A DNA stretch of 64,000 nt from assembly GCA_022496185.1 (NCBI GenBank), contig WTXG01000077.1, positions 93,512 to 157,511 on the forward strand. The letters run 5' to 3'. The DNA comes from Multifurca ochricompacta. Its lineage: Eukaryota > Basidiomycota > Agaricomycetes > Russulales > Russulaceae. The notes below the pieces were generated by a model. The model saw only the letters and a list, made by a program, of their open reading frames with translations, was not told the origin of the DNA and did no database searches. Below are positions 1 to 64,000 of the stretch, in pieces. The translations under genes and the position numbers were made by a program. Every line of letters starts with the position of its first letter. The stretch's first letter is position 1.

Positions 1-557
1 ATGAAGTGTTCGTTTTGTAGTATTTCCGATGGAAGGAAGAGTTCGCGACAGAGGATCGCCATCTCTTCTATGTCGTTCGTCAGATCGCCAGACTGTAACT
101 CAACCTGAATGGCCAATGCCTTCACAAGCGAGGTTGTAACTTGATTGGGTGAAATGTCAAAGACTTGGAGGGGCTGGTCTCGGAGATAATGGAGGTATTG
201 AATGAGGTATTCTACGTCTTCGGGTTGCTTGGACTTTTCCAGGTGAAGAAGAAGGGCGTCTGTGAGGTCAAGGAAGACCTGGAGAATATTTCTACCGTGC
301 CCTGCCGATGGCTGTGGAAGGAATATTGCGTAAGTAAAATAAAGGATGGATTTGTCCAGGTCGTCATTATCGTCCGACAACATGTAGCGAGTAAACCACG
401 CCAAACCCAGAGCCTGGAGATCAATAGAGGACTGTGGATGATCAATAATACTCTGGATTTGGTATATGTCATGGTCGATTTCAGAGATGGAAACTGTGAA
501 AGATATAATCACGAATGGTACTAGAGGAGGGGGGGACTTGCCTAGTGAGGTATTCAT
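1..557 (-). CDS. TPR-like protein, N-terminal part (gene runs off left edge)
   Basis: An open frame runs on the minus strand from an ATG at 557-555 to the window edge, about 185 codons with no stop. The translation has a hydrophobic stretch near the N-terminus, then helix-rich sequence containing DLDKSILYFTYAIFLP, QPEDVEYLIQYLHYLRDQ and DIEEMAILCRELF. From memory these resemble the TPR-like proteins, some carrying CHAT domains, that form large families in Agaricomycetes; the family match is recall, not a search. Such proteins are thought to be helical scaffolds, and no enzymatic residue is visible in this part. The C-terminus lies outside the window, so total length and any C-terminal domain are unknown. 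No intron is needed within the visible part. Confidence 0.7.
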   Translation of the reverse strand, partial: MNTSLGKSPPPLVPFVIISFTVSISEIDHDIYQIQSIIDHPQSSIDLQALGLAWFTRYMLSDDNDDLDKSILYFTYAIFLPQPSAGHGRNILQVFLDLTDALLLHLEKSKQPEDVEYLIQYLHYLRDQPLQVFDISPNQVTTSLVKALAIQVELQSGDLTNDIEEMAILCRELFLPSEILQNEHF

Positions 558-2908
558 GGTTCAACGGTTGAAAATCAGGAGATTAAATCGCAGGTCGTCT
601 GTACTCAGGAAAGAGTATCAGACAGCCAGATACCCTGGGAGCAATGAACTGCCTTCATAACTATCACGTGCGTTCATCAGAGGCGGTGGAAGGAGTAGGA
701 ACAGGAACAGGAACAGAAATCTCGAATTAGTGGTAGGCCGTGCATCCGTTGGATCTAATCCTTGTCTCCTTGTTTCTTACGACCTTCTAGTGTGACATAT
801 GCGGCCGTAGCTATTGTAAGGATGGATCGGGCGTTGAGCATGAAACAGCCAGCTATTGGCTCTCCTCTATCGAACCCTGAATTAGAGCACTTATGATCTA
901 GTTTCAATATCTTATCATTTGCATTCCGGGCCGCATGCCCGTCCATTCCTTACACCAGTTTCACTACCTCCCCGTCTTAATTGCCAGGTTTCTACCTCTC
1001 CGTCTACACCTCTCCGCCTTTATTGCCTGGCTTCATCTCACCTGTCTCCTTTCAATCCTAATTCGCCCTCTTTCTGCTTCATAACTAGGTCTCTCTGCAA
1101 GTATATAAGTGTACATACAATGCTTGTAGTAGACCAGCCAGTGAGCCAACAGAAGCAGAAATCAAACGGCATTTCTCCCCTTTTTCTCTGTCTTTCTTTT
1201 GTGCGCTAAAGAACTTCTTGACGACATCGAGCGCAAGGCCAAACGGAACCAGCAAGCAGTAGATTCGCATCAGTTCAAGCACGATACACCCTCCTTCGAA
1301 GTCTCAGTTATCTCAGGGATTCCTTCATTGCTCTCTTCCACCTTTATACCTCTCTCCTCTAGGGAATACTTTGCCTCGCACTCACCGCGGATTAGATCCG
1401 TACACTATGTCGTTCGCAAAAAGACCCCATCACCCTTCGAGTCTACCAACCTAGTCGCCTTGGCCCCTTCCTCTTAATTACACACAACGTAGGGATTTGG
1501 TGTCGCACGCATTCCGCAGCCTCGAGATATTTCACTAGACACTACTGTCACTTTGCCGGAGATATGAGTCAGGATATGAACTCGGGGATTATGAAGTGAC
1601 CACGTCAGCGTTCACGAATACACAGAGAAAGCATGAGCAGCTAAATGAAACCAAGTGCTGACTCGGAATGGAGTGGCAGCCTGCTTCGTACCACAAAGTA
1701 TCCCCTGTTTGTGTGAAGGATAGCAGAGCACTAAGGGCCACCAACATACCCATAAATAAAATTAGTACGTGTTCACGACCTCGAATACAGATCATGGTGC
1801 ACGAAACGAAGTTTCAGTCATTGCCCAGGGGTTTGATCCCTTTCTTCAGTTCTCTCAAAGTATCTGGAGAGAAAACGTATTTGCCGATAACGTCGTAATG
1901 GGGCACCTCTTCCCAGTTGCTGGAGAAAATCGAGCGGATAGAGATCTTTGGCTCAGTTTGATCCATCTGCATCAACCATCTGGCCAACAGCCCCCACAGT
2001 ATTACACCGTCACAGGAGGGTGAAGTCACTCTATTTGAGATTTGTGATGATACTCGAATCGTGGGCAAATAGAGTGGAACGAGAATTGAGTTCAGCGGGA
2101 GGGGAAGTCGAGGTTGAAATCGTACGATGTGCTGTGCTCAACTGAGCTGCTGAGCAAACTTGCCTCCTTCAACGAACGAAGTACCGGATAACTACTCGTA
2201 ATATTTGGATATCATCATTACTCGGTGAACGCGGTACTCTCGTCTCTATACATCGTCCGATAAATATTTAAAAAAAGATTCCAACATGCTCTAGTGGTGT
2301 GAGGGATTGAATTAAGAAAATGACAAACATATACGTGCGGTCACCGGAGTTTCAATATCAATCATCAATCAGCACTCAGCGTCAGCACAAAGCCAAGTTT
2401 ACGTACACCAACTAATTTCCCCTCATCCAAGATTCATAAAATTCGTTTTGTTTTGATTACCCATCTCACCACAAAGCGCGTCCACAGCTATTAGGTATCC
2501 CTACAATCTTTCAACGTAGATCTTTCAATCATTTTTTTTAACCATGGGGATGGACGGTGTGACATAATTGTAACCATTGTGACGTATATGTGACTTGACT
2601 GACTTCGCTGATAACATCGAGATAGGAGAGCGGCTAGCTTCGGAAATCGTAATCCGTTTGCATTTGCAGTCTTAATAATTTGTGGTGTGGTGTTCGGAAA
2701 TCTGAATCCGAGAGTTTTTTCAAGGGCAATGATAGATCGTTTGATTTGATACCGATGCACGCCTGTCACTTCTTTTTTGCACTCGACGTCACAGGTCAGG
2801 GTGCTGAGCAAGGTAACCAGCTTGCGCCTCCTCCGAAACCAATCTCTATATAATTCAGGATCTGTGTGTGGGGAAATATCGCATATCGCATAGACCCTCT
2901 TCCCAGAC
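558..2908. other. Gene-poor interval
   Basis: I see no supportable gene on either strand. The stretch at 1814-2000 (minus) reads as a plausible C-terminal exon (WLMQMDQTEPKISIRSIF in one frame), but I cannot connect it to an upstream exon with good splice sites, so it is left uncalled. Confidence 0.5.
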
Positions 2909-3443
2909 ATGTCTACCACACCTTCACAGAGTGTACGTAGGCTCTTCACCACGCACAGCACTTTTCGCACTATGGTACTTATAGGGGATGATTTATTTAC
3001 AGGCTTCAAACCAGCATGCCTCGAATCCGGATATGAGCTTTGCTTTTGTCGCTGAAAAATTCCAGGAAGGCGTAGAGCATTATGTACTTGGCAAATTTCT
3101 ACCCACCATTCCTGCTCCCTTGAGGTGGTTTTGGACCATTCTTGTATTCTTTTTTAAGGTCAAGTGGTTTATATTTGTAAGTCGACTATCATTTCTTTCC
3201 CGTGAGTCACCCCGTTCAACATTTACCGTTTTTTTGCAGACGCTTCCCATAAGAATTGCCCTCGACATCTATGAGCGTCAGTTAGTGGTCATGTTTCCGA
3301 TACTGCCATCCATCAGAACACGGCTCCTTGGGATACGGACAACGTTGATTGCGTCGCTCCCGAAATCGACCCCGCCAACCGTAAAACATGCCGTCGCTTC
3401 CTTCATCGGGAGTGACCCGGACGAAGAAGACAAAGATTCATAA
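2909..3443 (+). CDS. Small putative membrane protein, three exons
   Basis: Exons are 2909-2932, 3003-3176 and 3240-3443. The introns (70 and 63 nt) start GTACGT and GTAAGT and end TTTACAG and TTTGCAG. The joined frame gives a 133-residue protein. The middle holds an aromatic-rich hydrophobic segment (LRWFWTILVFFFKVKWFIF) that could span or lie along a membrane. The C-terminus is acidic (GSDPDEEDKDS). The second intron contains no stop and is a multiple of three, so it could be mistaken for coding, but its splice signals are strong. I do not recognise the family. A longer minus-strand reading over 2491-3009 covers the promoter and first intron and is treated as a shadow. Confidence 0.6.
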
Positions 3444-6365
3444 GTGGCCCCCACGTCACCGGCGGGCCCGAGCTTCCTTCGTTCACGGCAACCGTGATAT
3501 ATAGTTCTTTCCGGGAGGTTGGGGGGGGGAGAAGGGGTTGATGGGCTCTGAAATTAGCACCGAGTCCTATAGTGAGGGAGGTGATGAGAGGGTTAAAGGG
3601 GTTCCCAGCTCTATCGATCCGGATTTATGCAAGACAGAGAGGCTTTGGATTTTACTACTATCAAACATCTAACACCAATGAACACTATATTTCTTGAATT
3701 GATTTGCCCGATGCCTTGTCAGTTGATGGTAAAGAGGTGCGGTTGAGGACGTTAGAGGACGAGTGTTTTTTCATCGCTCAGTATCATCGATCATGTTCGG
3801 TTATACTCTACAACTCAAAGGGGAGCGAATCAAGGGCTGTACAGGAAGGCAAAGGAGCGACGACGTTGGATGGATAATGACAGCCTTCAGCGATTGCAGA
3901 ATATCCGGGGATGGATGGATTTTATGTCACGTGCCAGAGTATCTCACTGTAGCGGCTTTGGAGGGCCGACCGAGAAAAGCGTCCATCACTAAAACGTATT
4001 CCGGTAGCCAGTCGAGGGGTCAATTGACATGCTTTAAGGGAGACCCTCACCACGGTTCTCCAATAAACTCAAAGAGCTGGATAGCAGCACACGCTTACAC
4101 CCGGGCGAAGGTTGATTCACGCGGCTGGACGGGGGGGTGTGTGGTTCGAAGTCCGAGTGGGAGATAACCACACGCGTGTGCTATATACTAGACGGGTAGA
4201 AAAGTGGCATGTGGTGGGTGGGCAGCTTGTTCACCTGGCGAATTGTGGGTGGGTGGCGGCAGTACGAGCAAACTAATAACAAACTCTACTCTACCCCCAT
4301 TTATAACTATCGAACCACCGTAAAACCAAACTCGCAACGAAAAAGGGAAGGCCTCCTGACGGACACGGATACACGCAGAAAATCCGGAGTATCACTCTTC
4401 GCAAACCCCCTTGTTTTTCTTCTTTTGCTTAATGCAAGCTCACGACAGCAGTCTCGAGATAAGGTAATCGAGATAGGCGTGACACATGTGCTAGAAATGG
4501 CATTTACAACCCCAAGGTTTACACCCGGATACTCGCATCTAGTTCGCCAGAACGTATGACCCCAACCACAACTCAGGGAACGCCCGATTACGGATAGGAT
4601 ACTGAGACAGCTCGCGCGTGTATATAAATGGCGCGGTGAACCAAGTGATAAGCCAGGAAACGAAGCTTAACTCCGCACCGCAGAGAGTACCAAACGTTAA
4701 CATGGTTACGTTGGTAGAATGAACACCATCGAAGGGCCATGGATAGAGAGGGGATAGCGAATCACGATCACGAAAGAGAGCCAGGCCAGATACTGGACGT
4801 TCACGTGATCTATCACGGGTCAAGGCCAAGAAAACTCGTGACTGAGCTAAGTATAATCACAGAGGTTGCCAGCAGCTTGACAACTTGACCGAAAGAACAA
4901 AAAAAAAAGAAAGCTTTGGCGCCTTGCAGCATTGGAAGCGTACCAGTGGGTCTACAATACACCGGGGTCGATCGAAGTTTTTTTCGATGACTATGGAATA
5001 TGAGGAAAGTCCTATGCCAGCCAGGTAGAACGGCAGACGGGTAAAGAATGAAGGTCAGTGGCAGCAACAAACTCAATGACAAGAGATTCAAACATAATGA
5101 TCGCGAGCTCCAAGCAGTTGGCAGAGACGTGAGCTGAAGCCTTATTATATGATCAGGTTTTCAATGGTAGGAACGCTCCCGCATCTTCCAGCGGCGTGGC
5201 TTCTTTATCTAGCGATTTCAGAGCTTAGAGCTATTCAGCTAGGAAGGACAGGAGGCGAGCAGCCCTAAGGAGTCCAAGCATAGAAAGATATGTGAAGGGT
5301 GAGTGGTGCATAACCGTAGGTTATTCTTGTCCCTTGCGTGTCCATCCATACTTGAGGGGGGGGGGGGGAATGACGTCCATGAACTCTTACGCTCGCCATC
5401 CACGAGTCTACTTATAGCCCTAGTGTATCGTCCCCAGACCCCCCCCCCATAAAATAGCCCCCTCTCATTAGAGTCTTCAAGATTTAAATCATAGCCGTGC
5501 GTCTAGAACCGCCAGGGTACCTGCAGCGCATCCTTAGAAGCAAGGCCGCCGTGGACCCAATAAAACCATATTAAATGAGGGGTGTGATAGTTGAAGTACA
5601 GGAGGGGTCTGTTGATGGAGGCTGGGTTGTAGGTGCCACTTGGCACTTGTGGGGTTGATGGTTGATTGTTTGATATGGGTGGCGACAAGGCGGTCTTCCG
5701 CCCGCACCTGCTCATGTAATCAATCATACACTGGGTAGAGCAGAGCGGTAACATGGGCGTAGACCAGCCAGATAATACACCACGTGAAAACCGACTATAT
5801 GAACTGTGAAGGCTTCACATTATCCTACATATACCCTACTAACGCCCAATCGAAAAATTTACGGTTATGCCCAGTTAACGGTGACCGACGTGGACGACAA
5901 ATGCATGCACACATGCTTGATTGATTACGTGCATTCATGCGATTGTCTTTCACCATTTTATCTCTCCCTCTCGGTTTGGTGGGGGGCATATATGTGTGCG
6001 CGGACCACGCCGCATATAAGTTCATGCATGTTTCCAAAAGTACGATAACAAGATGTGTATCTATCGCTTGCCGGACGGCTGTAGCAGAAAGTAACACCAG
6101 CACATCCAACGCAGGTGGGAAGCATGAGATTGGGGTCGGGCTCAGGGCAGGAGGAAAGGCGAGAGCCAGGAGGGTATTAAGGAAATTAAGGAACGACGAT
6201 GGGATAGAGAGATAATGATACAAAAGCGCATGTGATGCGGATAATGCGATGAGGGGGGTATGCTGTGTGAGTGGAACACATGTGACGAGACACAATAACG
6301 GCATGAGTGGATGCAGGAGGTATATACAGTGGAGGTATATATGTGCGTAAGGGGGGTTCGCCCCG
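3444..6365. other. Intergenic interval without recognisable gene
   Basis: Long readings exist on both strands (for example 5825-6529 minus, 234 codons), but they have biased composition, no recognisable motif and conflicting frames. A G10 run lies near 5357 and a C run near 5440. I see nothing else to annotate. Confidence 0.5.
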
Positions 6366-7496
6366 TCATCGCGCAAGAGGCTTGCAAAGTGGGCTGCGTG
6401 TACGCGGAGTGTGAGGATGGTAATTTGGCGTTCTGGCGCCGCCGCGTTCATGAAAGCGCAGGATATGAGTCGCAACCAGCTGCGGCATGGTGTATATGCG
6501 CTTCTCTGCAGGAACCTGGGACGGGACACGTGGCGAGACTAGACCCGGTGGGGACCTAGGAGGTGGTGAATTGCCTAACATAGCGGGCGGCAGAGGCAGG
6601 GGTGGCAATGAGGCTGCAGGCAGTAGATGATGTGCACACTGTAACGTCGTGGGGCTGGCCGGCAGCGGGTCAGGGCTTACATCCATCGCGTCCGCACCTG
6701 CGATCATCTCCGGCGACGGCGGTGGGGCACGCGTACCCTCTAGGGGTACGGTCGATGGTAACGTATGGCTTTTGTCCTTCAAAGGGTTAGCATCCATCAC
6801 CGTCGGAGCAAAGCCACCTGTGCGAAGACGCTGGGCCAAGCGAACCACAAGCTGCTGGTCCAAGCCACGCAGCTCTTCTCTCACCCTTGCCACCACAATG
6901 TCCCTAGAACCTGGTCCATCTTCAACGATCATAACATCCACACCCATATCCACAGTCACATTCTGTCTCCTCTCAACCTCAGCATGCAAAGCAATGATAC
7001 TGCGGTGAACTGAGGCCGTAAACTGGAGATCCGCAAGCACGCGTTTGCTCTTTCTTGGCCGCTTGGAAACGGGACGAACGACAATTGTAACCGAGGTACG
7101 AGCAGAAGGCGGAGCAAGTGCACCGCTGCGCCGACGGCGAGCCTCAACGGGAAGGGGACGCTTAAGTCCTGGAGGCGGGTCATGCGTGATCGTATGTTCG
7201 CCTACGGGAGCTGTAGGGAACGGAATCACATTTTCCTCTCGTGGCGAAGAGTCCACGGGCATCGACGGGAGTGGCTTCCATGTGCGCAGAGCGGTTGTGC
7301 TCGTTAGGGCAACAGTTGCTGAGGCCTTTCGGGAAGGGAAACGCGGCGGAGGGTTGTAGTCAGTCTTCGAAGACTTACTCACGGGTTGCCTCAGTGGCAT
7401 CGCATTCGTTCTGTCACCGAACGCTCGTAAGGTTGAGACGATGGCTTTGGAGGTGAAACCTTCCGGAACGGAGAAAAGCGTTGGAATGTCGTACAT
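6366..7496 (-). CDS. Hypothetical protein, 376 aa, Pro/Arg-rich
   Basis: The uninterrupted minus-strand frame continues upstream to 7751, but I place the start at the ATG at 7496-7494 because a TATATAAA box lies at 7674-7681. This would put the upstream codons in promoter and 5' leader. The upstream in-frame sequence looks partly protein-like, so an earlier start is not excluded. The protein begins MYDIPTLFSVPEGF. Basic patches (KRPRKSKR, EARRRRS) suggest nuclear location, and there is a helical, charged middle (VARVREELRGLDQQLVVRL). The C-terminus has MPQLVATHILRF followed by a Pro/Arg-rich tail. That MPQL(I/V)A motif recurs near the C-terminus of the 834-residue protein at 25967-28471. No enzymatic domain is recognised. 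Confidence 0.65.
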   Translation of the reverse strand: MYDIPTLFSVPEGFTSKAIVSTLRAFGDRTNAMPLRQPVSKSSKTDYNPPPRFPSRKASATVALTSTTALRTWKPLPSMPVDSSPREENVIPFPTAPVGEHTITHDPPPGLKRPLPVEARRRRSGALAPPSARTSVTIVVRPVSKRPRKSKRVLADLQFTASVHRSIIALHAEVERRQNVTVDMGVDVMIVEDGPGSRDIVVARVREELRGLDQQLVVRLAQRLRTGGFAPTVMDANPLKDKSHTLPSTVPLEGTRAPPPSPEMIAGADAMDVSPDPLPASPTTLQCAHHLLPAASLPPLPLPPAMLGNSPPPRSPPGLVSPRVPSQVPAEKRIYTMPQLVATHILRFHERGGARTPNYHPHTPRTRSPLCKPLAR

Positions 7497-7673
7497 GGTG
7501 AAAGCGTCGTCGGATGCAAAGGATAAAGAGAGTCGTGGAAGACGTCGACCAGCGGATGCGCAGAGTTCTATCTCGTTGAAGCGTCGAGACGGGGAAATGT
7601 CGTCGACGGGCGGCTCAAGGAAAAGCGGGGTGGGAAGAAGGGAGGATTTAGTCGGGAATGACGAACCCCCCAA

Positions 7674-7681
7674 TTTATATA
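7674..7681 (-). promoter_or_regulatory. TATA box of the 376-aa gene
   Basis: Minus-strand TATATAAA sits about 180 nt upstream of the chosen ATG at 7496. It supports a start downstream of this point rather than at the furthest upstream in-frame ATG. Confidence 0.45.
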
Positions 7682-7751
7682 CACTAACCAAACATACACA
7701 AATATCACGTCCGCGCCGCTGTTGCGGTTGGGGGGAAACACGCTGCCACAC

Positions 7752-8510
7752 TCCCTCCTCATCCTATTCCCGGTCCGCTAATCACGTTGTGAACATCATC
7801 TGTTATTTGCCTTGAGGCTTTTGCGCCTCATGTTCGTGTGCGGAAACCTGTCCGCTCACCTCTGTAGAATGGATCCTTCATTTTCTCATCTTGCTGTAAC
7901 AACATGGGCCCAATGAGTATTTGTTGGGGCTAGGAAGCTCCATACCCAAAATTTCTGTCGTCCTCTGATTTCCGTCCCTTTCCCCATAGATCAAAAATCA
8001 CTGTAATGGACTCGAACTCTACGCCAAGCATAGTTCTAGACCGTCTCAACGGACCTTCACTGGCCTGGCCTTATCCGCAGTGAATCTCTTAAGGCTTCCC
8101 TTCCATACCTCGTCTCTCCCCTTTACCCTGTCAGGCATACTTTCATGTGAAACCAAAATCTGTATAAAGATCTTCCCCTTTTACTCGGTGTGCCATCAGA
8201 AAAAATAGTGGTTCGGAAGCGTCGGCGCTTGAACCCCAGGCCTCATCAGGTGTGACAACTTCTGGCGCACATTCTTATTGGGTACTCTCGGTAGTTGTTC
8301 TACACTGCCATCTTTCGATGGTGACTCACTGGGTGTTACAGGCATTTAAATAGGTACACTATGGCTTCCGGGAATCTGCGAAGTCGAAGCCGGAGTGAGG
8401 AAAGTATTGCGGTTGGCCATTATCGACAATGTGACACCTACGTCACTATAACGAAAAAGAAAAGTACGGTGGACTCCCTGTAGCGTACAAGCTTCCGGCA
8501 GAATCTTGGA
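7752..8510. other. Intergenic interval
   Basis: No gene is supportable between the 376-aa gene and the zinc-finger gene. Pyrimidine-rich stretches are present on the plus strand and nothing else stands out. Confidence 0.5.
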
Positions 8511-9399
8511 TCATGCACCTGGCGTATCCAGTCGGACCCTCAAGTCTTCTATTGATTCGCCTGGGTGCCGCTTTTTGCAGTGCTCGCTGAAAAGGTCCTT
8601 GCGTGATTGCTTGTAATTGCATTTCCGGCAACCTATTGTCGGTGGACAGTGCATGGACTTGACGTGTCGTGACTTCTCCCATTCACCAGAAAAGCGCTTG
8701 CCGCAGTTAGGGAAGGTACAGGTGAACCTGCGATCGTATGGCTCTTGTCCTCCTAATTGATGGGGGGCCGGGTCGTATTTATGTCCTTTGAGCGCCGAGT
8801 GACGCGCCAGACTTCTCAAATGGAACATATCGTAAGCATCTTGGCTTCCGTCCATCGCCTCTCCCATAGGGATATCTGCGTTCATGCCTGTAGGATGGGG
8901 GAATGTACCGTAAAGGTCGCCTTGTACAAGAGGAGCGTAGCTGAATTGGTGGTAGTTCTCCCAGCATTCTTGGGTTAAGGCCGTCGTCGGGTAATATGAA
9001 CCATGCGCCGCTTCACAGGAAAATCCAGAATCTAACTCGGGCCATCCATGCCCAGACGTGGGGTCACTTTGGATTGGGGCCACAGGAGGGAAATAGAATG
9101 AGAGCTCTGGGATGTCCTCCCTATCGACTTCGGTTTTCTGTGGTGGGAAGGAGAAATTGCCGATGCCCCACAGCCGATGTCCTCGGGTCCCATGAGATAG
9201 GGATAGCCGAACGATGGTGTAGGCGAACTTTCTCTTCTTGAGGTAAGGAACTTTCATCCCATGGAAAATCTTCATACTTCACTCTCTGTCTCGGTTGGTG
9301 TACATCCTCTGAGTCCATCGCCATATGCTTCACACACGGATCCGGAGTCAGCAAGTAGCTCCCGGGCGTGAGCGACGTGAAGCAATCATACCTGGTCAT
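8511..9399 (-). CDS. C2H2 zinc-finger protein (intron position unresolved)
   Basis: Two overlapping minus-strand frames belong together: one from an ATG at 9399 (MTRYDCFTSLTPGSYLL) to about 9121, the other from about 9200 to the stop at 8511. The switch needs an intron, most likely ending at a CACAG near 9136, but the donor is ambiguous. The C-terminal third holds two adjacent fingers: CTFPNCGKRF followed by HVKSMH (C-x4-C-x12-H-x4-H), then CRKCNY followed by HCKKRH (C-x2-C-x12-H-x3-H). The N-terminal part is acidic and Pro/Tyr-rich, as in fungal transcription factors. The product is probably a nuclear DNA-binding regulator, target unknown. A GTATGA just after the ATG could be a further donor, so the true start may lie upstream. 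Confidence 0.6.
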
Positions 9400-12300
9400 G
9401 GAAACGCGATCCCACATTCAGGAATACGCTGGCAAAGAGGCGTTCGTGGGTGAACATAGCGGTAGGGAAGTCGGGGTGCGATATAAGTGGGTATTTTAGT
9501 AAAGGTTTTCCGACTTGCTAGCTCCTCGGGATAAAAGACTTTTATAAGAAGCGAATGGAGACGTGTACTTTGCAAGTACAATTCCCATGTGCCTCGTGGT
9601 TTGCGCAGGTACGATGCGGTGCTTTTGTTTGTCATGGAATGTTGTTGCGCGAAATGGCTAATGTTCGTTCATCGGAGATCACCTTGGTGCTGCGGCGTAA
9701 TTAAAATAGATAGGCGAACGTAAAAGTCGGAAGGCGCGTGCTGGAAAGTAGACTCGAATGTGCTATCATGCCTCGCGGAGCAGTGAAGGTAGCTTCATGG
9801 CACTAGGCCGTGCCCTCATTATCTGCCGTAACCATATAGATGTTGTTTGGACGGATAGTGCCCATCTTTCACTTGGAGTAGATACAGGATGGACCCAAGG
9901 CTGAGCTGAGTTCGGTGCCAGAAGTCTTGTGCACTGGATCCGCGTAAAAAGGGAAGTTCGGATTTTCTCAACAGAGAAAGAGGGACCCGAATCGGAGAAA
10001 CTGGCATCAAGTTATCATGCGAGTTCGAGATGGTAGGGAACGTTTTTGTTTTTGCTAATCGAGAACATGGGCACTCCGAGCATAAGCGCGGGTGCCAAAC
10101 CCGCAACAGAGACCTTCGAACCCTTTCACAGTGTGTGTCACTACTAGCGCAGCGCCTAAAATCCCTACAAGAGGTTATCACAGAATTGATTCCGTAAGTG
10201 GTGAGTGGGCACAGACGGACACAGCCATCTTTGATCGGATCATGGCAGTGTCATGCACGTGATCGAATCATCCTCGGCCCATCACCCCTCTGACTCGGAC
10301 TAGGATGTGTGATGTGTGCTATCGCCCAATTTAACAAGCGATGCTTCAATGTTAATGTCCGTTACTCCGACCTGTAACTGCCCCTGCCCCCCAACCACTT
10401 TAACGATCGATTGTACAAGTCATGGTCTCATCTAGTAGATGAGACACCGGCAGAGAGTCGACCTAATAGAAGCAAGTGCAAGATCGAAAGGGGCCTGAGT
10501 CAGAAAAAGTTGATCACATATATCCCCCTACTACCGCAGTTAGCTTATCGGTTATGGCACTTATCCCATGTCATGGTTTCACATATCCCATTTAAGAGTG
10601 CCAGCAGCACCGCTGCCAAGTACGCTAGCCACTGGCACCAGGTTATCTAGAGCTAAAGGTATGATATTCAATTTGAAAAAAAAGAAAAGAAAGATAACAG
10701 TCGAAATGTCAAACATGCTTGCGCGAACCAATCACTGAGCACTGAGCATGGGATAGCAACTGAGATCCTGTGAATCACAGCCACTACAATTGGGTTAAAA
10801 GGTGAGTTTCAGGATTCCCTGCAACGAATCATCAACTCTTATGATACTCAACCAAGCCAAGACCATTGGACTGACGGCCGTCACGCGCCTTCCACCCACG
10901 TGCTCACCCGCAGGTTCCTTTCGGCCATTGCCAAGAAAAATCAAAAACTCCACTAAACCCCGGATTGGCCACATGGAAGGGTGAGAGGGCGGTTAGTGTG
11001 GTGGCGAATAGAACTCAGACCATCGTCGTTACATGATTATCCAGGTTAGTCTTTCAATATTTCAAAAACCTAATTCCCCCCTCTCCACATACAGTAGTCA
11101 TGGTTCTAGATAAAGAAAGAGAACCGAGCTCATCTCCTCGTGTTCGAATAGCCATGCACCATGATTTCAACACGAGGAGTAAAATTCATTTCAAAAGAAA
11201 ACGTTATTGCCGTAAGTACGATAGTGATACTGTACGCCTTTTCCCTTTGGACTTACACGTGCGGTAGGACGACGGTTGCATGGAACCACTCGCGCATGTT
11301 CACATTCGAGCCTTGGATCACTTCATTCCATTTAGCCGAGGCCTTTATGGCCTTGTGCTAATCACTCTTCATACACAGCATTTCTAGCCGCGTGTGCAGT
11401 TCAAGTCATCCCATGAACAGAGCGAAAGGGGGGTGTCCTTACTTCCTTTTTTCTTATGAGGGTGCGTAGCTTCTTCCGATGTGTTGCTGTGTCTCGTAAA
11501 CGTTCCCTGTTCAACGTCTTCTTCAGCTTCCGCTGTCAGCGGTTCTGTCTGGTTAGTGTGACCCACCCTCCTAAGAAGGGCCAGAGAGCCCATTTAAAGT
11601 TAGATCGACACTACCCGTTCTTGGGCTGGGGGAGAGAGGAAGCAGGAAGCCCCTCCGGGCTCAATAGTCCGCACGCCGAAAGTCAGGGATGACGAGAACT
11701 GACAGTGCCGATCGCGACAACTATTGCGTGTTGTAGCCCTTTCCTTGGGGTACCGTAGTCTTCTTGTCCAAGCGCACTAACAAAGTGGACGAATGATTTT
11801 CAGTACTATATGTCCCCAGAGGACATGGTATCCCGGGGGACCGGAGAACCCTCTAGCATGGCAGTGTTTAGTCCGGTTCAGTGACAGCTTTTACTGGAAC
11901 GTCGAACGAGCGGGGCTAACACGTTACCCCTTTCGAGAACCAAAGAAATAGACGCCACGGTCTAGTCAGGAATGGAGATATGGGGAAAGAGAACCAAGTG
12001 CGGGGAATGCCTTCTCTGCTACAACGCTACAATGACAATAATCACCTGTATACGGTGTAGTGAGGACACCACCGTAGTGATTAAGGTTGCACTGTGCCGC
12101 TAGGCCCGGGAGCCTCTATCTTCCCTAGAATACCAAATAAGCTACTCGCGGCTTGTCCATACAATGTGGGTCTAACACGCTATTCGATACTGGCTACATC
12201 TGTCGCCTTCTCCTGTCAGTATTACTGCAGTGTGCCACTGAGACAAACGCCACGATGGCCGGGAAGGCCCTGAAAGACATATTTGCAGCTAGCGGAATCG

Positions 12301-13726
12301 CAGCAGAGACAAAAGGTGACGTGGATAGTGAAGCGTATCCCACTTTACGGCATGGAGCTTTTTACCGACACGAAAATCAAGGGTGTTATGTTGATTGCCT
12401 GGGACGGTGTCACGGATAAAGCAAGCAGAGTTGGGATCCTCGCCGGTTTGAGGCCATGGGCTGATTACGGCTGAACTCTGTAATGTAGGAAGATATGGTG
12501 AGTATGGAGGCACAGGGTTGGTCCGGGCTCATGCCAGTACATCTGTAGCCATTCCCACACACCTTTCTGGTGCATGGTGCCCGGTTTAGTCCCAGTGTCC
12601 TGGCACAATACGCCATGAGCCCTAAAAATACATGTGCCGGTACGGCATGACCCATGTATTAGATAGTGCCAGTAAATCCATCCATTATTGTGAGTGAGGA
12701 TCCAAAAACCGGGACTAGGCTGTGGATCGGCACCTCCCTATGGTGGGTTTGCCAGTTCCATTACACCCTTGTAATCTTTTGGCACCTTAACAGCGAATTT
12801 TGACGGTAGGTTTTACTTTCTCCTTGACCATGCCTTGGCACTGGGCACAAAAAATAAGCCAATGTAATGGCGCGGATCTTTCGAGAGAGAGAGAAACGAG
12901 GCGTTCGCTGAATTGGAATGACAAACGGCAAACTGAAAATCAAGAGAGTGCCGCTGGTAAACCAACTTACAGCACAATGGGGTAACCTAGCTATTCCCGT
13001 CAAAGAATATTTTTTTTCCGACTTGAAGTCATCGTCTCTGAGAGATTTCTAATGAAGCATAAAAGAAAATGTGACTGCCTATTCAAAAGTAAGAGGTGAG
13101 CGATAAGTTGCACCAAGCACCAAGCAGACGGACGTGAGCGACAGCGACAACTCAGATTCAGGCTCCGACTAGGTAACGCCAGCGACGGGGGCGCGGCTTG
13201 CTCCTTGGCGGTTTCCTTGACCCGTGCAGCAAAGGCGAAGGCAAGCATACCCAACACCGGAAATTGGCCCTTCATATTATATGCCCTAGTAATTGGCCAC
13301 GCGCATGGATATGACATGGCTCATCCAGCAGCATTTCCATCATCCGGTTTTGCTCAGGATATTCTGCCCTCACCTCCCTCCCAGGGGAACGGCGCCTCAA
13401 AATAACCAGGTCGTTGTCGGAAATCGGGCATATTTTCGCTGAGCTGCCGCAGTTGTTTGTGCTCACTCCTGGCGAGTGCCAGTGAAGACCCTTTTGAGCC
13501 TGGGATTAGGAAAAGGGCACTGAACTTATCGGAAATTTTATTTGCTGGCGTCCCTCTATCCAGTCGGTCAACCTACCTACCGTCTTATGGGATAGGTCTA
13601 GAGTGTACATGCAGCGGTGCCTTTGCCAGTGGGTGCCAGGTATTCTTCTAACCTATAAATCATCCCCATTATTTTGGATGGCCCACACTCGTTCATCGCC
13701 ATCCCAGTTAACATCACTTCTTCATA
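9400..13726. other. Long gene-poor interval
   Basis: This 4.3 kb contains only short readings without recognisable motifs. None of the longer ones (9819-10181 minus, 12153-12419 plus, 13000-13317 minus) shows a domain or convincing splice context. I see no clear RNA gene or element end. Confidence 0.45.
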
Positions 13727-14400
13727 ATGCATTTCACGATAACAAGAGACGTCGGGAAACAAAATGCGATGTTGTCTTCTTCATCGCATTTGGGAGCGCA
13801 ACCCTCAAACACATTCTCTTCAATTCCAACGTCACCCACCTTTTGCGCTTGTGACACCCGCACAGAGTTTGGGCTTCCTGAAAGTACCGTGACTCCCGCA
13901 CCAATTGTCGCACATGATTCGGTGAGAGAGAAGCCTCCTAAGCATAGCACAATCAGATTGCTAACACCCTAACTCTATTTTTTCGTGGCTCAATTGCATC
14001 ATAAGAATGGGCATATAGTCCAACACACCGAAACCGGAAAGTCTGTACGCACCCAACGCTCTAGGACTTCCAGGCGTCGTACGAAGGTTGCCAATGCCAC
14101 CGGGGAGCGATTTTATTGTTATTCTTGCAGTGAAAGCTTCGACCGGCCACAGGAGCGCGATCGACACCACACAGCGATCCACGAAGCACTAAGCAGATGT
14201 CCATACTGTAATTTCTCCTGGAGTCGCCCCTACATAATAAGGAGCATTTGATGGTGTGTCACCACAACGAATTAGCTCCGGAGATCTTGGAAGAAATGAA
14301 GCAACTGCGAGGGCGAAAAATGACTAACCTCGTGAAAGATCTCGAGGTAGCGCGCGAAATGGAGGGCGAATTGGTGGCTTTCCTGAGCCAATATAATTCC
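13727..14400 (+). pseudogene. C2H2 zinc-finger gene with one-base frameshift
   Basis: Exon 1 is 13727-13921, starting MHFTITRDVG. An 84-nt intron (13922-14005, GTGAGA..ATAAG, with CTAAC branch-like sites) leads to exon 2 from 14006. Exon 2 has a basic stretch (RSRTSRRRTK), then a finger FYCYSCSESF..HHTAIH, then the start of a second finger RCPYCNFSW. The frame then stops at 14249. One base missing in the CCCC run at 14227-14230 would restore the second finger's histidines and a 50-residue tail (including VKDLEVAREMEGELVAFL) ending at 14400. The finger pair is laid out like that of the gene at 8511-9399. Either this is a recent pseudogene or, more likely, a sequence error. If intact it would be a nuclear regulator. 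Confidence 0.55.
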
Positions 14401-15140
14401 TGAAAATGCTATGTGCACGTCGAAGGACATGCAGAGTAGGAATTCGGGCACCATCACCACTTAACTTAAATAAGAGGTATTGATAACCACTGTTACGACG
14501 CATTGTGATTGTCTTGGGGAAACTGTACAACACGACTAGTATACTGTTAAGTAATTTTTTTATCGTGTTTTTGTATAACCCATATAAATCCCACTTAAAC
14601 AACCCTAAATACTGTGGAACACAGCTCCAAAAAATAAAGTGATTAAAAAGGAAAAGTCACAAATCGTCCTCTTAACTATCCCCAGGGCTGGCAAAAGAGG
14701 AAAAGAAAGTGGAAATAACTTTGAAAACAGCAGTAATGAACAAGGTCCAATACAAGAAAACGTGATGGGGAAGGGATAAGTCGTACAGAAAAAGGGCAAA
14801 GGTGAACGAATGAGGATAATTAAGTCAAGGTCACGCGTTAGTAGGCCACATTTCTCAAGTCATCTGACCGACCTTATCACCACATATGTTAGTCCCATTC
14901 TTCACCTCCGCCCGCTAAGTCAACTGATGTTCAGACACCGGGAACCAGTGATGTTGTTAAACCCACCGCACTCACGTACGAAACCTCCCGGTATCGGTGG
15001 AGGTTGATGTCACATTGTTAAACCCAAAAGACAGTGTCAGACCAGCCTAGCGTGTGCACAACCTCTGGACATAAGGAGATATCGAACGAGAGGGTAAAGC
15101 AAAAGGCGTTTCAGAGAGGAAGACAAGACAAAAGACCAGT
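14401..15140. other. Intergenic interval, A/T-rich
   Basis: No gene is supportable. The stretch around 14620-14820 is purine-rich on the plus strand. Confidence 0.5.
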
Positions 15141-15500
15141 TTACTGTATATTGGCGTATGTGGATACCTTTGTGATGCTACCATAGAAACATCTCAATTG
15201 GAAAACCATAATAAGGTGTTTCCTAGGAAAGCATTCACCTTGTTGGTTGTCCTGTACAATAAATCCCCCACTGATCAATGTCATAGGAGCGCCGTTGACC
15301 ATATTGGCGAGTTCAGGAGACAAGTAGACCATGCCAACAGATTCAACCCATAGCCATTCCCTCAGGGATTCCACAGCCTCCATATCGTAAAGTTCCCATT
15401 GCTGTCGATATTCTCGACGCATCTGAGCTTGTTTTTTTTCGAATAGGAGGAGTAGCCTCCGAGGGACAGGAGCGATGGTATCATCGTTGACAAATGTCAA
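15141..15500 (-). CDS. Possible coding exon, function unknown
   Basis: A 119-codon minus-strand reading lacks a good ATG (it opens at a TTG) but has protein-like composition: LLLLFEKKQAQMRREYRQQW, then VESLREWLWVESVGMVYL. A GTGAATG at 15238 could be an intron donor, so the last 30 codons may be intronic. A TCTAG acceptor-like site lies just upstream, so this may be an internal exon. I do not recognise the family, and it could equally be a chance reading. Confidence 0.25.
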   Translation of the reverse strand: MTFVNDDTIAPVPRRLLLLFEKKQAQMRREYRQQWELYDMEAVESLREWLWVESVGMVYLSPELANMVNGAPMTLISGGFIVQDNQQGECFPRKHLIMVFQLRCFYGSITKVSTYANIQ

Positions 15501-18500
15501 GCATGCAACGAAGTTTTAACTAGACAACATTGCCTGAAATATTAAGTGCCAGTCTAAAACACGAAGGGAGCCCAAAGCATGTTCGAATAGCTCAAAAGTG
15601 AAGAAGAGCCAGTCACTGGCAGCACAAAAGGAAGTATAAGGATGAGGGTTAGGATAACAAAAAATGAGCACACGCACGCGTGCATTTTAAAGGGCAGCGT
15701 CACGCCTAATTGTCTCATTCTGTCGACATCCATATTCGTAAGGTTAGACACAGGAGACGGCGTAGCGCGCGCGCGCGCGCTATGGTAACATTTGATTGTC
15801 GCGAGTCCGCCCGCGGAATTGACACATGACGTTGGCACACTATTCCTTCTGTGGGTTGCTTTCGAACTCTCAAGACTACGGGCCCTAAACGTTCCCGTTA
15901 GAACCCCTTCATATAATTAAATTCTAATCTCAAGCTCTCGGCTGCCTCCCGGTGTTTACCTACCCCCGTGCAACAATTTATATTGCGTTATGGCGTCATT
16001 GCGCTTGTCGGCTCGGATGCCGTGAACAACTTTTGAGGTCTCAGGTCTTATGTCAGGGAAATATTGTTACGCTTAATGAGCCCCCCCCCCCCCCACAAAC
16101 CCGTGCACGGTTTATAAATGCCGTATAAAGCTTATATTTTGACCATAATTTTACTCGTTGAATGGACAAACACCCAAACGGCGCGGAAGCAAGGAGACTA
16201 TGAAAGCTCTCTGTTCTGTTAGTCCAAACAACGCCAAAAAAGGAAGAAAAAAAAACAAAGATTCTACCTCCGCGGTCCCCTCAAGATTTGATTAATTTGA
16301 ACAGAACAGGGAAAGAGTTATAATTCCACGACTCCGACAGCCACGAGGTAGCAATGTCACAGTATTCATTCGCAGAAGGATTTGTTGTCGAAACAAGTTG
16401 AATACATTTTTCCCTTCGGGGTTTTTACACGGGATGTCGTCCCATCACGGTCTGCTCGTACCTCAGTAGTTACATTGTACCGGATGTAGCCGCGCGATTT
16501 GGACAAGGTCCTGCAAGCGCGTAATAAATTCATTTTTTAAAAAAAAAAAAAAAAGAAACAAGTTGAATGCTGCAAGTCCACATGCTGCATTATTGGCAGC
16601 TGCCCATGAATCGGCTAACACATATTTGGTACGTTTGGTGATTGTAACTGAACACGGATCCCTTATGGAAGCTGTCGTTTCTTCGCCTTATTTATTAGCG
16701 ATACACTCTACAATTATACCTCATCATGCAAATGAGAGGAATACGACTCAGCAGTGGCAAGAAACTGTTTGTCGATCTGGGTATTGTGCAACGACACCAA
16801 ATAATTCCATTATATATATCAAATTCTTGTTTTTTTTTTCTGCCAGCATATGACTAAGATACAGATGCTGTGAAGTGAATTTACTTTCATTGTGTCGCTC
16901 GCATCCGCTTTTCCGGATCCGAGGAACTGACCCAGGATTTGATTGATCCTGCCTGCTGATTGGAAAAGGCTAAATCTTAATCTCAGCTCTCCCTGAGCCA
17001 CTCACCAGCGATTCACATCGACCGACTACTCGAGAAATATAACATCAGCGGTGACCTCGGCTGAGTCAGCTCACCTCTCAGCAGCTCGGAGCATGGATAT
17101 GGACGACTAAGACACACTAAAACTACGTGGCACCAAGCATAGACACAATATATAAGGCGACGGCAATCCTTCTTGCATCTCACGTCACGGCGGTCTATAA
17201 CAACACGTCTGGTCGATTGGGGGGGGGGGGCTTCTGGACTTCTGGCCCGTTTTGTTTGGGAGGTCTCCCCAGTTGACCATCGGTACATAATTATTCGCTC
17301 GTTGTTTGATAATCTATGGTTGCAACTTGCGGGGCAAGAAATGGACCCAGTGCAGGGGCGGATCGTGACGTATCAGAAGCACGATCCCTATTGTGGTGGT
17401 GGTGTACTAGCGGTAGAAGGAGCTATATTAGTGTGTGCGGGGAAGATGCTTGGCTGGTTGGTGTTAAGCGGCCCGAAACTGCCCGTGATATGACCTTCTT
17501 TATGATGAGCCCGTGACCATCCATCCCTTCTTATACTTACATAAGCGCTGGTTATGGTAGTGTTTACGACCCCCCTACCGACATGACATGCGGTATGTCA
17601 GTCGTCATAGGTGGATCTCACAACAAGAAATGGGTAAATTTTCCTGTGCACTTGAGAATTACATACAGTTGCGCATACAGGCGAAGACGGTAATTAACTA
17701 CAGCAAAGCGAGCGCATAAAAAAAGTTTTGGGAGAAAACGGAAATTAGCCCCCATCCCTGATAGCCGTGGGACGAGCGAAGCGATTGCGTATGGTGGTAA
17801 TTATATTTTTCACGGGAACGTCGGTGGGGATTCATTGAGCTGGCACCTTCGTTCTACAAGCGTTTCAATATTTCTTTTTCACTCCAAGGTTCATACTCAA
17901 TAAATAGTCATATATCCCACTTGACACCCACATCTTCTTCTAAATCGTCGAATAACCGAAATTCTGTATACGTTGTACGTATACTTAACGTGTGCACAGG
18001 CGGAGAGAGAGATATTAGTATATTGTATCGTATTTCGTATTCTTTCGGGGGGGGGAGGGGAGTGTGTCAGCCAACCCCCGGACGAACCCCCACAATTACG
18101 CTTACACGTCACCTAGCCGAACCTTACCTTTTTTTTTGCTTTGCTTTTTTTTGGGAGGCGGAGTTTGGGGTGCATGAACGCGGGTACGTACCCCTCCAGA
18201 TCTGCCGTCACCGAATGACTGGTTGTCGCAATGAGAAGAAACCGGCGGCCTGTCATGATCTCGGCCACCAGCCAACGAACGCATCAACCATTATGGCAAT
18301 TCTGCGCGTAATCTTCTCACCTACACAATAGTTACGAAAAATCTTCATTCGTTCATTCGCACGAGACTTCACTGTCATCTATAGCATGATGTTGAGCATC
18401 ACATAGTATATACTTCCCTACCGGCATTGGATAGCGGTAGGGGAGTATTGAAGGTGGCAGAATTCACCGACATACACACATGCAAGGACTGTCAAGACAA

Positions 18501-18567
18501 TGGTTCCAGATCAAACAATAAGATACAGGGTATATATTCTTTTTAATAATAGATTCTAGTTAACTCC
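15501..18567. other. Intergenic interval with simple runs
   Basis: Contains a (GC)n stretch at about 15765-15780, a C14 run near 16081, an A-rich run near 16539 and a G run near 17220. Short plus-strand readings around 16.6-17.5 kb show no motif. No gene is supportable. Confidence 0.5.
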
Positions 18568-20672
18568 TCATGACAAACCGAGAGCAGATAGCAATGCGGG
18601 GAAGTTCGGCGAGCCAAGGCCGGTGACCTGACCCCAACAAAAAAAAAAATCAGCAAACGTTATCTTAACTCGTCCCCGCCTTGGAGTGGAGAGAGAGAGA
18701 ACGTACAGGATCCCACCCCTGCGTGCAGGGAAGCCGCTGGTGCCGCATCCTGGATTGCTACCACTGGTGATGTCGTTAAGCGCGGAAGCACCCGTCGAGT
18801 AGAGCCAAGGGTTCAAAAAGCCGAGTGGGGACTTTCCGGCCGCAATCAGACGGTCATTCAGCAGGGCGATAACGCTAGCGAAGATCGGGCTCGCGCAGCT
18901 CGTGCCATCGACAGCCGAATTTTTGCCCTTATACACGATCTCGACGGCGTGACCGAAGGCAGCGACGTCGGGGTATGCACGACCCGATGCGTTGAAAAGA
19001 CCATCGTTGGTGCTCCCTAGTTGCTGGAGGTAAGACGAGACGGCGCTCTGTTGGTAAGAGGGAATTCCGAAGATGTTCGAGAAACCTCCCGAGGAAAGGT
19101 CAGCTGCGATTTCAGGGTCTACGTTTTGTGTGGCGCCAACAGAGGTCATGCTGTGGGTCACCCAGTAAGATAGGGGCAAAAAAAAAAAATGCATGTGTCT
19201 TACAAAGGGCAGCCGGAAGGGAATGTCGGAACGAAGGTTGAGCAGCTCTGACTTTGTGAACCGGAGACACCACCGTCACCCGAAGCAAAGAGGATCGATG
19301 TGCCACGGGCGCCGAGCTGAGCATAGGCATTGCATAGCTGGCTGTGGAAGAACTATCAACAAACCCTCCCCTAAAACAAAAGACAAATACTACGAACTTG
19401 GCAAGAGCGGGGGAGATGTTGGACTCGTCTTCGCCATAACTGGTAGTCAAGACGGAAGGCGGTTTACTCTCTTTGAGAAGGAAGTTGATGATATCAAGGA
19501 AACCCTCGAGGTTGCCGTCCTGGAAGTTATTGCCCACTGATATGAATACGGTTGGTACACCAGACGCGACGCCGATAGTGTACTGAACATCGAGATCTGC
19601 TTCCACGCCAGCCTGGCCCGTGCCCTGAGGATTTGATCCACCATCGAGTGTCTGAAGCGTGAACGTAGTGCTTGACGAGAGATCAGTACGGTACTTCTTG
19701 AGGAAGCTCTGCAACGCAGTATTAGCGAACCCATATCCAACCTGGAGGGTGGGTCTCTTACCTGCAAGTCGGCCGCGTTAGCATACTGGCCAATGAAACC
19801 AGAGACAGCCAGCTGATTGGAAGACTGAGTCGCAAGGGTCTTAGGGATTCCGTACAACCCTGAATGCAGGCAGGGGTAATCGCGCTGTCACAAGAAGCAG
19901 GGGCGGAAAGATCGCTCCGGGAGGTGGTCGTGCGACGTTCCTCGCTCAAAGGGAGTGAGGCAAGTGGAAGCCCAACTCGACGGGGGCCCGGGAATCTGTG
20001 TTAGAGGAGAAAGAGGGGGAGTAATCAGCACGATGCATGGAAGCAACTGCCCAAATCGGCCACATACGTAATTGTCGGGTGAACCAACTCCAGGTGACCC
20101 TTGAGCCCACTGGGTATCGAATATTGTAGGGTGCGGATGGCAGTCTCCCCCGTAGCCTCAAGGGTGAATTCGCTGAATTGCGTCGCGAAGAGCTCGTTCG
20201 CCTGGCCGACCGTGGTTTGGATGCCGATCCAATCGTTGAATGGCGAAAGTGAAGTGCCATTAAGCCCATTCTCTGAGAGCCAAGCATTGACAGCGGCGAC
20301 GGTCTCAGGCTTGGGGGTCACGAAAGCACCAACCTATAACACAGAGAAACAGAAAAAAAAAAAGAAACCAATTCAATAACGAACGCTACAAGTGGAGATC
20401 CAAACACGTTACCTCCGCTTCTGAAAGGTGCTTGCCATAGTTGGAAGAGCTTGGTGTGCTAACATCCAAGAGCTTGTCTTGTAAACCCTTGATGTCGGAC
20501 TGAACGAGTGAAAGGCGCAGACGAAGAGGGGTATCATCAGCTGCCACACCGTCTGTGTGTAGCCTGCCGGCACAGTGTCCCGACGCTCATGCAAGCGCAG
20601 ATCGCGGGCAAACTGCGGCTTGGCAGAAACGAAGGCGATGACAGACGCGAGTACGAGAGTGACCTTGACCAT
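18568..20672 (-). CDS. Secreted S53 (sedolisin/TPP1-like) peptidase, seven exons, three one-base frameshifts
   Basis: Exons: 20672-20413, 20333-20068, 19995-19762, 19708-19394, 19337-19204, 19150-18707 and 18627-18568. Introns are 53-79 nt with GT..AG ends. The N-terminus is a signal peptide (MVKVTLVLASVIAFVSA), followed by an S53 propeptide (SNYGKHLSEAE). The catalytic Glu and Asp are in GVEADLDVQY, the oxyanion Asp in FASGDGGV, the catalytic Ser in DGTSCASP, and the C-terminal calcium-site residues in DITSGSNPGC and GWDP. It is a serine-carboxyl peptidase acting outside the cell at acid pH. Homology crosses frames at three points, each fixed by one extra base in a G run (plus-strand C runs at 20549-20550, 19858-19860 and 18716-18719). 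With them the total is 1716 nt, exactly 572 codons. Uncorrected sequencing error is the simplest reading; a dying gene is the alternative. Confidence 0.88.
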
Positions 20673-20764
20673 AATGTACTTGCCGGGGGGGGGGGAGCGC
20701 TTCGCAAAGGAAAGAAAAGAAAAGAAAAGGCTTAGCGAGGTTCGAAGAGGGTCTGTATTCCAAG

Positions 20765-20772
20765 CTTTTATA
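20765..20772 (-). promoter_or_regulatory. TATA box of the S53 peptidase gene
   Basis: Minus-strand TATAAAAG about 95 nt upstream of the start codon at 20672, with a purine/pyrimidine-biased leader between. Confidence 0.5.
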
Positions 20773-22265
20773 CACCACCATTAAAGCCAGAGAAGTGAGT
20801 GGGTAGGCAGGTCTTTGCTTGGTGACGCCTTACGAGAGTATACGGCCTTTCGCCTTTCTTCTTTTCCGGCTTCAAGCACACGGGAAATGTCTCCAACGCC
20901 CGGTCTCTCTGGGGAACCGAGTTCGGAGGGTGTGTCTACCGCTGATCGAAGCAAGATCTAACGAACCCACATTGTTCATGTATCGCGCGTTGTGTGGAGA
21001 CGCTGTCGCTGTGGTGCATGATCATAGCATTCAGCGTGCGGTGGGTCATCGTTGGTCGTTGACAGAGATGGAACCACGATGTCGATGGCTTGACTTTGTG
21101 ATCGGTCGTACGGGACAAGATGATATTGGACGGCGCAACTGCCGGGGGACCGATATGGAAGTTAATGAACCACGAGTCACTGTCTGATGCTATGCTAGAG
21201 GCTAGAGACTTAATCATACGCGTACGCGACAACCCGATCAAAAGAAGTCGCACCATTAGATCTTCCACTTGAGAAAGGCACAAACCTCGGTCATGGTGGC
21301 GTCAGGCTCAGTCTCTTCACAGACAGGCAGACAGACAGATTTAGAACCACGGTAAAAGACAAGTTCTCGATTACCCGTAAGTCCAGCGTCGGTTGTTCAA
21401 GGATCAAGGAAATCTATAGCGGCATATTCCATTTGGATTTGGGGCCATTCCTCAATACCTTGAATCGACCTCGATAGTGAATCTGACCTGACTGACTTTG
21501 ACTGACTACCCCGCAGATTTAAACCCCGCAGGCCTCAGGGACTCATACGTCCACGTGGCACCAAAGGAAGGAAAGATAAGAAGTGAGCTACCACGCACAC
21601 ACACAGACCTTCATCCACTGATTTTCCGTGGGCATTAGAAGGAGCAGCCATGCGAACATCTAGTCATCACACGACTTTCAGAAAGAAATGCGAGAAGTCC
21701 ACGATGGTGATCTACGCGTGATTTTGCAACATATGTACCTCTACCTCACCTCTACGTGGGTTGGTTGTTATGGGCACTCAACTGATGGGTAGGGTAGGTT
21801 ACCGGGGAAGGAGTGGAGAGAATGATGCAACCGTCACCTACGTAGTCATAGAGTGACCATACGGTGATACAAAAGTTCCTCGCGTGCAAAAACTTCTTTT
21901 TATTCTGTATTTTATTTTGAGAGCCCCGTAAGAAACAGAATGAATGAATTCACGTGTGACGAGAAGGCAAAGCGAACGAGTGTGTGTGGGTGGGTGTGTG
22001 AAAACCTTATGGAATACCGGGATGGGATCTTGCTCATCCAACAACTTTCTGACACGCAATTGAGCCGTGAGGTACATGACCATGCACTACTTGCACCCAA
22101 CGAAGCATACCCGGTGTTTTCACTTAAAAACAAGGCGCTACCGTTTCGAACTCGCGGCCTGGGCATCTGCGAACACTACAACCATCGCAGACCCCCCGTT
22201 TCTCTGGCTACTGCCGTGTATCGTCAGTGAGACGAGGAAAAGTCGTTACCCTCTAAATAGATCAC
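20773..22265. other. Intergenic interval
   Basis: No supportable gene. Short repeats such as CTGACTGACTTTGACTGACT near 21488 and an ACACACACAC stretch near 21597 are present. Confidence 0.5.
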
Positions 22266-23693
22266 CTACTCTCGGTTAGAAACGGAGTGCTCAGGACACA
22301 CGGACATATTGTGATCCCGCTCTGGCGCAATACGACGACTTTCTCCACGATGCTCGGTCACCGTTCTCTGTAGGATACGACTCGCAGGGTTTTCTCGGGC
22401 GGCGGCCATGAACATATCATCAACGTCCCAAATCATCGCAGGAATCATTGCGCGGACCCAACTCAACCTACCGTCTTCGTGATCTTTCCAGTCCCAGGGA
22501 AAGTCCTGGAAGGGGTCTTGTGGCCAGCGCCTGCTCCGCCCAGGCGCCTTAGGCGGAGGGGGCGCTTCTTGCTCCCGCATCCACGCACTTACGGCCTGTA
22601 CAGCCTCGTTACCCGATAGACCGACCCAAGTACTATCGGATCCCAACACGAGAAAGTCGCCGTCACGTATCTCTACACTCTGAACCTCCACCGAAGATGC
22701 ATCGAGCGAGCTGCGCAATGGGAAGACGCCCTCATCGACAAGTTCATCTACTTCAATTACCCGGGACCGTTCCGGTTCGAAGTACTGCGCCGTACCAGAT
22801 CCTGCGATCTCCTCGCACTCATAGTCGTTCCCCACGCGGCGTCCCAAGAATGCACGACCTGCGCCTGTATTGGCTATGCGCAGCACGCGCGTTTCGGAGT
22901 CAAAAAACGCGAGTAGCGTTGAGGTATGTCCAGCGTATCTCGCCCATGGCATGCCCGTTTGCGCGTCATCATCTAGTCGGCTAGTGCCTGACACAGGGCG
23001 TGGTCGACGTGTGAGTTAGGTGGTGGGCGGTTTGAGTTGTGGGCGTCCGCAAGTGCGCCGGCAATAGCGGCTACTATGTTCCTTCGCATCCAAGACACGG
23101 CCCCATGATTGGCTGGGTGATGATCTTCCGCGCTGCTGAGTAAGGCAAAGATCGACCAGTAGCCGGAGGGTACTGGGAGTACGGCAGCTGCAAAATCCGT
23201 CACGTGGTTTCTTTGGGGGGTTTTGGGTGGGTGGATGTTGTGATTTTCATGATCATGATCATATCATGTGGAAGGATACGTACCGCGTTGAACCGAGCTG
23301 GGCAGTATCGTACCGCATTACGCCCGTATTTTCTCCTGGAAACGCAGTCTGCTCGGAGGTCTTCATGTATATGCTCGGATGGCGCACGCGCATATTGAAG
23401 TTGTCACTCCTAGCATACGGTCCAACATCATCATAAATGTGTGGTTGTTGCTTGCGAGGGCTGTCACGAGTTGGAGTTGGGTCATGGGAACTGTCAAGAT
23501 TCAACTGAGACCAAGAAAATCCCACAGTGACGAGGCCAAGGCCAAGTAACGAGGAGGCCAAGGACAATCCTAGCTTTGTACGAAGGCTGATCGGATTTTG
23601 ACGCAGGCCCCTTGTGAGGCCGTATCGACGAAGTTGAATACACGAAGAGACAGGACGGGGAGACAAAAGTTGGGATCGGTCTATTCTGAGCAT
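22266..23693 (-). CDS. PP2C-family protein lacking catalytic motifs (probable pseudophosphatase)
   Basis: Exon 1 is 23693-23284, exon 2 is 23210-22266, and the 73-nt intron is GTACGT..CAAAG. The N-terminus has basic, Arg-rich sequence and a hydrophobic segment (LGLSLASSLLGLGLVTVGF), suggesting mitochondrial or membrane targeting. PP2C landmarks follow in order: SGYWSIFALL, WMRRNIVAAIAGAL, LLAFFDSETRVLRIANTG, FLVLGSDSTWVGLSGNEAV. At these landmarks PP2Cs normally carry metal-binding DGHG, GDSR and DGLWD; here they read SSAED, GAGR and DSTWV. The metal-coordinating Asp residues are therefore gone. Near 22985-22995 the homology changes frame by one missing base (possibly in a GG). With one base added the length is 1356 nt, exactly 452 codons. 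I infer a regulatory or relic protein, not an active phosphatase. Confidence 0.65.
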
Positions 23694-23924
23694 GATTAGG
23701 GTTCAAAGTTGGAAGCAAAGGGATGCAGAAAAGGGACGGCCAAACGAGAGTCGGCTCCCGGACCGCTTAAGCGGAACCCCCTTTGTCGTTTGTTTTCTCT
23801 GATTTTTATATTGATTGATTCAAGAAACAAGAAATACACACATATGTCGAGTCAAGTCAGGTTGGGTTCAAGTCAGTCAGGAGTAAGGTCAAAAGAACTT
23901 CCCACAGAAATCCGAATTTTCCGA

Positions 23925-25519
23925 ATGTCTTCCCTGGGAAGAAACAACACGCTGCTGGCACGTCCGTGGACGACATCCGCTGAACTGGAAGACTTCCGCC
24001 GCGATTCCGGCATCGAAATCAAATACGTAGACCTAACCAATCCACTTTATCGGCGCTAACGGACTCCCAAAGACGGACGTTGTTGGCAGGTCGGACCCGT
24101 ATTTTTGTAGCAGGCTGGACCACCAGATCAAGTACACGTCCGTTCATCCATCCGTCCGTCCGTCTCATCTTCTTCTGGTGGGTTGACAGAGAAAGATAAT
24201 AATATATGTGTGTGTGTGTGCCCACGACAATGACAAAAGGTCGTCAGTGCAGGTGAACACGCTCCAGCCAGTATGGAACGACTTGTGGCGGCACGTCAAG
24301 AACGTGCCGACGGATGCCACCCTTTCCGTTCAGGTATTGGACAAGGATGATGGAAGACGGACGACGTCTTCGGGAAGTTCGAGACGACTGTTTCCCCAGG
24401 TGCCAATGAAGTTATCATCCAAGGTCGCTTACATAGGCGCAACAGCGGCACATTCTGGCTCAAGTACGAGTGGGGCGGGGGGGGCGGGGGCGAGAGCGGT
24501 AACACATATTCTTCCCCTTCATAATAATTAAAACACTCTTATTTATCATTCCTTCTTCCTTCTCATCTAACACGCACATAAAACAGATAGAGCTACGATC
24601 ACCCTCAACGCCTTTCAGTTAATCAACACCTGCCTACACCTTTCGACAGCGCCAATCCGATACTCGCAGCACCGCTCTGTCCCACCATGGGTCAACAACT
24701 CACGCGCGTGAACGACGTGAGACTCTACTCGACCTGGAAGGTCCACAATCATAGACGTGCGCACATTCTTCAGCGACACCTTCCAATCCTGGGGTTCGGG
24801 ACCCACCGCCCGCGCGGTCCGCTCAGGCATCCAAACCGCCGCCCATCGCGTCTTAATACGCTCATAACACCCGAAACGGTTTCGGACTCCTTAGACACCC
24901 CCTCGGACATCCTCGCTCTCCCTACACGGTGCGCGTAGCCGCGGCTACGACCCCTTCGCAGTCGACCGCGTCAAACACGGTCGTATACACCTACGTGATC
25001 ATGAAAGGACGATAAGACGCTCCGACTCTCCGAAACTAGAGCTGCCTTTCTCGTCAGTCGATTTCGCCTCCAAACACGCCCTGCACGCCAACTGCCCCCC
25101 CCCCCCCGCGTCCGCTACAGCGGTGAGTTCCATCCGAGGCCCGCAGCAGTCGACAGTAGTGGCGGTTGTGGTGGTGGCTCGGCCACGTTTGTAGAAGCCA
25201 CGCCAGACTCCAACACCCGCTGGGAACTCGTAATCGATAACAATTCAGACACTTACGCGCCTGGTTCAGATATGCTCTCCCCCCTCTCCGCGTCTTGTTC
25301 GAACACAATTTTCCCAGTTTCACCGTTCATGCCCTCGATCGGGACGACCCAGCGTTGAAGGAAAGCCGTGGGGCGTGTCATGATTATGCGCTCAAGTTCA
25401 GAAGCGTGAAGGAGGAACTCCAGCCGCATGCGGCAGAGAACGAAGAGACGTTATCGGGACATATCGCCGAGAATCCTGAGCTGATAGCGCAATCGTCTCA
25501 TCAATCCAGCCTTTCATAG
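23925..25519 (+). pseudogene. C2-domain protein gene with many frameshifts
   Basis: Pieces in order from a possible ATG at 23925: ELEDFRRDSGIEIKYVDL, then FIGANGLPKTDVVGRSDPYF (first C2 strands), LDHQIKYTS, an intron ending about 24251, LQPVWNDLW..ATLSVQVLDKDDG, FGKFETTVSPG, FWLKYEWG, an intron about 24500-24585, PIRYSQH, VNDVRLYSTWK, AVRSGIQTAAHRVL, VVYTYVI, DFASKHALHANC, VRYSGEFHPRPA, RWELVIDNNSDTYAP, and DRDDPALKESRGACHDYAL to the stop at 25517-25519. I recall this C2 plus conserved C-terminal module from Agaricomycetes; its role is unknown, though C2 domains usually bind phospholipid. At least six frame changes are needed, for example near 24030 (extra A), 24352 (missing G) and 24743 (extra C). 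They are too many to dismiss individually, so it may be a true pseudogene in an error-prone stretch. Confidence 0.7.
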
Positions 25520-25966
25520 CGTACAGAGAGAAAGAAAGAGAAAGAGGAAGAGAGGGACAACGATGGCGGTGGTGACGGTCAGGTAAGAAGTCCCTGATTA
25601 CTTACTGTATCTGTAGTGGATGTTGTTGTAATGGAATCACGGTATATCTAAAGTGATGGGTGGTGGGTGAGTGTGACGTGCGAACACATTCTGAAAAAAA
25701 TATAAAGAGCGGCAATGGAGAAGAAAAAAGAGAAAAGCAAAACAAAAATCAAGATGTGATCAAATTCCTTCAAGTGCAAGGGTATGATCGTCAAGTAATG
25801 CTACAGGGAATGCATGGTTGATGTTAATATCAATATCAACAAATGAGAAGAACTTGGTCCGTCCACTCGTCCTGCAATGGGACCAAAAAAATAAATAATT
25901 AGCCAACGTGATCAGGACGAAGAGTTTTGTGTCGTACCTTAGCGCAAAACGCATCCTCACCCCTCC
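25520..25966. other. Convergent 3' ends, intergenic
   Basis: Lies between the convergent C2 gene and the 834-codon gene. A purine-rich GAGAAAGAAAGAGAAAG stretch is at about 25525, A-rich sequence near 25690-25750. No gene is seen. Confidence 0.5.
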
Positions 25967-28471
25967 TCATCCCTCCATATCCATATCATACTCATCTGTC
26001 GCAGGTGGCTCGAGCTCGGTTCTCGACAGCACAGAGTGGATGTACGGCGAACCATGCTTACGCGGCGAGAACGGTCGTGGCGTGTCTCGACGTTTCATAA
26101 TCATGCGTGCGATAAGCTGTGGCATGCTCACAATCGCGGTCTTGCCCGGTTTCAGCTTCGCCCCGCCCGCACGTTCGGTCACATCTGGATCCTCGCCTAG
26201 CTTGAGACGCAGCAAGGCATGCAACTCGCGCCCACGTTCCTTCTCGCGCTTGCGCACGCGCCGCGCCTCCGCTCTGCGCGCTTCTGTGTACAATAACCAC
26301 ATCCGAATCGTCTTCTCGTCGGACTCGTCTAGCTGCGCGGGTTCGCCAGGGGGGCCCTCGGTGCCATCGGCGTCGGCACCAGCACTCACGCCGCCGCGCT
26401 CGTCGAAGTCGGCTAACTTTGAGGGCACGGGGGGTGCCATGGACAGTCGTCCCGCGAGAAGTTCTGCACGCTTCGCATGAAAGACTTCGTCTTCCTTTGC
26501 TTTGCGCTCTGAGACCCATGTACGACGGCGCGCGCTCTTGAGCTTCTCAAACTCAAGTGCGTCGACACGTGCGATAGCCTCCGGGGAAAAGCACAGATTT
26601 GGCTCGATCGCGTGTGTTTCAGAAGCTTCTGCGTGGTTCGATGACGCGGCTTGTATGGGCAAAAAGAGCCCGAGGCCACTCCCACGTGGAGGAGAAGGAG
26701 CCGACCATTCCGACACGGGAGTTTCGGAAACAATGAGACTGTTGTCCGGCTCCGCGCCGGGTAACGTTAACAGTGGCTGTCCAGCCAAAAGCGGGGATTG
26801 AGGGGGGGAGACGGGTGGGTCATGCATGGCTATATCCTCCGGGAGGTTTGCGAAGGTACGCCGAGATGGAGAGGAAGGGACGGGGGAAGTACCAAGAAAG
26901 TCCTCCTCCTCGTCATGGAGTTCCGGAAGCATGCGACGCATGGGTGAGGATGGAGCAACGTCCTCCTTGAAATCGTCCGAATCGTGGGACGAATAGTCGA
27001 AGAAGTTGGTGTCATCAACATCCATGGATCCAAGGTCTAAGGTAACGCCAGAACCAAACTCTGCAGTAGCATAAGAACTAGGTATGCAAACCGAGGGTGA
27101 GGGGGGGATCTCATCGTGACTCATGTCATCGAGCTCTTCAAAAAAGCTGGTGATGGGATTGGGTTCCTCCCCACTATTTTCATTCGTGGGCACAAAGCTG
27201 GCGCACTGTGGCATGTCGAACGTGGCACTCAAAGAGGGCCAGTTCCCAATGCTGTGACACGGCGTAATGAGGGAGTAAGCATCGCCATCTCTATGGCCAG
27301 TAGCTGGGTCCTCGAGACTGGTGGGAAGAAGGGGAAAGCGACGTCGTAACTGTAAAACGGGGCCCAGTAGACGAAGCTTGGGAAGAACGTGTGGACTATC
27401 GGGGTCAGGAAGGAGGAGATTGAGAGGGGAGGAGTCAACGAATAGGTTTCCGTTAGAGGATGGCAATGAGTAACCGAGAAGACCATCGGACGGAGACGCA
27501 TCGAAATTCGACGATGGGAAGAGGGTGTGGAACATTGGGAACCTGGCGCTTACGAGTCCATCTGGTGGCACCAATAATGGACGAAACTGCGGACAGTTTG
27601 ACTCCACCCTGCAGTCTAGATCTCTTATGGATGAACTAGAGCCACCGCTTGAAACCGTTATCCGGTCGCCCTCCATGGCCTGGATGCCCAATGTGCCATG
27701 ACGCGCAAGGGGTGAGACCAGTGATCGCGACAAGAGAGTTGACACCTCCAGGGTGCCTGCAGGTCGTGCGTCTGCATCATCAAGTGGAAGATCCCATGTT
27801 GGAAAAAGAGGAGTGAGTAAATCTGACGGGGGAGGTTCGTCTGGGGATGACGATGATGATTGGGAATCGCCGTCAGCGGGATCCGTCTCCATATCAAGGT
27901 CGAGGTCAGCGTCAGCGTCAGCATCTGTACGATCGTGAGTACAGCATAGAGCGGTAGCTTCTGGAAGCGCGTGTGGCACCATGGGAAAGGAGGGCGGAGG
28001 GGAGAGAGGAAGATCTTGGGTAGACGGATGTGACGTAAGAAGAGCTTCGGGGCGTTGTGTCAGTGGGGCAGGGGAACAAGGAAGGGTCAAAGGGTGAGGG
28101 AGGGAAGAGACGGAGGTACCACCAGTAACATGCGATGAGGAGTCCTCGCACAAGACGGGAAGTGGAACGGTGTGCTTTGGATCGGAGTCGGTTGGTGGGG
28201 GAGATGGATAGATATGTTCGAGTTCTTCGGTAGAAGGAGCCAACTTTGCCGGAGAGAAGTTCCAGATGCAGGTAGGATCAAACGTGGAAGAGTCGTGGGG
28301 TTTGGATATGCAGGTGCAGCGATTTGGGGTGTAATAGGATGACCAGAGATCGGAGGGCCAGGAGTGAGCGCTGAGATCGGGGTGCATGCCGGATTGAGTG
28401 GACGATGAAGGCGATGTTGAAAGAATCAAGCAATCTGAGGATGAAAAAAAGCCGTTGTTAACGAACGTCAT
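25967..28471 (-). CDS. Large Ser/Pro/Asp-rich hypothetical protein, 834 aa
   Basis: A single uninterrupted frame of 835 codons, unusually long for this window and free of stops, which supports real coding. The ATG is at 28471. The first 600 residues are low-complexity, Ser/Pro-rich and probably disordered, with an acidic DADADADLDLDMETDPAD stretch. The C-terminal 200 residues are charged and helical (LEFEKLKSARRRTWVSERK; RRAEARRVRKREKERGREL), consistent with a coiled coil and nuclear localisation, followed by SMPQLIARMIMKRRD. That last motif resembles the C-terminus of the 376-aa protein at 6366-7496. No catalytic domain is recognised. It could be a transcriptional or chromatin regulator, but that is inference from composition only. 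Confidence 0.75.
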   Translation of the reverse strand: MTFVNNGFFSSSDCLILSTSPSSSTQSGMHPDLSAHSWPSDLWSSYYTPNRCTCISKPHDSSTFDPTCIWNFSPAKLAPSTEELEHIYPSPPPTDSDPKHTVPLPVLCEDSSSHVTGGTSVSSLPHPLTLPCSPAPLTQRPEALLTSHPSTQDLPLSPPPSFPMVPHALPEATALCCTHDRTDADADADLDLDMETDPADGDSQSSSSSPDEPPPSDLLTPLFPTWDLPLDDADARPAGTLEVSTLLSRSLVSPLARHGTLGIQAMEGDRITVSSGGSSSSIRDLDCRVESNCPQFRPLLVPPDGLVSARFPMFHTLFPSSNFDASPSDGLLGYSLPSSNGNLFVDSSPLNLLLPDPDSPHVLPKLRLLGPVLQLRRRFPLLPTSLEDPATGHRDGDAYSLITPCHSIGNWPSLSATFDMPQCASFVPTNENSGEEPNPITSFFEELDDMSHDEIPPSPSVCIPSSYATAEFGSGVTLDLGSMDVDDTNFFDYSSHDSDDFKEDVAPSSPMRRMLPELHDEEEDFLGTSPVPSSPSRRTFANLPEDIAMHDPPVSPPQSPLLAGQPLLTLPGAEPDNSLIVSETPVSEWSAPSPPRGSGLGLFLPIQAASSNHAEASETHAIEPNLCFSPEAIARVDALEFEKLKSARRRTWVSERKAKEDEVFHAKRAELLAGRLSMAPPVPSKLADFDERGGVSAGADADGTEGPPGEPAQLDESDEKTIRMWLLYTEARRAEARRVRKREKERGRELHALLRLKLGEDPDVTERAGGAKLKPGKTAIVSMPQLIARMIMKRRDTPRPFSPRKHGSPYIHSVLSRTELEPPATDEYDMDMEG

Positions 28472-28763
28472 GGTTTTTCACCAATCTTTCGAACGGACAA
28501 GCGGGCAAATGAGCTGGATGTAAGGCGAAGAGGACAATAATGGTAAGCGCGAGGAAGATTTTTTTTTTTTTTGATTATGAAGGAATTGATTGATGACTCA
28601 CAGCAAAATAGAGTGAAAATTGATTGAGAGACTACAACATAGCTGAAAGCAAGCAAGAAAAAAAAACTGATGAAAGTGGAGAAGAAGAAGAGAGATGTCA
28701 GTAGGATGTAATGGTAAGCGGCGGTTAGTGGTGCCAATACCAGACGCGGTGTAAGCTGATAAA

Positions 28764-28826
28764 GTGAGAGTGAGAGTGTGAGTTGTGTGAGTGTGAGTGT
28801 GAGTGTGAGTGTGAATGTGAGTGAGT
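28764..28826. repeat. (GTGAGT)n microsatellite
   Basis: About ten imperfect copies of GTGAGT/GTGTGA hexamers in tandem. Confidence 0.85.
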
Positions 28827-29160
28827 TATTGAGCGGAGTGGAGTGGGTGTATGCGGTCTATCCAAAGGACCCCGTGAGTATCCTAATTTTCACCCCTTAA
28901 ATTCAAGGTTAATTACGTACAACATGTGTAAAAAGACAAACCAAAACCGTTGATTTCTCAAATGATAAATTGATGGTTAAAATAACAATGTAAAAATAAA
29001 TATATAAATAAAAGCAAAGGTACCCGGGGTACTAAAACTTGACACACCGTTTACTATTTATTTCTATTAACACCTTATTTTATTTCCTTCTTCCATTATT
29101 AACTTCCAAATTCCGCCTCGTGCCCTGCCCTTCAAACGGAGTGGAAACTCCACATTTCCA

Positions 29161-29203
29161 TCAACACACAACACACAACACACAACACGCAACACACAAA
29201 CAA
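29161..29203. repeat. (ACACAACAC)n microsatellite
   Basis: Tandem imperfect units of CAACACA. Confidence 0.8.
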
Positions 29204-29361
29204 AGGAATATTCCTTAATTCCTTCTTGCATCGCCTCACAACTCCCAAACACACCTCATCCATGCGTCCATCTGACTACCTTTCAAAGGCAGTCCTCAAG
29301 CGCCATTCACCTAATTCTCTTTCCTCTCACCTACACTGTCCGCGCCTCGTGCTTCCAATTA

Positions 29362-32004
29362 TCAATACTCGCTTTCAATCGAGTACCCCACATCTACCCA
29401 GGCGCGCATCCGCTCTCCATAACGTATCGCAATACATAACAACCTGCCGACGAAAGCGCAGTCAGTACGCCGTAAGATAATGATAAAGAAGAATATCCTC
29501 CGCGGACAACTTACACAAAGCCTATCCACGCGACCGTAGCGGCAATCGCGTTTGTCGCCAGTACGCCAACACCGTTGATGAGCGGTAAAAACGATGCAGT
29601 CGCGAGGGCGGTAATACAGTGTCGAAGAGCGCTTTTGTCGTAAACGCCGCGCCGAAATAACAAAACAATTAGGAGCTCTTGTTACAGCACGTGCAAAAAA
29701 CTCCACACGACTTTACCTCGTGACCGCATACGCCTCTGCGCTCCGCCGGTGTAAGATATCAAGATTGTACGCCGCTATGGGCGTTAGAACTACATCAGCC
29801 TTGTAATCCCACACATATTCATCGATTAGCCCAAACTGTATTCCTTCCCTCGTACGAGGGCGAGAATATGAGTTGTACGCACTCCTATTCCGCTCACGAA
29901 CAGGCACGCCATATTGAGCAGGAGACCCGTCGTCCCTTCCACATATCGCGTGAAAACACCCGAGAGCAAGACAGAAACGGGAACGAGGATCAGCGCGCCT
30001 GGCAGTGCAGCACGCAGCCGATCCTCGGGAACCCTGCGTCCGTTCCGCTTCTCTCTCCATCCCACCAGGGTGCGGTCCGATAACCGACCCGCCAATGGCG
30101 CACCTACTGTAATGTGCATGTAACATCCGTAAGTCAGCCTCCTCTCACCACGCAGAAAGAGAATAAAAAGAGTTGGGGGTTTTGGGGGGGAGGGGTGTGT
30201 GCGTGCGTGGAAGGGACAGACTTACGCGCACTTCCTAATCCTCCCGGAAGCAATAAGGCACCAATAAGCACCTCATTTTTGATGTTGTAACGTGCGCCCT
30301 GCCGAGTTTTTTTGTTTATATAGATAGAAAAAAGGGGGAATGCGGGGCGGCGGCGGGGGGAACGTATAAAGACGACTTACGATGGTGTACGACAGTGGTA
30401 TAAGAAGGGCTAGAACGCGTGCCACGCAAATAAGCCCATAGCGTAAAAGGTTCGCTATGATAATAAACGCACCAAAGTTGGCACTCAATGTAAATGCCCC
30501 TGCTAGGCACTATTTAAAAAAATATAAGCGAAGTCGCAACGACAAGGGGTGGGGAGGGAGGGGCGGAGGTGCGGAGGTGTGAAGGTGCGGAGGTGTGAAG
30601 GTGCGAAGGTGCAGAGGGAGATTAGAAACCAGCACATCCCAAAAGCTGTTTTTATTTTTGTTTTTTGGGAGGGGGCGGGGGAAGGGGGAGAGACTCACCA
30701 CAGCGAGAACATTCGGGCTTCGGAAAATCGAAATGTGCATGAACGGATTCCGTAGCCAGGTCCGCCACGTGTCGATGGGCTCGCCGGCCTCGTGGAACTT
30801 GTCGATCCCACGCGTGCGCGGCCAGCTTGTCTCAGGTAGGAGAAGTAACACAGCCGCGAACAGGGACGCGCCACACAGGCCCAGGGCGAATTGTAAAACG
30901 CGCCAGGAGGCATATCGGGCCGCCAATCCGCCGACGATAGGCGCGAGAGAGGGACCCATTAAGCTCGCCTGTTTTGAGTTTTATTTTCATTTTTTTTTTA
31001 TAATGAAATTTAACACATGTTGCGTGTGCATTTGTTGTACGTTTGGGAGTTTGGGAGTCGTGTGAGTTTTTGTGAGTGTGTGCGTGTGCGTGGGCATGTG
31101 CGCCATTCAGTTTATGTTTTTTTTTCCTAGCAAAGGGGGGGAGGAGGGAATGATGTGGTTATCGCTACTCACAGCGAAGAAAATTCCCATGGCGGCGCCG
31201 CGCTGCTCCACCCCATAAATGTCGCTGATAACGCCGGCGCCCACGGACATCCCGCCACCGCCACCGAACGCCTGTACCACACGGAAGATGATCAACTCTG
31301 AGGCTGAGCGCGCGAACGCAGCTCCCACAGAGCCTGCCGCGAAGATAGGCAGTACGATCAGATAGATGGGCCGTCTGCCATCTGTATAGTAAAGATCAGC
31401 GAGTGATTCCATCACCTCTCCACCGGGACAACGCGTGATGAACAGTTCTCCAAAAGAAGCTCTTCACATTAAGCCACGCCATATAGGTGGGCTGAATAGA
31501 GAACAAAAGGAAGGAAGACTTACAGAAGCCGGCGTAAGTCGACCACGTTAAGTTGCCGATCGCCCCGGAGACCATATAGAAACTGACCGCCAAGCTGCGA
31601 GCGTTTGAGTAAGAGCCAGCCCAGGATCATGGCCCACAAAAATATAATAAAGGCGTTGTAAGAGTGATGAGAACTTACTTGACGACGCTTCCTGTTGTGT
31701 GCAAATCGCGAGATATTTGAGGTATACAGGGAACAAAAGAACCTATAACAAACACTGTTTAGAGAAAAGGGGGGGGAGGGAGTTAGTCAGCAAAGAAGAG
31801 AAAGAAGAAAACGAGGCCACGTCAAGCGGAGAGCGAGTTACATGGGATCATTCCCGCTAATGAGACAAGGGTAAGTATCATTCGCTTTCGTGCGGGCGTG
31901 AAACGGTCATATATTGAAGTCTCGGGCTTCGTCTTGAGACCATACTCCAACGTGATAATCGTACTCTCATTCTGGGGAAGCAGAGGGGAGTTCTCGTAAG
32001 GCAT
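29362..32004 (-). CDS. Major facilitator superfamily transporter (DHA1-like drug:H+ antiporter), eleven exons
   Basis: Exons: 32004-31842, 31742-31679, 31594-31524, 31381-31173, 30968-30699, 30509-30381, 30298-30226, 30106-29883, 29799-29717, 29631-29515, 29443-29362. All introns are GT..AG. Exon lengths total 1485 nt, exactly 495 codons, so the model closes without any frameshift and gives 494 residues. Recognisable pieces are the cytoplasmic N-terminus MPYENSPLLPQ, the loop 2-3 motif YGRRPIYLIVLP, RVVQAFGGGGGMSVGAGVISDIY in TM4-5, MGPSLAPIVGGLAARYASWR (TM5-6, antiporter-type), AGRLSDRTLVGW in the second half, and a C-terminus GYSIESEY typical of this family. The product would be a 12-TM plasma-membrane exporter of drugs or small metabolites; the substrate cannot be told. 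The high intron density is typical of Agaricomycetes. Confidence 0.88.
30549..30618. repeat. Minisatellite in MFS intron 5
   Basis: Imperfect tandem units of GGAGGTGCGGAGGTGTGAAG inside the intron between exons 5 and 6 of the transporter. It explains that intron's unusual length (189 nt against 53-100 nt for most others). Confidence 0.7.
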
Positions 32005-35000
32005 GGGTAATCACGCGTGGAAAAGAAAGGGGATTGGGGGGGAGGAAGAGAGATGGGAAATGGGAGGGGTGGAAATAGATTAAACAGAGAAGCAGCACGC
32101 CATTTTGTATGTGAGCTGGTAAAGGCACGGCCTTCTTCTCGACTTGCGCAATATTAATTTGAGATGGACATTCATTCAATCTATCTTTGCGGCTCAGCGC
32201 TCGGGCGGCAGGTGGCTCCCCCCTGAGTAAGAGTGCGGGCCAGGGCTGCATGGTGCGTTTTAGTGAACGAGTGCTTGGAAGCACGACATGAGGATAAGCG
32301 TTTTTTTTTAGCGGGAGAGAAGCAGCGGAAACGATCCTGTCTCTCCACGGGGAAGAGCGGGTCCATCTAAAACTGTTCAATATGATCAGCATCTCAGAAA
32401 AGCCAGACGTGATAAGGAATTTTTCTTATCCATCAAGGAGATCCATTGATCTGGTATGAGAGAAGATCACTAGAAGTACTGGTGGTCTACCAGCATGGAT
32501 GGCAATGATAACGCACTAAATCCGGGGCGAGCAGTGAAGCGGAAGCCCCTCACAATGTCAGGATGTCATGATTTGACGCTAGTCCAACAAAGGTACGTCT
32601 TCGATTCCAAAAAAAAAAAACAAAGGTACGTCACCTTCGGTTAGACAAGCACAGTACCCGCTCGACGAAATGTCCATGACAGGTTAAGCGCAACATGAGA
32701 AGAAGTCACGAGAATGTATCCCTCATTCCGAGTTATGATGTTGGTCTTCCCTGCGATCGCACGACTCAAAATCATGATCACCGATGGTCGGTTGTTAATA
32801 CACCGGATAGGTCTGACAAACCTAGACGGACTGAACACAGCCAGAAGGCAAGGGGGGGAGGAGTATCCTGTTGATATGAGTGCCATCGTCGTTGTTGTGA
32901 TACATCATGCCTTTGTTGGAGGGCCAACAGCATTTCTTTAGTGTCAAATGCAGCCCTGGATGCACCCTTCGTTAGCTTCATGGCAAGTGACGGAAAACTA
33001 CTACAAGTGAGAGGTTCGTTCTTGAGAGACTGACAGCATTTCAGGTTCGGGGTAGTATGTTGGGGAAGATTGATCAACGGATGATCCACATTCATTTACG
33101 TGTTGATTGATGTCCACCAATCGCGAGACGTGAGCGTGATGGCTGGCATGACGGAGCAACTATAATTCAACAAAGCCGCATGTATGAACATGTGGAAAAA
33201 TTCGTCTTTACCGTTAACGTGCAACCCGCCGTCGAATAACACCCGAACGTTTCCAGAATTCTAGAAAAAGGTGATTGGACTGCACGACATACGTACCAGA
33301 GCGAATTTCCGTATTTCAGCACATGTGCAGTAGTAGGACAATACGCGCTTGACCTAGAAGTAGTCGTGCGAGAACTCCATAACACCAGTTGATCGAATTG
33401 AATACCATTACGGCTGAGTCAATATAACAATATCCCATTAGTCATGGCCAAGCGCTACTACCAATCCCGTTCTCCAGTTGGTGGGTAGGAGAACGTGCAC
33501 ATGCTTCTCTTGTCTTGCTTTCGTCTCGGAGATTGAATGGCAAATACGCATTAGTCTATAGAGAGGAGCAGCCACCAAAGATACACTTGCACGCTTAGCG
33601 CCAATCGAATTTAAGTTGTGATGAGTGGCAATTGTGTGAGATTGTGTGAGTGGTAATTCAGGCCCGTTGGATCACCTGATAACAGCACTTTTTCAAAAAC
33701 AACCATCCAAAATGAGATCAAGGCTCTCAATAAAAAAAGCAGTCGATCATGATCAGCGTGTCATGATCAACTTGCTGATAGTGGCAACCGCAAGAGGGTT
33801 GAGTATTGACTTTCGTAATAGAGTGTTACTATACTTACATGGCGCTCTCCGGAAAGCCATGATGTCCTCATCATTCGCACACTGGCCCCGGGGGTGTTGC
33901 ATCTACGAAATGAGGGAGGGACATACCCGAACATGGAGACATAAACTCGTTATTGAGGAACCTCCCCTCCCCTCATCCCACCCTGACTCTTCATCCTCCG
34001 GTTGACATGACAGGTTGTACTTGGTCAGTTTTAATTTCCTTGTTCCTTGTCTGTCCGGGTCCGGGCATAAATGTATTTAGTAACCTTCTCACACTCAGTT
34101 TCCGAACTTTTGGTCCACAAATCTAGATTCCGGAGGTGACCCGCGGACATGGCCGATGCCTTTTCGGGCTTTCGTGGTAGCATGACAAATAATTGCATGT
34201 CCTTATTCCAACCAAGACGTTATGGCCCTCCCAATACTTCTTGTCTTCACTCCAAACCGCAGTTACTACTTGGGCCTGAGGCCCTGACTCGGAAGAGTTG
34301 GTGCTAGTTGGTGACCCCCTCGGCTGAACCCGGCTTCACTGTGTCAACACTACCACGTGGGGCTGCGTGCAGTCTGTATTTCAAGAGGGTGATGGATTCA
34401 AAGACTAGCTTCGTCGGGTTTCTTTGTCCCACAAAAAACAACCGCCACAGGACCTGAATAATAATCGACCACTGATGGCAGAAAAATCCCTCCTTTTTGA
34501 GCTGATGACATGTTAGGGTTCCACGTCATGCACAGGGGGACAGGGCTTGTACAAGTTTGAAATAAATCGCCCGGAAGTTTTCGTGGTGCAGCCTGATTTT
34601 GCATACAGCCACATGGATCGCCCAGCAGAGGTGCCGAAAAACAGATCACCCTTTTCTCGCGGACAAACCGTGCAAGGATTCCGGCGGTGCTAGCTTTCGC
34701 CTTATGAACCTCCTGGACACATACAAATCGTACCCTTGGATATCCAGCCACGCGCAGTTGATAATAAATTAGAAACTGGTGATTGCTGTGTGATCCGCTA
34801 TCAAGAGGGTAGACTAAGGTGCGTCCCCCCAACTGCTGCTCGACCGACTGTCGAAGTGAAAGTTGGGAAAGGGTTGACTCATCAGTTGACGGAATTAACG
34901 GGATACATCAACTTGCATACATGCTCACAAAACTACTCACTATCTCGAGTTAAATCGAGTCCATCTGCAGCTGTAGCCTCGTCCCTTTCTTCCTTGGACC

Positions 35001-35783
35001 CTAGCCACCAGATAGACACACGCTTCTTGAACTGACTACCGATATGTCGATCCCTTCCCATGTTTTACAGGCAATGACGACTGCGATTTTGGTGATAGGT
35101 AAGGTAGGAGATGCTATACTAAGTCCAAAGTGCTGGTCCAAAGGAGGGTCAGTAAGTGCTGCAACCTTAAGGAGCTAGAGCTGTTGTATCGTTGTGGATG
35201 TCGCGGAAGTCGCTTGTTCAACTTGGAAATCGTTGTAGCCACTGTCACCACTCTTTCCATCACGATAGTATTAACTAGCAAGAGGCTCGACGGGATGCCT
35301 CTATGTGATCCTGTCCTCCTCCATTCCGCGTTTCCCTCACGTTCAAGGGGAATGGGCACCTGGAGAGTGGTAAGTAGCATCAAGTCTCATCACGGTCTCT
35401 TGCGTTATCTTTAGCCTTCCACTGCAGGTAACATCAGGAAAATGACATTTGCTAGAATGACTAGAATGGCTGGAATGGCTGGAATGGCTAGGGTGCCAGA
35501 TTGTATTTACTATATGTGGGAATAGCAGTGCTTTTTTTAATTTATTTGAATCAATTCTATTATGTGCTTGTGGGATGGTGCCCAATCACACAGCCACATC
35601 AGGGTACAATGTAGCTACTAATTACTACAAACAATGAGGGAGTCAACACAAAGTCATGGTGGAAAACCCATAAGGAAAAACCAAAGTAGTTTTCTAAAGT
35701 AGAGAGGCCACAGGGAAAAACAGAGGCTGTTCACCAAAGCCAGAGAGAAAAAGGAACTTACTGGTCACCAAATTCCCCCCAAA
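32005..35783. other. Gene-poor interval between MFS gene and transposon block
   Basis: No gene is supportable on either strand. Short readings (33646-34005 plus, 34398-34832 minus, 35130-35414 plus) have no motif. The last 200 bases (about 35587-35783) are A-rich with many AAAAACC-like words and border the outer LTR. They could be a relic of another element but have no recognisable ends. Confidence 0.45.
35451..35491. repeat. Short minisatellite, ~10-bp unit
   Basis: Four to five imperfect units of the type CTAGAATGG/CTGGAATGG in tandem. Confidence 0.75.
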
Positions 35784-36975
35784 TGTAATGCCTGGTGTGG
35801 GCATTCAGCACGATGTGTGACAAGTCACATAGTGGAACTACAAAGTCAAGTGTGTACTGTCTTTCAAGTACACAGAGATTGGGTGAGAAGTCAATACCAA
35901 GGAGCTAATCTGTTACGAACCCCACCATGTTGTCTTGTTTCTCTTTTTCTTCACATGACTTGTTGTTTGGTTGTGCATGCTTCTTGTTGACTGTATTTTG
36001 ACTGGCTTTGCGCCTGTTTGTCCCTTATCTATGACTCAACTTCTTTCTTATCTCTGACTCATACTTTACCTATGAACTCTTACATATTTTCCCACCAGAA
36101 TCACAGCTATACCAGATTTGTCTACGTATATTCGCACCTGGCCCACTTTGACTCTGCTCTTCCATGCAGTTAGATTACAACTTTGTTGATACATCAAGTA
36201 CGATACTCCAGTTCAGACTCTGACCTCTGTTATGTATATAAGGCCTGTCTAGATAGCCTGTATGCCTCAGACTCAACTTCTTAATTGACTTGGTGCATTA
36301 CCTTCTGGGTGATCCTAAGACCCGACTCTTGAATTGTCTCAGTGCTTCTGGCACTCTTCTGCTCACCAGTACTAAGGGATTAGCTCCTTGGTATTGACTT
36401 CTCACCCGATCTCCATGCATTTGAAAGACAGTGCACACTTGACTTCATAGTTCTGCTACGCAACTTACCACACATTGTGTTGAATGCCCACACCAGGTGT
36501 TACATAATCCCTTAGTATTGGTGAGTGGAAGAGTGCCAGAAGCACTGAGACAATTCAAGAGTCAGGTCTTAGGATCACCCAGAAGGTAATGCACCAAGTC
36601 AATTAAGAAGTCGAGTCTAAGGTATACAGGCTATCTAGGCAGGCCTTATATATGTAATAGAAGTTGGAGTCTGAATTGGAGTAACGTACTTGGCATATCA
36701 ACGAAGTTGTAATCTAACTAAATGAGGAACAGAGTCAAGGTGGGCCAGGTGAGAATATATGTAGATGGATCCAGTATAGTTGCAATTCTGGTGGGAAAAT
36801 ACGTAAGAGTCCTGATGTAAGGTATGAGTCACAGATAAGCAGGAAGTTGAGTCATAGATAAGGAACAAACAAGTGCAATGCCAGTCATAACACGATCAAC
36901 AAGAGGCAAGCATGACCAAACAACAAGTCACATGAAGGAAAAAGGAAACAAGACAACGCAATGGGGTTTGTAACA
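35784..36975 (-). repeat. G3 left (3') LTR, split by a solo LTR
   Basis: Starts TGTAATGCCTGG and ends GTTTGTAACA. Without the insert and one TAATC copy it is about 593 bp, matching the 594-bp LTRs of G1. The block AAGTCGAGTCT (36608-36618) and a TATA box sit in the same relative places as in G1. Confidence 0.92.
35911..36504 (+). repeat. Solo LTR (594 bp), G1/G3 family, inverted inside the G3 LTR
   Basis: Starts TGTTACGAACC and ends GGTGTTACA, the reverse complement of the G3 LTR ends. It is flanked by the 5-bp duplication TAATC at 35906-35910 and 36505-36509. Its orientation is opposite to the host LTR, so the two form an inverted repeat. No internal sequence remains, as expected after LTR-LTR recombination. 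A TATATAAGG box lies on the plus strand near 36235. Confidence 0.93.
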
Positions 36976-36990
36976 TTACCCCCTCTCTAA
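36976..36990 (-). promoter_or_regulatory. G3 polypurine tract
   Basis: On the minus strand AGAGAGGGGGTAA lies directly against the 3' LTR, the expected place for the plus-strand primer. Equivalent tracts lie at 39746-39760 (G1) and 48691-48705 (G2, AAGAGGGGGTAA). Confidence 0.8.
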
Positions 36991-37006
36991 GTCCTAGCAG
37001 AGCCAG

Positions 37007-37796
37007 CTAGATTGGCATACCATCATCATCCTGGACCAGAGAGAGGTAGTCATCGGCTATGGCATAGTGGTCCGCATCATAGTTCTCCTTTTCTTCCTCC
37101 TGTGGGCAAACATGGGCTTGTAGAAAACCATAGGGGCCTTGCCTCCCACAGCAAAAACAGCCATCATAGACATGGCAGTCGATCTCTTGGTGGCTGGCAT
37201 TGTGGGAGAGACATTTGCCACACCATCCTGATGGGTTCTGGATGGTGGGAGCTTGCATAAGTCATTGAAATAGACATTGGCAACTCCAATGCGAGGTACT
37301 CTGGCAATGTCAGCATTGTTTCTTGGCCATGGGGCAGCACCAACTGAGATGGTATTTGCTGCTGCAGTGCCAGCAAAGCTTACCATTGGGGTTTTCGTGG
37401 AGGCATGGCATTTCAAAGCAGTGAGGGTTAAGCTGGGGTGTGAGGTTGAGGTGGCAATGAGGGAGTGGTCGAGCAAAAATATCGGCATACTGTTCAGATA
37501 TGATCTGGTATGCCTCTCCTCATTCTAATCTTGTCCTGATGCTTGCCAGGTGATGCTCTATATCGAAAACCCCTCAGTTAATTTTCATCATCTGTCACTC
37601 ATAGTTGTGATGTTGCATTTCCAAGTTGTCCCTAAGTGCTTGGAATTTGTGCAACTGTGCAATTTCGGCGGTCAGTTGTGGCATACGTAAGTCCCAGAGC
37701 ACCTCATTGATGGCGAAGGCGCATGGGTCATGGGCTGACAGGTGTTGCAAGTGTTCTGGCCCTAAGACATAGTGAAGCTGGTTGACAACCTTTTCC
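37007..37796 (-). pseudogene. G3 third-module C-terminal part (Cys-rich tail), cut by copia insertion
   Basis: The minus-strand frame resumes at the copia boundary with LHYVLGPEHLQHLSAHDP and a coiled-coil-like stretch (INEVLWDLRMPQLTAEIAQL). It is broken by a few in-frame stops, then runs through a Cys/His-rich tail (SGWCGKCLSHN, CFCCGRQGPYGFLQAHVC) to the stop at 37007 after LSLVQDDDGMPI. The other half of the module is at 58316-58862. The two halves meet exactly when the copia element and one TTTCC copy are removed. Confidence 0.8.
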
Positions 37797-37993
37797 TGTT
37801 GAAAGAGAACAATCAGCCACACTAGTGGCACAACAATGGGAGCCAGAACAATGGGGCAAGTGCATACACAAAAGATTGTGTTGTGGATGTGGACGTTAGA
37901 ACATACATAAATACGACCTAGCTAGGATAGTTTCTATCTACTTAGTTCTTTTCCTGTACAAAAATACAGTCTATATCCTTTCATTTTCCTACA
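37797..37993 (+). repeat. Copia left (5') LTR
   Basis: TGTTGAAAGAGAAC to TTTTCCTACA, 197 bp. Only two CpG sites, which matters for how slowly it diverges. Confidence 0.93.
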
Positions 37994-38008
37994 GATTATG
38001 AGACCTGA
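37994..38008 (+). promoter_or_regulatory. Copia primer-binding site, possibly initiator-tRNA half
   Basis: GATTATGAGACC directly follows the 5' LTR. It resembles the complement of the anticodon arm of initiator Met-tRNA (GGTTATGAGCCC as I recall it), which copia-type elements use as a half-tRNA primer. The match is imperfect and from memory. Confidence 0.45.
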
Positions 38009-38023
38009 TCTCTCTCACTGAGC

Positions 38024-38331
38024 ATGAAACACAAAACACCACCAGTAGCAAACATATTGATGACTCTCTCCACAAACGCCCCTGCAGGGGCATCGTCTAC
38101 AACGATGACTACCTCTACATCAAGGCCAAGCACACATCATTATGATATCCCCTTGTTAGAAGACAATGGAAGTAACTTTACCTACTGGAAGTTCCGCATC
38201 TGCATGCTCTTGAAGCTTAGGCACCTTTGGTCTGTTGTCAACGGCTCACTTCCCAAGCCCAATGGCTCTGATCCCTTGGCCCTGGAAGACTGGCTATCAA
38301 AGGACCAGGAAGCACAAGCCCAGATTGCACT
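38024..38331 (+). pseudogene. Copia gag, N-terminal part
   Basis: ATG at 38024. Low-complexity Ser/Thr leader, then the copia gag signature region (YDIPLLEDNGSNFTYWKFRI, SVVNGSLPKP, LSKDQEAQAQIAL). The frame is cut by a solo LTR at codon GCACT|TGT and resumes at 38855. Confidence 0.85.
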
Positions 38332-38849
38332 TGTCAAACAATCATGCTGCTGGTTATACTGACTGTGGTTAGTAGTGTGTGAGGCTAAAAGACAAGTATT
38401 ACTTCAGAGATTGAAGAAACTCTTATACAACTATACTACTGACCTAAAAGACAAGTATTCTACAGAAGACGGTTAGTCAAAGGTAAAAAAGAGAGTATAG
38501 TAAAAGGAACTTACACTTCAGAGATTGAAGAAACTCTGAAGTGAAAGAGACGAAACAGACACCCTTATATACCCATGGGGGCCAGGGGAAATGGTCTGTG
38601 CACACTGGGAATAAGTCCACAAGTGCCGGACAATAAACAGAGAGGGATAAAGGCCATTGGCCAAAGAGATATCACGTGCCTACTGCGCATTACTAAGGAT
38701 ATCACTAATCAGCTGAGTAAGGTGAGAAATAAATGTAATAAAGATATTGTAAAAAGTCTGAAACTCCAGAACCTAATCTAATCTTATCTACAGCAGCTAA
38801 AGCGATCCTCAGATGCCTGAAGCATCTCCAGACACATCCCGTGTCAACA
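38332..38849. repeat. Solo LTR of a third family (518 bp)
   Basis: Starts TGTCAAACAATC and ends CGTGTCAACA, flanked by GCACT at 38327-38331 and 38850-38854. Its sequence is unlike the other LTRs here, and no internal region of its family is in the window. A CTTATATACC box near 38570 suggests plus-strand transcription. The parent element type is unknown. Confidence 0.88.
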
Positions 38850-39151
38850 GCACTCACATTGAAAGATGAGCCATTAAACTCTGTCTTGTTTGCCCAAAGC
38901 GCCCAGGAGAGCTGGGATAAATTGGGACACCAATATGAAGGCAAGGGAGAGCAGCAGATCATCTACCTCATGGACAGCATCTTCCATGTCACCTTCACTG
39001 AAGCTGAGCCACTCAAGTCACAGATAAATGGCCTTGTTTGTGCTGCCAAACTGATCAGTAACCTGGGACTCCAAATTGATGACAAAATGGCTGCTTACGC
39101 CATTATTGCTGCACTCCCTCCATCCCTATCCACTCTTAAAACCATCCTCTC
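38850..39151 (+). pseudogene. Copia gag, middle part
   Basis: Continues the gag frame (LTLKDEPLNSVLFAQ, SAQESWDKLGHQYEGKGEQQ, AAYAIIAALPPSLSTLKTIL) up to the G1 insertion. The reading frame continues at 47275 after the second CTCTC copy. Confidence 0.85.
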
Positions 39152-39745
39152 TGTAACGCCTGGTGTGGGTGTTCGTCACGACGTGTGATAAGTCACGTAG
39201 CGAAACTATGAAGTCAGGTGTGTACTGTCTTCCAAGTACACGGAGATTGGGTGAGAAGTCAACACAAAGGAGCTAATCCCTTAGTGCCGGTGAGTGGAAG
39301 AGTGCCAGAAGCACTGAGATGATTCAAGAGTCAGGTCTTAGGAATCACCCAGAAGGTAATGCACCAAGTTGATTAAGAAGTCGAGTCTAAGGCATACAGG
39401 CTATCTAGGCAGGCCTTATATATGTAATAGAGGTCAGAGTCTGAATCGGAGTACTGTACTTGATGTATCAACAAGGTTGTAATGTAACCAAATGGGGAAC
39501 GGAGTCAGTGTGGGTCAGATGAGAATATACGTAGACGAATCCAGTATAGTCGTGATTCTGGTGGGAAAATACATAAGAGTCCTTGTGTAAGATATGAGTC
39601 AGAGATAAGCACAGCCTGGGTCAAAGATAAGGAACAAATGGGTACAATGGAAGTCATAACATGGTCAACAAAGGGGCAAACAGGGCCAAAGGACATGTCA
39701 CATGATGGAAAAAGAAAACAAGATGACGCAATGGGGTTCGTAACA
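39152..39745 (-). repeat. G1 left (3') LTR
   Basis: TGTAACGCCTGG to GGTTCGTAACA, 594 bp. In the first 200 positions it differs from the right LTR at 12 sites, all CpG-type transitions. Confidence 0.93.
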
Positions 39746-39776
39746 TTACCCCCTCTCTAAGTCCTAGCAGAGCCAG

Positions 39777-40677
39777 CTAGATTGGCATACCATCGTCATC
39801 CTGGACCAGGGAGAGATAGTTGTCGGCTACAGCGTAGTGGTCAGCATTGTAGTTTTCCTTTTCTTCATCAGTGGGGCAAACTGTTACGACCTCTGCCATC
39901 CGTCCCCGTTTTCTTTCACCTTCCCAACGATGACCCCTCCTTGCCACCCACCTTACACTTCTCAATCACGTCCCCATCATGGGATCCGTCACATGCCTTA
40001 CTTCCATCCCCGTGACTTGCTTTGTATCTGTTGACGCGATGTTTACTTATGCTTGACTTCTTATCTCCTTATCATCTTATCTTTACGACCGGACACTTAC
40101 TTAATACCCTATCAGAAGCTAGACTTTACGCCGTCCGCTTCCATATATTCGGGCCCACTTGACTCCGTATCCTTATCTTGTAGACGCCCGTTGAGTTACG
40201 TATATAAGTCCGCTGTAGCTACGCTGTAGACCTTAGACTCGACTTATTGAATACATCGGTGTTTGTCTTTCGGACTTTCCCCTTGACTCTTTGACTTGAC
40301 CATCTCAGTGCTTTTGGCACTTCCCGCTTAACATCGTCACTAGGGAGCAGCCCCTTTGACTTTGACTCCTCCCCTGAAACTCCAGGAGGTCCTATTGGCC
40401 TCTTATCTGAACCTACGAACACAAGCTGTCGCACAAGTCGTGCAGAACGTCTCACACCGGACGTAACACAAACGTGTGTTTGTAGAAAACCGTAGGGCCC
40501 CTGTCTCCCACAGCGAAAGCAGCCATTGTAAACATGACAGTTGATTTCTCAGTGACCGGCATTGTGGGAGAGACATTTGCCACACCACCCTGAAGGGTTC
40601 TGGACAGTAGGGGCCTGCATGAGTCGTCGGAACAAACATTGGCGACTCCAATGCGAGGTACTCTGGCAGTGTCTACA
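39777..40677 (-). pseudogene. G1 third module, Cys-rich tail, split by a solo LTR
   Basis: Follows the TGA at about 40675 (AAGAAATGATGT, an Arg site). The frame then reads CRHCQSTSHW, a GWCGKCL box and GPYGFLQTHV up to the solo LTR at 40468, and continues beyond it as NADHYAVADNYLSLVQ to the stop at 39777. Cys/His spacing suggests two or three zinc knuckles. The same tail occurs in G2 and G3. Confidence 0.75.
39882..40468 (+). repeat. Solo LTR (587 bp), G2 family, inside G1
   Basis: Starts TGTTACGACC and ends CCGGACGTAACA, the reverse complement of the G2 LTR ends, flanked by CAAAC at 39877-39881 and 40469-40473. It keeps TATATAAG and AGACTCGACTT in the G2 arrangement on the plus strand. It is richer in CpG than the other LTRs, so it may be a recent insertion. 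Confidence 0.92.
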
Positions 40678-42439
40678 TCATTTCTTGGCCATGGGACAAC
40701 ACCAGCTGAGGTGGTACTTGCTGCTGCAGCGCCAGCAAAGCTTACCATTGGGGTTTTCGTGGAGACATGGCATTTTGAAGCAATGGGGATTAAGCCAAGG
40801 CGCAAGGTTGAGGTGGCGTCGAGGAAGTGGCCGCGTGAAAATATCAGTGTACCGTTCAGAGATGATTTGGTATGCTTCTCCCTGTTCCAACCTTGTCCTG
40901 ATGCTTGCCAGATGGTGTTCTATATCGAAGACCCCTCGATTAATCTTTACCATTTGCCGTTCATAATCACGGCGCTGCATCTCTAAATTGTCCCGGAGCA
41001 CCTGGAACTTGCGGAGTTGTGCAATTTTGGCAGTCAGTCGCAGCATTCGTAGGTCCCGAAGTACCTCATTAATTGTGAAGGCACGCGGGTTGTGGGCTGA
41101 GAGGTGTTGCAAATGTTCAGGCCCTAGGACATAATGTAGCCGATCGACGCTCTTTTCTTCTAGGTAGACTGGGGCTCCATAGACAGGCCCTCCTTTCTCC
41201 AAGCATCCGGCTATGTCCATACCTTTGTTGGTGTAATAAATATATTTGGCCACCTCTGTAGTGCCATCATTCTTGGATGATGGGATCATGAGCGGGAAGT
41301 AAAACCATGAGCTGGGGTCGTTGGGGAAGAATGGGAACTCAGGGGACTCGTCACCGAAATCCACATTGATCAGGTCGTTGGGATGGGGGTGTTTGGGCAG
41401 ATTAAAATCTTCGTCAATGTCAATGATTCTGTCCCCTTGGGCCACTTGGGCAGTCGCATCGTAGTCAATAGGAGAAAGTGGGCAAGAAGGAGGATGCACA
41501 GGAGTAAGTACGGGAAACGCATCGATGGCAGCAGAGGTATGGATTTTAGATGACGACATGGGTGAGTTTCTGGTCAATTGTGGGGGAGAGAGCTGTTCAG
41601 CAACTCGTATTTTCTCTGGCTCTTTATCTGCCTCTGGGTGGCATCTATAGAAGTCTTCAATGAGCTTGGGCGCAAAGACATCCGCAGCAGGTTCCCACAA
41701 GTTGTCAGCATCTGGGAATCCCTTCCATTTGATCAAGTAATGAAGCTTCTGGTTGTGCCCTCGACCCTTCCATTTTGTGTCAGCAATACGTTCTACTTCC
41801 CACTCTGGCTCTCTGTCAACTAGGTCAGGGGGGGGTCTGGGAAAATTCTGTCCATGAATAGAAGTTTCTTTGTACAGCGTCAGAAGGCCGGCATGGAAGA
41901 CAGGATGTATCTTCCAGGTGGCAGGTAATGTGAGTTTGTACATGATGTCCAAAAGCTTCTGTTCAATTACAAAGGGGCCGTGGCGTCTGGGAGCTAATTT
42001 TGCCGTTGGGTGTGACGTGTGGATATTGCGCCCTTCTAACCAGACTTGATCTCCGACCCGGTAGGGCGTAAACCTAGTGGGCTTCTTGGCTAGGGTCCTC
42101 TGCACCTTCTGAAGGTTTCTATTGGCCGATTCCCTTATCTCCTTCCATTGGTCGATACGCTGTGTCACAGATGGTACATTCATGGGTTTGTCTGTCCATG
42201 TGGTGCGAGGGTCCCATCCCATAATAAGAGAGAAGGGAGTGGCCTTCGTCGTTCCATTTGGCCAACTATTGTGCGCAAACTCAGCTGTCACCAGCCATTC
42301 TGCCCAGTCATTCTGTCGTTTGTTACACCAAAATCGTAGGTATTGTTCTAGCCATTGATTTGTTCGTTCCGATTGACCATCCGTCTGGGGGTGATATGTG
42401 GTGGAGATGTTCTGCTGAATGTCGAGACGTTTACAGAGG
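40678..42439 (-). pseudogene. G1 integrase C-terminus, chromodomain and third-module core
   Basis: After a TGA at 42442 (Arg site in G2) the frame gives the rest of the integrase catalytic core (YHPQTDGQSERTNQWLEQY, with the catalytic Glu). It continues through the GPY/F-type region (KLAPRRHGPFVIEQKL), PVFHAGLL, and a chromodomain (LHYLIKWKGFPDADNLWEP, about 41690-41745). Unlike G2, it runs on without a stop into the third module: acidic Pro-rich linker, YFPLMIPSS, VAKYIYYTNKGMDIAGCLE, VYGAPVYLEEK, a coiled-coil-like stretch, then PCLHENPNGKLCWRCSSKYH. Chromodomains guide integration to marked chromatin; the third module has no known role that I recognise. Confidence 0.85.
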
Positions 42440-44461
42440 GCTCAGGTGAACATGGAAGCAAATCGTGGGTCTCGGTCAGAAATAATTTTCTGTGGAAGTC
42501 TGTAGTGTTGGTAGGCATGATCCAGGTAGAGTTTTGCAACTCCTTCTGCTGATATTGTCTCATTACAGGGGATGAAGAGGGCAGCCTTTGAATAGTCGTG
42601 GTCTGTAATGGTGAGTATCAAGTCGTATCCTTGTGACTGTGGAAGTTTGATGATGAAGTCCATGGTGATGGTCTGGAAGGGAGCTGTTGCAACTGGTGTG
42701 ATGGGTGAAAGTGCCAGTGGTCTTGGGTGAGTGTTTACTTTATTTGCCTGGCATTCTGCACATCCTTTGACATATGCCTCAACATCCTTTTTCATGTTTG
42801 GCCACCAGTAATCTTGTTTGGCAAGGGCATAGGTATTTGCGATGCCAGGGTGTCCTGCAGAGGGAAGGTCGTGGTGGAAATGAATCACCCCCCTCTTAAT
42901 GTTGTCGCCACTGGTGACAACCAATCGATTGCCATCTTTCCACCAGAGGCTGTCTTTCATTTTTATGTTATGTGGCTCTGCCCAGGATTTGCATAGTTCC
43001 TGGTTCATGTTCTGCGTCACTTGGGCCCATAGATCCATGTCATGGAGGCTAACAATGGCAGTCTTCGCAAAGACATCTTCTGGTAAAACGACAATATTGT
43101 CATTGTCATTTTCCCCTTCGTCACATCCGGTTGGTCTGGACAGGGCATCAGCTCGTGCATTACAAGCTCCAGGTAAATGCTTGAGTGTGAAGTTGTACTC
43201 TTCAAGCTCCAAGACCTCTCGTGCTATTTGTCAGCTGATCTTGTGCGGTTCTCTCCAGTAAAGAAGGTTGGAGTGGTCTGTATAAATGATGGTTTTATGT
43301 GGGGATCCAGCCAAATACGGTCGCCAATGTCGTAATGCTTTTACAATAGCCAATAATTCCCTGTCCCAAATGTCATAGTTTCTTTCTGCTGATGAGAATG
43401 TTTCCGAGTAGAATGCGACGGGATGAAGGATCCCTCCCATGTCTCTTTGTGACAAGACTGCGCCATTGGCATACATGGAAGCATCAACCTCCAGTTCAAA
43501 GGGGTTGGCTAAGTCAGGTTGAATAAGAACTGGCTCGGAGCTGATGATCGCTTTTATCTGGTCAAATGCTTTCTGTTGTACTTCATCCCAATGCCAGGGC
43601 ACATCTTTTTTCAACAAGTCGTTAAGCAGTTGGGCGATGGCCGAGAATCCTTTGACGAAGTGCCGGTAGAAATTGCAAAATCCAATGAATGACCTGACAT
43701 CTTTGGTACACTGAGGGGCGGTCCATTCTCGAATGCCTTGCACTTTTACAGGGTCCATGCATACTTGCCCTCCTTCCAGGATAACACCCAAATATTCAAC
43801 GGTCTTCTGTTCAAAGGAGCATTTGGCGGGTTTCAAATAAAGGTCATGTTTTGCCAGAATTTCTAGTACCTCGTGAACTCGGTTCAGTGGTGGTGAATGT
43901 CGTCTTTTGTGGCTACTAGGATATCATCCATATACACCATGACCTCTTCTGTAAGGATCAGGTCTTGGAAAATATGATTCATCATGGCTTGGAAGGTCGC
44001 CGGTGAGTTCATTAAGCCAAAGAACATAACGTTGGGTTCGAAAAGTCCTTGATTGGTCTTGAAGGCAGCTTTAGGCTGGTCGCCTTCTCGGATACGAATG
44101 TTATTGTAACCCCAGCAAACGTCCATTTTCGAAAACAGGGCTTTGTCACGCATTTTGTTGATGATTTCTGAGATCAGAGGAAGGGGGTAGTTATTCTTCA
44201 CCGTGAGTTTGTTAATCTGTCTGTAGTCTTGTACTGGTTGCAGTTTCCCATCCTTCTTTTTAATGAAGAAGAAGGGTGAAGCATAAGGCGAATTCGAGGG
44301 TCGTATATATCCTTTTGCCAAATGTTCCTCCAGGAAAGCGGAGAGCGCTTCCTTCTCAGGCTGAGACAGCGGATAGATCTTGCAATCTACCGACTGTGGG
44401 GCATTCAGGACAAAGTCAATGGCGTGATCCCAAGGTTGAGAAGGAGGGAAGCGTTGCGACT
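42440..44461 (-). pseudogene. G1 reverse transcriptase, RNase H and integrase N-terminus
   Basis: RT palm ([30 protein letters not shown] intact) runs to about 43884, a frame change follows near 43880, then the RT thumb and connection (YLGVILEGGQV), RNase H (FELEVDASMYANGAVL; YTDHSNLLYW) and a TGA at 43231 (Arg-like site). The integrase zinc region (HFHHDLPSAGHPG; GCAECQANK) and the first two catalytic Asp residues (TMDFIIKLP; SDRDPRF) follow. The integrase frame ends at the TGA at 42442. Confidence 0.88.
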
Positions 44462-44486
44462 CTTCTTCTGAGAAAACCTTCCAATG

Positions 44487-45128
44487 TCAGTGGTATTCTG
44501 CTGGCACTACTTCTTCGAATGTCTTTTCCGGGTTCTTCTGTGCCTCTGCCTGGGCTAATTCTGATGCCTTCATAACATAGCAATACACCTGATCCACAGG
44601 TTCCATGTCACTCCAGGTGACAGCCGATCCCATAACAATAGCATGGGTCAAGGGGTGCCGCGCAGCATAGTCGTATCCCAAGGATGTGATAAGAACTGGG
44701 TAGAAATCTTTATCCATTGTTGCTTCTGCCCAGTTGATTCTGGGTTCGAATGCTGCTAGCCATGGGTACCCCAGAACCATATCTTCATCTCCTAGATCTG
44801 TAATGAGGAAGTGAAGTTGCTTAGTTCGTTCCCCAACCTGCACTTCCAAGTCACAGCAGTGCGTGATCTTTCTGGCTTTGTTGGCCGTCCCGTCTATATT
44901 CCAAATGTTTTTCTCCTGGGGAAGTAACTGTGTCCCCAGTCCTAATGTTTTCTGAAGTCTTTGACTGATAAAATTGTCTGTTGCTCCAGAGTTGATCAAT
45001 ATTTGTCTGTCGGCTGTCTTCTGTTTGGTTTCAAAGTGTACTGGTATTTTTAAAGACTTGAAACGACTAGTGTATACAGAAGTTACATGGAGTGCTCTTG
45101 CCCAGGCCGATGGGGTCAAGCCAATCAA
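44487..45128 (-). pseudogene. G1 protease and spacer, start of pol
   Basis: Reached by a -1 shift from gag at 45121-45134. It opens FLIGLTPSAWARALHVTSVY and carries a retropepsin site, ILINSGATDNFIS, where the catalytic Asp of DSG is Asn (AAC; G3 has GAC). The DMVLGYPWLAAF flap/fold region follows. The frame ends in TGA at 44487 (PAEYH stop HW), a stop also present in G3, after which RT begins. Loss of the catalytic Asp should abolish processing. Confidence 0.85.
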
Positions 45129-45134
45129 AAATCC
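45121..45134 (-). promoter_or_regulatory. Conserved -1 frameshift site at gag/pol junction (G1)
   Basis: Minus-strand GGATTTTTGATTGG. The gag frame reads GAT TTT TGA; pol reads GGA TTT TTG ATT. Slipping back one base at UUU keeps perfect pairing and avoids the adjacent UGA. The same 14 bases are at 53289-53302 (G2) and 62257-62270 (G3). Confidence 0.65.
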
Positions 45135-46653
45135 TTCTGGCCAAAGGCCTTGTCGACGATTAGGGCACGTACTGCCTCATCCTCATTCATCATATGTTCC
45201 CATATTGCTGCTGGTTTCTGTTCTTTAGTTTTCAGGGCGGTTGCTGGGTTTTCTTTTACTGGGGTCGGTAGATTTTGTACTGGTGGTGTTGTGGTAGTAG
45301 AGGCTACTGTTGCTTCAGCAGCACGGACCGTCTTCTTTGGGCAAAATTGTGACATGTGCCCTTGTGCTCAGCAATGGAAGCAGCATCCTTCCTTCATCAG
45401 GTTTTTCTTTTCATCATCGGTGAGGGCTGCACGAGCTTTGGTGTGATCTGCTGATGTGTCCATGGCATTGGGGTCTCAGGAAGTAGTGGGTTTTGCCCCA
45501 AATGCCGCCTTCCACTGATCGTGGGTTCTGCCCTTCTTTGTGTCTACTCCAAAGCGCGTCTGGAAGTCCAGATAATCTTGCTGCTGCATCCTAGCAGCAC
45601 TTGTCCACTGGCTCCATGACTCAGGGTGATGGAATTGGATGATATTTTTCACCAAGGGGTTGGGCAGCCCCTGGGAGAAGAGGTCAAGCGTTGCCTCTTC
45701 ATTCACATCATACCCTGCTCTTTTGGCCAGGTTGCGGAATCGGCTACATAGCCATCTAAATCCCCTCTCTCCATTTTGAGGGATTTCAATTCTCTGGCAG
45801 CCTTCTGCTTGGCCTGCCCATCCGTGAAGGCGTCTTTAAATCTCTGCGCCACTGTATCCCACAGATCCTCGTCTGTGGTTCTGGTTCCAGCTGTAACTCT
45901 GTCGTTCAGCCATTCGATCTGCTCCATTGTCCAATCATCGATGGAATCCCCTCTAATAAGTGAGAGGAAGAGGTTGGTTCGTTGGAAAGGGTTCACAATT
46001 TGCGGGATGTCATGATTGAAATTTTTGAACGTCTCGAACTTGAGCATGAACTTTTTGCTCTGAGATCGATCACCGGTGAACGTGGTTGGCAGGACTCCCG
46101 TAAGGCATCCTGATGGGGGAGGGAGGTTCGGAGCAGGGACAATTGGAGCAGGGTCTGGTAACTGTGCAGCAATGGTTGACATTGTTGGGTATGTGAGGGT
46201 CGGGGTGTCTGAGGTCTGTCGTGTGATCTGGGGAGAGACTAAAGCAGATGTTCTGAACATAGTACTCTCGGGTGCAACTGTCTGAGCCGTAAAACTAGGG
46301 GCTATGACTTGTGCATCTTCACTGCTTTCTTCGATATATTCTTCAGTTTCGGAGTCTGTGACGATGGCTGGAGGATTCTCTCTCCAAGGTCCTAAGCCGT
46401 ACTCTGGTGGGGCAGGTCCTGTGGTAACCCAGGAACAATGGCTTCTAGAGTAACGGATGCGGTACCAGACTTGTTTCTGTTCATCGTATTCAACTGGCTG
46501 GTACTGGTCATCGTGATAGATGTAGTATCCAAACTTGGTTTCAAAGTCTTTCCAGATGGCAGAGCCAAGGACTTGTTGTGAAAGATTATCCTTGTCTTGA
46601 CAGTTGATGAGTTCTTCATTGTGCAAGGCCTGACTGTGGCTGGATGAAGCCAC
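45125..46653 (-). pseudogene. G1 gag
   Basis: Homology starts at a GTG (46653-46651) followed by ASSSHSQ; no in-frame ATG lies nearby in any of the three copies. Capsid-like region (GYYIYHDDQYQPVEYDEQ; KNFNHDIPQIVNPFQRTNLF; WTMEQIEWLNDRV; FTDGQAKQKAARELKSLK). A one-base deletion near 45738 changes frame. TGA stops lie at 45478-45476 and at 45370-45368, the latter inside the CCHC knuckle (CFHC..AQGHMSQFC); both fit Arg CGA decay. Gag ends at the TGA 45127-45125 after AFGQKDF, where the frameshift signal sits. Confidence 0.85.
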
Positions 46654-46662
46654 GGTGGAGGG

Positions 46663-46673
46663 AGACTCGACTT
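46663..46673 (-). promoter_or_regulatory. G1 self-complementary primer-binding site
   Basis: Two bases inside the 5' LTR. Minus-strand AAGTCGAGTCT is the exact complement of AGACTCGACTT at 46902-46912 in the LTR, which lies about 34 nt downstream of TATATAAGG (46938-46946), at the predicted transcript 5' end. This is the Tf1-type self-priming arrangement rather than a tRNA site (no TGG start). Confidence 0.72.
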
Positions 46674-46675
46674 AA

Positions 46676-47269
46676 TGTAATGCCTGGTGCGGGTGTTCGT
46701 CACGACGTGTGATAAGTCGCGTAGCGAAACTACGAAGTCAGGTGTGTACTGTCTTCCAAGTACATGGAGATCGGGTGAGAAGTCAACACAAAGGAGCTAA
46801 TCCCTTAGTGCTGGTGAGCGGAAGAGTGCCAGAAGCACTGAGACAATTCAAGAGTTGGGTCTTAGGAATCACCCAGAAGGTAATGCACCAAGTCAATTAA
46901 GAAGTCGAGTCTAAGGCATACAGGCTATCTAGGCAGGCCTTATATACATAATAGAGGTCAGAGTCTGAATTGGAGTACCGTACTCGATGTATCAACAAGG
47001 TTGTAATGTAACCAAATGGGGAACAGAGTCAGTGTGGGTCAGATGAGAATATACATAGACGAATCCGGTATAGTCGCAATTCTGGTGGGAAAATACATAA
47101 GAGTCCTTGTGTAAGATATGAGTCAGAGATAAGCACAGCCTGGGTCAAAGATAAGGAACAAATGGGTACAATGGAAGTCATAACACGGTCAACAAAGGGG
47201 CAAACAGGGCCAAAGGACATGTCACGTGATGGAAAAAGAAAACAAGACAATGCAACAGGGTTCATAACA
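46676..47269 (-). repeat. G1 right (5') LTR
   Basis: TGTAATGCCTGG to GGTTCATAACA, 594 bp. Holds the TATA box and the 11-nt block matching the primer-binding site. Drives minus-strand transcription. Confidence 0.93.
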
Positions 47270-48111
47270 CTCTCCACACAACCAGCATCCAACTTCACCA
47301 TAGACTATGTCTGATCCCAAATCATCCTTGACAAACAGCAGTGCATCAGAGACTCTGGTGACCCTGCCACTGCCTATTTTGTGAAAGCAGCCAAAGGATC
47401 TGGAAAGAAAAGGCAACAGGGGCAGAAACCAAAGAAACATTGTACTCACTGCGATATTGACGGACATGATGTAACTGAGTGCCGGAAGCTAAAGAAGAAG
47501 GAGAAGGAGGAGGAAGCATCTAAACCCCCCTTGACTCCCAAACCTGAGGCGGCAGTGAAGGTTGCTCTAAGCACTGAGGCAGGCACTGAGGAAGGGGACG
47601 GCACCATTCACCTGTTCAAGTCACTCCAAGAAGCAGCGTCAAAGAATACCCTAGATGATCAGTGGATTGTTGACTCCGGAGCATCACGCACCATGTGTTC
47701 CCACAGAGAATGGTTCCAATGTTTCCTACTGCTTACTACCCATGTGAAGATTATGCTGGGTGACAACAGTGCCATCTATGGCACTGGAGTTGGGGATGTG
47801 CTTGTACAGATGCAAGCGAACAATACCTGGAACACAGTCCTACTGCGAGATGTCTTGTATGTCCCAGATCTCCATGGAAATCTTGTGTCCATAGGCCAAC
47901 TTGCAAAGCGTGGGGCATCAGTCCGATTCGAGAAGGAGGGCTGCAAGGTTTTCAGTCAGAAGGGGATGCTCATATGTGAGGGACACTTACTCTGTGAACT
48001 GTACATTCTGCATGTCTGTATCACCCCCAATAAATCAGTGCATATCGTGCCCATTATCCCTTTGCTGCCTGACAGAAAAGAACCTGCTGACAAGCCAATT
48101 GCACTCCTCAC
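47270..48111 (+). pseudogene. Copia gag C-terminus and protease
   Basis: The frame resumes after G1 with a TGA at 47312-47314 (YV stop SQI, Arg site). A basic stretch and a CCHC knuckle (CTHCDIDGHDVTEC), a Lys/Glu linker, and the aspartic protease site WIVDSGASRTMCSHREWF with a normal DSG follow. Then comes the region before the integrase (VLLRDVLYVPDLHGNLVSIG). Cut at 48111 by G2. Confidence 0.9.
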
Positions 48112-48690
48112 TGTTACATCCGGTGCGGGACATTCCACATGACTTGTGTGACAGCATACTATGCGGGTTCAGATAAGAGACCAATAGGGTCCCTTGGAGT
48201 TTAGAGGTAACGAGTCAAAGTCAAAGAGGCTGCACTCTAAGACGATGTTAAGTGGAGGGATGCCAGAAGCACCGAGACAACTTGAGCTCAAGGATCAAAG
48301 GGAAGTCCAGAAGACAAACACCGATGTATTCAATAAGTCGAGTCTGAGCTCTACAGTGTAACTATAGCCGACTTATATACGTAAGGAGGTGAGCATCTAC
48401 CGATAAGAATCGCGGAGTCAAGTGGGCCCAAATATCCGGAAGCGGAGGGCGTAAAGCCTGGCTTCTACTGATAGGGGATTAAGTAAATGTCCGGTCATAC
48501 GATAAGAAGATAAGTGATAAGCAAAGATAAGGGTAGACAAATATAAACAAACAGGCAAGTCATGGGGATGGACGAAGAGCATGTGACGGATCCCACGATG
48601 GAGACGTGATCTGATAATGAAGTGTGGGTGGCAAGGAAGGGTCATCGTTGGGTAGGAAAAAGAACACAGGAAGAGACAGGGTTCGTAACA
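48112..48690 (-). repeat. G2 left (3') LTR
   Basis: TGTTACATCCGG to GGTTCGTAACA, 579 bp. Adjacent internal polypurine tract at 48691-48705. Confidence 0.93.
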
Positions 48691-48721
48691 TTACCCCCTC
48701 TTCTGGTTCTAGCAGTCCCGG

Positions 48722-49954
48722 CTAGAAATGACTTGTACTGTCATCATCTTGTATCAACTCCAGGTAGTCGTCAGCTACATTACAGTCATCCATGCTGTAT
48801 GACTCCAGCTCCTGCGGGCATGCATGGGTACAAAGAAACCCATATGGGCCACGCTGACCACATGCGTGGCACAAGTCATAAATGGGGCAGTCGATCTCTT
48901 TATGCCCGGTGTTGTGACGAAGACACTTGCCACACCAGCCTGATGGGTTGTTGATCATCGGGGCCACCCCTACGCGTCGGAAAATGCAGTGTCGGCTCCA
49001 ATGAAGATTGCTTCGGCAGTGTCGACACCACTTGCGGTTGAGAGGGCAGTTCCAGCTGATATGATACTTGCTATCACATCACCAGCAGGTTTCCCCGTGC
49101 AGATTCTCACGCAAACATGGCATCTTGAGTCAGCTCAGCAGCAATGTCAGGGTGGCCCCCAGTGTTCGAGGAGGGAGAGGCTGTGCATAGGTGTTGGTGT
49201 ACCTTTCAGTGATCATCTGATACGCATCTCCCGCCTCCAACCTCTTCCTGATCTCAACAATCTCTTGTTCCAACTGGAACATCCCATTCGTCAACCTTGC
49301 CATCATTTTCACATGCTCCTTGTACTGCTGGTTCAGCGTTCTCCGCAAGGTGATGTTCTTCCGCAGCCTCATGACTTCCGCCTTGAGGCGCGGGAGCCTC
49401 ATATCATTCATCACCTCATCAATCACAAAGGCATGACAGTCCTCCGCAGCGAGATGGCCCAGCTGCTCATCAGTCAGCGTGTGGTGAAGTCGGCCCGTGT
49501 ACCTTTCTTCCAGATAAACGGGAGCCCTGTAAACCAGCCCATCCTTCCTCATGCACCCTGCCACATCCATTCCTCCATTGGTGTAATAGATATACTTCAC
49601 AATGGCCTTGGAACCATCGGCCATTGTGATCTCCAGAGGGAAGTACATTGATGAGTTGGGGTTGTTGGGGATGAAGGGGAACTCTGGGGCTTCATCATTG
49701 ATCTCCCCGTTGAGTAAGTCATTGGGATGGGGCTCTTCACAGTGGGTGAAGTCGTCGTTCAGGTCTGGGGATTGGTTCTTGATATGGGCTTCTGCAGCTT
49801 CATAGTCGATGGGGGAGGAGGGACAAGTGGATGGATGAGCAGATGGGAAATTTTTGACGACAGTCATTGGGGAAGCGAAAGCGTCGATGGTGGCAGAGGC
49901 GGTGATGAAAGACATGATGGATTGTTCAGTGGTAGTAGTTCGCTGGGGTAGCAT
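48722..49954 (-). pseudogene. G2 third module (separate reading frame after pol)
   Basis: Begins around 49954, after the TAA that ends pol at 49991. A 274-codon open frame starts with an ATG-like opening (MSFITASATIDAF is the first internal Met). Acidic Pro-rich linker, FPLEITMADGSKAIVKYIYY, DVAGCMRKDGLVYRAPVYLE, then a long coiled-coil-like stretch (MNDMRLPRLKAEVMRLRKNI; LEQEIVEIRKRLEAG). A frame change near 49130 leads to the Cys-rich tail (NPSGWCGKCLRHNTGHKEID; CHACGQRGPYGFLCTHAC) ending at 48722. It has no signal peptide, transmembrane segment or envelope feature despite its env-like position. G1 and G3 carry the homologous module fused in frame to pol. Confidence 0.8.
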
Positions 49955-49990
49955 ATACTGGGGAATCTGAGAGAGTCTGGGACTGTTCTT

Positions 49991-50638
49991 TTAACTGTTT
50001 TTGGGCGCTTCTGGGTGTTGGGTATGGAACTCCGCAATAAGGACTGGGGCAAAGATATCTCTGGCTGGTTCCCATGAGTTGTCAGAAGCTGGGAATCCCT
50101 TCCACTTAACTAGGTAGTACAGCTTGCGCCCTCGGCCTTGTTGCTTCAAGTCTAGAATGCATTCTACTTCCCACTCCTCTTCCCTGTTGATAAGGTCTGG
50201 CGGGGGTCTTGGGAAGTTTTCCCCATGCAGGGACATTTCTTTGTAAGGTGTGAGTAGTCTGGCATGGAAGACTGGATGAATGCGCCATGCAGGGGGGAGT
50301 TTGAGTTCATATGACACATCCGACAGCTTCCTTGTTATCTTAAAGGGTCCGTGACGTTGGGGTGCTAATTTCGCTGTTGGGTGTGACATGTGAATGTTCT
50401 TCCCTTCCAACCATACCAGGTCATTGGTCCGATAAGGTGTGAACTTTGTGGGTTTCCCTGCCAGGGTCCTTTGCGCCTTCAACAGGTTTTCATTGGCCGA
50501 TTTCCTAATCTCTTCCCATTGGTTGATATGCTGCATGGCTGAAGGAACGTTCGTTGGCTTTCCCATCCATGTGGCTCGGGGTGTCCATCCCATGATAAGT
50601 GAAAATGGGGAGTGTTTCATGGTACCATTGGGCCACAA
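49991..50638 (-). CDS. G2 integrase C-terminus and chromodomain
   Basis: Open frame with the post-catalytic integrase region (FSLIMGWTPRATW; TAKLAPQRHGPFKITRKL; PVFHARLLTPYKEM) and a chromodomain (LYYLVKWKGFPASDNSWEPA), ending in TAA at 49991. It belongs to the same polyprotein as the frame upstream and is separated from it by a TGA at about 50687 (WCN-G stop QDDWADW). Confidence 0.8.
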   Translation of the reverse strand: MWPNGTMKHSPFSLIMGWTPRATWMGKPTNVPSAMQHINQWEEIRKSANENLLKAQRTLAGKPTKFTPYRTNDLVWLEGKNIHMSHPTAKLAPQRHGPFKITRKLSDVSYELKLPPAWRIHPVFHARLLTPYKEMSLHGENFPRPPPDLINREEEWEVECILDLKQQGRGRKLYYLVKWKGFPASDNSWEPARDIFAPVLIAEFHTQHPEAPKNS

Positions 50639-50686
50639 GTTATGTGTGAATTCTGCTGTTGCAAGCCAATCGGCCCAGTCATCCTG

Positions 50687-52611
50687 TCATCCATTGCACC
50701 AGAACCGCAGATACTGTTCGAGCCACTGGTTTGTTCTTTCCGACTGTCCATCTGTCTGTGGGTGATACGCCATGGAGATGTTTTGAGCAATGTCCAGTGT
50801 TCTGCAGAGCGCCCTGGCAAATGTGGATGTGAAGCGTGGGTCACGGTCTGAGATGATCTTTTCAGGGAGTCCGTAGTGTCTGTAGACATGGTCCAGGTAA
50901 AGTTTGGCCACTCCCTCCACCGTAATGGACTCATTGCAGGGTATGAATAGTGCTGCTTTCGAATAGTCGTGGTCAGTGATGGTTAGGATTGAGTCGAACC
51001 CTCTGGAAGTGGGGAGTTTGACAATGAAGTCCATGGCGATAGTCTGGAATGGTTGTGAAGCCATTGGCGTAATTGGGAATGGTGCTGGCAGGTGTGGGTG
51101 CGTATTCACTTTATTGGCCTGGCAGTCTGCGCATCCCTTCACATATTCTTCCACATCCTTCTTCATGTTATGTGCGTTGGCCCATGCTTCGCATAACTGC
51201 TGATTCATATTCTGCGACACTTGGGCCCATAAATCCATGTTGTGAAGACTGACAACCGCCACTTTTGCGAAGATTTCTTCAGGGAGTACTGTGATATCAT
51301 TATTGTCCTCCTCACCACCGTTCAGATCTGGCTGTCGTGATAGTGCATCTGCGCGTGCATTGCGACTACCTGCAATATGCTTCAACACGAAGTTGTATTC
51401 TTCCAGTTCTAGAACCTCGTGAGCAACTCGCCGACTGATCTTGTGGGGCTCCTTCCAGTAGAGTAGGTTGGAATGGTCAGTGTGAATAATGGTCTTATGA
51501 GGGGTTCCTGCTAGGTATGGTCGCCAGTGCTGTAGTGCTTTCACAATGGCCAGTAATTCTCTATCCCAAATATCGTAGTTTCGTTCTGCCGGTGAGAACA
51601 TTTCTGAGTAGAAGGCAACTGGGTGAAGCAACCTGGTCGCATCTCATTGATTCAGCACCGCGCCATTGGCAAAGTGAGATGCATCGACCTCTAGTTCAAA
51701 AGGTTTTTCTAAATCTGGCTGTAGAAGAACCAGCTCTGAGCTGATGATGTTGCGGATTTGCTCAAAGGCGCGTTGCTGTTCCTCTGCCCACTGCCATGGC
51801 ATGTCTTTCTTCAATAGTCCGTTTAATGGCTGGGCGATGCCAGAGAATCCTCGAACAAATCGTCAGTAAAAGTTGCAAAACCCCATGAAGGACCGCACAT
51901 CTTTGACACACGTGGGTACAGGCCATTCCCGGACCCCTTGGATTTTTACCAGGTCCATTCGCACATGCCCTCCTTCTAGGATAACTCCCAGGTATTCCAT
52001 GCTTGGCTGTTCAAATGAGCATTTAGCTGGTTTGAGGTATAGGTCATGTTCATGTAAGATATCCAGTACTTGGTGTACCCGTTCTCGATGATGGGCAAGG
52101 TCGTTTGTAGTGGCTACCAGGATGTTGTCCATGTACACTACCACCTCGCCGGTAAGAATGAGATCACGGAAAATGTGATTCATCATGGATTGGAACGTGG
52201 CTGGCGAGTTGGTGAGGCTGAAAAACATGACATTTGGTTCAAAAAGCCCTTGGTTGGTTTTGAATGCCGCTTTACATTGGTCCCCTTCCTTGATTTGGAC
52301 ATTGTTGTATCCCCAGCGGACGTCCATTTTAGAGAATAGGGACTTGTCTCGCATGGTGTCAATGAGCTCCGATATAAGTGGTAATGGTAGGCATTTTTCA
52401 CAGTGTAGGCATTGATTCGTCGATAATCCTGGACGGGTCGAAGTTTTCCGTCTTTCTTCTTGATAAAGAAGAATGGTGACGCATATGGTGACTTTGACAG
52501 ACGGATATACCCCTTTGCAAGATGCTCCTTGAGAAATGCAGTGAGCGCCATTTGTTCCGCCTGTGACAGTGGGTAGATTTTACAGTCAATTGCTGATGGA
52601 GTGTCGGGCAC
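50687..52611 (-). pseudogene. G2 reverse transcriptase, RNase H, integrase core (zinc region deleted)
   Basis: RT in two overlapping frames (52611 to about 52395, then 52354-51863) with palm motif VVYMDNILVA, the second Asp being Asn. A TGA at 51863 and further breaks near 51650 precede RNase H (RNYDIWDRELLAIVKALQHW; HTDHSNLLYW) and integrase. The frame passes from AHN directly to MKKDVEEYVKGCADCQANK. Compared with G1, about 57 residues holding the two zinc-binding His are missing in frame. The DDE core remains (AMDFIVKLP; SDRDPRF; QSERTNQW). Confidence 0.85.
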
Positions 52612-52635
52612 AAATTCAATAGCATGGTCCCATGG

Positions 52636-53302
52636 TCATGCAGGTGGGAAGTGTTGGGATTCCTCCTCTGAGAAGACCTTCCAATGGTGGTGATACTCCT
52701 GTGGCACTGCCTCTTCAAAGGTCTTTTCCACCTGTCCCTCTATCACCTTCTGCGCGAGTTCCGATGCCTTGGTAGTGAAGCCATAGCCCGGATCTTCATC
52801 CTCTTTCACCCTGCATGCTACTGAATGTTGGGCAGCATAGTCATATCCCATCGACATGATAAGGACAGGGTAGAATTCCTTATCCATGGTTGCGTCGCTC
52901 CAGTTTATTTTTGGTTCGAATGCCGCAAGCCAGGGATATCCTAGGATGAGATCTTCGTCACCTAGGTTGGTGACTAGGAAGTGGATGACTTTTGTTACTT
53001 CCCCTGTTTGGACATTGAGATCGGTGTAGTGTGTATCTTCCCTGCTCAGTTGGCAGTTCCATCAATATTCCAGATATTCTTTTCCTGGGGAGTGCCAGCA
53101 TTCCCAATCCCATGGTCTTTGCCATTCGCAGGCTGATAAAATTGTCGGTGGCACCTGAATTGATCAGGATGTCACGGTCGGCCGTTTTCTGTGTAGTCTC
53201 GAAATGTACTGGTATTTTCAACGACTTGAAGCGACTAGTATACACAGAGGTTACATGTAGCGCTCGTGCCCAGGCCGATGGGTTTGAGCCAATCAAAAAT
53301 CC
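52636..53302 (-). pseudogene. G2 protease region of pol
   Basis: Starts after the -1 site at 53289-53302 with FLIGSNPSAWARALHVTSVY. The retropepsin site reads ILINSGATDNFIS (Asn for Asp). A frame change near 53090-52960 precedes the MDKEFYPVLIMSMGYDYAAQ segment, and the frame leads toward EEAVPQEYHHHWKVFSEEE. Confidence 0.8.
53289..53302 (-). promoter_or_regulatory. Conserved -1 frameshift site (G2)
   Basis: GGATTTTTGATTGG again. In G2 the gag frame reads KAFAKKDF then TGA (53295-53293) and pol continues in the -1 frame. Flanking sequence has diverged from G1, but these 14 bases have not. Confidence 0.65.
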
Positions 53303-54798
53303 TTTTTCGCGAACGCCTTTTCTACCAAGATGGCTCTCACTTCTTTGCTTTCCTTCATCATACTCGCCCATATCTCCTGTGCTTTTTCTTCTTTGTCCTT
53401 TTGTCGATAGTTGGTGGGTTATTGCGGATGGGCATGACCGTTGCTTCCGCTGCCCATGCCCCTTTTTTCGGGCATTCCCTCGACATGTGCCCCTGGGCCT
53501 TGCAGTGAAAGCACCTCCTTCCTTCATCAGGGTTTGCCTTTCATCTTCAGTGAGTGCAACCCACGCTCTGGTTCTGTCAGCGGAGGTGTCCATGGCATTT
53601 GGATCCCTCTGACTGGCGTGTATGGGTTTAACTCCGAAGGTGGCCTTCCATTGGTCGCAGGTCTTTCCCTTCTTCGTGTCAACCCCAAAGCGTGTCTGGA
53701 AGTCCAGGTAGTCTTGCTGCTGTTGTCGAGCAGCGTCAACCCATGTGTCCCAGTCATTGGGGTGGTGGAATTGGATAATGTTCTTTACCAGGGGTTGGGC
53801 AACCCCTGGGAGAAGAGGTCCAGAGTTGCCTCTTCATCAGTATCATAGCCGGCTCTGTTGGCCAGACTTCTGAACTTTGCTACATAGGTGTCCAGTTCTC
53901 CTTTCTCCATTCTCAAAGCCTTGAGTTCCCGAGCAGCCTTCTGCTTGGCCTGCCCATCTGTAAAGGCATCTTTGAACCTCTGGGCAATAGTTTCCCAGAG
54001 GCCTTCGCTGGTGGTACGACGACCACTCTCGATCTGTTCATTCAGCCATTCCAGCTGTTCCATTGTCCAGTCATCTACCACCTCTCCTCGAATCAATGAC
54101 AGAAAGAGGTTGGTGCGCTGGAAAGGGTTGATGATCTGGGGGACATCATGGTTGAAATTTTTGAAGGTGGTAAATTCCAACATAAATTTTTTGCTTTGTG
54201 ATCAGTCTCCTGTGAACGTTTGTGGTAATACACCTGACAGCCGTCCCGAGGGTGGGGGAATGTTGGGTGGTAACATGACTGGTGGGGGTGGAGGAGGAGG
54301 AGCCGGATCTGGAAGTTGGGCTGCAATGGTGGACATGTTCTGATAAAATGGGGTGATGGTGTCGGTGGACTGTATAGAGATCTGGGGAGTTGTCAAAGCA
54401 GGGGCTCTGGACGTGACAACTGCAGGTGCAACTGGGGATGTAGTCGATGCTAATACCAGTGCTTCTTCACTATGTTCTTCTACGTACTCTTCTGGCTCGG
54501 AGTCTGTAACAATGGCCGGGGGATTTTCCCTCCACGGTCCTAATCCAAATTCAGGGGGAGTGGGTCCTGTAGTGACCCAAGAGTGTCAGCTGTCTGAGTA
54601 TCGGATTTGATACCAAACTCTTTTCTCGTCATCGTATTCTACCGGTTGGTATCTTCCATCGTGATAGACATAGTATCCAAACTCGGACTCAAAGTCTTTC
54701 CAGGTGGCAGAGCCAAGTACCTGTTGTGAAAGGTCAGGCTCGTCCCTTCGTTCAATGGGTTCTTCTTTAAAGAGGGTCTGACTGCGGCTGGAAGCCAC
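53293..54798 (-). pseudogene. G2 gag
   Basis: Opens at GTG (54798) with ASSRSQ, like G1. Capsid-like part (GYYVYHDGRYQPVEYDDE; KNFNHDVPQIINPFQRTNLF; FTDGQAKQKAARELKALR). A base missing in the GGGG at 53791-53794 (five G in G3), another near the CCHC knuckle (CFHCKAQGHMSREC, about 53480-53530) and a third in an A-rich run near 53390 scatter the frame. It ends at KAFAKKDF-TGA. Confidence 0.82.
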
Positions 54799-54804
54799 GA
54801 TGAG

Positions 54805-54815
54805 AGACTCGACTT
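54805..54815 (-). promoter_or_regulatory. G2 self-complementary primer-binding site
   Basis: Minus-strand AAGTCGAGTCT, two bases inside the 5' LTR, exactly complementary to AGACTCGACTT at 55041-55051 in the LTR. That block lies about 32 nt after TATATAAG. Same arrangement and spacing as G1. Confidence 0.72.
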
Positions 54816-54817
54816 GA

Positions 54818-55396
54818 TGTTACGTCCGGTGCGGGACGTTCCACACGACTTGTGTGACAGCGTACTACGTGGGTTCAGATAAGAGACCAATAGGGTCCCT
54901 TGGAGTTTAGAGGTAACGAGTCAAAGTCAAAGAGGCTGCACTCTAAGACGATGTTAAGCGGAGGGATGCCAGAAGCACCAAGACAACTTGAGCTCAAGGA
55001 TCAAAGGGAAGTCCAGAAGACAAACACTGATGTATTCAATAAGTCGAGTCTGAGCTCTACAGTGTAACTATAGCTGACTTATATACGTAAGGAGGTGAGC
55101 GTCTACCGATAAGAATCGCGGAGTCAAGTGGGCCCAAATATCCGGAAGCAGAGGGCGTAAAGCCTGGCTTCTACTGATAGGGGATTAAGTAAATGTCTGG
55201 TCATACGATAAGAAGATAAGTGATAAGCAAAGATAAGGGTAGACAAATATAAACAAACAGGCAAGTCATGGGGATGGACGAAGAGCATGTGACGGATCCC
55301 ACGATGGAGATGTGATCTGATAATGAAGTGTGGGTGGCAAGGAAGGGTCATCGTTGGGTAGGAAAAAGAACACAGGAAGAGACAGGGTTCGTAACA
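54818..55396 (-). repeat. G2 right (5') LTR
   Basis: TGTTACGTCCGG to GGTTCGTAACA, 579 bp. All differences from the left LTR seen over the first ~300 positions (about 11) are CpG-type transitions. Confidence 0.93.
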
Positions 55397-56449
55397 CTCG
55401 CCCAGAGCACCTCAAAAGCTGACCTCCTTACCTGGCACCGGCGTTTTGGGCACATCAGTTCAGACACTATCCTCCAGATGGCTCAGGACGGGCTAGTGAA
55501 AGGACTTGATATTGATGGCAGAACTGTGCCTACACCAACACTCTGCGAACCATGCCTCAAGGGCAAGCAAACGTGTGCTGAAATCAGCAAGTCCACGGAA
55601 ACACGAGCTGACAACATACTCGGCCATGTCTTCTCAGATGTGTGTGGAAAGCTCCCCACTCAATCTCACAAAGGTTATCTCTATTTCCTCACCTGGGTGG
55701 ATGACAAGTCATGAAAGGTTTTCATTGTGGGTCTGCGTGAAAAGTCAGAGGTACATCGACACCTACAGGATTTCATTGCCATGGCTGAGCTCGAAACTGG
55801 ATGTCATGTCAAAGTCCTTCGCTCCGATGGAGGGGGCGGGTACATTGCTGACACCACCCAAACTTACTTGAGGAGAAGGGGAATTAAGCATGAAATGACA
55901 ACAGCAGACACCCCCCAGCACAATGGAGTAGCCGAGCAGATGAATCAAATGCTCCTGGATAGAGTCCGTGCAATGCTTATCGATGCCGACTTGCCTCAAT
56001 CCTACTGGTTTGACACACTGCAGTACGCTGCCTATTTACACAATATCACACCTACCCGCGCACTTGATGGCTCCACTCCTGAAGAAGCCTGGACAGGATC
56101 CAAGCCGGATGTCTCTGGGACCTGCATCTTTGGTTGCTGGGCATTTGTTCACATTCCCGACAAGTTCAGGACGAAGCTGGGGGCTAAATCACTCACCTGC
56201 ACTTTCCTTGGCTTCGCCCCAAACTGCAGTGCTTTCCAAGTTGTGCATTGTCCCACCAGGCGTTTTCTGGAGTCCTGCAACGTTATATTCGATGAAGGGG
56301 GCCCAGATAGGCATGACCACATTGTAATTGAACATGACAATGATGATGCAACTGCACTTACCCAACCAGAAAGCCATGAAATCCCAAGCCAGGCTACCCC
56401 TGAGAGCATCAAACCTGTTGAACTTGATCCTAACACTCCAATGTTGTGA
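55397..56449 (+). pseudogene. Copia integrase
   Basis: GAG-pre-integrase/HHCC region (LTWHRRFGHISSDTILQM; CEPCLKGKQTC), then the catalytic core with Asp (HVFSDVCGKLP), Asp (VKVLRSDGGGGY) and Glu (HNGVAEQMNQMLLDRV) in place. A TGA at 55712-55714 (DDKS stop KVF, Arg site) interrupts it. The frame ends at TGA 56447-56449, also an Arg-type site in the linker before RT (PML stop RSKRTT stop APVR). Confidence 0.9.
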
Positions 56450-56452
56450 CGT

Positions 56453-58111
56453 TCCAAGCGCACAACTTGAGCACCTGTACGCGATGATGACCCCAAGTTC
56501 TCAGTAAGCTCCTATGACAGACAAGGAAAATACACTGCACATGCCAACACTGCTCAAGTAGACAATGACCCACGCTCCTACACAGAAGCTATGAAGCATC
56601 CTGACACTGCTGAGTGGGAAGCTGCATGCAATGAAGAACAACGCACCTTTGAGCACATGGGAGTATATGACATTGTTCCCAGGCCTGCAAATCAGAAAGT
56701 TGTTGGGAGCAAGTGGGTTTTCTGCATCAAGCGAGGCCCAGATGGAGAAGTTGTCAAGTACAAAGCACGCATTGTGGCCCAGGGTTTCACCCAAGTAGAG
56801 GGCATTGACTATGATGAAACCTTTGCACCTGTTGCAAAATTTACATCCCTACACACCATTCTTGCACTTGCTGCCGAACACAACTTTGAAGTTCACCAGA
56901 TGGACATGAAGGCTGCCTACCTAAATGGCGAACTCAAAGAGGAGATCTTCATGGAACCCCCCCTGGGTTTTGACATCCCTGATGGCATGGTACTGCGGCT
57001 AGTCAAAGCTGTTTATGGCACTAAGCAAGGAGGGTGCGTATTCTATGAAAACATAAAGGCTCACCTCCAGCAGATCGGTTATCAACACACTGAAGCCGAT
57101 CATGCCATATTTGTCCAAAAAGGTGGTGACACACTCTCCATCATAATCTTGTATGTCAACGACATCACACTGGTCAGCAACAATAAGGAAAGCTTAATCA
57201 AAGACAAAGAAGCATTAAAAAGGATGTACGAAATTACAGACCTTGGAGAAATCAACTGGCTACTTGGCATGCACATCACACACAATTGTGAAGCTGGCTG
57301 GATATCAATCTCCCAAGAGAAGTACATTGAAGAAACACTGGCACGTTTCAAGAAGACCAATGTCCGCCCGATCTGCACCCCATGTCTTGCAAATGAACAC
57401 CTCAAAAAGGTCGAAGTCCCAGAAGTCAATGTCAAGGCCTACCAACAAGCCATAGGGTCCCTAATGTATCCCATGCTGGGAACTCATCCCAATCTCGCTT
57501 TTGCTGTAGCCAGCCTTGGGCAACATGTGGCAAAACCAGGGATTGAACATCAAAAGGCGCTTGAGCGCGTTTTCCACTATCTCAGGGCAACAAGTGGCTG
57601 GAAACTTACCTTTCAGCAGGGCACTACTGAAGGGACAGTTCTAAAAGGGTACACTGACATGGATTGGGCCAGCGACATTAATGACCGAAAATCCACCTCT
57701 GGATATGTTTTCAAACTTGGGGGTGGTGCTGTCAGTTGGAGCTCCAAGAAACAAAGCTCAGTTGCATTGTCAAGTACAGAAGCTGAGTATGTTGCAAGTG
57801 CACATGGAGCGAAGGAGGCCATCTGGCTCCAACACTTGCTGAGCGAGATAAACTATGCACAAAAGAATCCGACCACACTCCTCATTGACAACCAGTCTGT
57901 GATGGCCATCGCCAAAAATCCAGAGTTCCATGATCAAACCAAGCATATTGAAGTTAGGCACCACTTCCTGAGGCACAAGTATGAAAGCCAAGACATAGAA
58001 CTCAAATACATTTCAACAAATGATCAAGTCGCGGACATCTTGACAAAAGGACTGCCCTGGGAGAAACATGAGTTGTTTGCAAAAGCAATGGGCCTACAGC
58101 GTGCCGACTGA
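56453..58111 (+). pseudogene. Copia reverse transcriptase and RNase H
   Basis: After a further TGA at about 56468, an open frame of over 500 codons gives RT (VGSKWVFCIKRGPDGEVVKY; MDMKAAYLNGELKEEIFMEP; LYVNDITLVSNN with Asn for the first catalytic Asp of YVDD) and RNase H (KGYTDMDWASDINDRKSTSG; SSTEAEYVASAHGAKEA; KHIEVRHHFLRHKYE). It ends at TGA 58109-58111, just before polypurine AGGGGGCG and the 3' LTR. Confidence 0.92.
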
Positions 58112-58118
58112 GGGGGCG

Positions 58119-58315
58119 TGTTGAAAGAGAACAGTCAGCCACACTAGTGGCACAACAATGGGAGCCAGAACAATGGGGCAAGTGCATACACAAAAGATTG
58201 TGTTGTGGATGTGGACATTAGAACATACATAAATACGACCTAGCTAGGATAGTTTCTATCTACTTAGTTCTTTTCCTGTACAAAAATACAGTCTATATCC
58301 TTTCATTTTCCTACA
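58119..58315 (+). repeat. Copia right (3') LTR
   Basis: 197 bp. By eye only two differences from the left LTR: A/G near its position 16 and G/A in GGAC(G/A)TTAG. Confidence 0.93.
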
Positions 58316-59180
58316 TTTCCTCCAGGTACACTGGGGCTCCATAGACTGGCCCTCCCTTTTCCAAGCAGCCGGCGACATCCATACCTTCATTAGTGTAATA
58401 AATATATTTGGCTACTTCCGTGGTGCTGTTGTTCTTAGATGATGGGATCATAAGTGGGAAGTAAAACCTTGAGCTGGGGTCATTTGGGAAGAACGGAAAT
58501 TCTGGGGCCTTGTCACCGAAGTCGACGTCAATCAGGTCATTGGGATGGGGGTGTTTGGGCAGATTAAAATCTTCATTGATGTTGATGATTCTGTCCCCTT
58601 TGGCCACTTTGGTGGTTGCATTGTAGTTAATAGGAGATAATGGGCAAGAAGGAGGATGCAGAGGAGAAAGTAGGGGAAATGCATCAATGGTGGCAGAGGC
58701 ATGGACACTGGATGGCGACATAGGTGTTGTTCTGGTCAGTTGTGGGGGAGGGAGTTGTCCAACAGCACGTATTCTGTCTTGCTCTTTATCCATCTCTGGA
58801 TGGTGTCTATAGAAGTCTTCAATGAGCTTGGGTGCAAAGACATTTGCAGCAGGTTCCCACAAGTTGTCAGCATCAGGGAATCCCTTCCATTTGATCAGAT
58901 AATGGAGCTTCCAATTGTGCCCTCAACCCTTCCATTTCACATCAGCGATATGTTCTACCTCCCATTCTGGCTCTCCGTCAACTAGGTCAGGGGGAGGTCT
59001 GGGGAAATTCTGCCCATGAATGGAAGTCTCTTTGTATGGTGTTAGAAGACCAGCATGGAAAACAGGGTGTATCTTCCAGGTGGCAGGTAACATGAGCTTG
59101 TATGTGATGTCTGAGAGCTTCTGTTCAATTAAGAAGGGGCTGTGGCATCTGGGAGCTAATTTCGCTGTTGGGTGTGACAT
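58316..59180 (-). pseudogene. G3 chromodomain and third-module N-terminal part
   Basis: Two frames (59180-58923, 58862-58311) carry KLAPRCHSPFLIEQKL, PVFHAGLLTPYKETSIH, a degraded chromodomain and the start of the third module (FPLLSPLHPPSCPLSPIN; VAKYIYYTNEGMDVAGCLE; VYGAPVYLEE). The sequence ends at the copia insertion, and the remainder is at 37007-37796. Confidence 0.82.
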
Positions 59181-62100
59181 GTGGATGTTAGCCCTTCTAA
59201 CCAGACTTGATCTCCAACCTGATAGGGTGTAAACCTAGTGAGCTTCTCAGCCAGGGTCCTTTGCACCTTCTGGAGGTTTCTATTGGCCAATTCCTGTATC
59301 TCCTCCCATTGGCTGATACGCTGTGTCACAGATGGTACATTTGTGGGTTTGTCTGTCCATGTGGTGCGAGGGTTCCATCCCATAATAAGGGAGAAGGGGG
59401 TGGCTTTCATTGTTCCGTTTGGCCAACTGTTATGCACGAACTCAGCTGTCACCAGCCATTCTGCCCAGTTGTCCTGTCGTTCATTACACCAGAATCAAAG
59501 ATACTGTTCTAACCATTGATTCGTATGTCTGATTGACCATCCATTTGAGGGTGATATGCTGTGGAAATGTTCTGCTGGATGTCAAGATGTTTACAGAGGG
59601 CCAGGCGAACATGGAAGCGAATCGCGGGTCTCAGTCAGAAATAATCTTTTGGGGGAGTCCGTAGTGCCAATAGACATGGTCTAGGTAGAGTTTAGTGACT
59701 CCTTCTGCTGATATCGTCTTGTTGCAGGGGATGAAGAGGCAGCTTTTGAATAATCATGATCTGTGATGGTGAGTATCGAGTTGTATCCTTGTGACTGTGG
59801 GAGCTTGATGATAAAGTCCATAGCAATGGTCTGGAAGGGGCTGTCACATTGGTGTAATGGGTGAAAGTGCCAGCGGTTTTGGGTGAGTGTTTACTTTGTT
59901 TGCCTGGCATTCTGCACATCCTTTGACATATGCTTCTACATCCTTTTTCATGTTTGGCCACCAATAATCTCGTTTAGCAAGGGTGTAGGTATTTGCAATC
60001 CCCAGGTGTCCTGCAGAGGGAAGGTCATGGTGAAAATGGATCACCCCCCTCTTAATGTTGTCGCCACCAGTGACAACCAATCGATGCCGTCTTTCCACCA
60101 AGGCTGTTTTCAATCTTTATGTTATGCGGCTCTGCCCAGGATTTGCACAGCTCCTGATTCATATTCTGTGTCACTTGGGCCCATAGATCCATGTCATGGA
60201 GGCTGACGACAGCAGTTTTGCAAAAACATCTTCTGGTAAGACAATGATTTGTCATTGTGTTTTCTCCTTCACATGGCCGGTTGGTCTGGACAGGGCATCA
60301 GCTTGTGCATTGTGGGCCCCAGGTAGGTGCTTGAGCATGAAATTGTACTCTTCAAGCTCCAAAACTTCACATGCTACTCATTGACTGATCTTATGAGGTT
60401 CTTGCCAGTAAAGAAGGTTGGAGTGGTCTGTATAGACGATGGTCTTGTGTGGAGATCCAGCCAAATATGGCCGCCAATGTCGTAGTGCCTTTACAATAGC
60501 CAGTAATTCCCTGTCCCAAATATTGTAGTTTCTTTCTGCCATGAGAATGTTTCTGAGTAAAATGCAACTGGGTGAAGGATCCCTCCAGTATCTCTCTGTG
60601 ACAGACCACTCCATTAGCATACATGGAAGCATCAACTTCCAGTTGAAGGGTTTGGCTAGGTTGGGTTGAATAAGAACTGGTTAGAGCTATGATCACTTTT
60701 ATCTGGTCGAATGCCTTCTGCTGTAGTTTGTCCCAGTGCCAGGGCACATCCTTTTTCAGCAGGTCATTAAGTGGTTGAGCAATAGCTGAAAATCCCTTGA
60801 CGAAACGTCAGTAGAAGTTACAGAAACCGATGAATGACCTGACATCTTTGGTACACTGAGGGATGGACCATTCTCAGATGCCTTGTACTTTTACGGGATC
60901 CATTCGTACTTGTCCCCCTTCTAAGATAACACCAGGTACTCAACACTTTTTGTTCGAAGGAGCATTTGGGGGTTTCAGATAGAGGTCGTGTTTTGCCAAG
61001 ATTTCCAGTACTTTGTGAACTCGGGTTCAGTGGTGATGGATGTCATCTTTTGTGGCCACTAGGATGTCGTCCATATAGACAACTACTTCTTCATGAGGAC
61101 AGATCTTGGAAAATATGATTCATCATGGATTGGAAGGTTGCAGTGAATTTGTCAAGCCAAAGAACATAACATTGGGTTCAAAGAGTCCTTGATTGGTCTT
61201 AAAGCAGCTTTGGGTTGGTCACCTTCTCGAATACGGATGTTATTATAACCCCAGCAAACGTCCATCTTTGAGAACAGGGCTTTATCGCGCATCTTATTGA
61301 TAATTTCCGAGATCAAAGGAAGTGGATAGTTGTTTTTCACCATGAGTTCATTAATCCGTCTGTAGTCCTGTACCAGTCACAGCTTCCGTCCTTCTTCTTA
61401 ATAAAAAGAAGGGTGAGGCATAGGGCGAGTTGGAGGGTTGTATATATCCTTTTGCCAGGTGTTCCTCCAGGAAGGTGGAGAGGCCTCCTTCTCTGGTTGA
61501 GACAGTGGGTAGATCTTACAGTCTACTGATTGCAGGGCATTTGGGACGAAATCAATGGTGTGATCCCAAGGTTGAGAGGGAGGGAAGCATTGCAATTCCT
61601 CCTCCAAGAAGACCTTCCAATGTCAGTGATATTCCATAGGGACTACCTCTTCAAACGTCTTTTCTGGGTTCTTTTGTGCCTCTGCCTGGGCCAATTCTGA
61701 TGCCTTTGTAATGTAGCAATACACCTGATCCACAGGTTCCATGTCACTCCAGGTGACGGCCGATCCCATGACGATAGCATGGGTGAGAGGATGTCGTGCT
61801 GCATAGTTGTATCCCAGGGACGTGATGATAACTGGGTAGAAATCTTTGTCCATTGTTGCTTCCGCCCAGTTGATTTTGGGCTTGAATGCTGCTAGCCATG
61901 GGTACCCTAGAACCATGTCTTCATCTCCTAAATCTGTAATGAGGAAACAGAGTTGTTTGGTCTGCTCCCCAACCTGCACTTCCAAATCACAACAATGTGT
62001 AATTTTCCTGGCTTTGTTAGCCCTCCTGTCTATATTCCAAATATTTTTCTCCTGGGGAAGTAGCTGTGTCCCCAGTCCCAATGTTCTCTGGAGCCTTTGA

Positions 62101-62264
62101 CTGATGAAGTTGTCCATTGCTCCCGAGTCGATCAATATCTGTCTATCAGCCATCTTCTGTTTGGTTTCAAAGTGTACTGGTATTTTTAAAGACTTGAAAC
62201 AACTAGTGTACACAGAAGTTACATGAAGTGCTCTTGCCCAGGCTGATGGGGTTGAGCCAATCAA
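59156..62264 (-). pseudogene. G3 pol: protease, RT, RNase H, integrase, many frameshifts
   Basis: Protease 62264-61623 keeps an intact DSG (ILIDSGAMDNF). The frame ends at the TGA shared with G1 (MEYH stop HW). RT is in pieces (61607-61398, 61343-61152). The RT motif VYMDD is intact near 61060-61075. RNase H and integrase are scattered over 60747-59156 (for example YTDHSNLLYWQEPHKIS, HFHHDLPSAGHLGIANTYTL). Frame changes outnumber those in G1 and G2, consistent with greater age. Confidence 0.85.
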
Positions 62265-62270
62265 AAATCC
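62257..62270 (-). promoter_or_regulatory. Conserved -1 frameshift site (G3)
   Basis: GGATTTTTGATTGG; gag ends AFGQKDF-TGA (62263-62261) and pol starts in the -1 frame. Confidence 0.65.
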
Positions 62271-63786
62271 TTTTGGCCAAAGGCCTTATCAACAAGCAGG
62301 GCACATACTGCCTTGTCTTCATTCATCATGTGTTCCCAGATGGCTGCTGCTTTTTGTTCCTTTGTTTTTGGGGCAGTCGCTGGATTTTCTTTGACCGGAG
62401 TAGGAAGGTTCTGTACAGGTGGCATTGTAATAGTGGTTGCCACTGTTGCTTTGGCAGCCTGAACTGTTTTCTTGGGGCAGAATCATGACATATGCCCTTG
62501 TGCTTGGCAGTGGAAGCAGCATCCTTCTTTCATGAGGTTCTTCTTTTCATCATTGGTGAGAGTGGCATGGGCTTTGGTACAATCTGCTGACATATCCATG
62601 GCATTGGGGTCTCAGGAAGTGGTAGGTTTTACCCCAAATGCCGCCTTCCACTGATTGCAGGTTTTACCCTTCTTAGTATCCACTCCAAAGTGCGTTTGGA
62701 AGTCTAGGTAGTCCTGCTGCTGTCTTCTGGCAGCATTCATCCACTGGCTCCACGATTCAGGGTGATGGAACTGGATGATGTTCTTTACCAGGGGGTTGGG
62801 AAATCCCTGGGAGAAGAGGTTGAGCATTGCCTCTTCATTCACATCATACCCTGCTCTTTTGGCCAGGTTGCGGAACTTGGCTACATAGCCATCCAAGTCC
62901 CCTCTTTCCATTTTTAAGGACTTCAATTCTCTGGCAGCCTTCTGCTTGGCCTGCCCATCCATGAAGGCGTCTTTAAATCTTTGTGCCACTATATCCCACA
63001 GATCCTCATCCATGGTTCTGGTTCCAGCTGTAACCCTGTTGTTCAGCCATTCAATCTGCTCCATTGTCCAATCATCGACAGAGTCTCCTCTGATGAGTGA
63101 GAGGAAGAGGTTGGTTTGTTGGAAGGGGTTCACGATTTGTGGGATGTCATGATTGAAATTTTTGAACGTCTCAAACTCGAGCATGAACTTCTTGCTCTGA
63201 GATTGGTCACCAGTGAACGTGGTTGGCAGGACTCCCATAAGGCATCCTGATGGGGGGGGAAGGTTCGGAGCGGGGACAACTGGAACAGGGTTGGGCAATT
63301 GTGCAGCAATGGTTGACATTGTTGGATAAGTGATGGTTGGGGTGTCTGAAGTCTGTTGTGTGATCTGGGGAGAGACTAAAGCAGATGTTCTGAATGTAGT
63401 ACTCTCTGGTGTGACTGTCTGAGCCATAAAACTGGTGGCTATGACTTGCGCATCTTCGCTGTTCTCTTCGATATATTCTTCAGTTTCTGAATCAGTGACA
63501 TAGCTGGAGGATTTTCTCTCCAGGGTCCTAAGCTGTACTCTGGTGGGGCAGGTCCTGTGGTAACCCAGGAATGATGGCTTCTAGAGTAACGGATATGGTA
63601 CCAGACCCGTTTCTGCTCATCATATTCAACTGGCTGGTACTGATCGTTGTGATAGATGTAGTATCCAAACTTGGTTTCAAAATCTTTCCAGACGGCAGAG
63701 CCAAGGACTTGTTGTGAAAGATTATCCTCGTCTCGGCGGTTGATGAGTTCTTCATTGTGCAAGGTCTGGCTTCAGCTGGATGAAGC
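62261..63786 (-). pseudogene. G3 gag
   Basis: The capsid-like frame 63427-62612 is intact (WTMEQIEWLNNRVTAGTRT; FMDGQAKQKAARELKSLK). The N-terminal frame 63762-63439 is shifted against it. A TGA at 62612 is at the same place as in G1 (PTTS stop DPNAMD). The CCHC knuckle follows near 62500 with CAA where G1 has TGA, which points to an ancestral CGA. Ends at 62261. Confidence 0.82.
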
Positions 63787-63799
63787 CACGGTGGGGGAG

Positions 63800-63810
63800 A
63801 GACTTGACTT
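63800..63810 (-). promoter_or_regulatory. G3 primer-binding site, one base decayed
   Basis: Plus-strand AGACTTGACTT in place of AGACTCGACTT, a single CpG transition from the G1/G2 site. Two bases inside the LTR. Confidence 0.6.
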
Positions 63811-63812
63811 AA

Positions 63813-64000
63813 TGTAATGCCTGGTGCAGGTGTTCAGCATGATGTGTGACAAGTTGCATAGCAGAACTATGAAGTCAAGTGTGTACTGTCTTTCAAGTAC
63901 ACGAGATCAGGTGAGAAGTCAATACCAAGGAGCTAATCCCTTAGTATCAGTGAGCAGAAGAGTGCCAGAAGCACTGAGACAATTCAAGAGTCAGGTCTTA
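63813..64000 (-). repeat. G3 right (5') LTR, cut by window end
   Basis: Starts TGTAATGCCTGGTGCAGG and matches the first 188 bp of the G1 and left G3 LTRs. The TATA and transcript-start block would lie beyond the window. Confidence 0.9.

Follow-up and report, generated by a model that had tools for sequence, protein, structure and literature searches.

The stretch of DNA analysed here, called the window throughout, comprises 64,000 nucleotides of contig WTXG01000077.1 from the Multifurca ochricompacta assembly GCA_022496185.1. It carries two complete LTR retrotransposon insertions, G1 and G2, and a third element, G3, whose LTR is cut by the contig end (Table 1). The flanks of G1 carry the TSD CTCTC/CTCTC. 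The coding part of both complete elements is split into separate open frames. Those of G1 match the Pfam domains RVP_2, RT_RNaseH_2, Integrase_H2C2, SH3_Tf2-1, and Chromo, giving the Ty3/gypsy order PR-RT/RH-IN with a C-terminal chromodomain. The G2 frames match RT_RNaseH, Integrase_H2C2, rve, SH3_Tf2-1, and Chromo, and one frame of G3 matches Retrotrans_gag. In both G1 and G2 the 3' LTR is directly preceded by AGAGGGGGTAA. The three elements and their many relatives are best explained as Ty3/gypsy chromoviruses of the Tf1/sushi kind. Copia-type plus-strand frames (Pol_BBD; SH3_retrovirus; RVT_2) occur on both sides of G2, at 47381-48142 and 55727-58111, which suggests that a Copia element was the insertion target of G2. 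No Pfam match was obtained for seven long frames examined within window positions 1-35000.

Table 1. Elements of the window and their putative priming features (positions within the 64,000-nucleotide stretch).
Feature	Position	Strand	Remarks
G1, Ty3/gypsy chromovirus	39152..47269	(-)	Complete insertion; broken reading frames; solo LTR inside
G1 5' LTR, 594 bp	46676..47269	(-)	TSD CTCTC
G1 TATATAAG box	46939..46946	(-)	Starts 34 nt ahead of block
G1 5' LTR putative self-primer block AGACTCGACTT	46902..46912	(-)	Predicted RNA positions 1-11
G1 putative primer-binding site AAGTCGAGTCT	46663..46673	(-)	2 nt downstream of 5' LTR
G1 open frame with integrase C-terminal SH3_Tf2-1 and Chromo	40678..42291	(-)	Pfam
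Solo LTR within G1	39882..40471	(+)	TSD CAAAC; right end accurate to within a few bases; block 40235-40245, TATA 40201
G1 3' LTR	39152..39745	(-)	94.6% identical to 5' LTR; block 39378-39388
G2, Ty3/gypsy, complete insertion	48112..55396	(-)	TSD CTCAC/CTCGC
G2 5' LTR, 579 bp	54818..55396	(-)	
G2 5' LTR putative self-primer block AGACTCGACTT	55041..55051	(-)	
G2 putative primer-binding site AAGTCGAGTCT	54805..54815	(-)	
G2 3' LTR	48112..48690	(-)	97.6% identical to 5' LTR; block 48335-48345
G3 putative primer-binding site	63800..63810	(-)	One CpG change; LTR cut by contig end

In G1 and G2 the sequence AAGTCGAGTCT is exactly complementary over 11 nt to a block within the LTR. The site is preceded by ACA-TT in G1 and ACA-TC in G2, corresponding to the LTR end plus two bases. 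Exact matches to the 11-mer number eight over both strands of the window, with 0.04 expected by chance, and the complementarity given in the preliminary description is confirmed at both loci. That description had the site starting two bases inside the 5' LTR; the two-base offset is right, but the site lies downstream of the LTR and outside it. It also placed the block 32-34 nt downstream of TATATAAG, and the distance is indeed 34 nt from the start of the box in G1, G2, and both 3' LTRs, with a gap of 26 nt from the box end. The same 34-nt spacing recurs at three further LTR blocks of the window (36269, 36608, and 40235); the preliminary description had the solo LTRs keeping the block next to TATA. 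The G3 site reads AAGTCAAGTCT, which differs from AAGTCGAGTCT by the single CpG change originally noted; the LTR with which G3 was said to keep the pairing is cut by the contig end.

This arrangement is best read as self-priming. Judged from the distance to the TATA box, whose start lies 34 nt upstream, transcription would begin at AGACTCGACTT. Nucleotides 1-11 of the RNA would then loop back across some 235 nt to pair with AAGTCGAGTCT just past the LTR, in keeping with the complementarity and the predicted fold. If the parallel with Tf1 holds, RNase H would cut after nt 11 and reverse transcriptase would extend the freed end into U5. A helix predicted just inside the primer:site pairing, and kept in both families of copies described below, may help to hold the fold.

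Most Ty3/gypsy elements are primed by a tRNA. The same could hold here, with a host tRNA, entire or cleaved, acting at the site and the LTR match being incidental, and the 30 of 62 tRNA matches compared cover only part of the set. However, the site starts with AAG and not with TGG. The longest complementarity to those 30 of 62 matches, which represent at least 18 distinct sequences and were compared with CCA added, is 6 nt; the tRNA match named as an alternative in the preliminary description is not seen beyond this length. Nor would an incidental LTR match give the exact 11-nt edge or the excess of TG/CA copies described below. With 30 of 62 tRNA matches compared, priming by a tRNA is thus very unlikely.

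The pairing can be followed across the window's own assembly (53.8 Mb, 605 contigs). A scan with the junction pattern ACANNAAGTCGAGTCT, allowing one mismatch, gave 2,615 matches, a number that includes LTR blocks on the other strand, versus 13 for the reversed pattern used as control. Seven exact block/site haplotypes, counted with cleaner genome-wide joint patterns that leave out CG/CA and CG/TG, together make up 870 junctions, which are not all independent insertions because some contigs look duplicated. Written as block/site at the CpG, these are CG/CG (532), TG/CA (111), TG/CG (62), CA/CG (57), CA/CA (39), TG/TG (35), and CA/TG (34). Near-identical element copies sit at matching places, for example on contigs C594/C597 and C202/C313, which suggests that the assembly has redundant contigs.

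Relaxing one side of the pattern at a time gave a similar picture. When only the site was required (25 junctions with at most one mismatch in the site, two rows coming from the exact pattern), 22 had a block 232-240 nt upstream, 17 of these being exact and 5 differing at the CpG only. The other three are L009 and L016, which are interrupted or without a block at that spacing, and L022, which is cut. When the site was free to vary, the 100 rows listed of 385 matches included 5 that look unrelated, and 94 of the 95 element-like rows carry one of three CpG forms, the remaining one having other changes. With the block left free, one of three CpG forms was found in 99 of the 100 rows listed of 1,309 matches.

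Individual copies were compared in a set of 105 units. The distance from TATA start to block is 34 nt in 91 of these, 35 nt in 9, and 33 nt in 2, with no TATA box found in the other 3 of the 105. Two units with odd block spacing were excluded, leaving 103. In these, pairing is complete (100%) at positions 1-5 and 8-11 and the CpG positions form Watson-Crick pairs in 86% and 84%; these percentages within the 11 nt are inflated because 80 fetched stretches were chosen by exact two-sided patterns, while the edges are unaffected. The two bases before the block pair in 0% of units, and positions 12 and 13 in 4% and 0%. Farther out some pairing returns, at position 14 in 102 of 103 units and at position 15 in 79 of 103. 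The edge at nt 11 fits the predicted cleavage between nt 11 and 12. The units fall into family A, which is G1-like (20 copies), and family B, which is G2-like (83 copies). The families share ~72-75% DNA identity over aligned parts and both keep exactly these 11 pairs.

These counts bear on a reading without priming, in which the block is a promoter or initiator only, the site is a leader element only, and the complementarity is ancestral and kept by young copies. The copies are similar, block and site vary almost solely by CpG change, and the block occupies a promoter position, all of which would fit. However, two families that have diverged to about 72-75% identity keep these 11 pairs while the adjoining pairs are absent, and the sole amplified double-change class is complementary and present in both LTRs. 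A role in promotion and in the leader alone is accordingly highly improbable.

Predicted folding of the leader RNA is consistent with self-priming. Of 103 leaders, 98 have the primer:site duplex, with at least 9 of 11 pairs, in their minimum-energy fold. In both families LTR sequence shortly behind the primer pairs with U5 sequence immediately ahead of the site in an inner duplex, with 98% and 94% of cells paired in families A and B; sliding by 1-3 columns lowers this to 24-50%. Many paired changes occur in a U5 hairpin of 6-8 pairs, which is 100% and 99% paired, versus 1-66% when slid. The inner duplex and the hairpin were derived from the same alignments, and their excess over the slid versions is partly built in. 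The hairpin sits about 85-90 nt before the primer site, for example in L012 and L004. Two of the three duplexes of the Tf1-type fold, primer:site and inner LTR, are thus predicted in both families. No third 'pretzel' duplex, which would use sequence beyond the site, was detected; duplex energies there equal those of shuffles (simple letter shuffle). Within about 10 bases downstream of the site lies ATGGCTTC, or GTGGCTTC in other copies (e.g. L006 and L012), a word that may be the gag start.

A generic scan for a TATA box followed by an 11-mer with its reverse complement downstream, run over 284,546 bases, returned 21 matches with known block forms and 38 others, with 1 in the shuffled control. 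In two of the 38 (L009 and window position 36235) the known block is read in a shifted register, and 34 arise from inverted repeats in L015 (28), L014 (4), and L006 (2). The last two are single matches in L010 and L050 that do not lie two bases after a CA end. In L015, positions 4786-5498, a span of 700 bases has three occurrences of GAATGGTTTTGTGG, covering both orientations, beside TATA-like words. One register of this repeat lies two bases after ACA, but the layout in both orientations is unlike that of an LTR pair. Viral contigs were also scanned for relatives and none was confirmed.

The strongest support for self-priming comes from co-variation at the CpG. Were CpG decay on the two sides independent after insertion, the four classes with changes on both sides would be about equally common. 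Instead, TG/CA has 111 copies versus 34, 35, and 39 in the other three. A tree was built from 103 LTR stretches with block and site removed; the copies were picked by haplotype and the tree is therefore silent on frequency. In it, 26 of the 42 TG/CA copies sampled stand together in a group (support 0.897) that includes none of the 61 other copies; it comprises clades of 4 and 21 copies (support 1.0 and 0.979, respectively) plus one further copy. Three members of this group, L053, L066, and L089, look like duplicates of each other. The remaining 16 TG/CA copies are scattered over the tree and provide no evidence, because the CpG decays on its own.

The 3' LTR bears on when the change arose. Its expected place was examined for 20 of the 26 grouped copies; 8 have no block there and all 12 that do carry TG. 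Within the corresponding 12 LTR pairs, identity is 95.5-100% across 229-272 bases, and four pairs reach 100%. Because all 12 of these 3' LTRs carry TG and 4 of the 12 pairs are identical, the change in the LTR block most likely predates insertion, in step with that of the site, in a lineage that moved recently. Among other double-change copies used as control, the 3' LTR had a block in only 3 of 20 (TG, CG, and CA), too few for comparison. The control stretches were 111 bases long versus 301 in the test set, although all 12 test offsets (6,858-6,902) would fit inside 111 bases. The mirror complementary class CA/TG does not exceed CA/CA (34 vs 39), and the compensated pair is essentially one event. 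A wobble intermediate, with TG in the block tolerated through a G-U pair, predicts TG/CG in excess of CA/CG and is not supported by the counts (62 vs 57). The paired changes between site and LTR block sought in the preliminary description are thus found in the TG/CA excess and its exclusive clade, essentially as one compensated lineage.

The same copies argue against a primer supplied in trans by another RNA containing AGACTCGACTT, such as one transcribed from a solo LTR or from a different copy. Potential sources abound, as the LTR block region occurs more than 1,000 times in the genome (1,309 matches to one family-B pattern). However, a trans primer need not co-vary with the site of its own element, whereas TG/CA copies carry both changes, and prediction gives a stable intramolecular fold. 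A primer in trans is extremely improbable. Self-priming of the Tf1/sushi type, as the preliminary description had read the arrangement, is backed by the co-variation and by the lack of any tRNA match over 6 nt among the 30 of 62 compared, and overall it is very probably how these elements prime.

Passages of the cited papers present self-priming as experimental in Tf1 and as proposed from sequence in other elements. In Tf1 the first 11 nt of the RNA act as primer after a cut following nt 11 (PMC7175516), and the leader forms a three-duplex 'pretzel' whose third duplex uses sequence downstream of the site (PMC10085805). Self-priming is described as a common feature of Tf1/sushi elements (PMC10085805). 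It has been proposed for Tj1 of S. japonicus, whose site is complementary to the mRNA 5' end (PMC4600332), Tcn1 of Cryptococcus neoformans (PMC7175516), and most plant elements of the Tcn1 clade (PMC6317226), while for one spikemoss Tcn1-like element the relevant passage reports that neither tRNA priming nor self-priming was found (PMC2864245).

The elements described here resemble Tf1/Tf2 of Schizosaccharomyces pombe, as these are portrayed in such passages, in the complementarity of an 11-nt predicted RNA 5' end to a site beside the 5' LTR, in the chromodomain, and in a duplex of LTR sequence just after the primer with sequence next to the site. The likeness is one of arrangement, with the Tf1 primer sequence itself left out of the comparison. 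Unlike Tf1, they lack a detected third duplex, are present in hundreds of copies (870 junctions), and occupy a different host. By description they are also like Tj1, in a different host, with a site complementary to the mRNA 5' end, which is here a predicted one, and like Tcn1 and the plant Tcn1 clade in the proposed self-priming. These elements were not recognised in the titles and abstract starts of literature on self-priming, where an earlier description under a family name is possible, and the eight literature matches to the 11-mers are, by titles and abstract starts, unrelated to retrotransposons. The mechanism is already known; the contribution of this analysis is therefore the set of copies together with the compensated lineage.

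It is also conceivable, although rather doubtful, that the primer and its landing site pass from copy to copy as a pair that renews itself, with the site rewritten from the RNA 5' end in each cycle. Such rewriting could occur because plus-strand DNA synthesis would use the RNA primer as template too. If true, any alteration of the LTR block would automatically pass to the site, and in the TG/CA lineage nature would have recorded one such event.

With hundreds of copies in one genome, primer and site can be compared directly, and one lineage changed both sides and stayed mobile. The rule that primer and site must pair thereby becomes testable by counting, and the compensated lineage offers a case in which to study how such pairs can be altered and still work.
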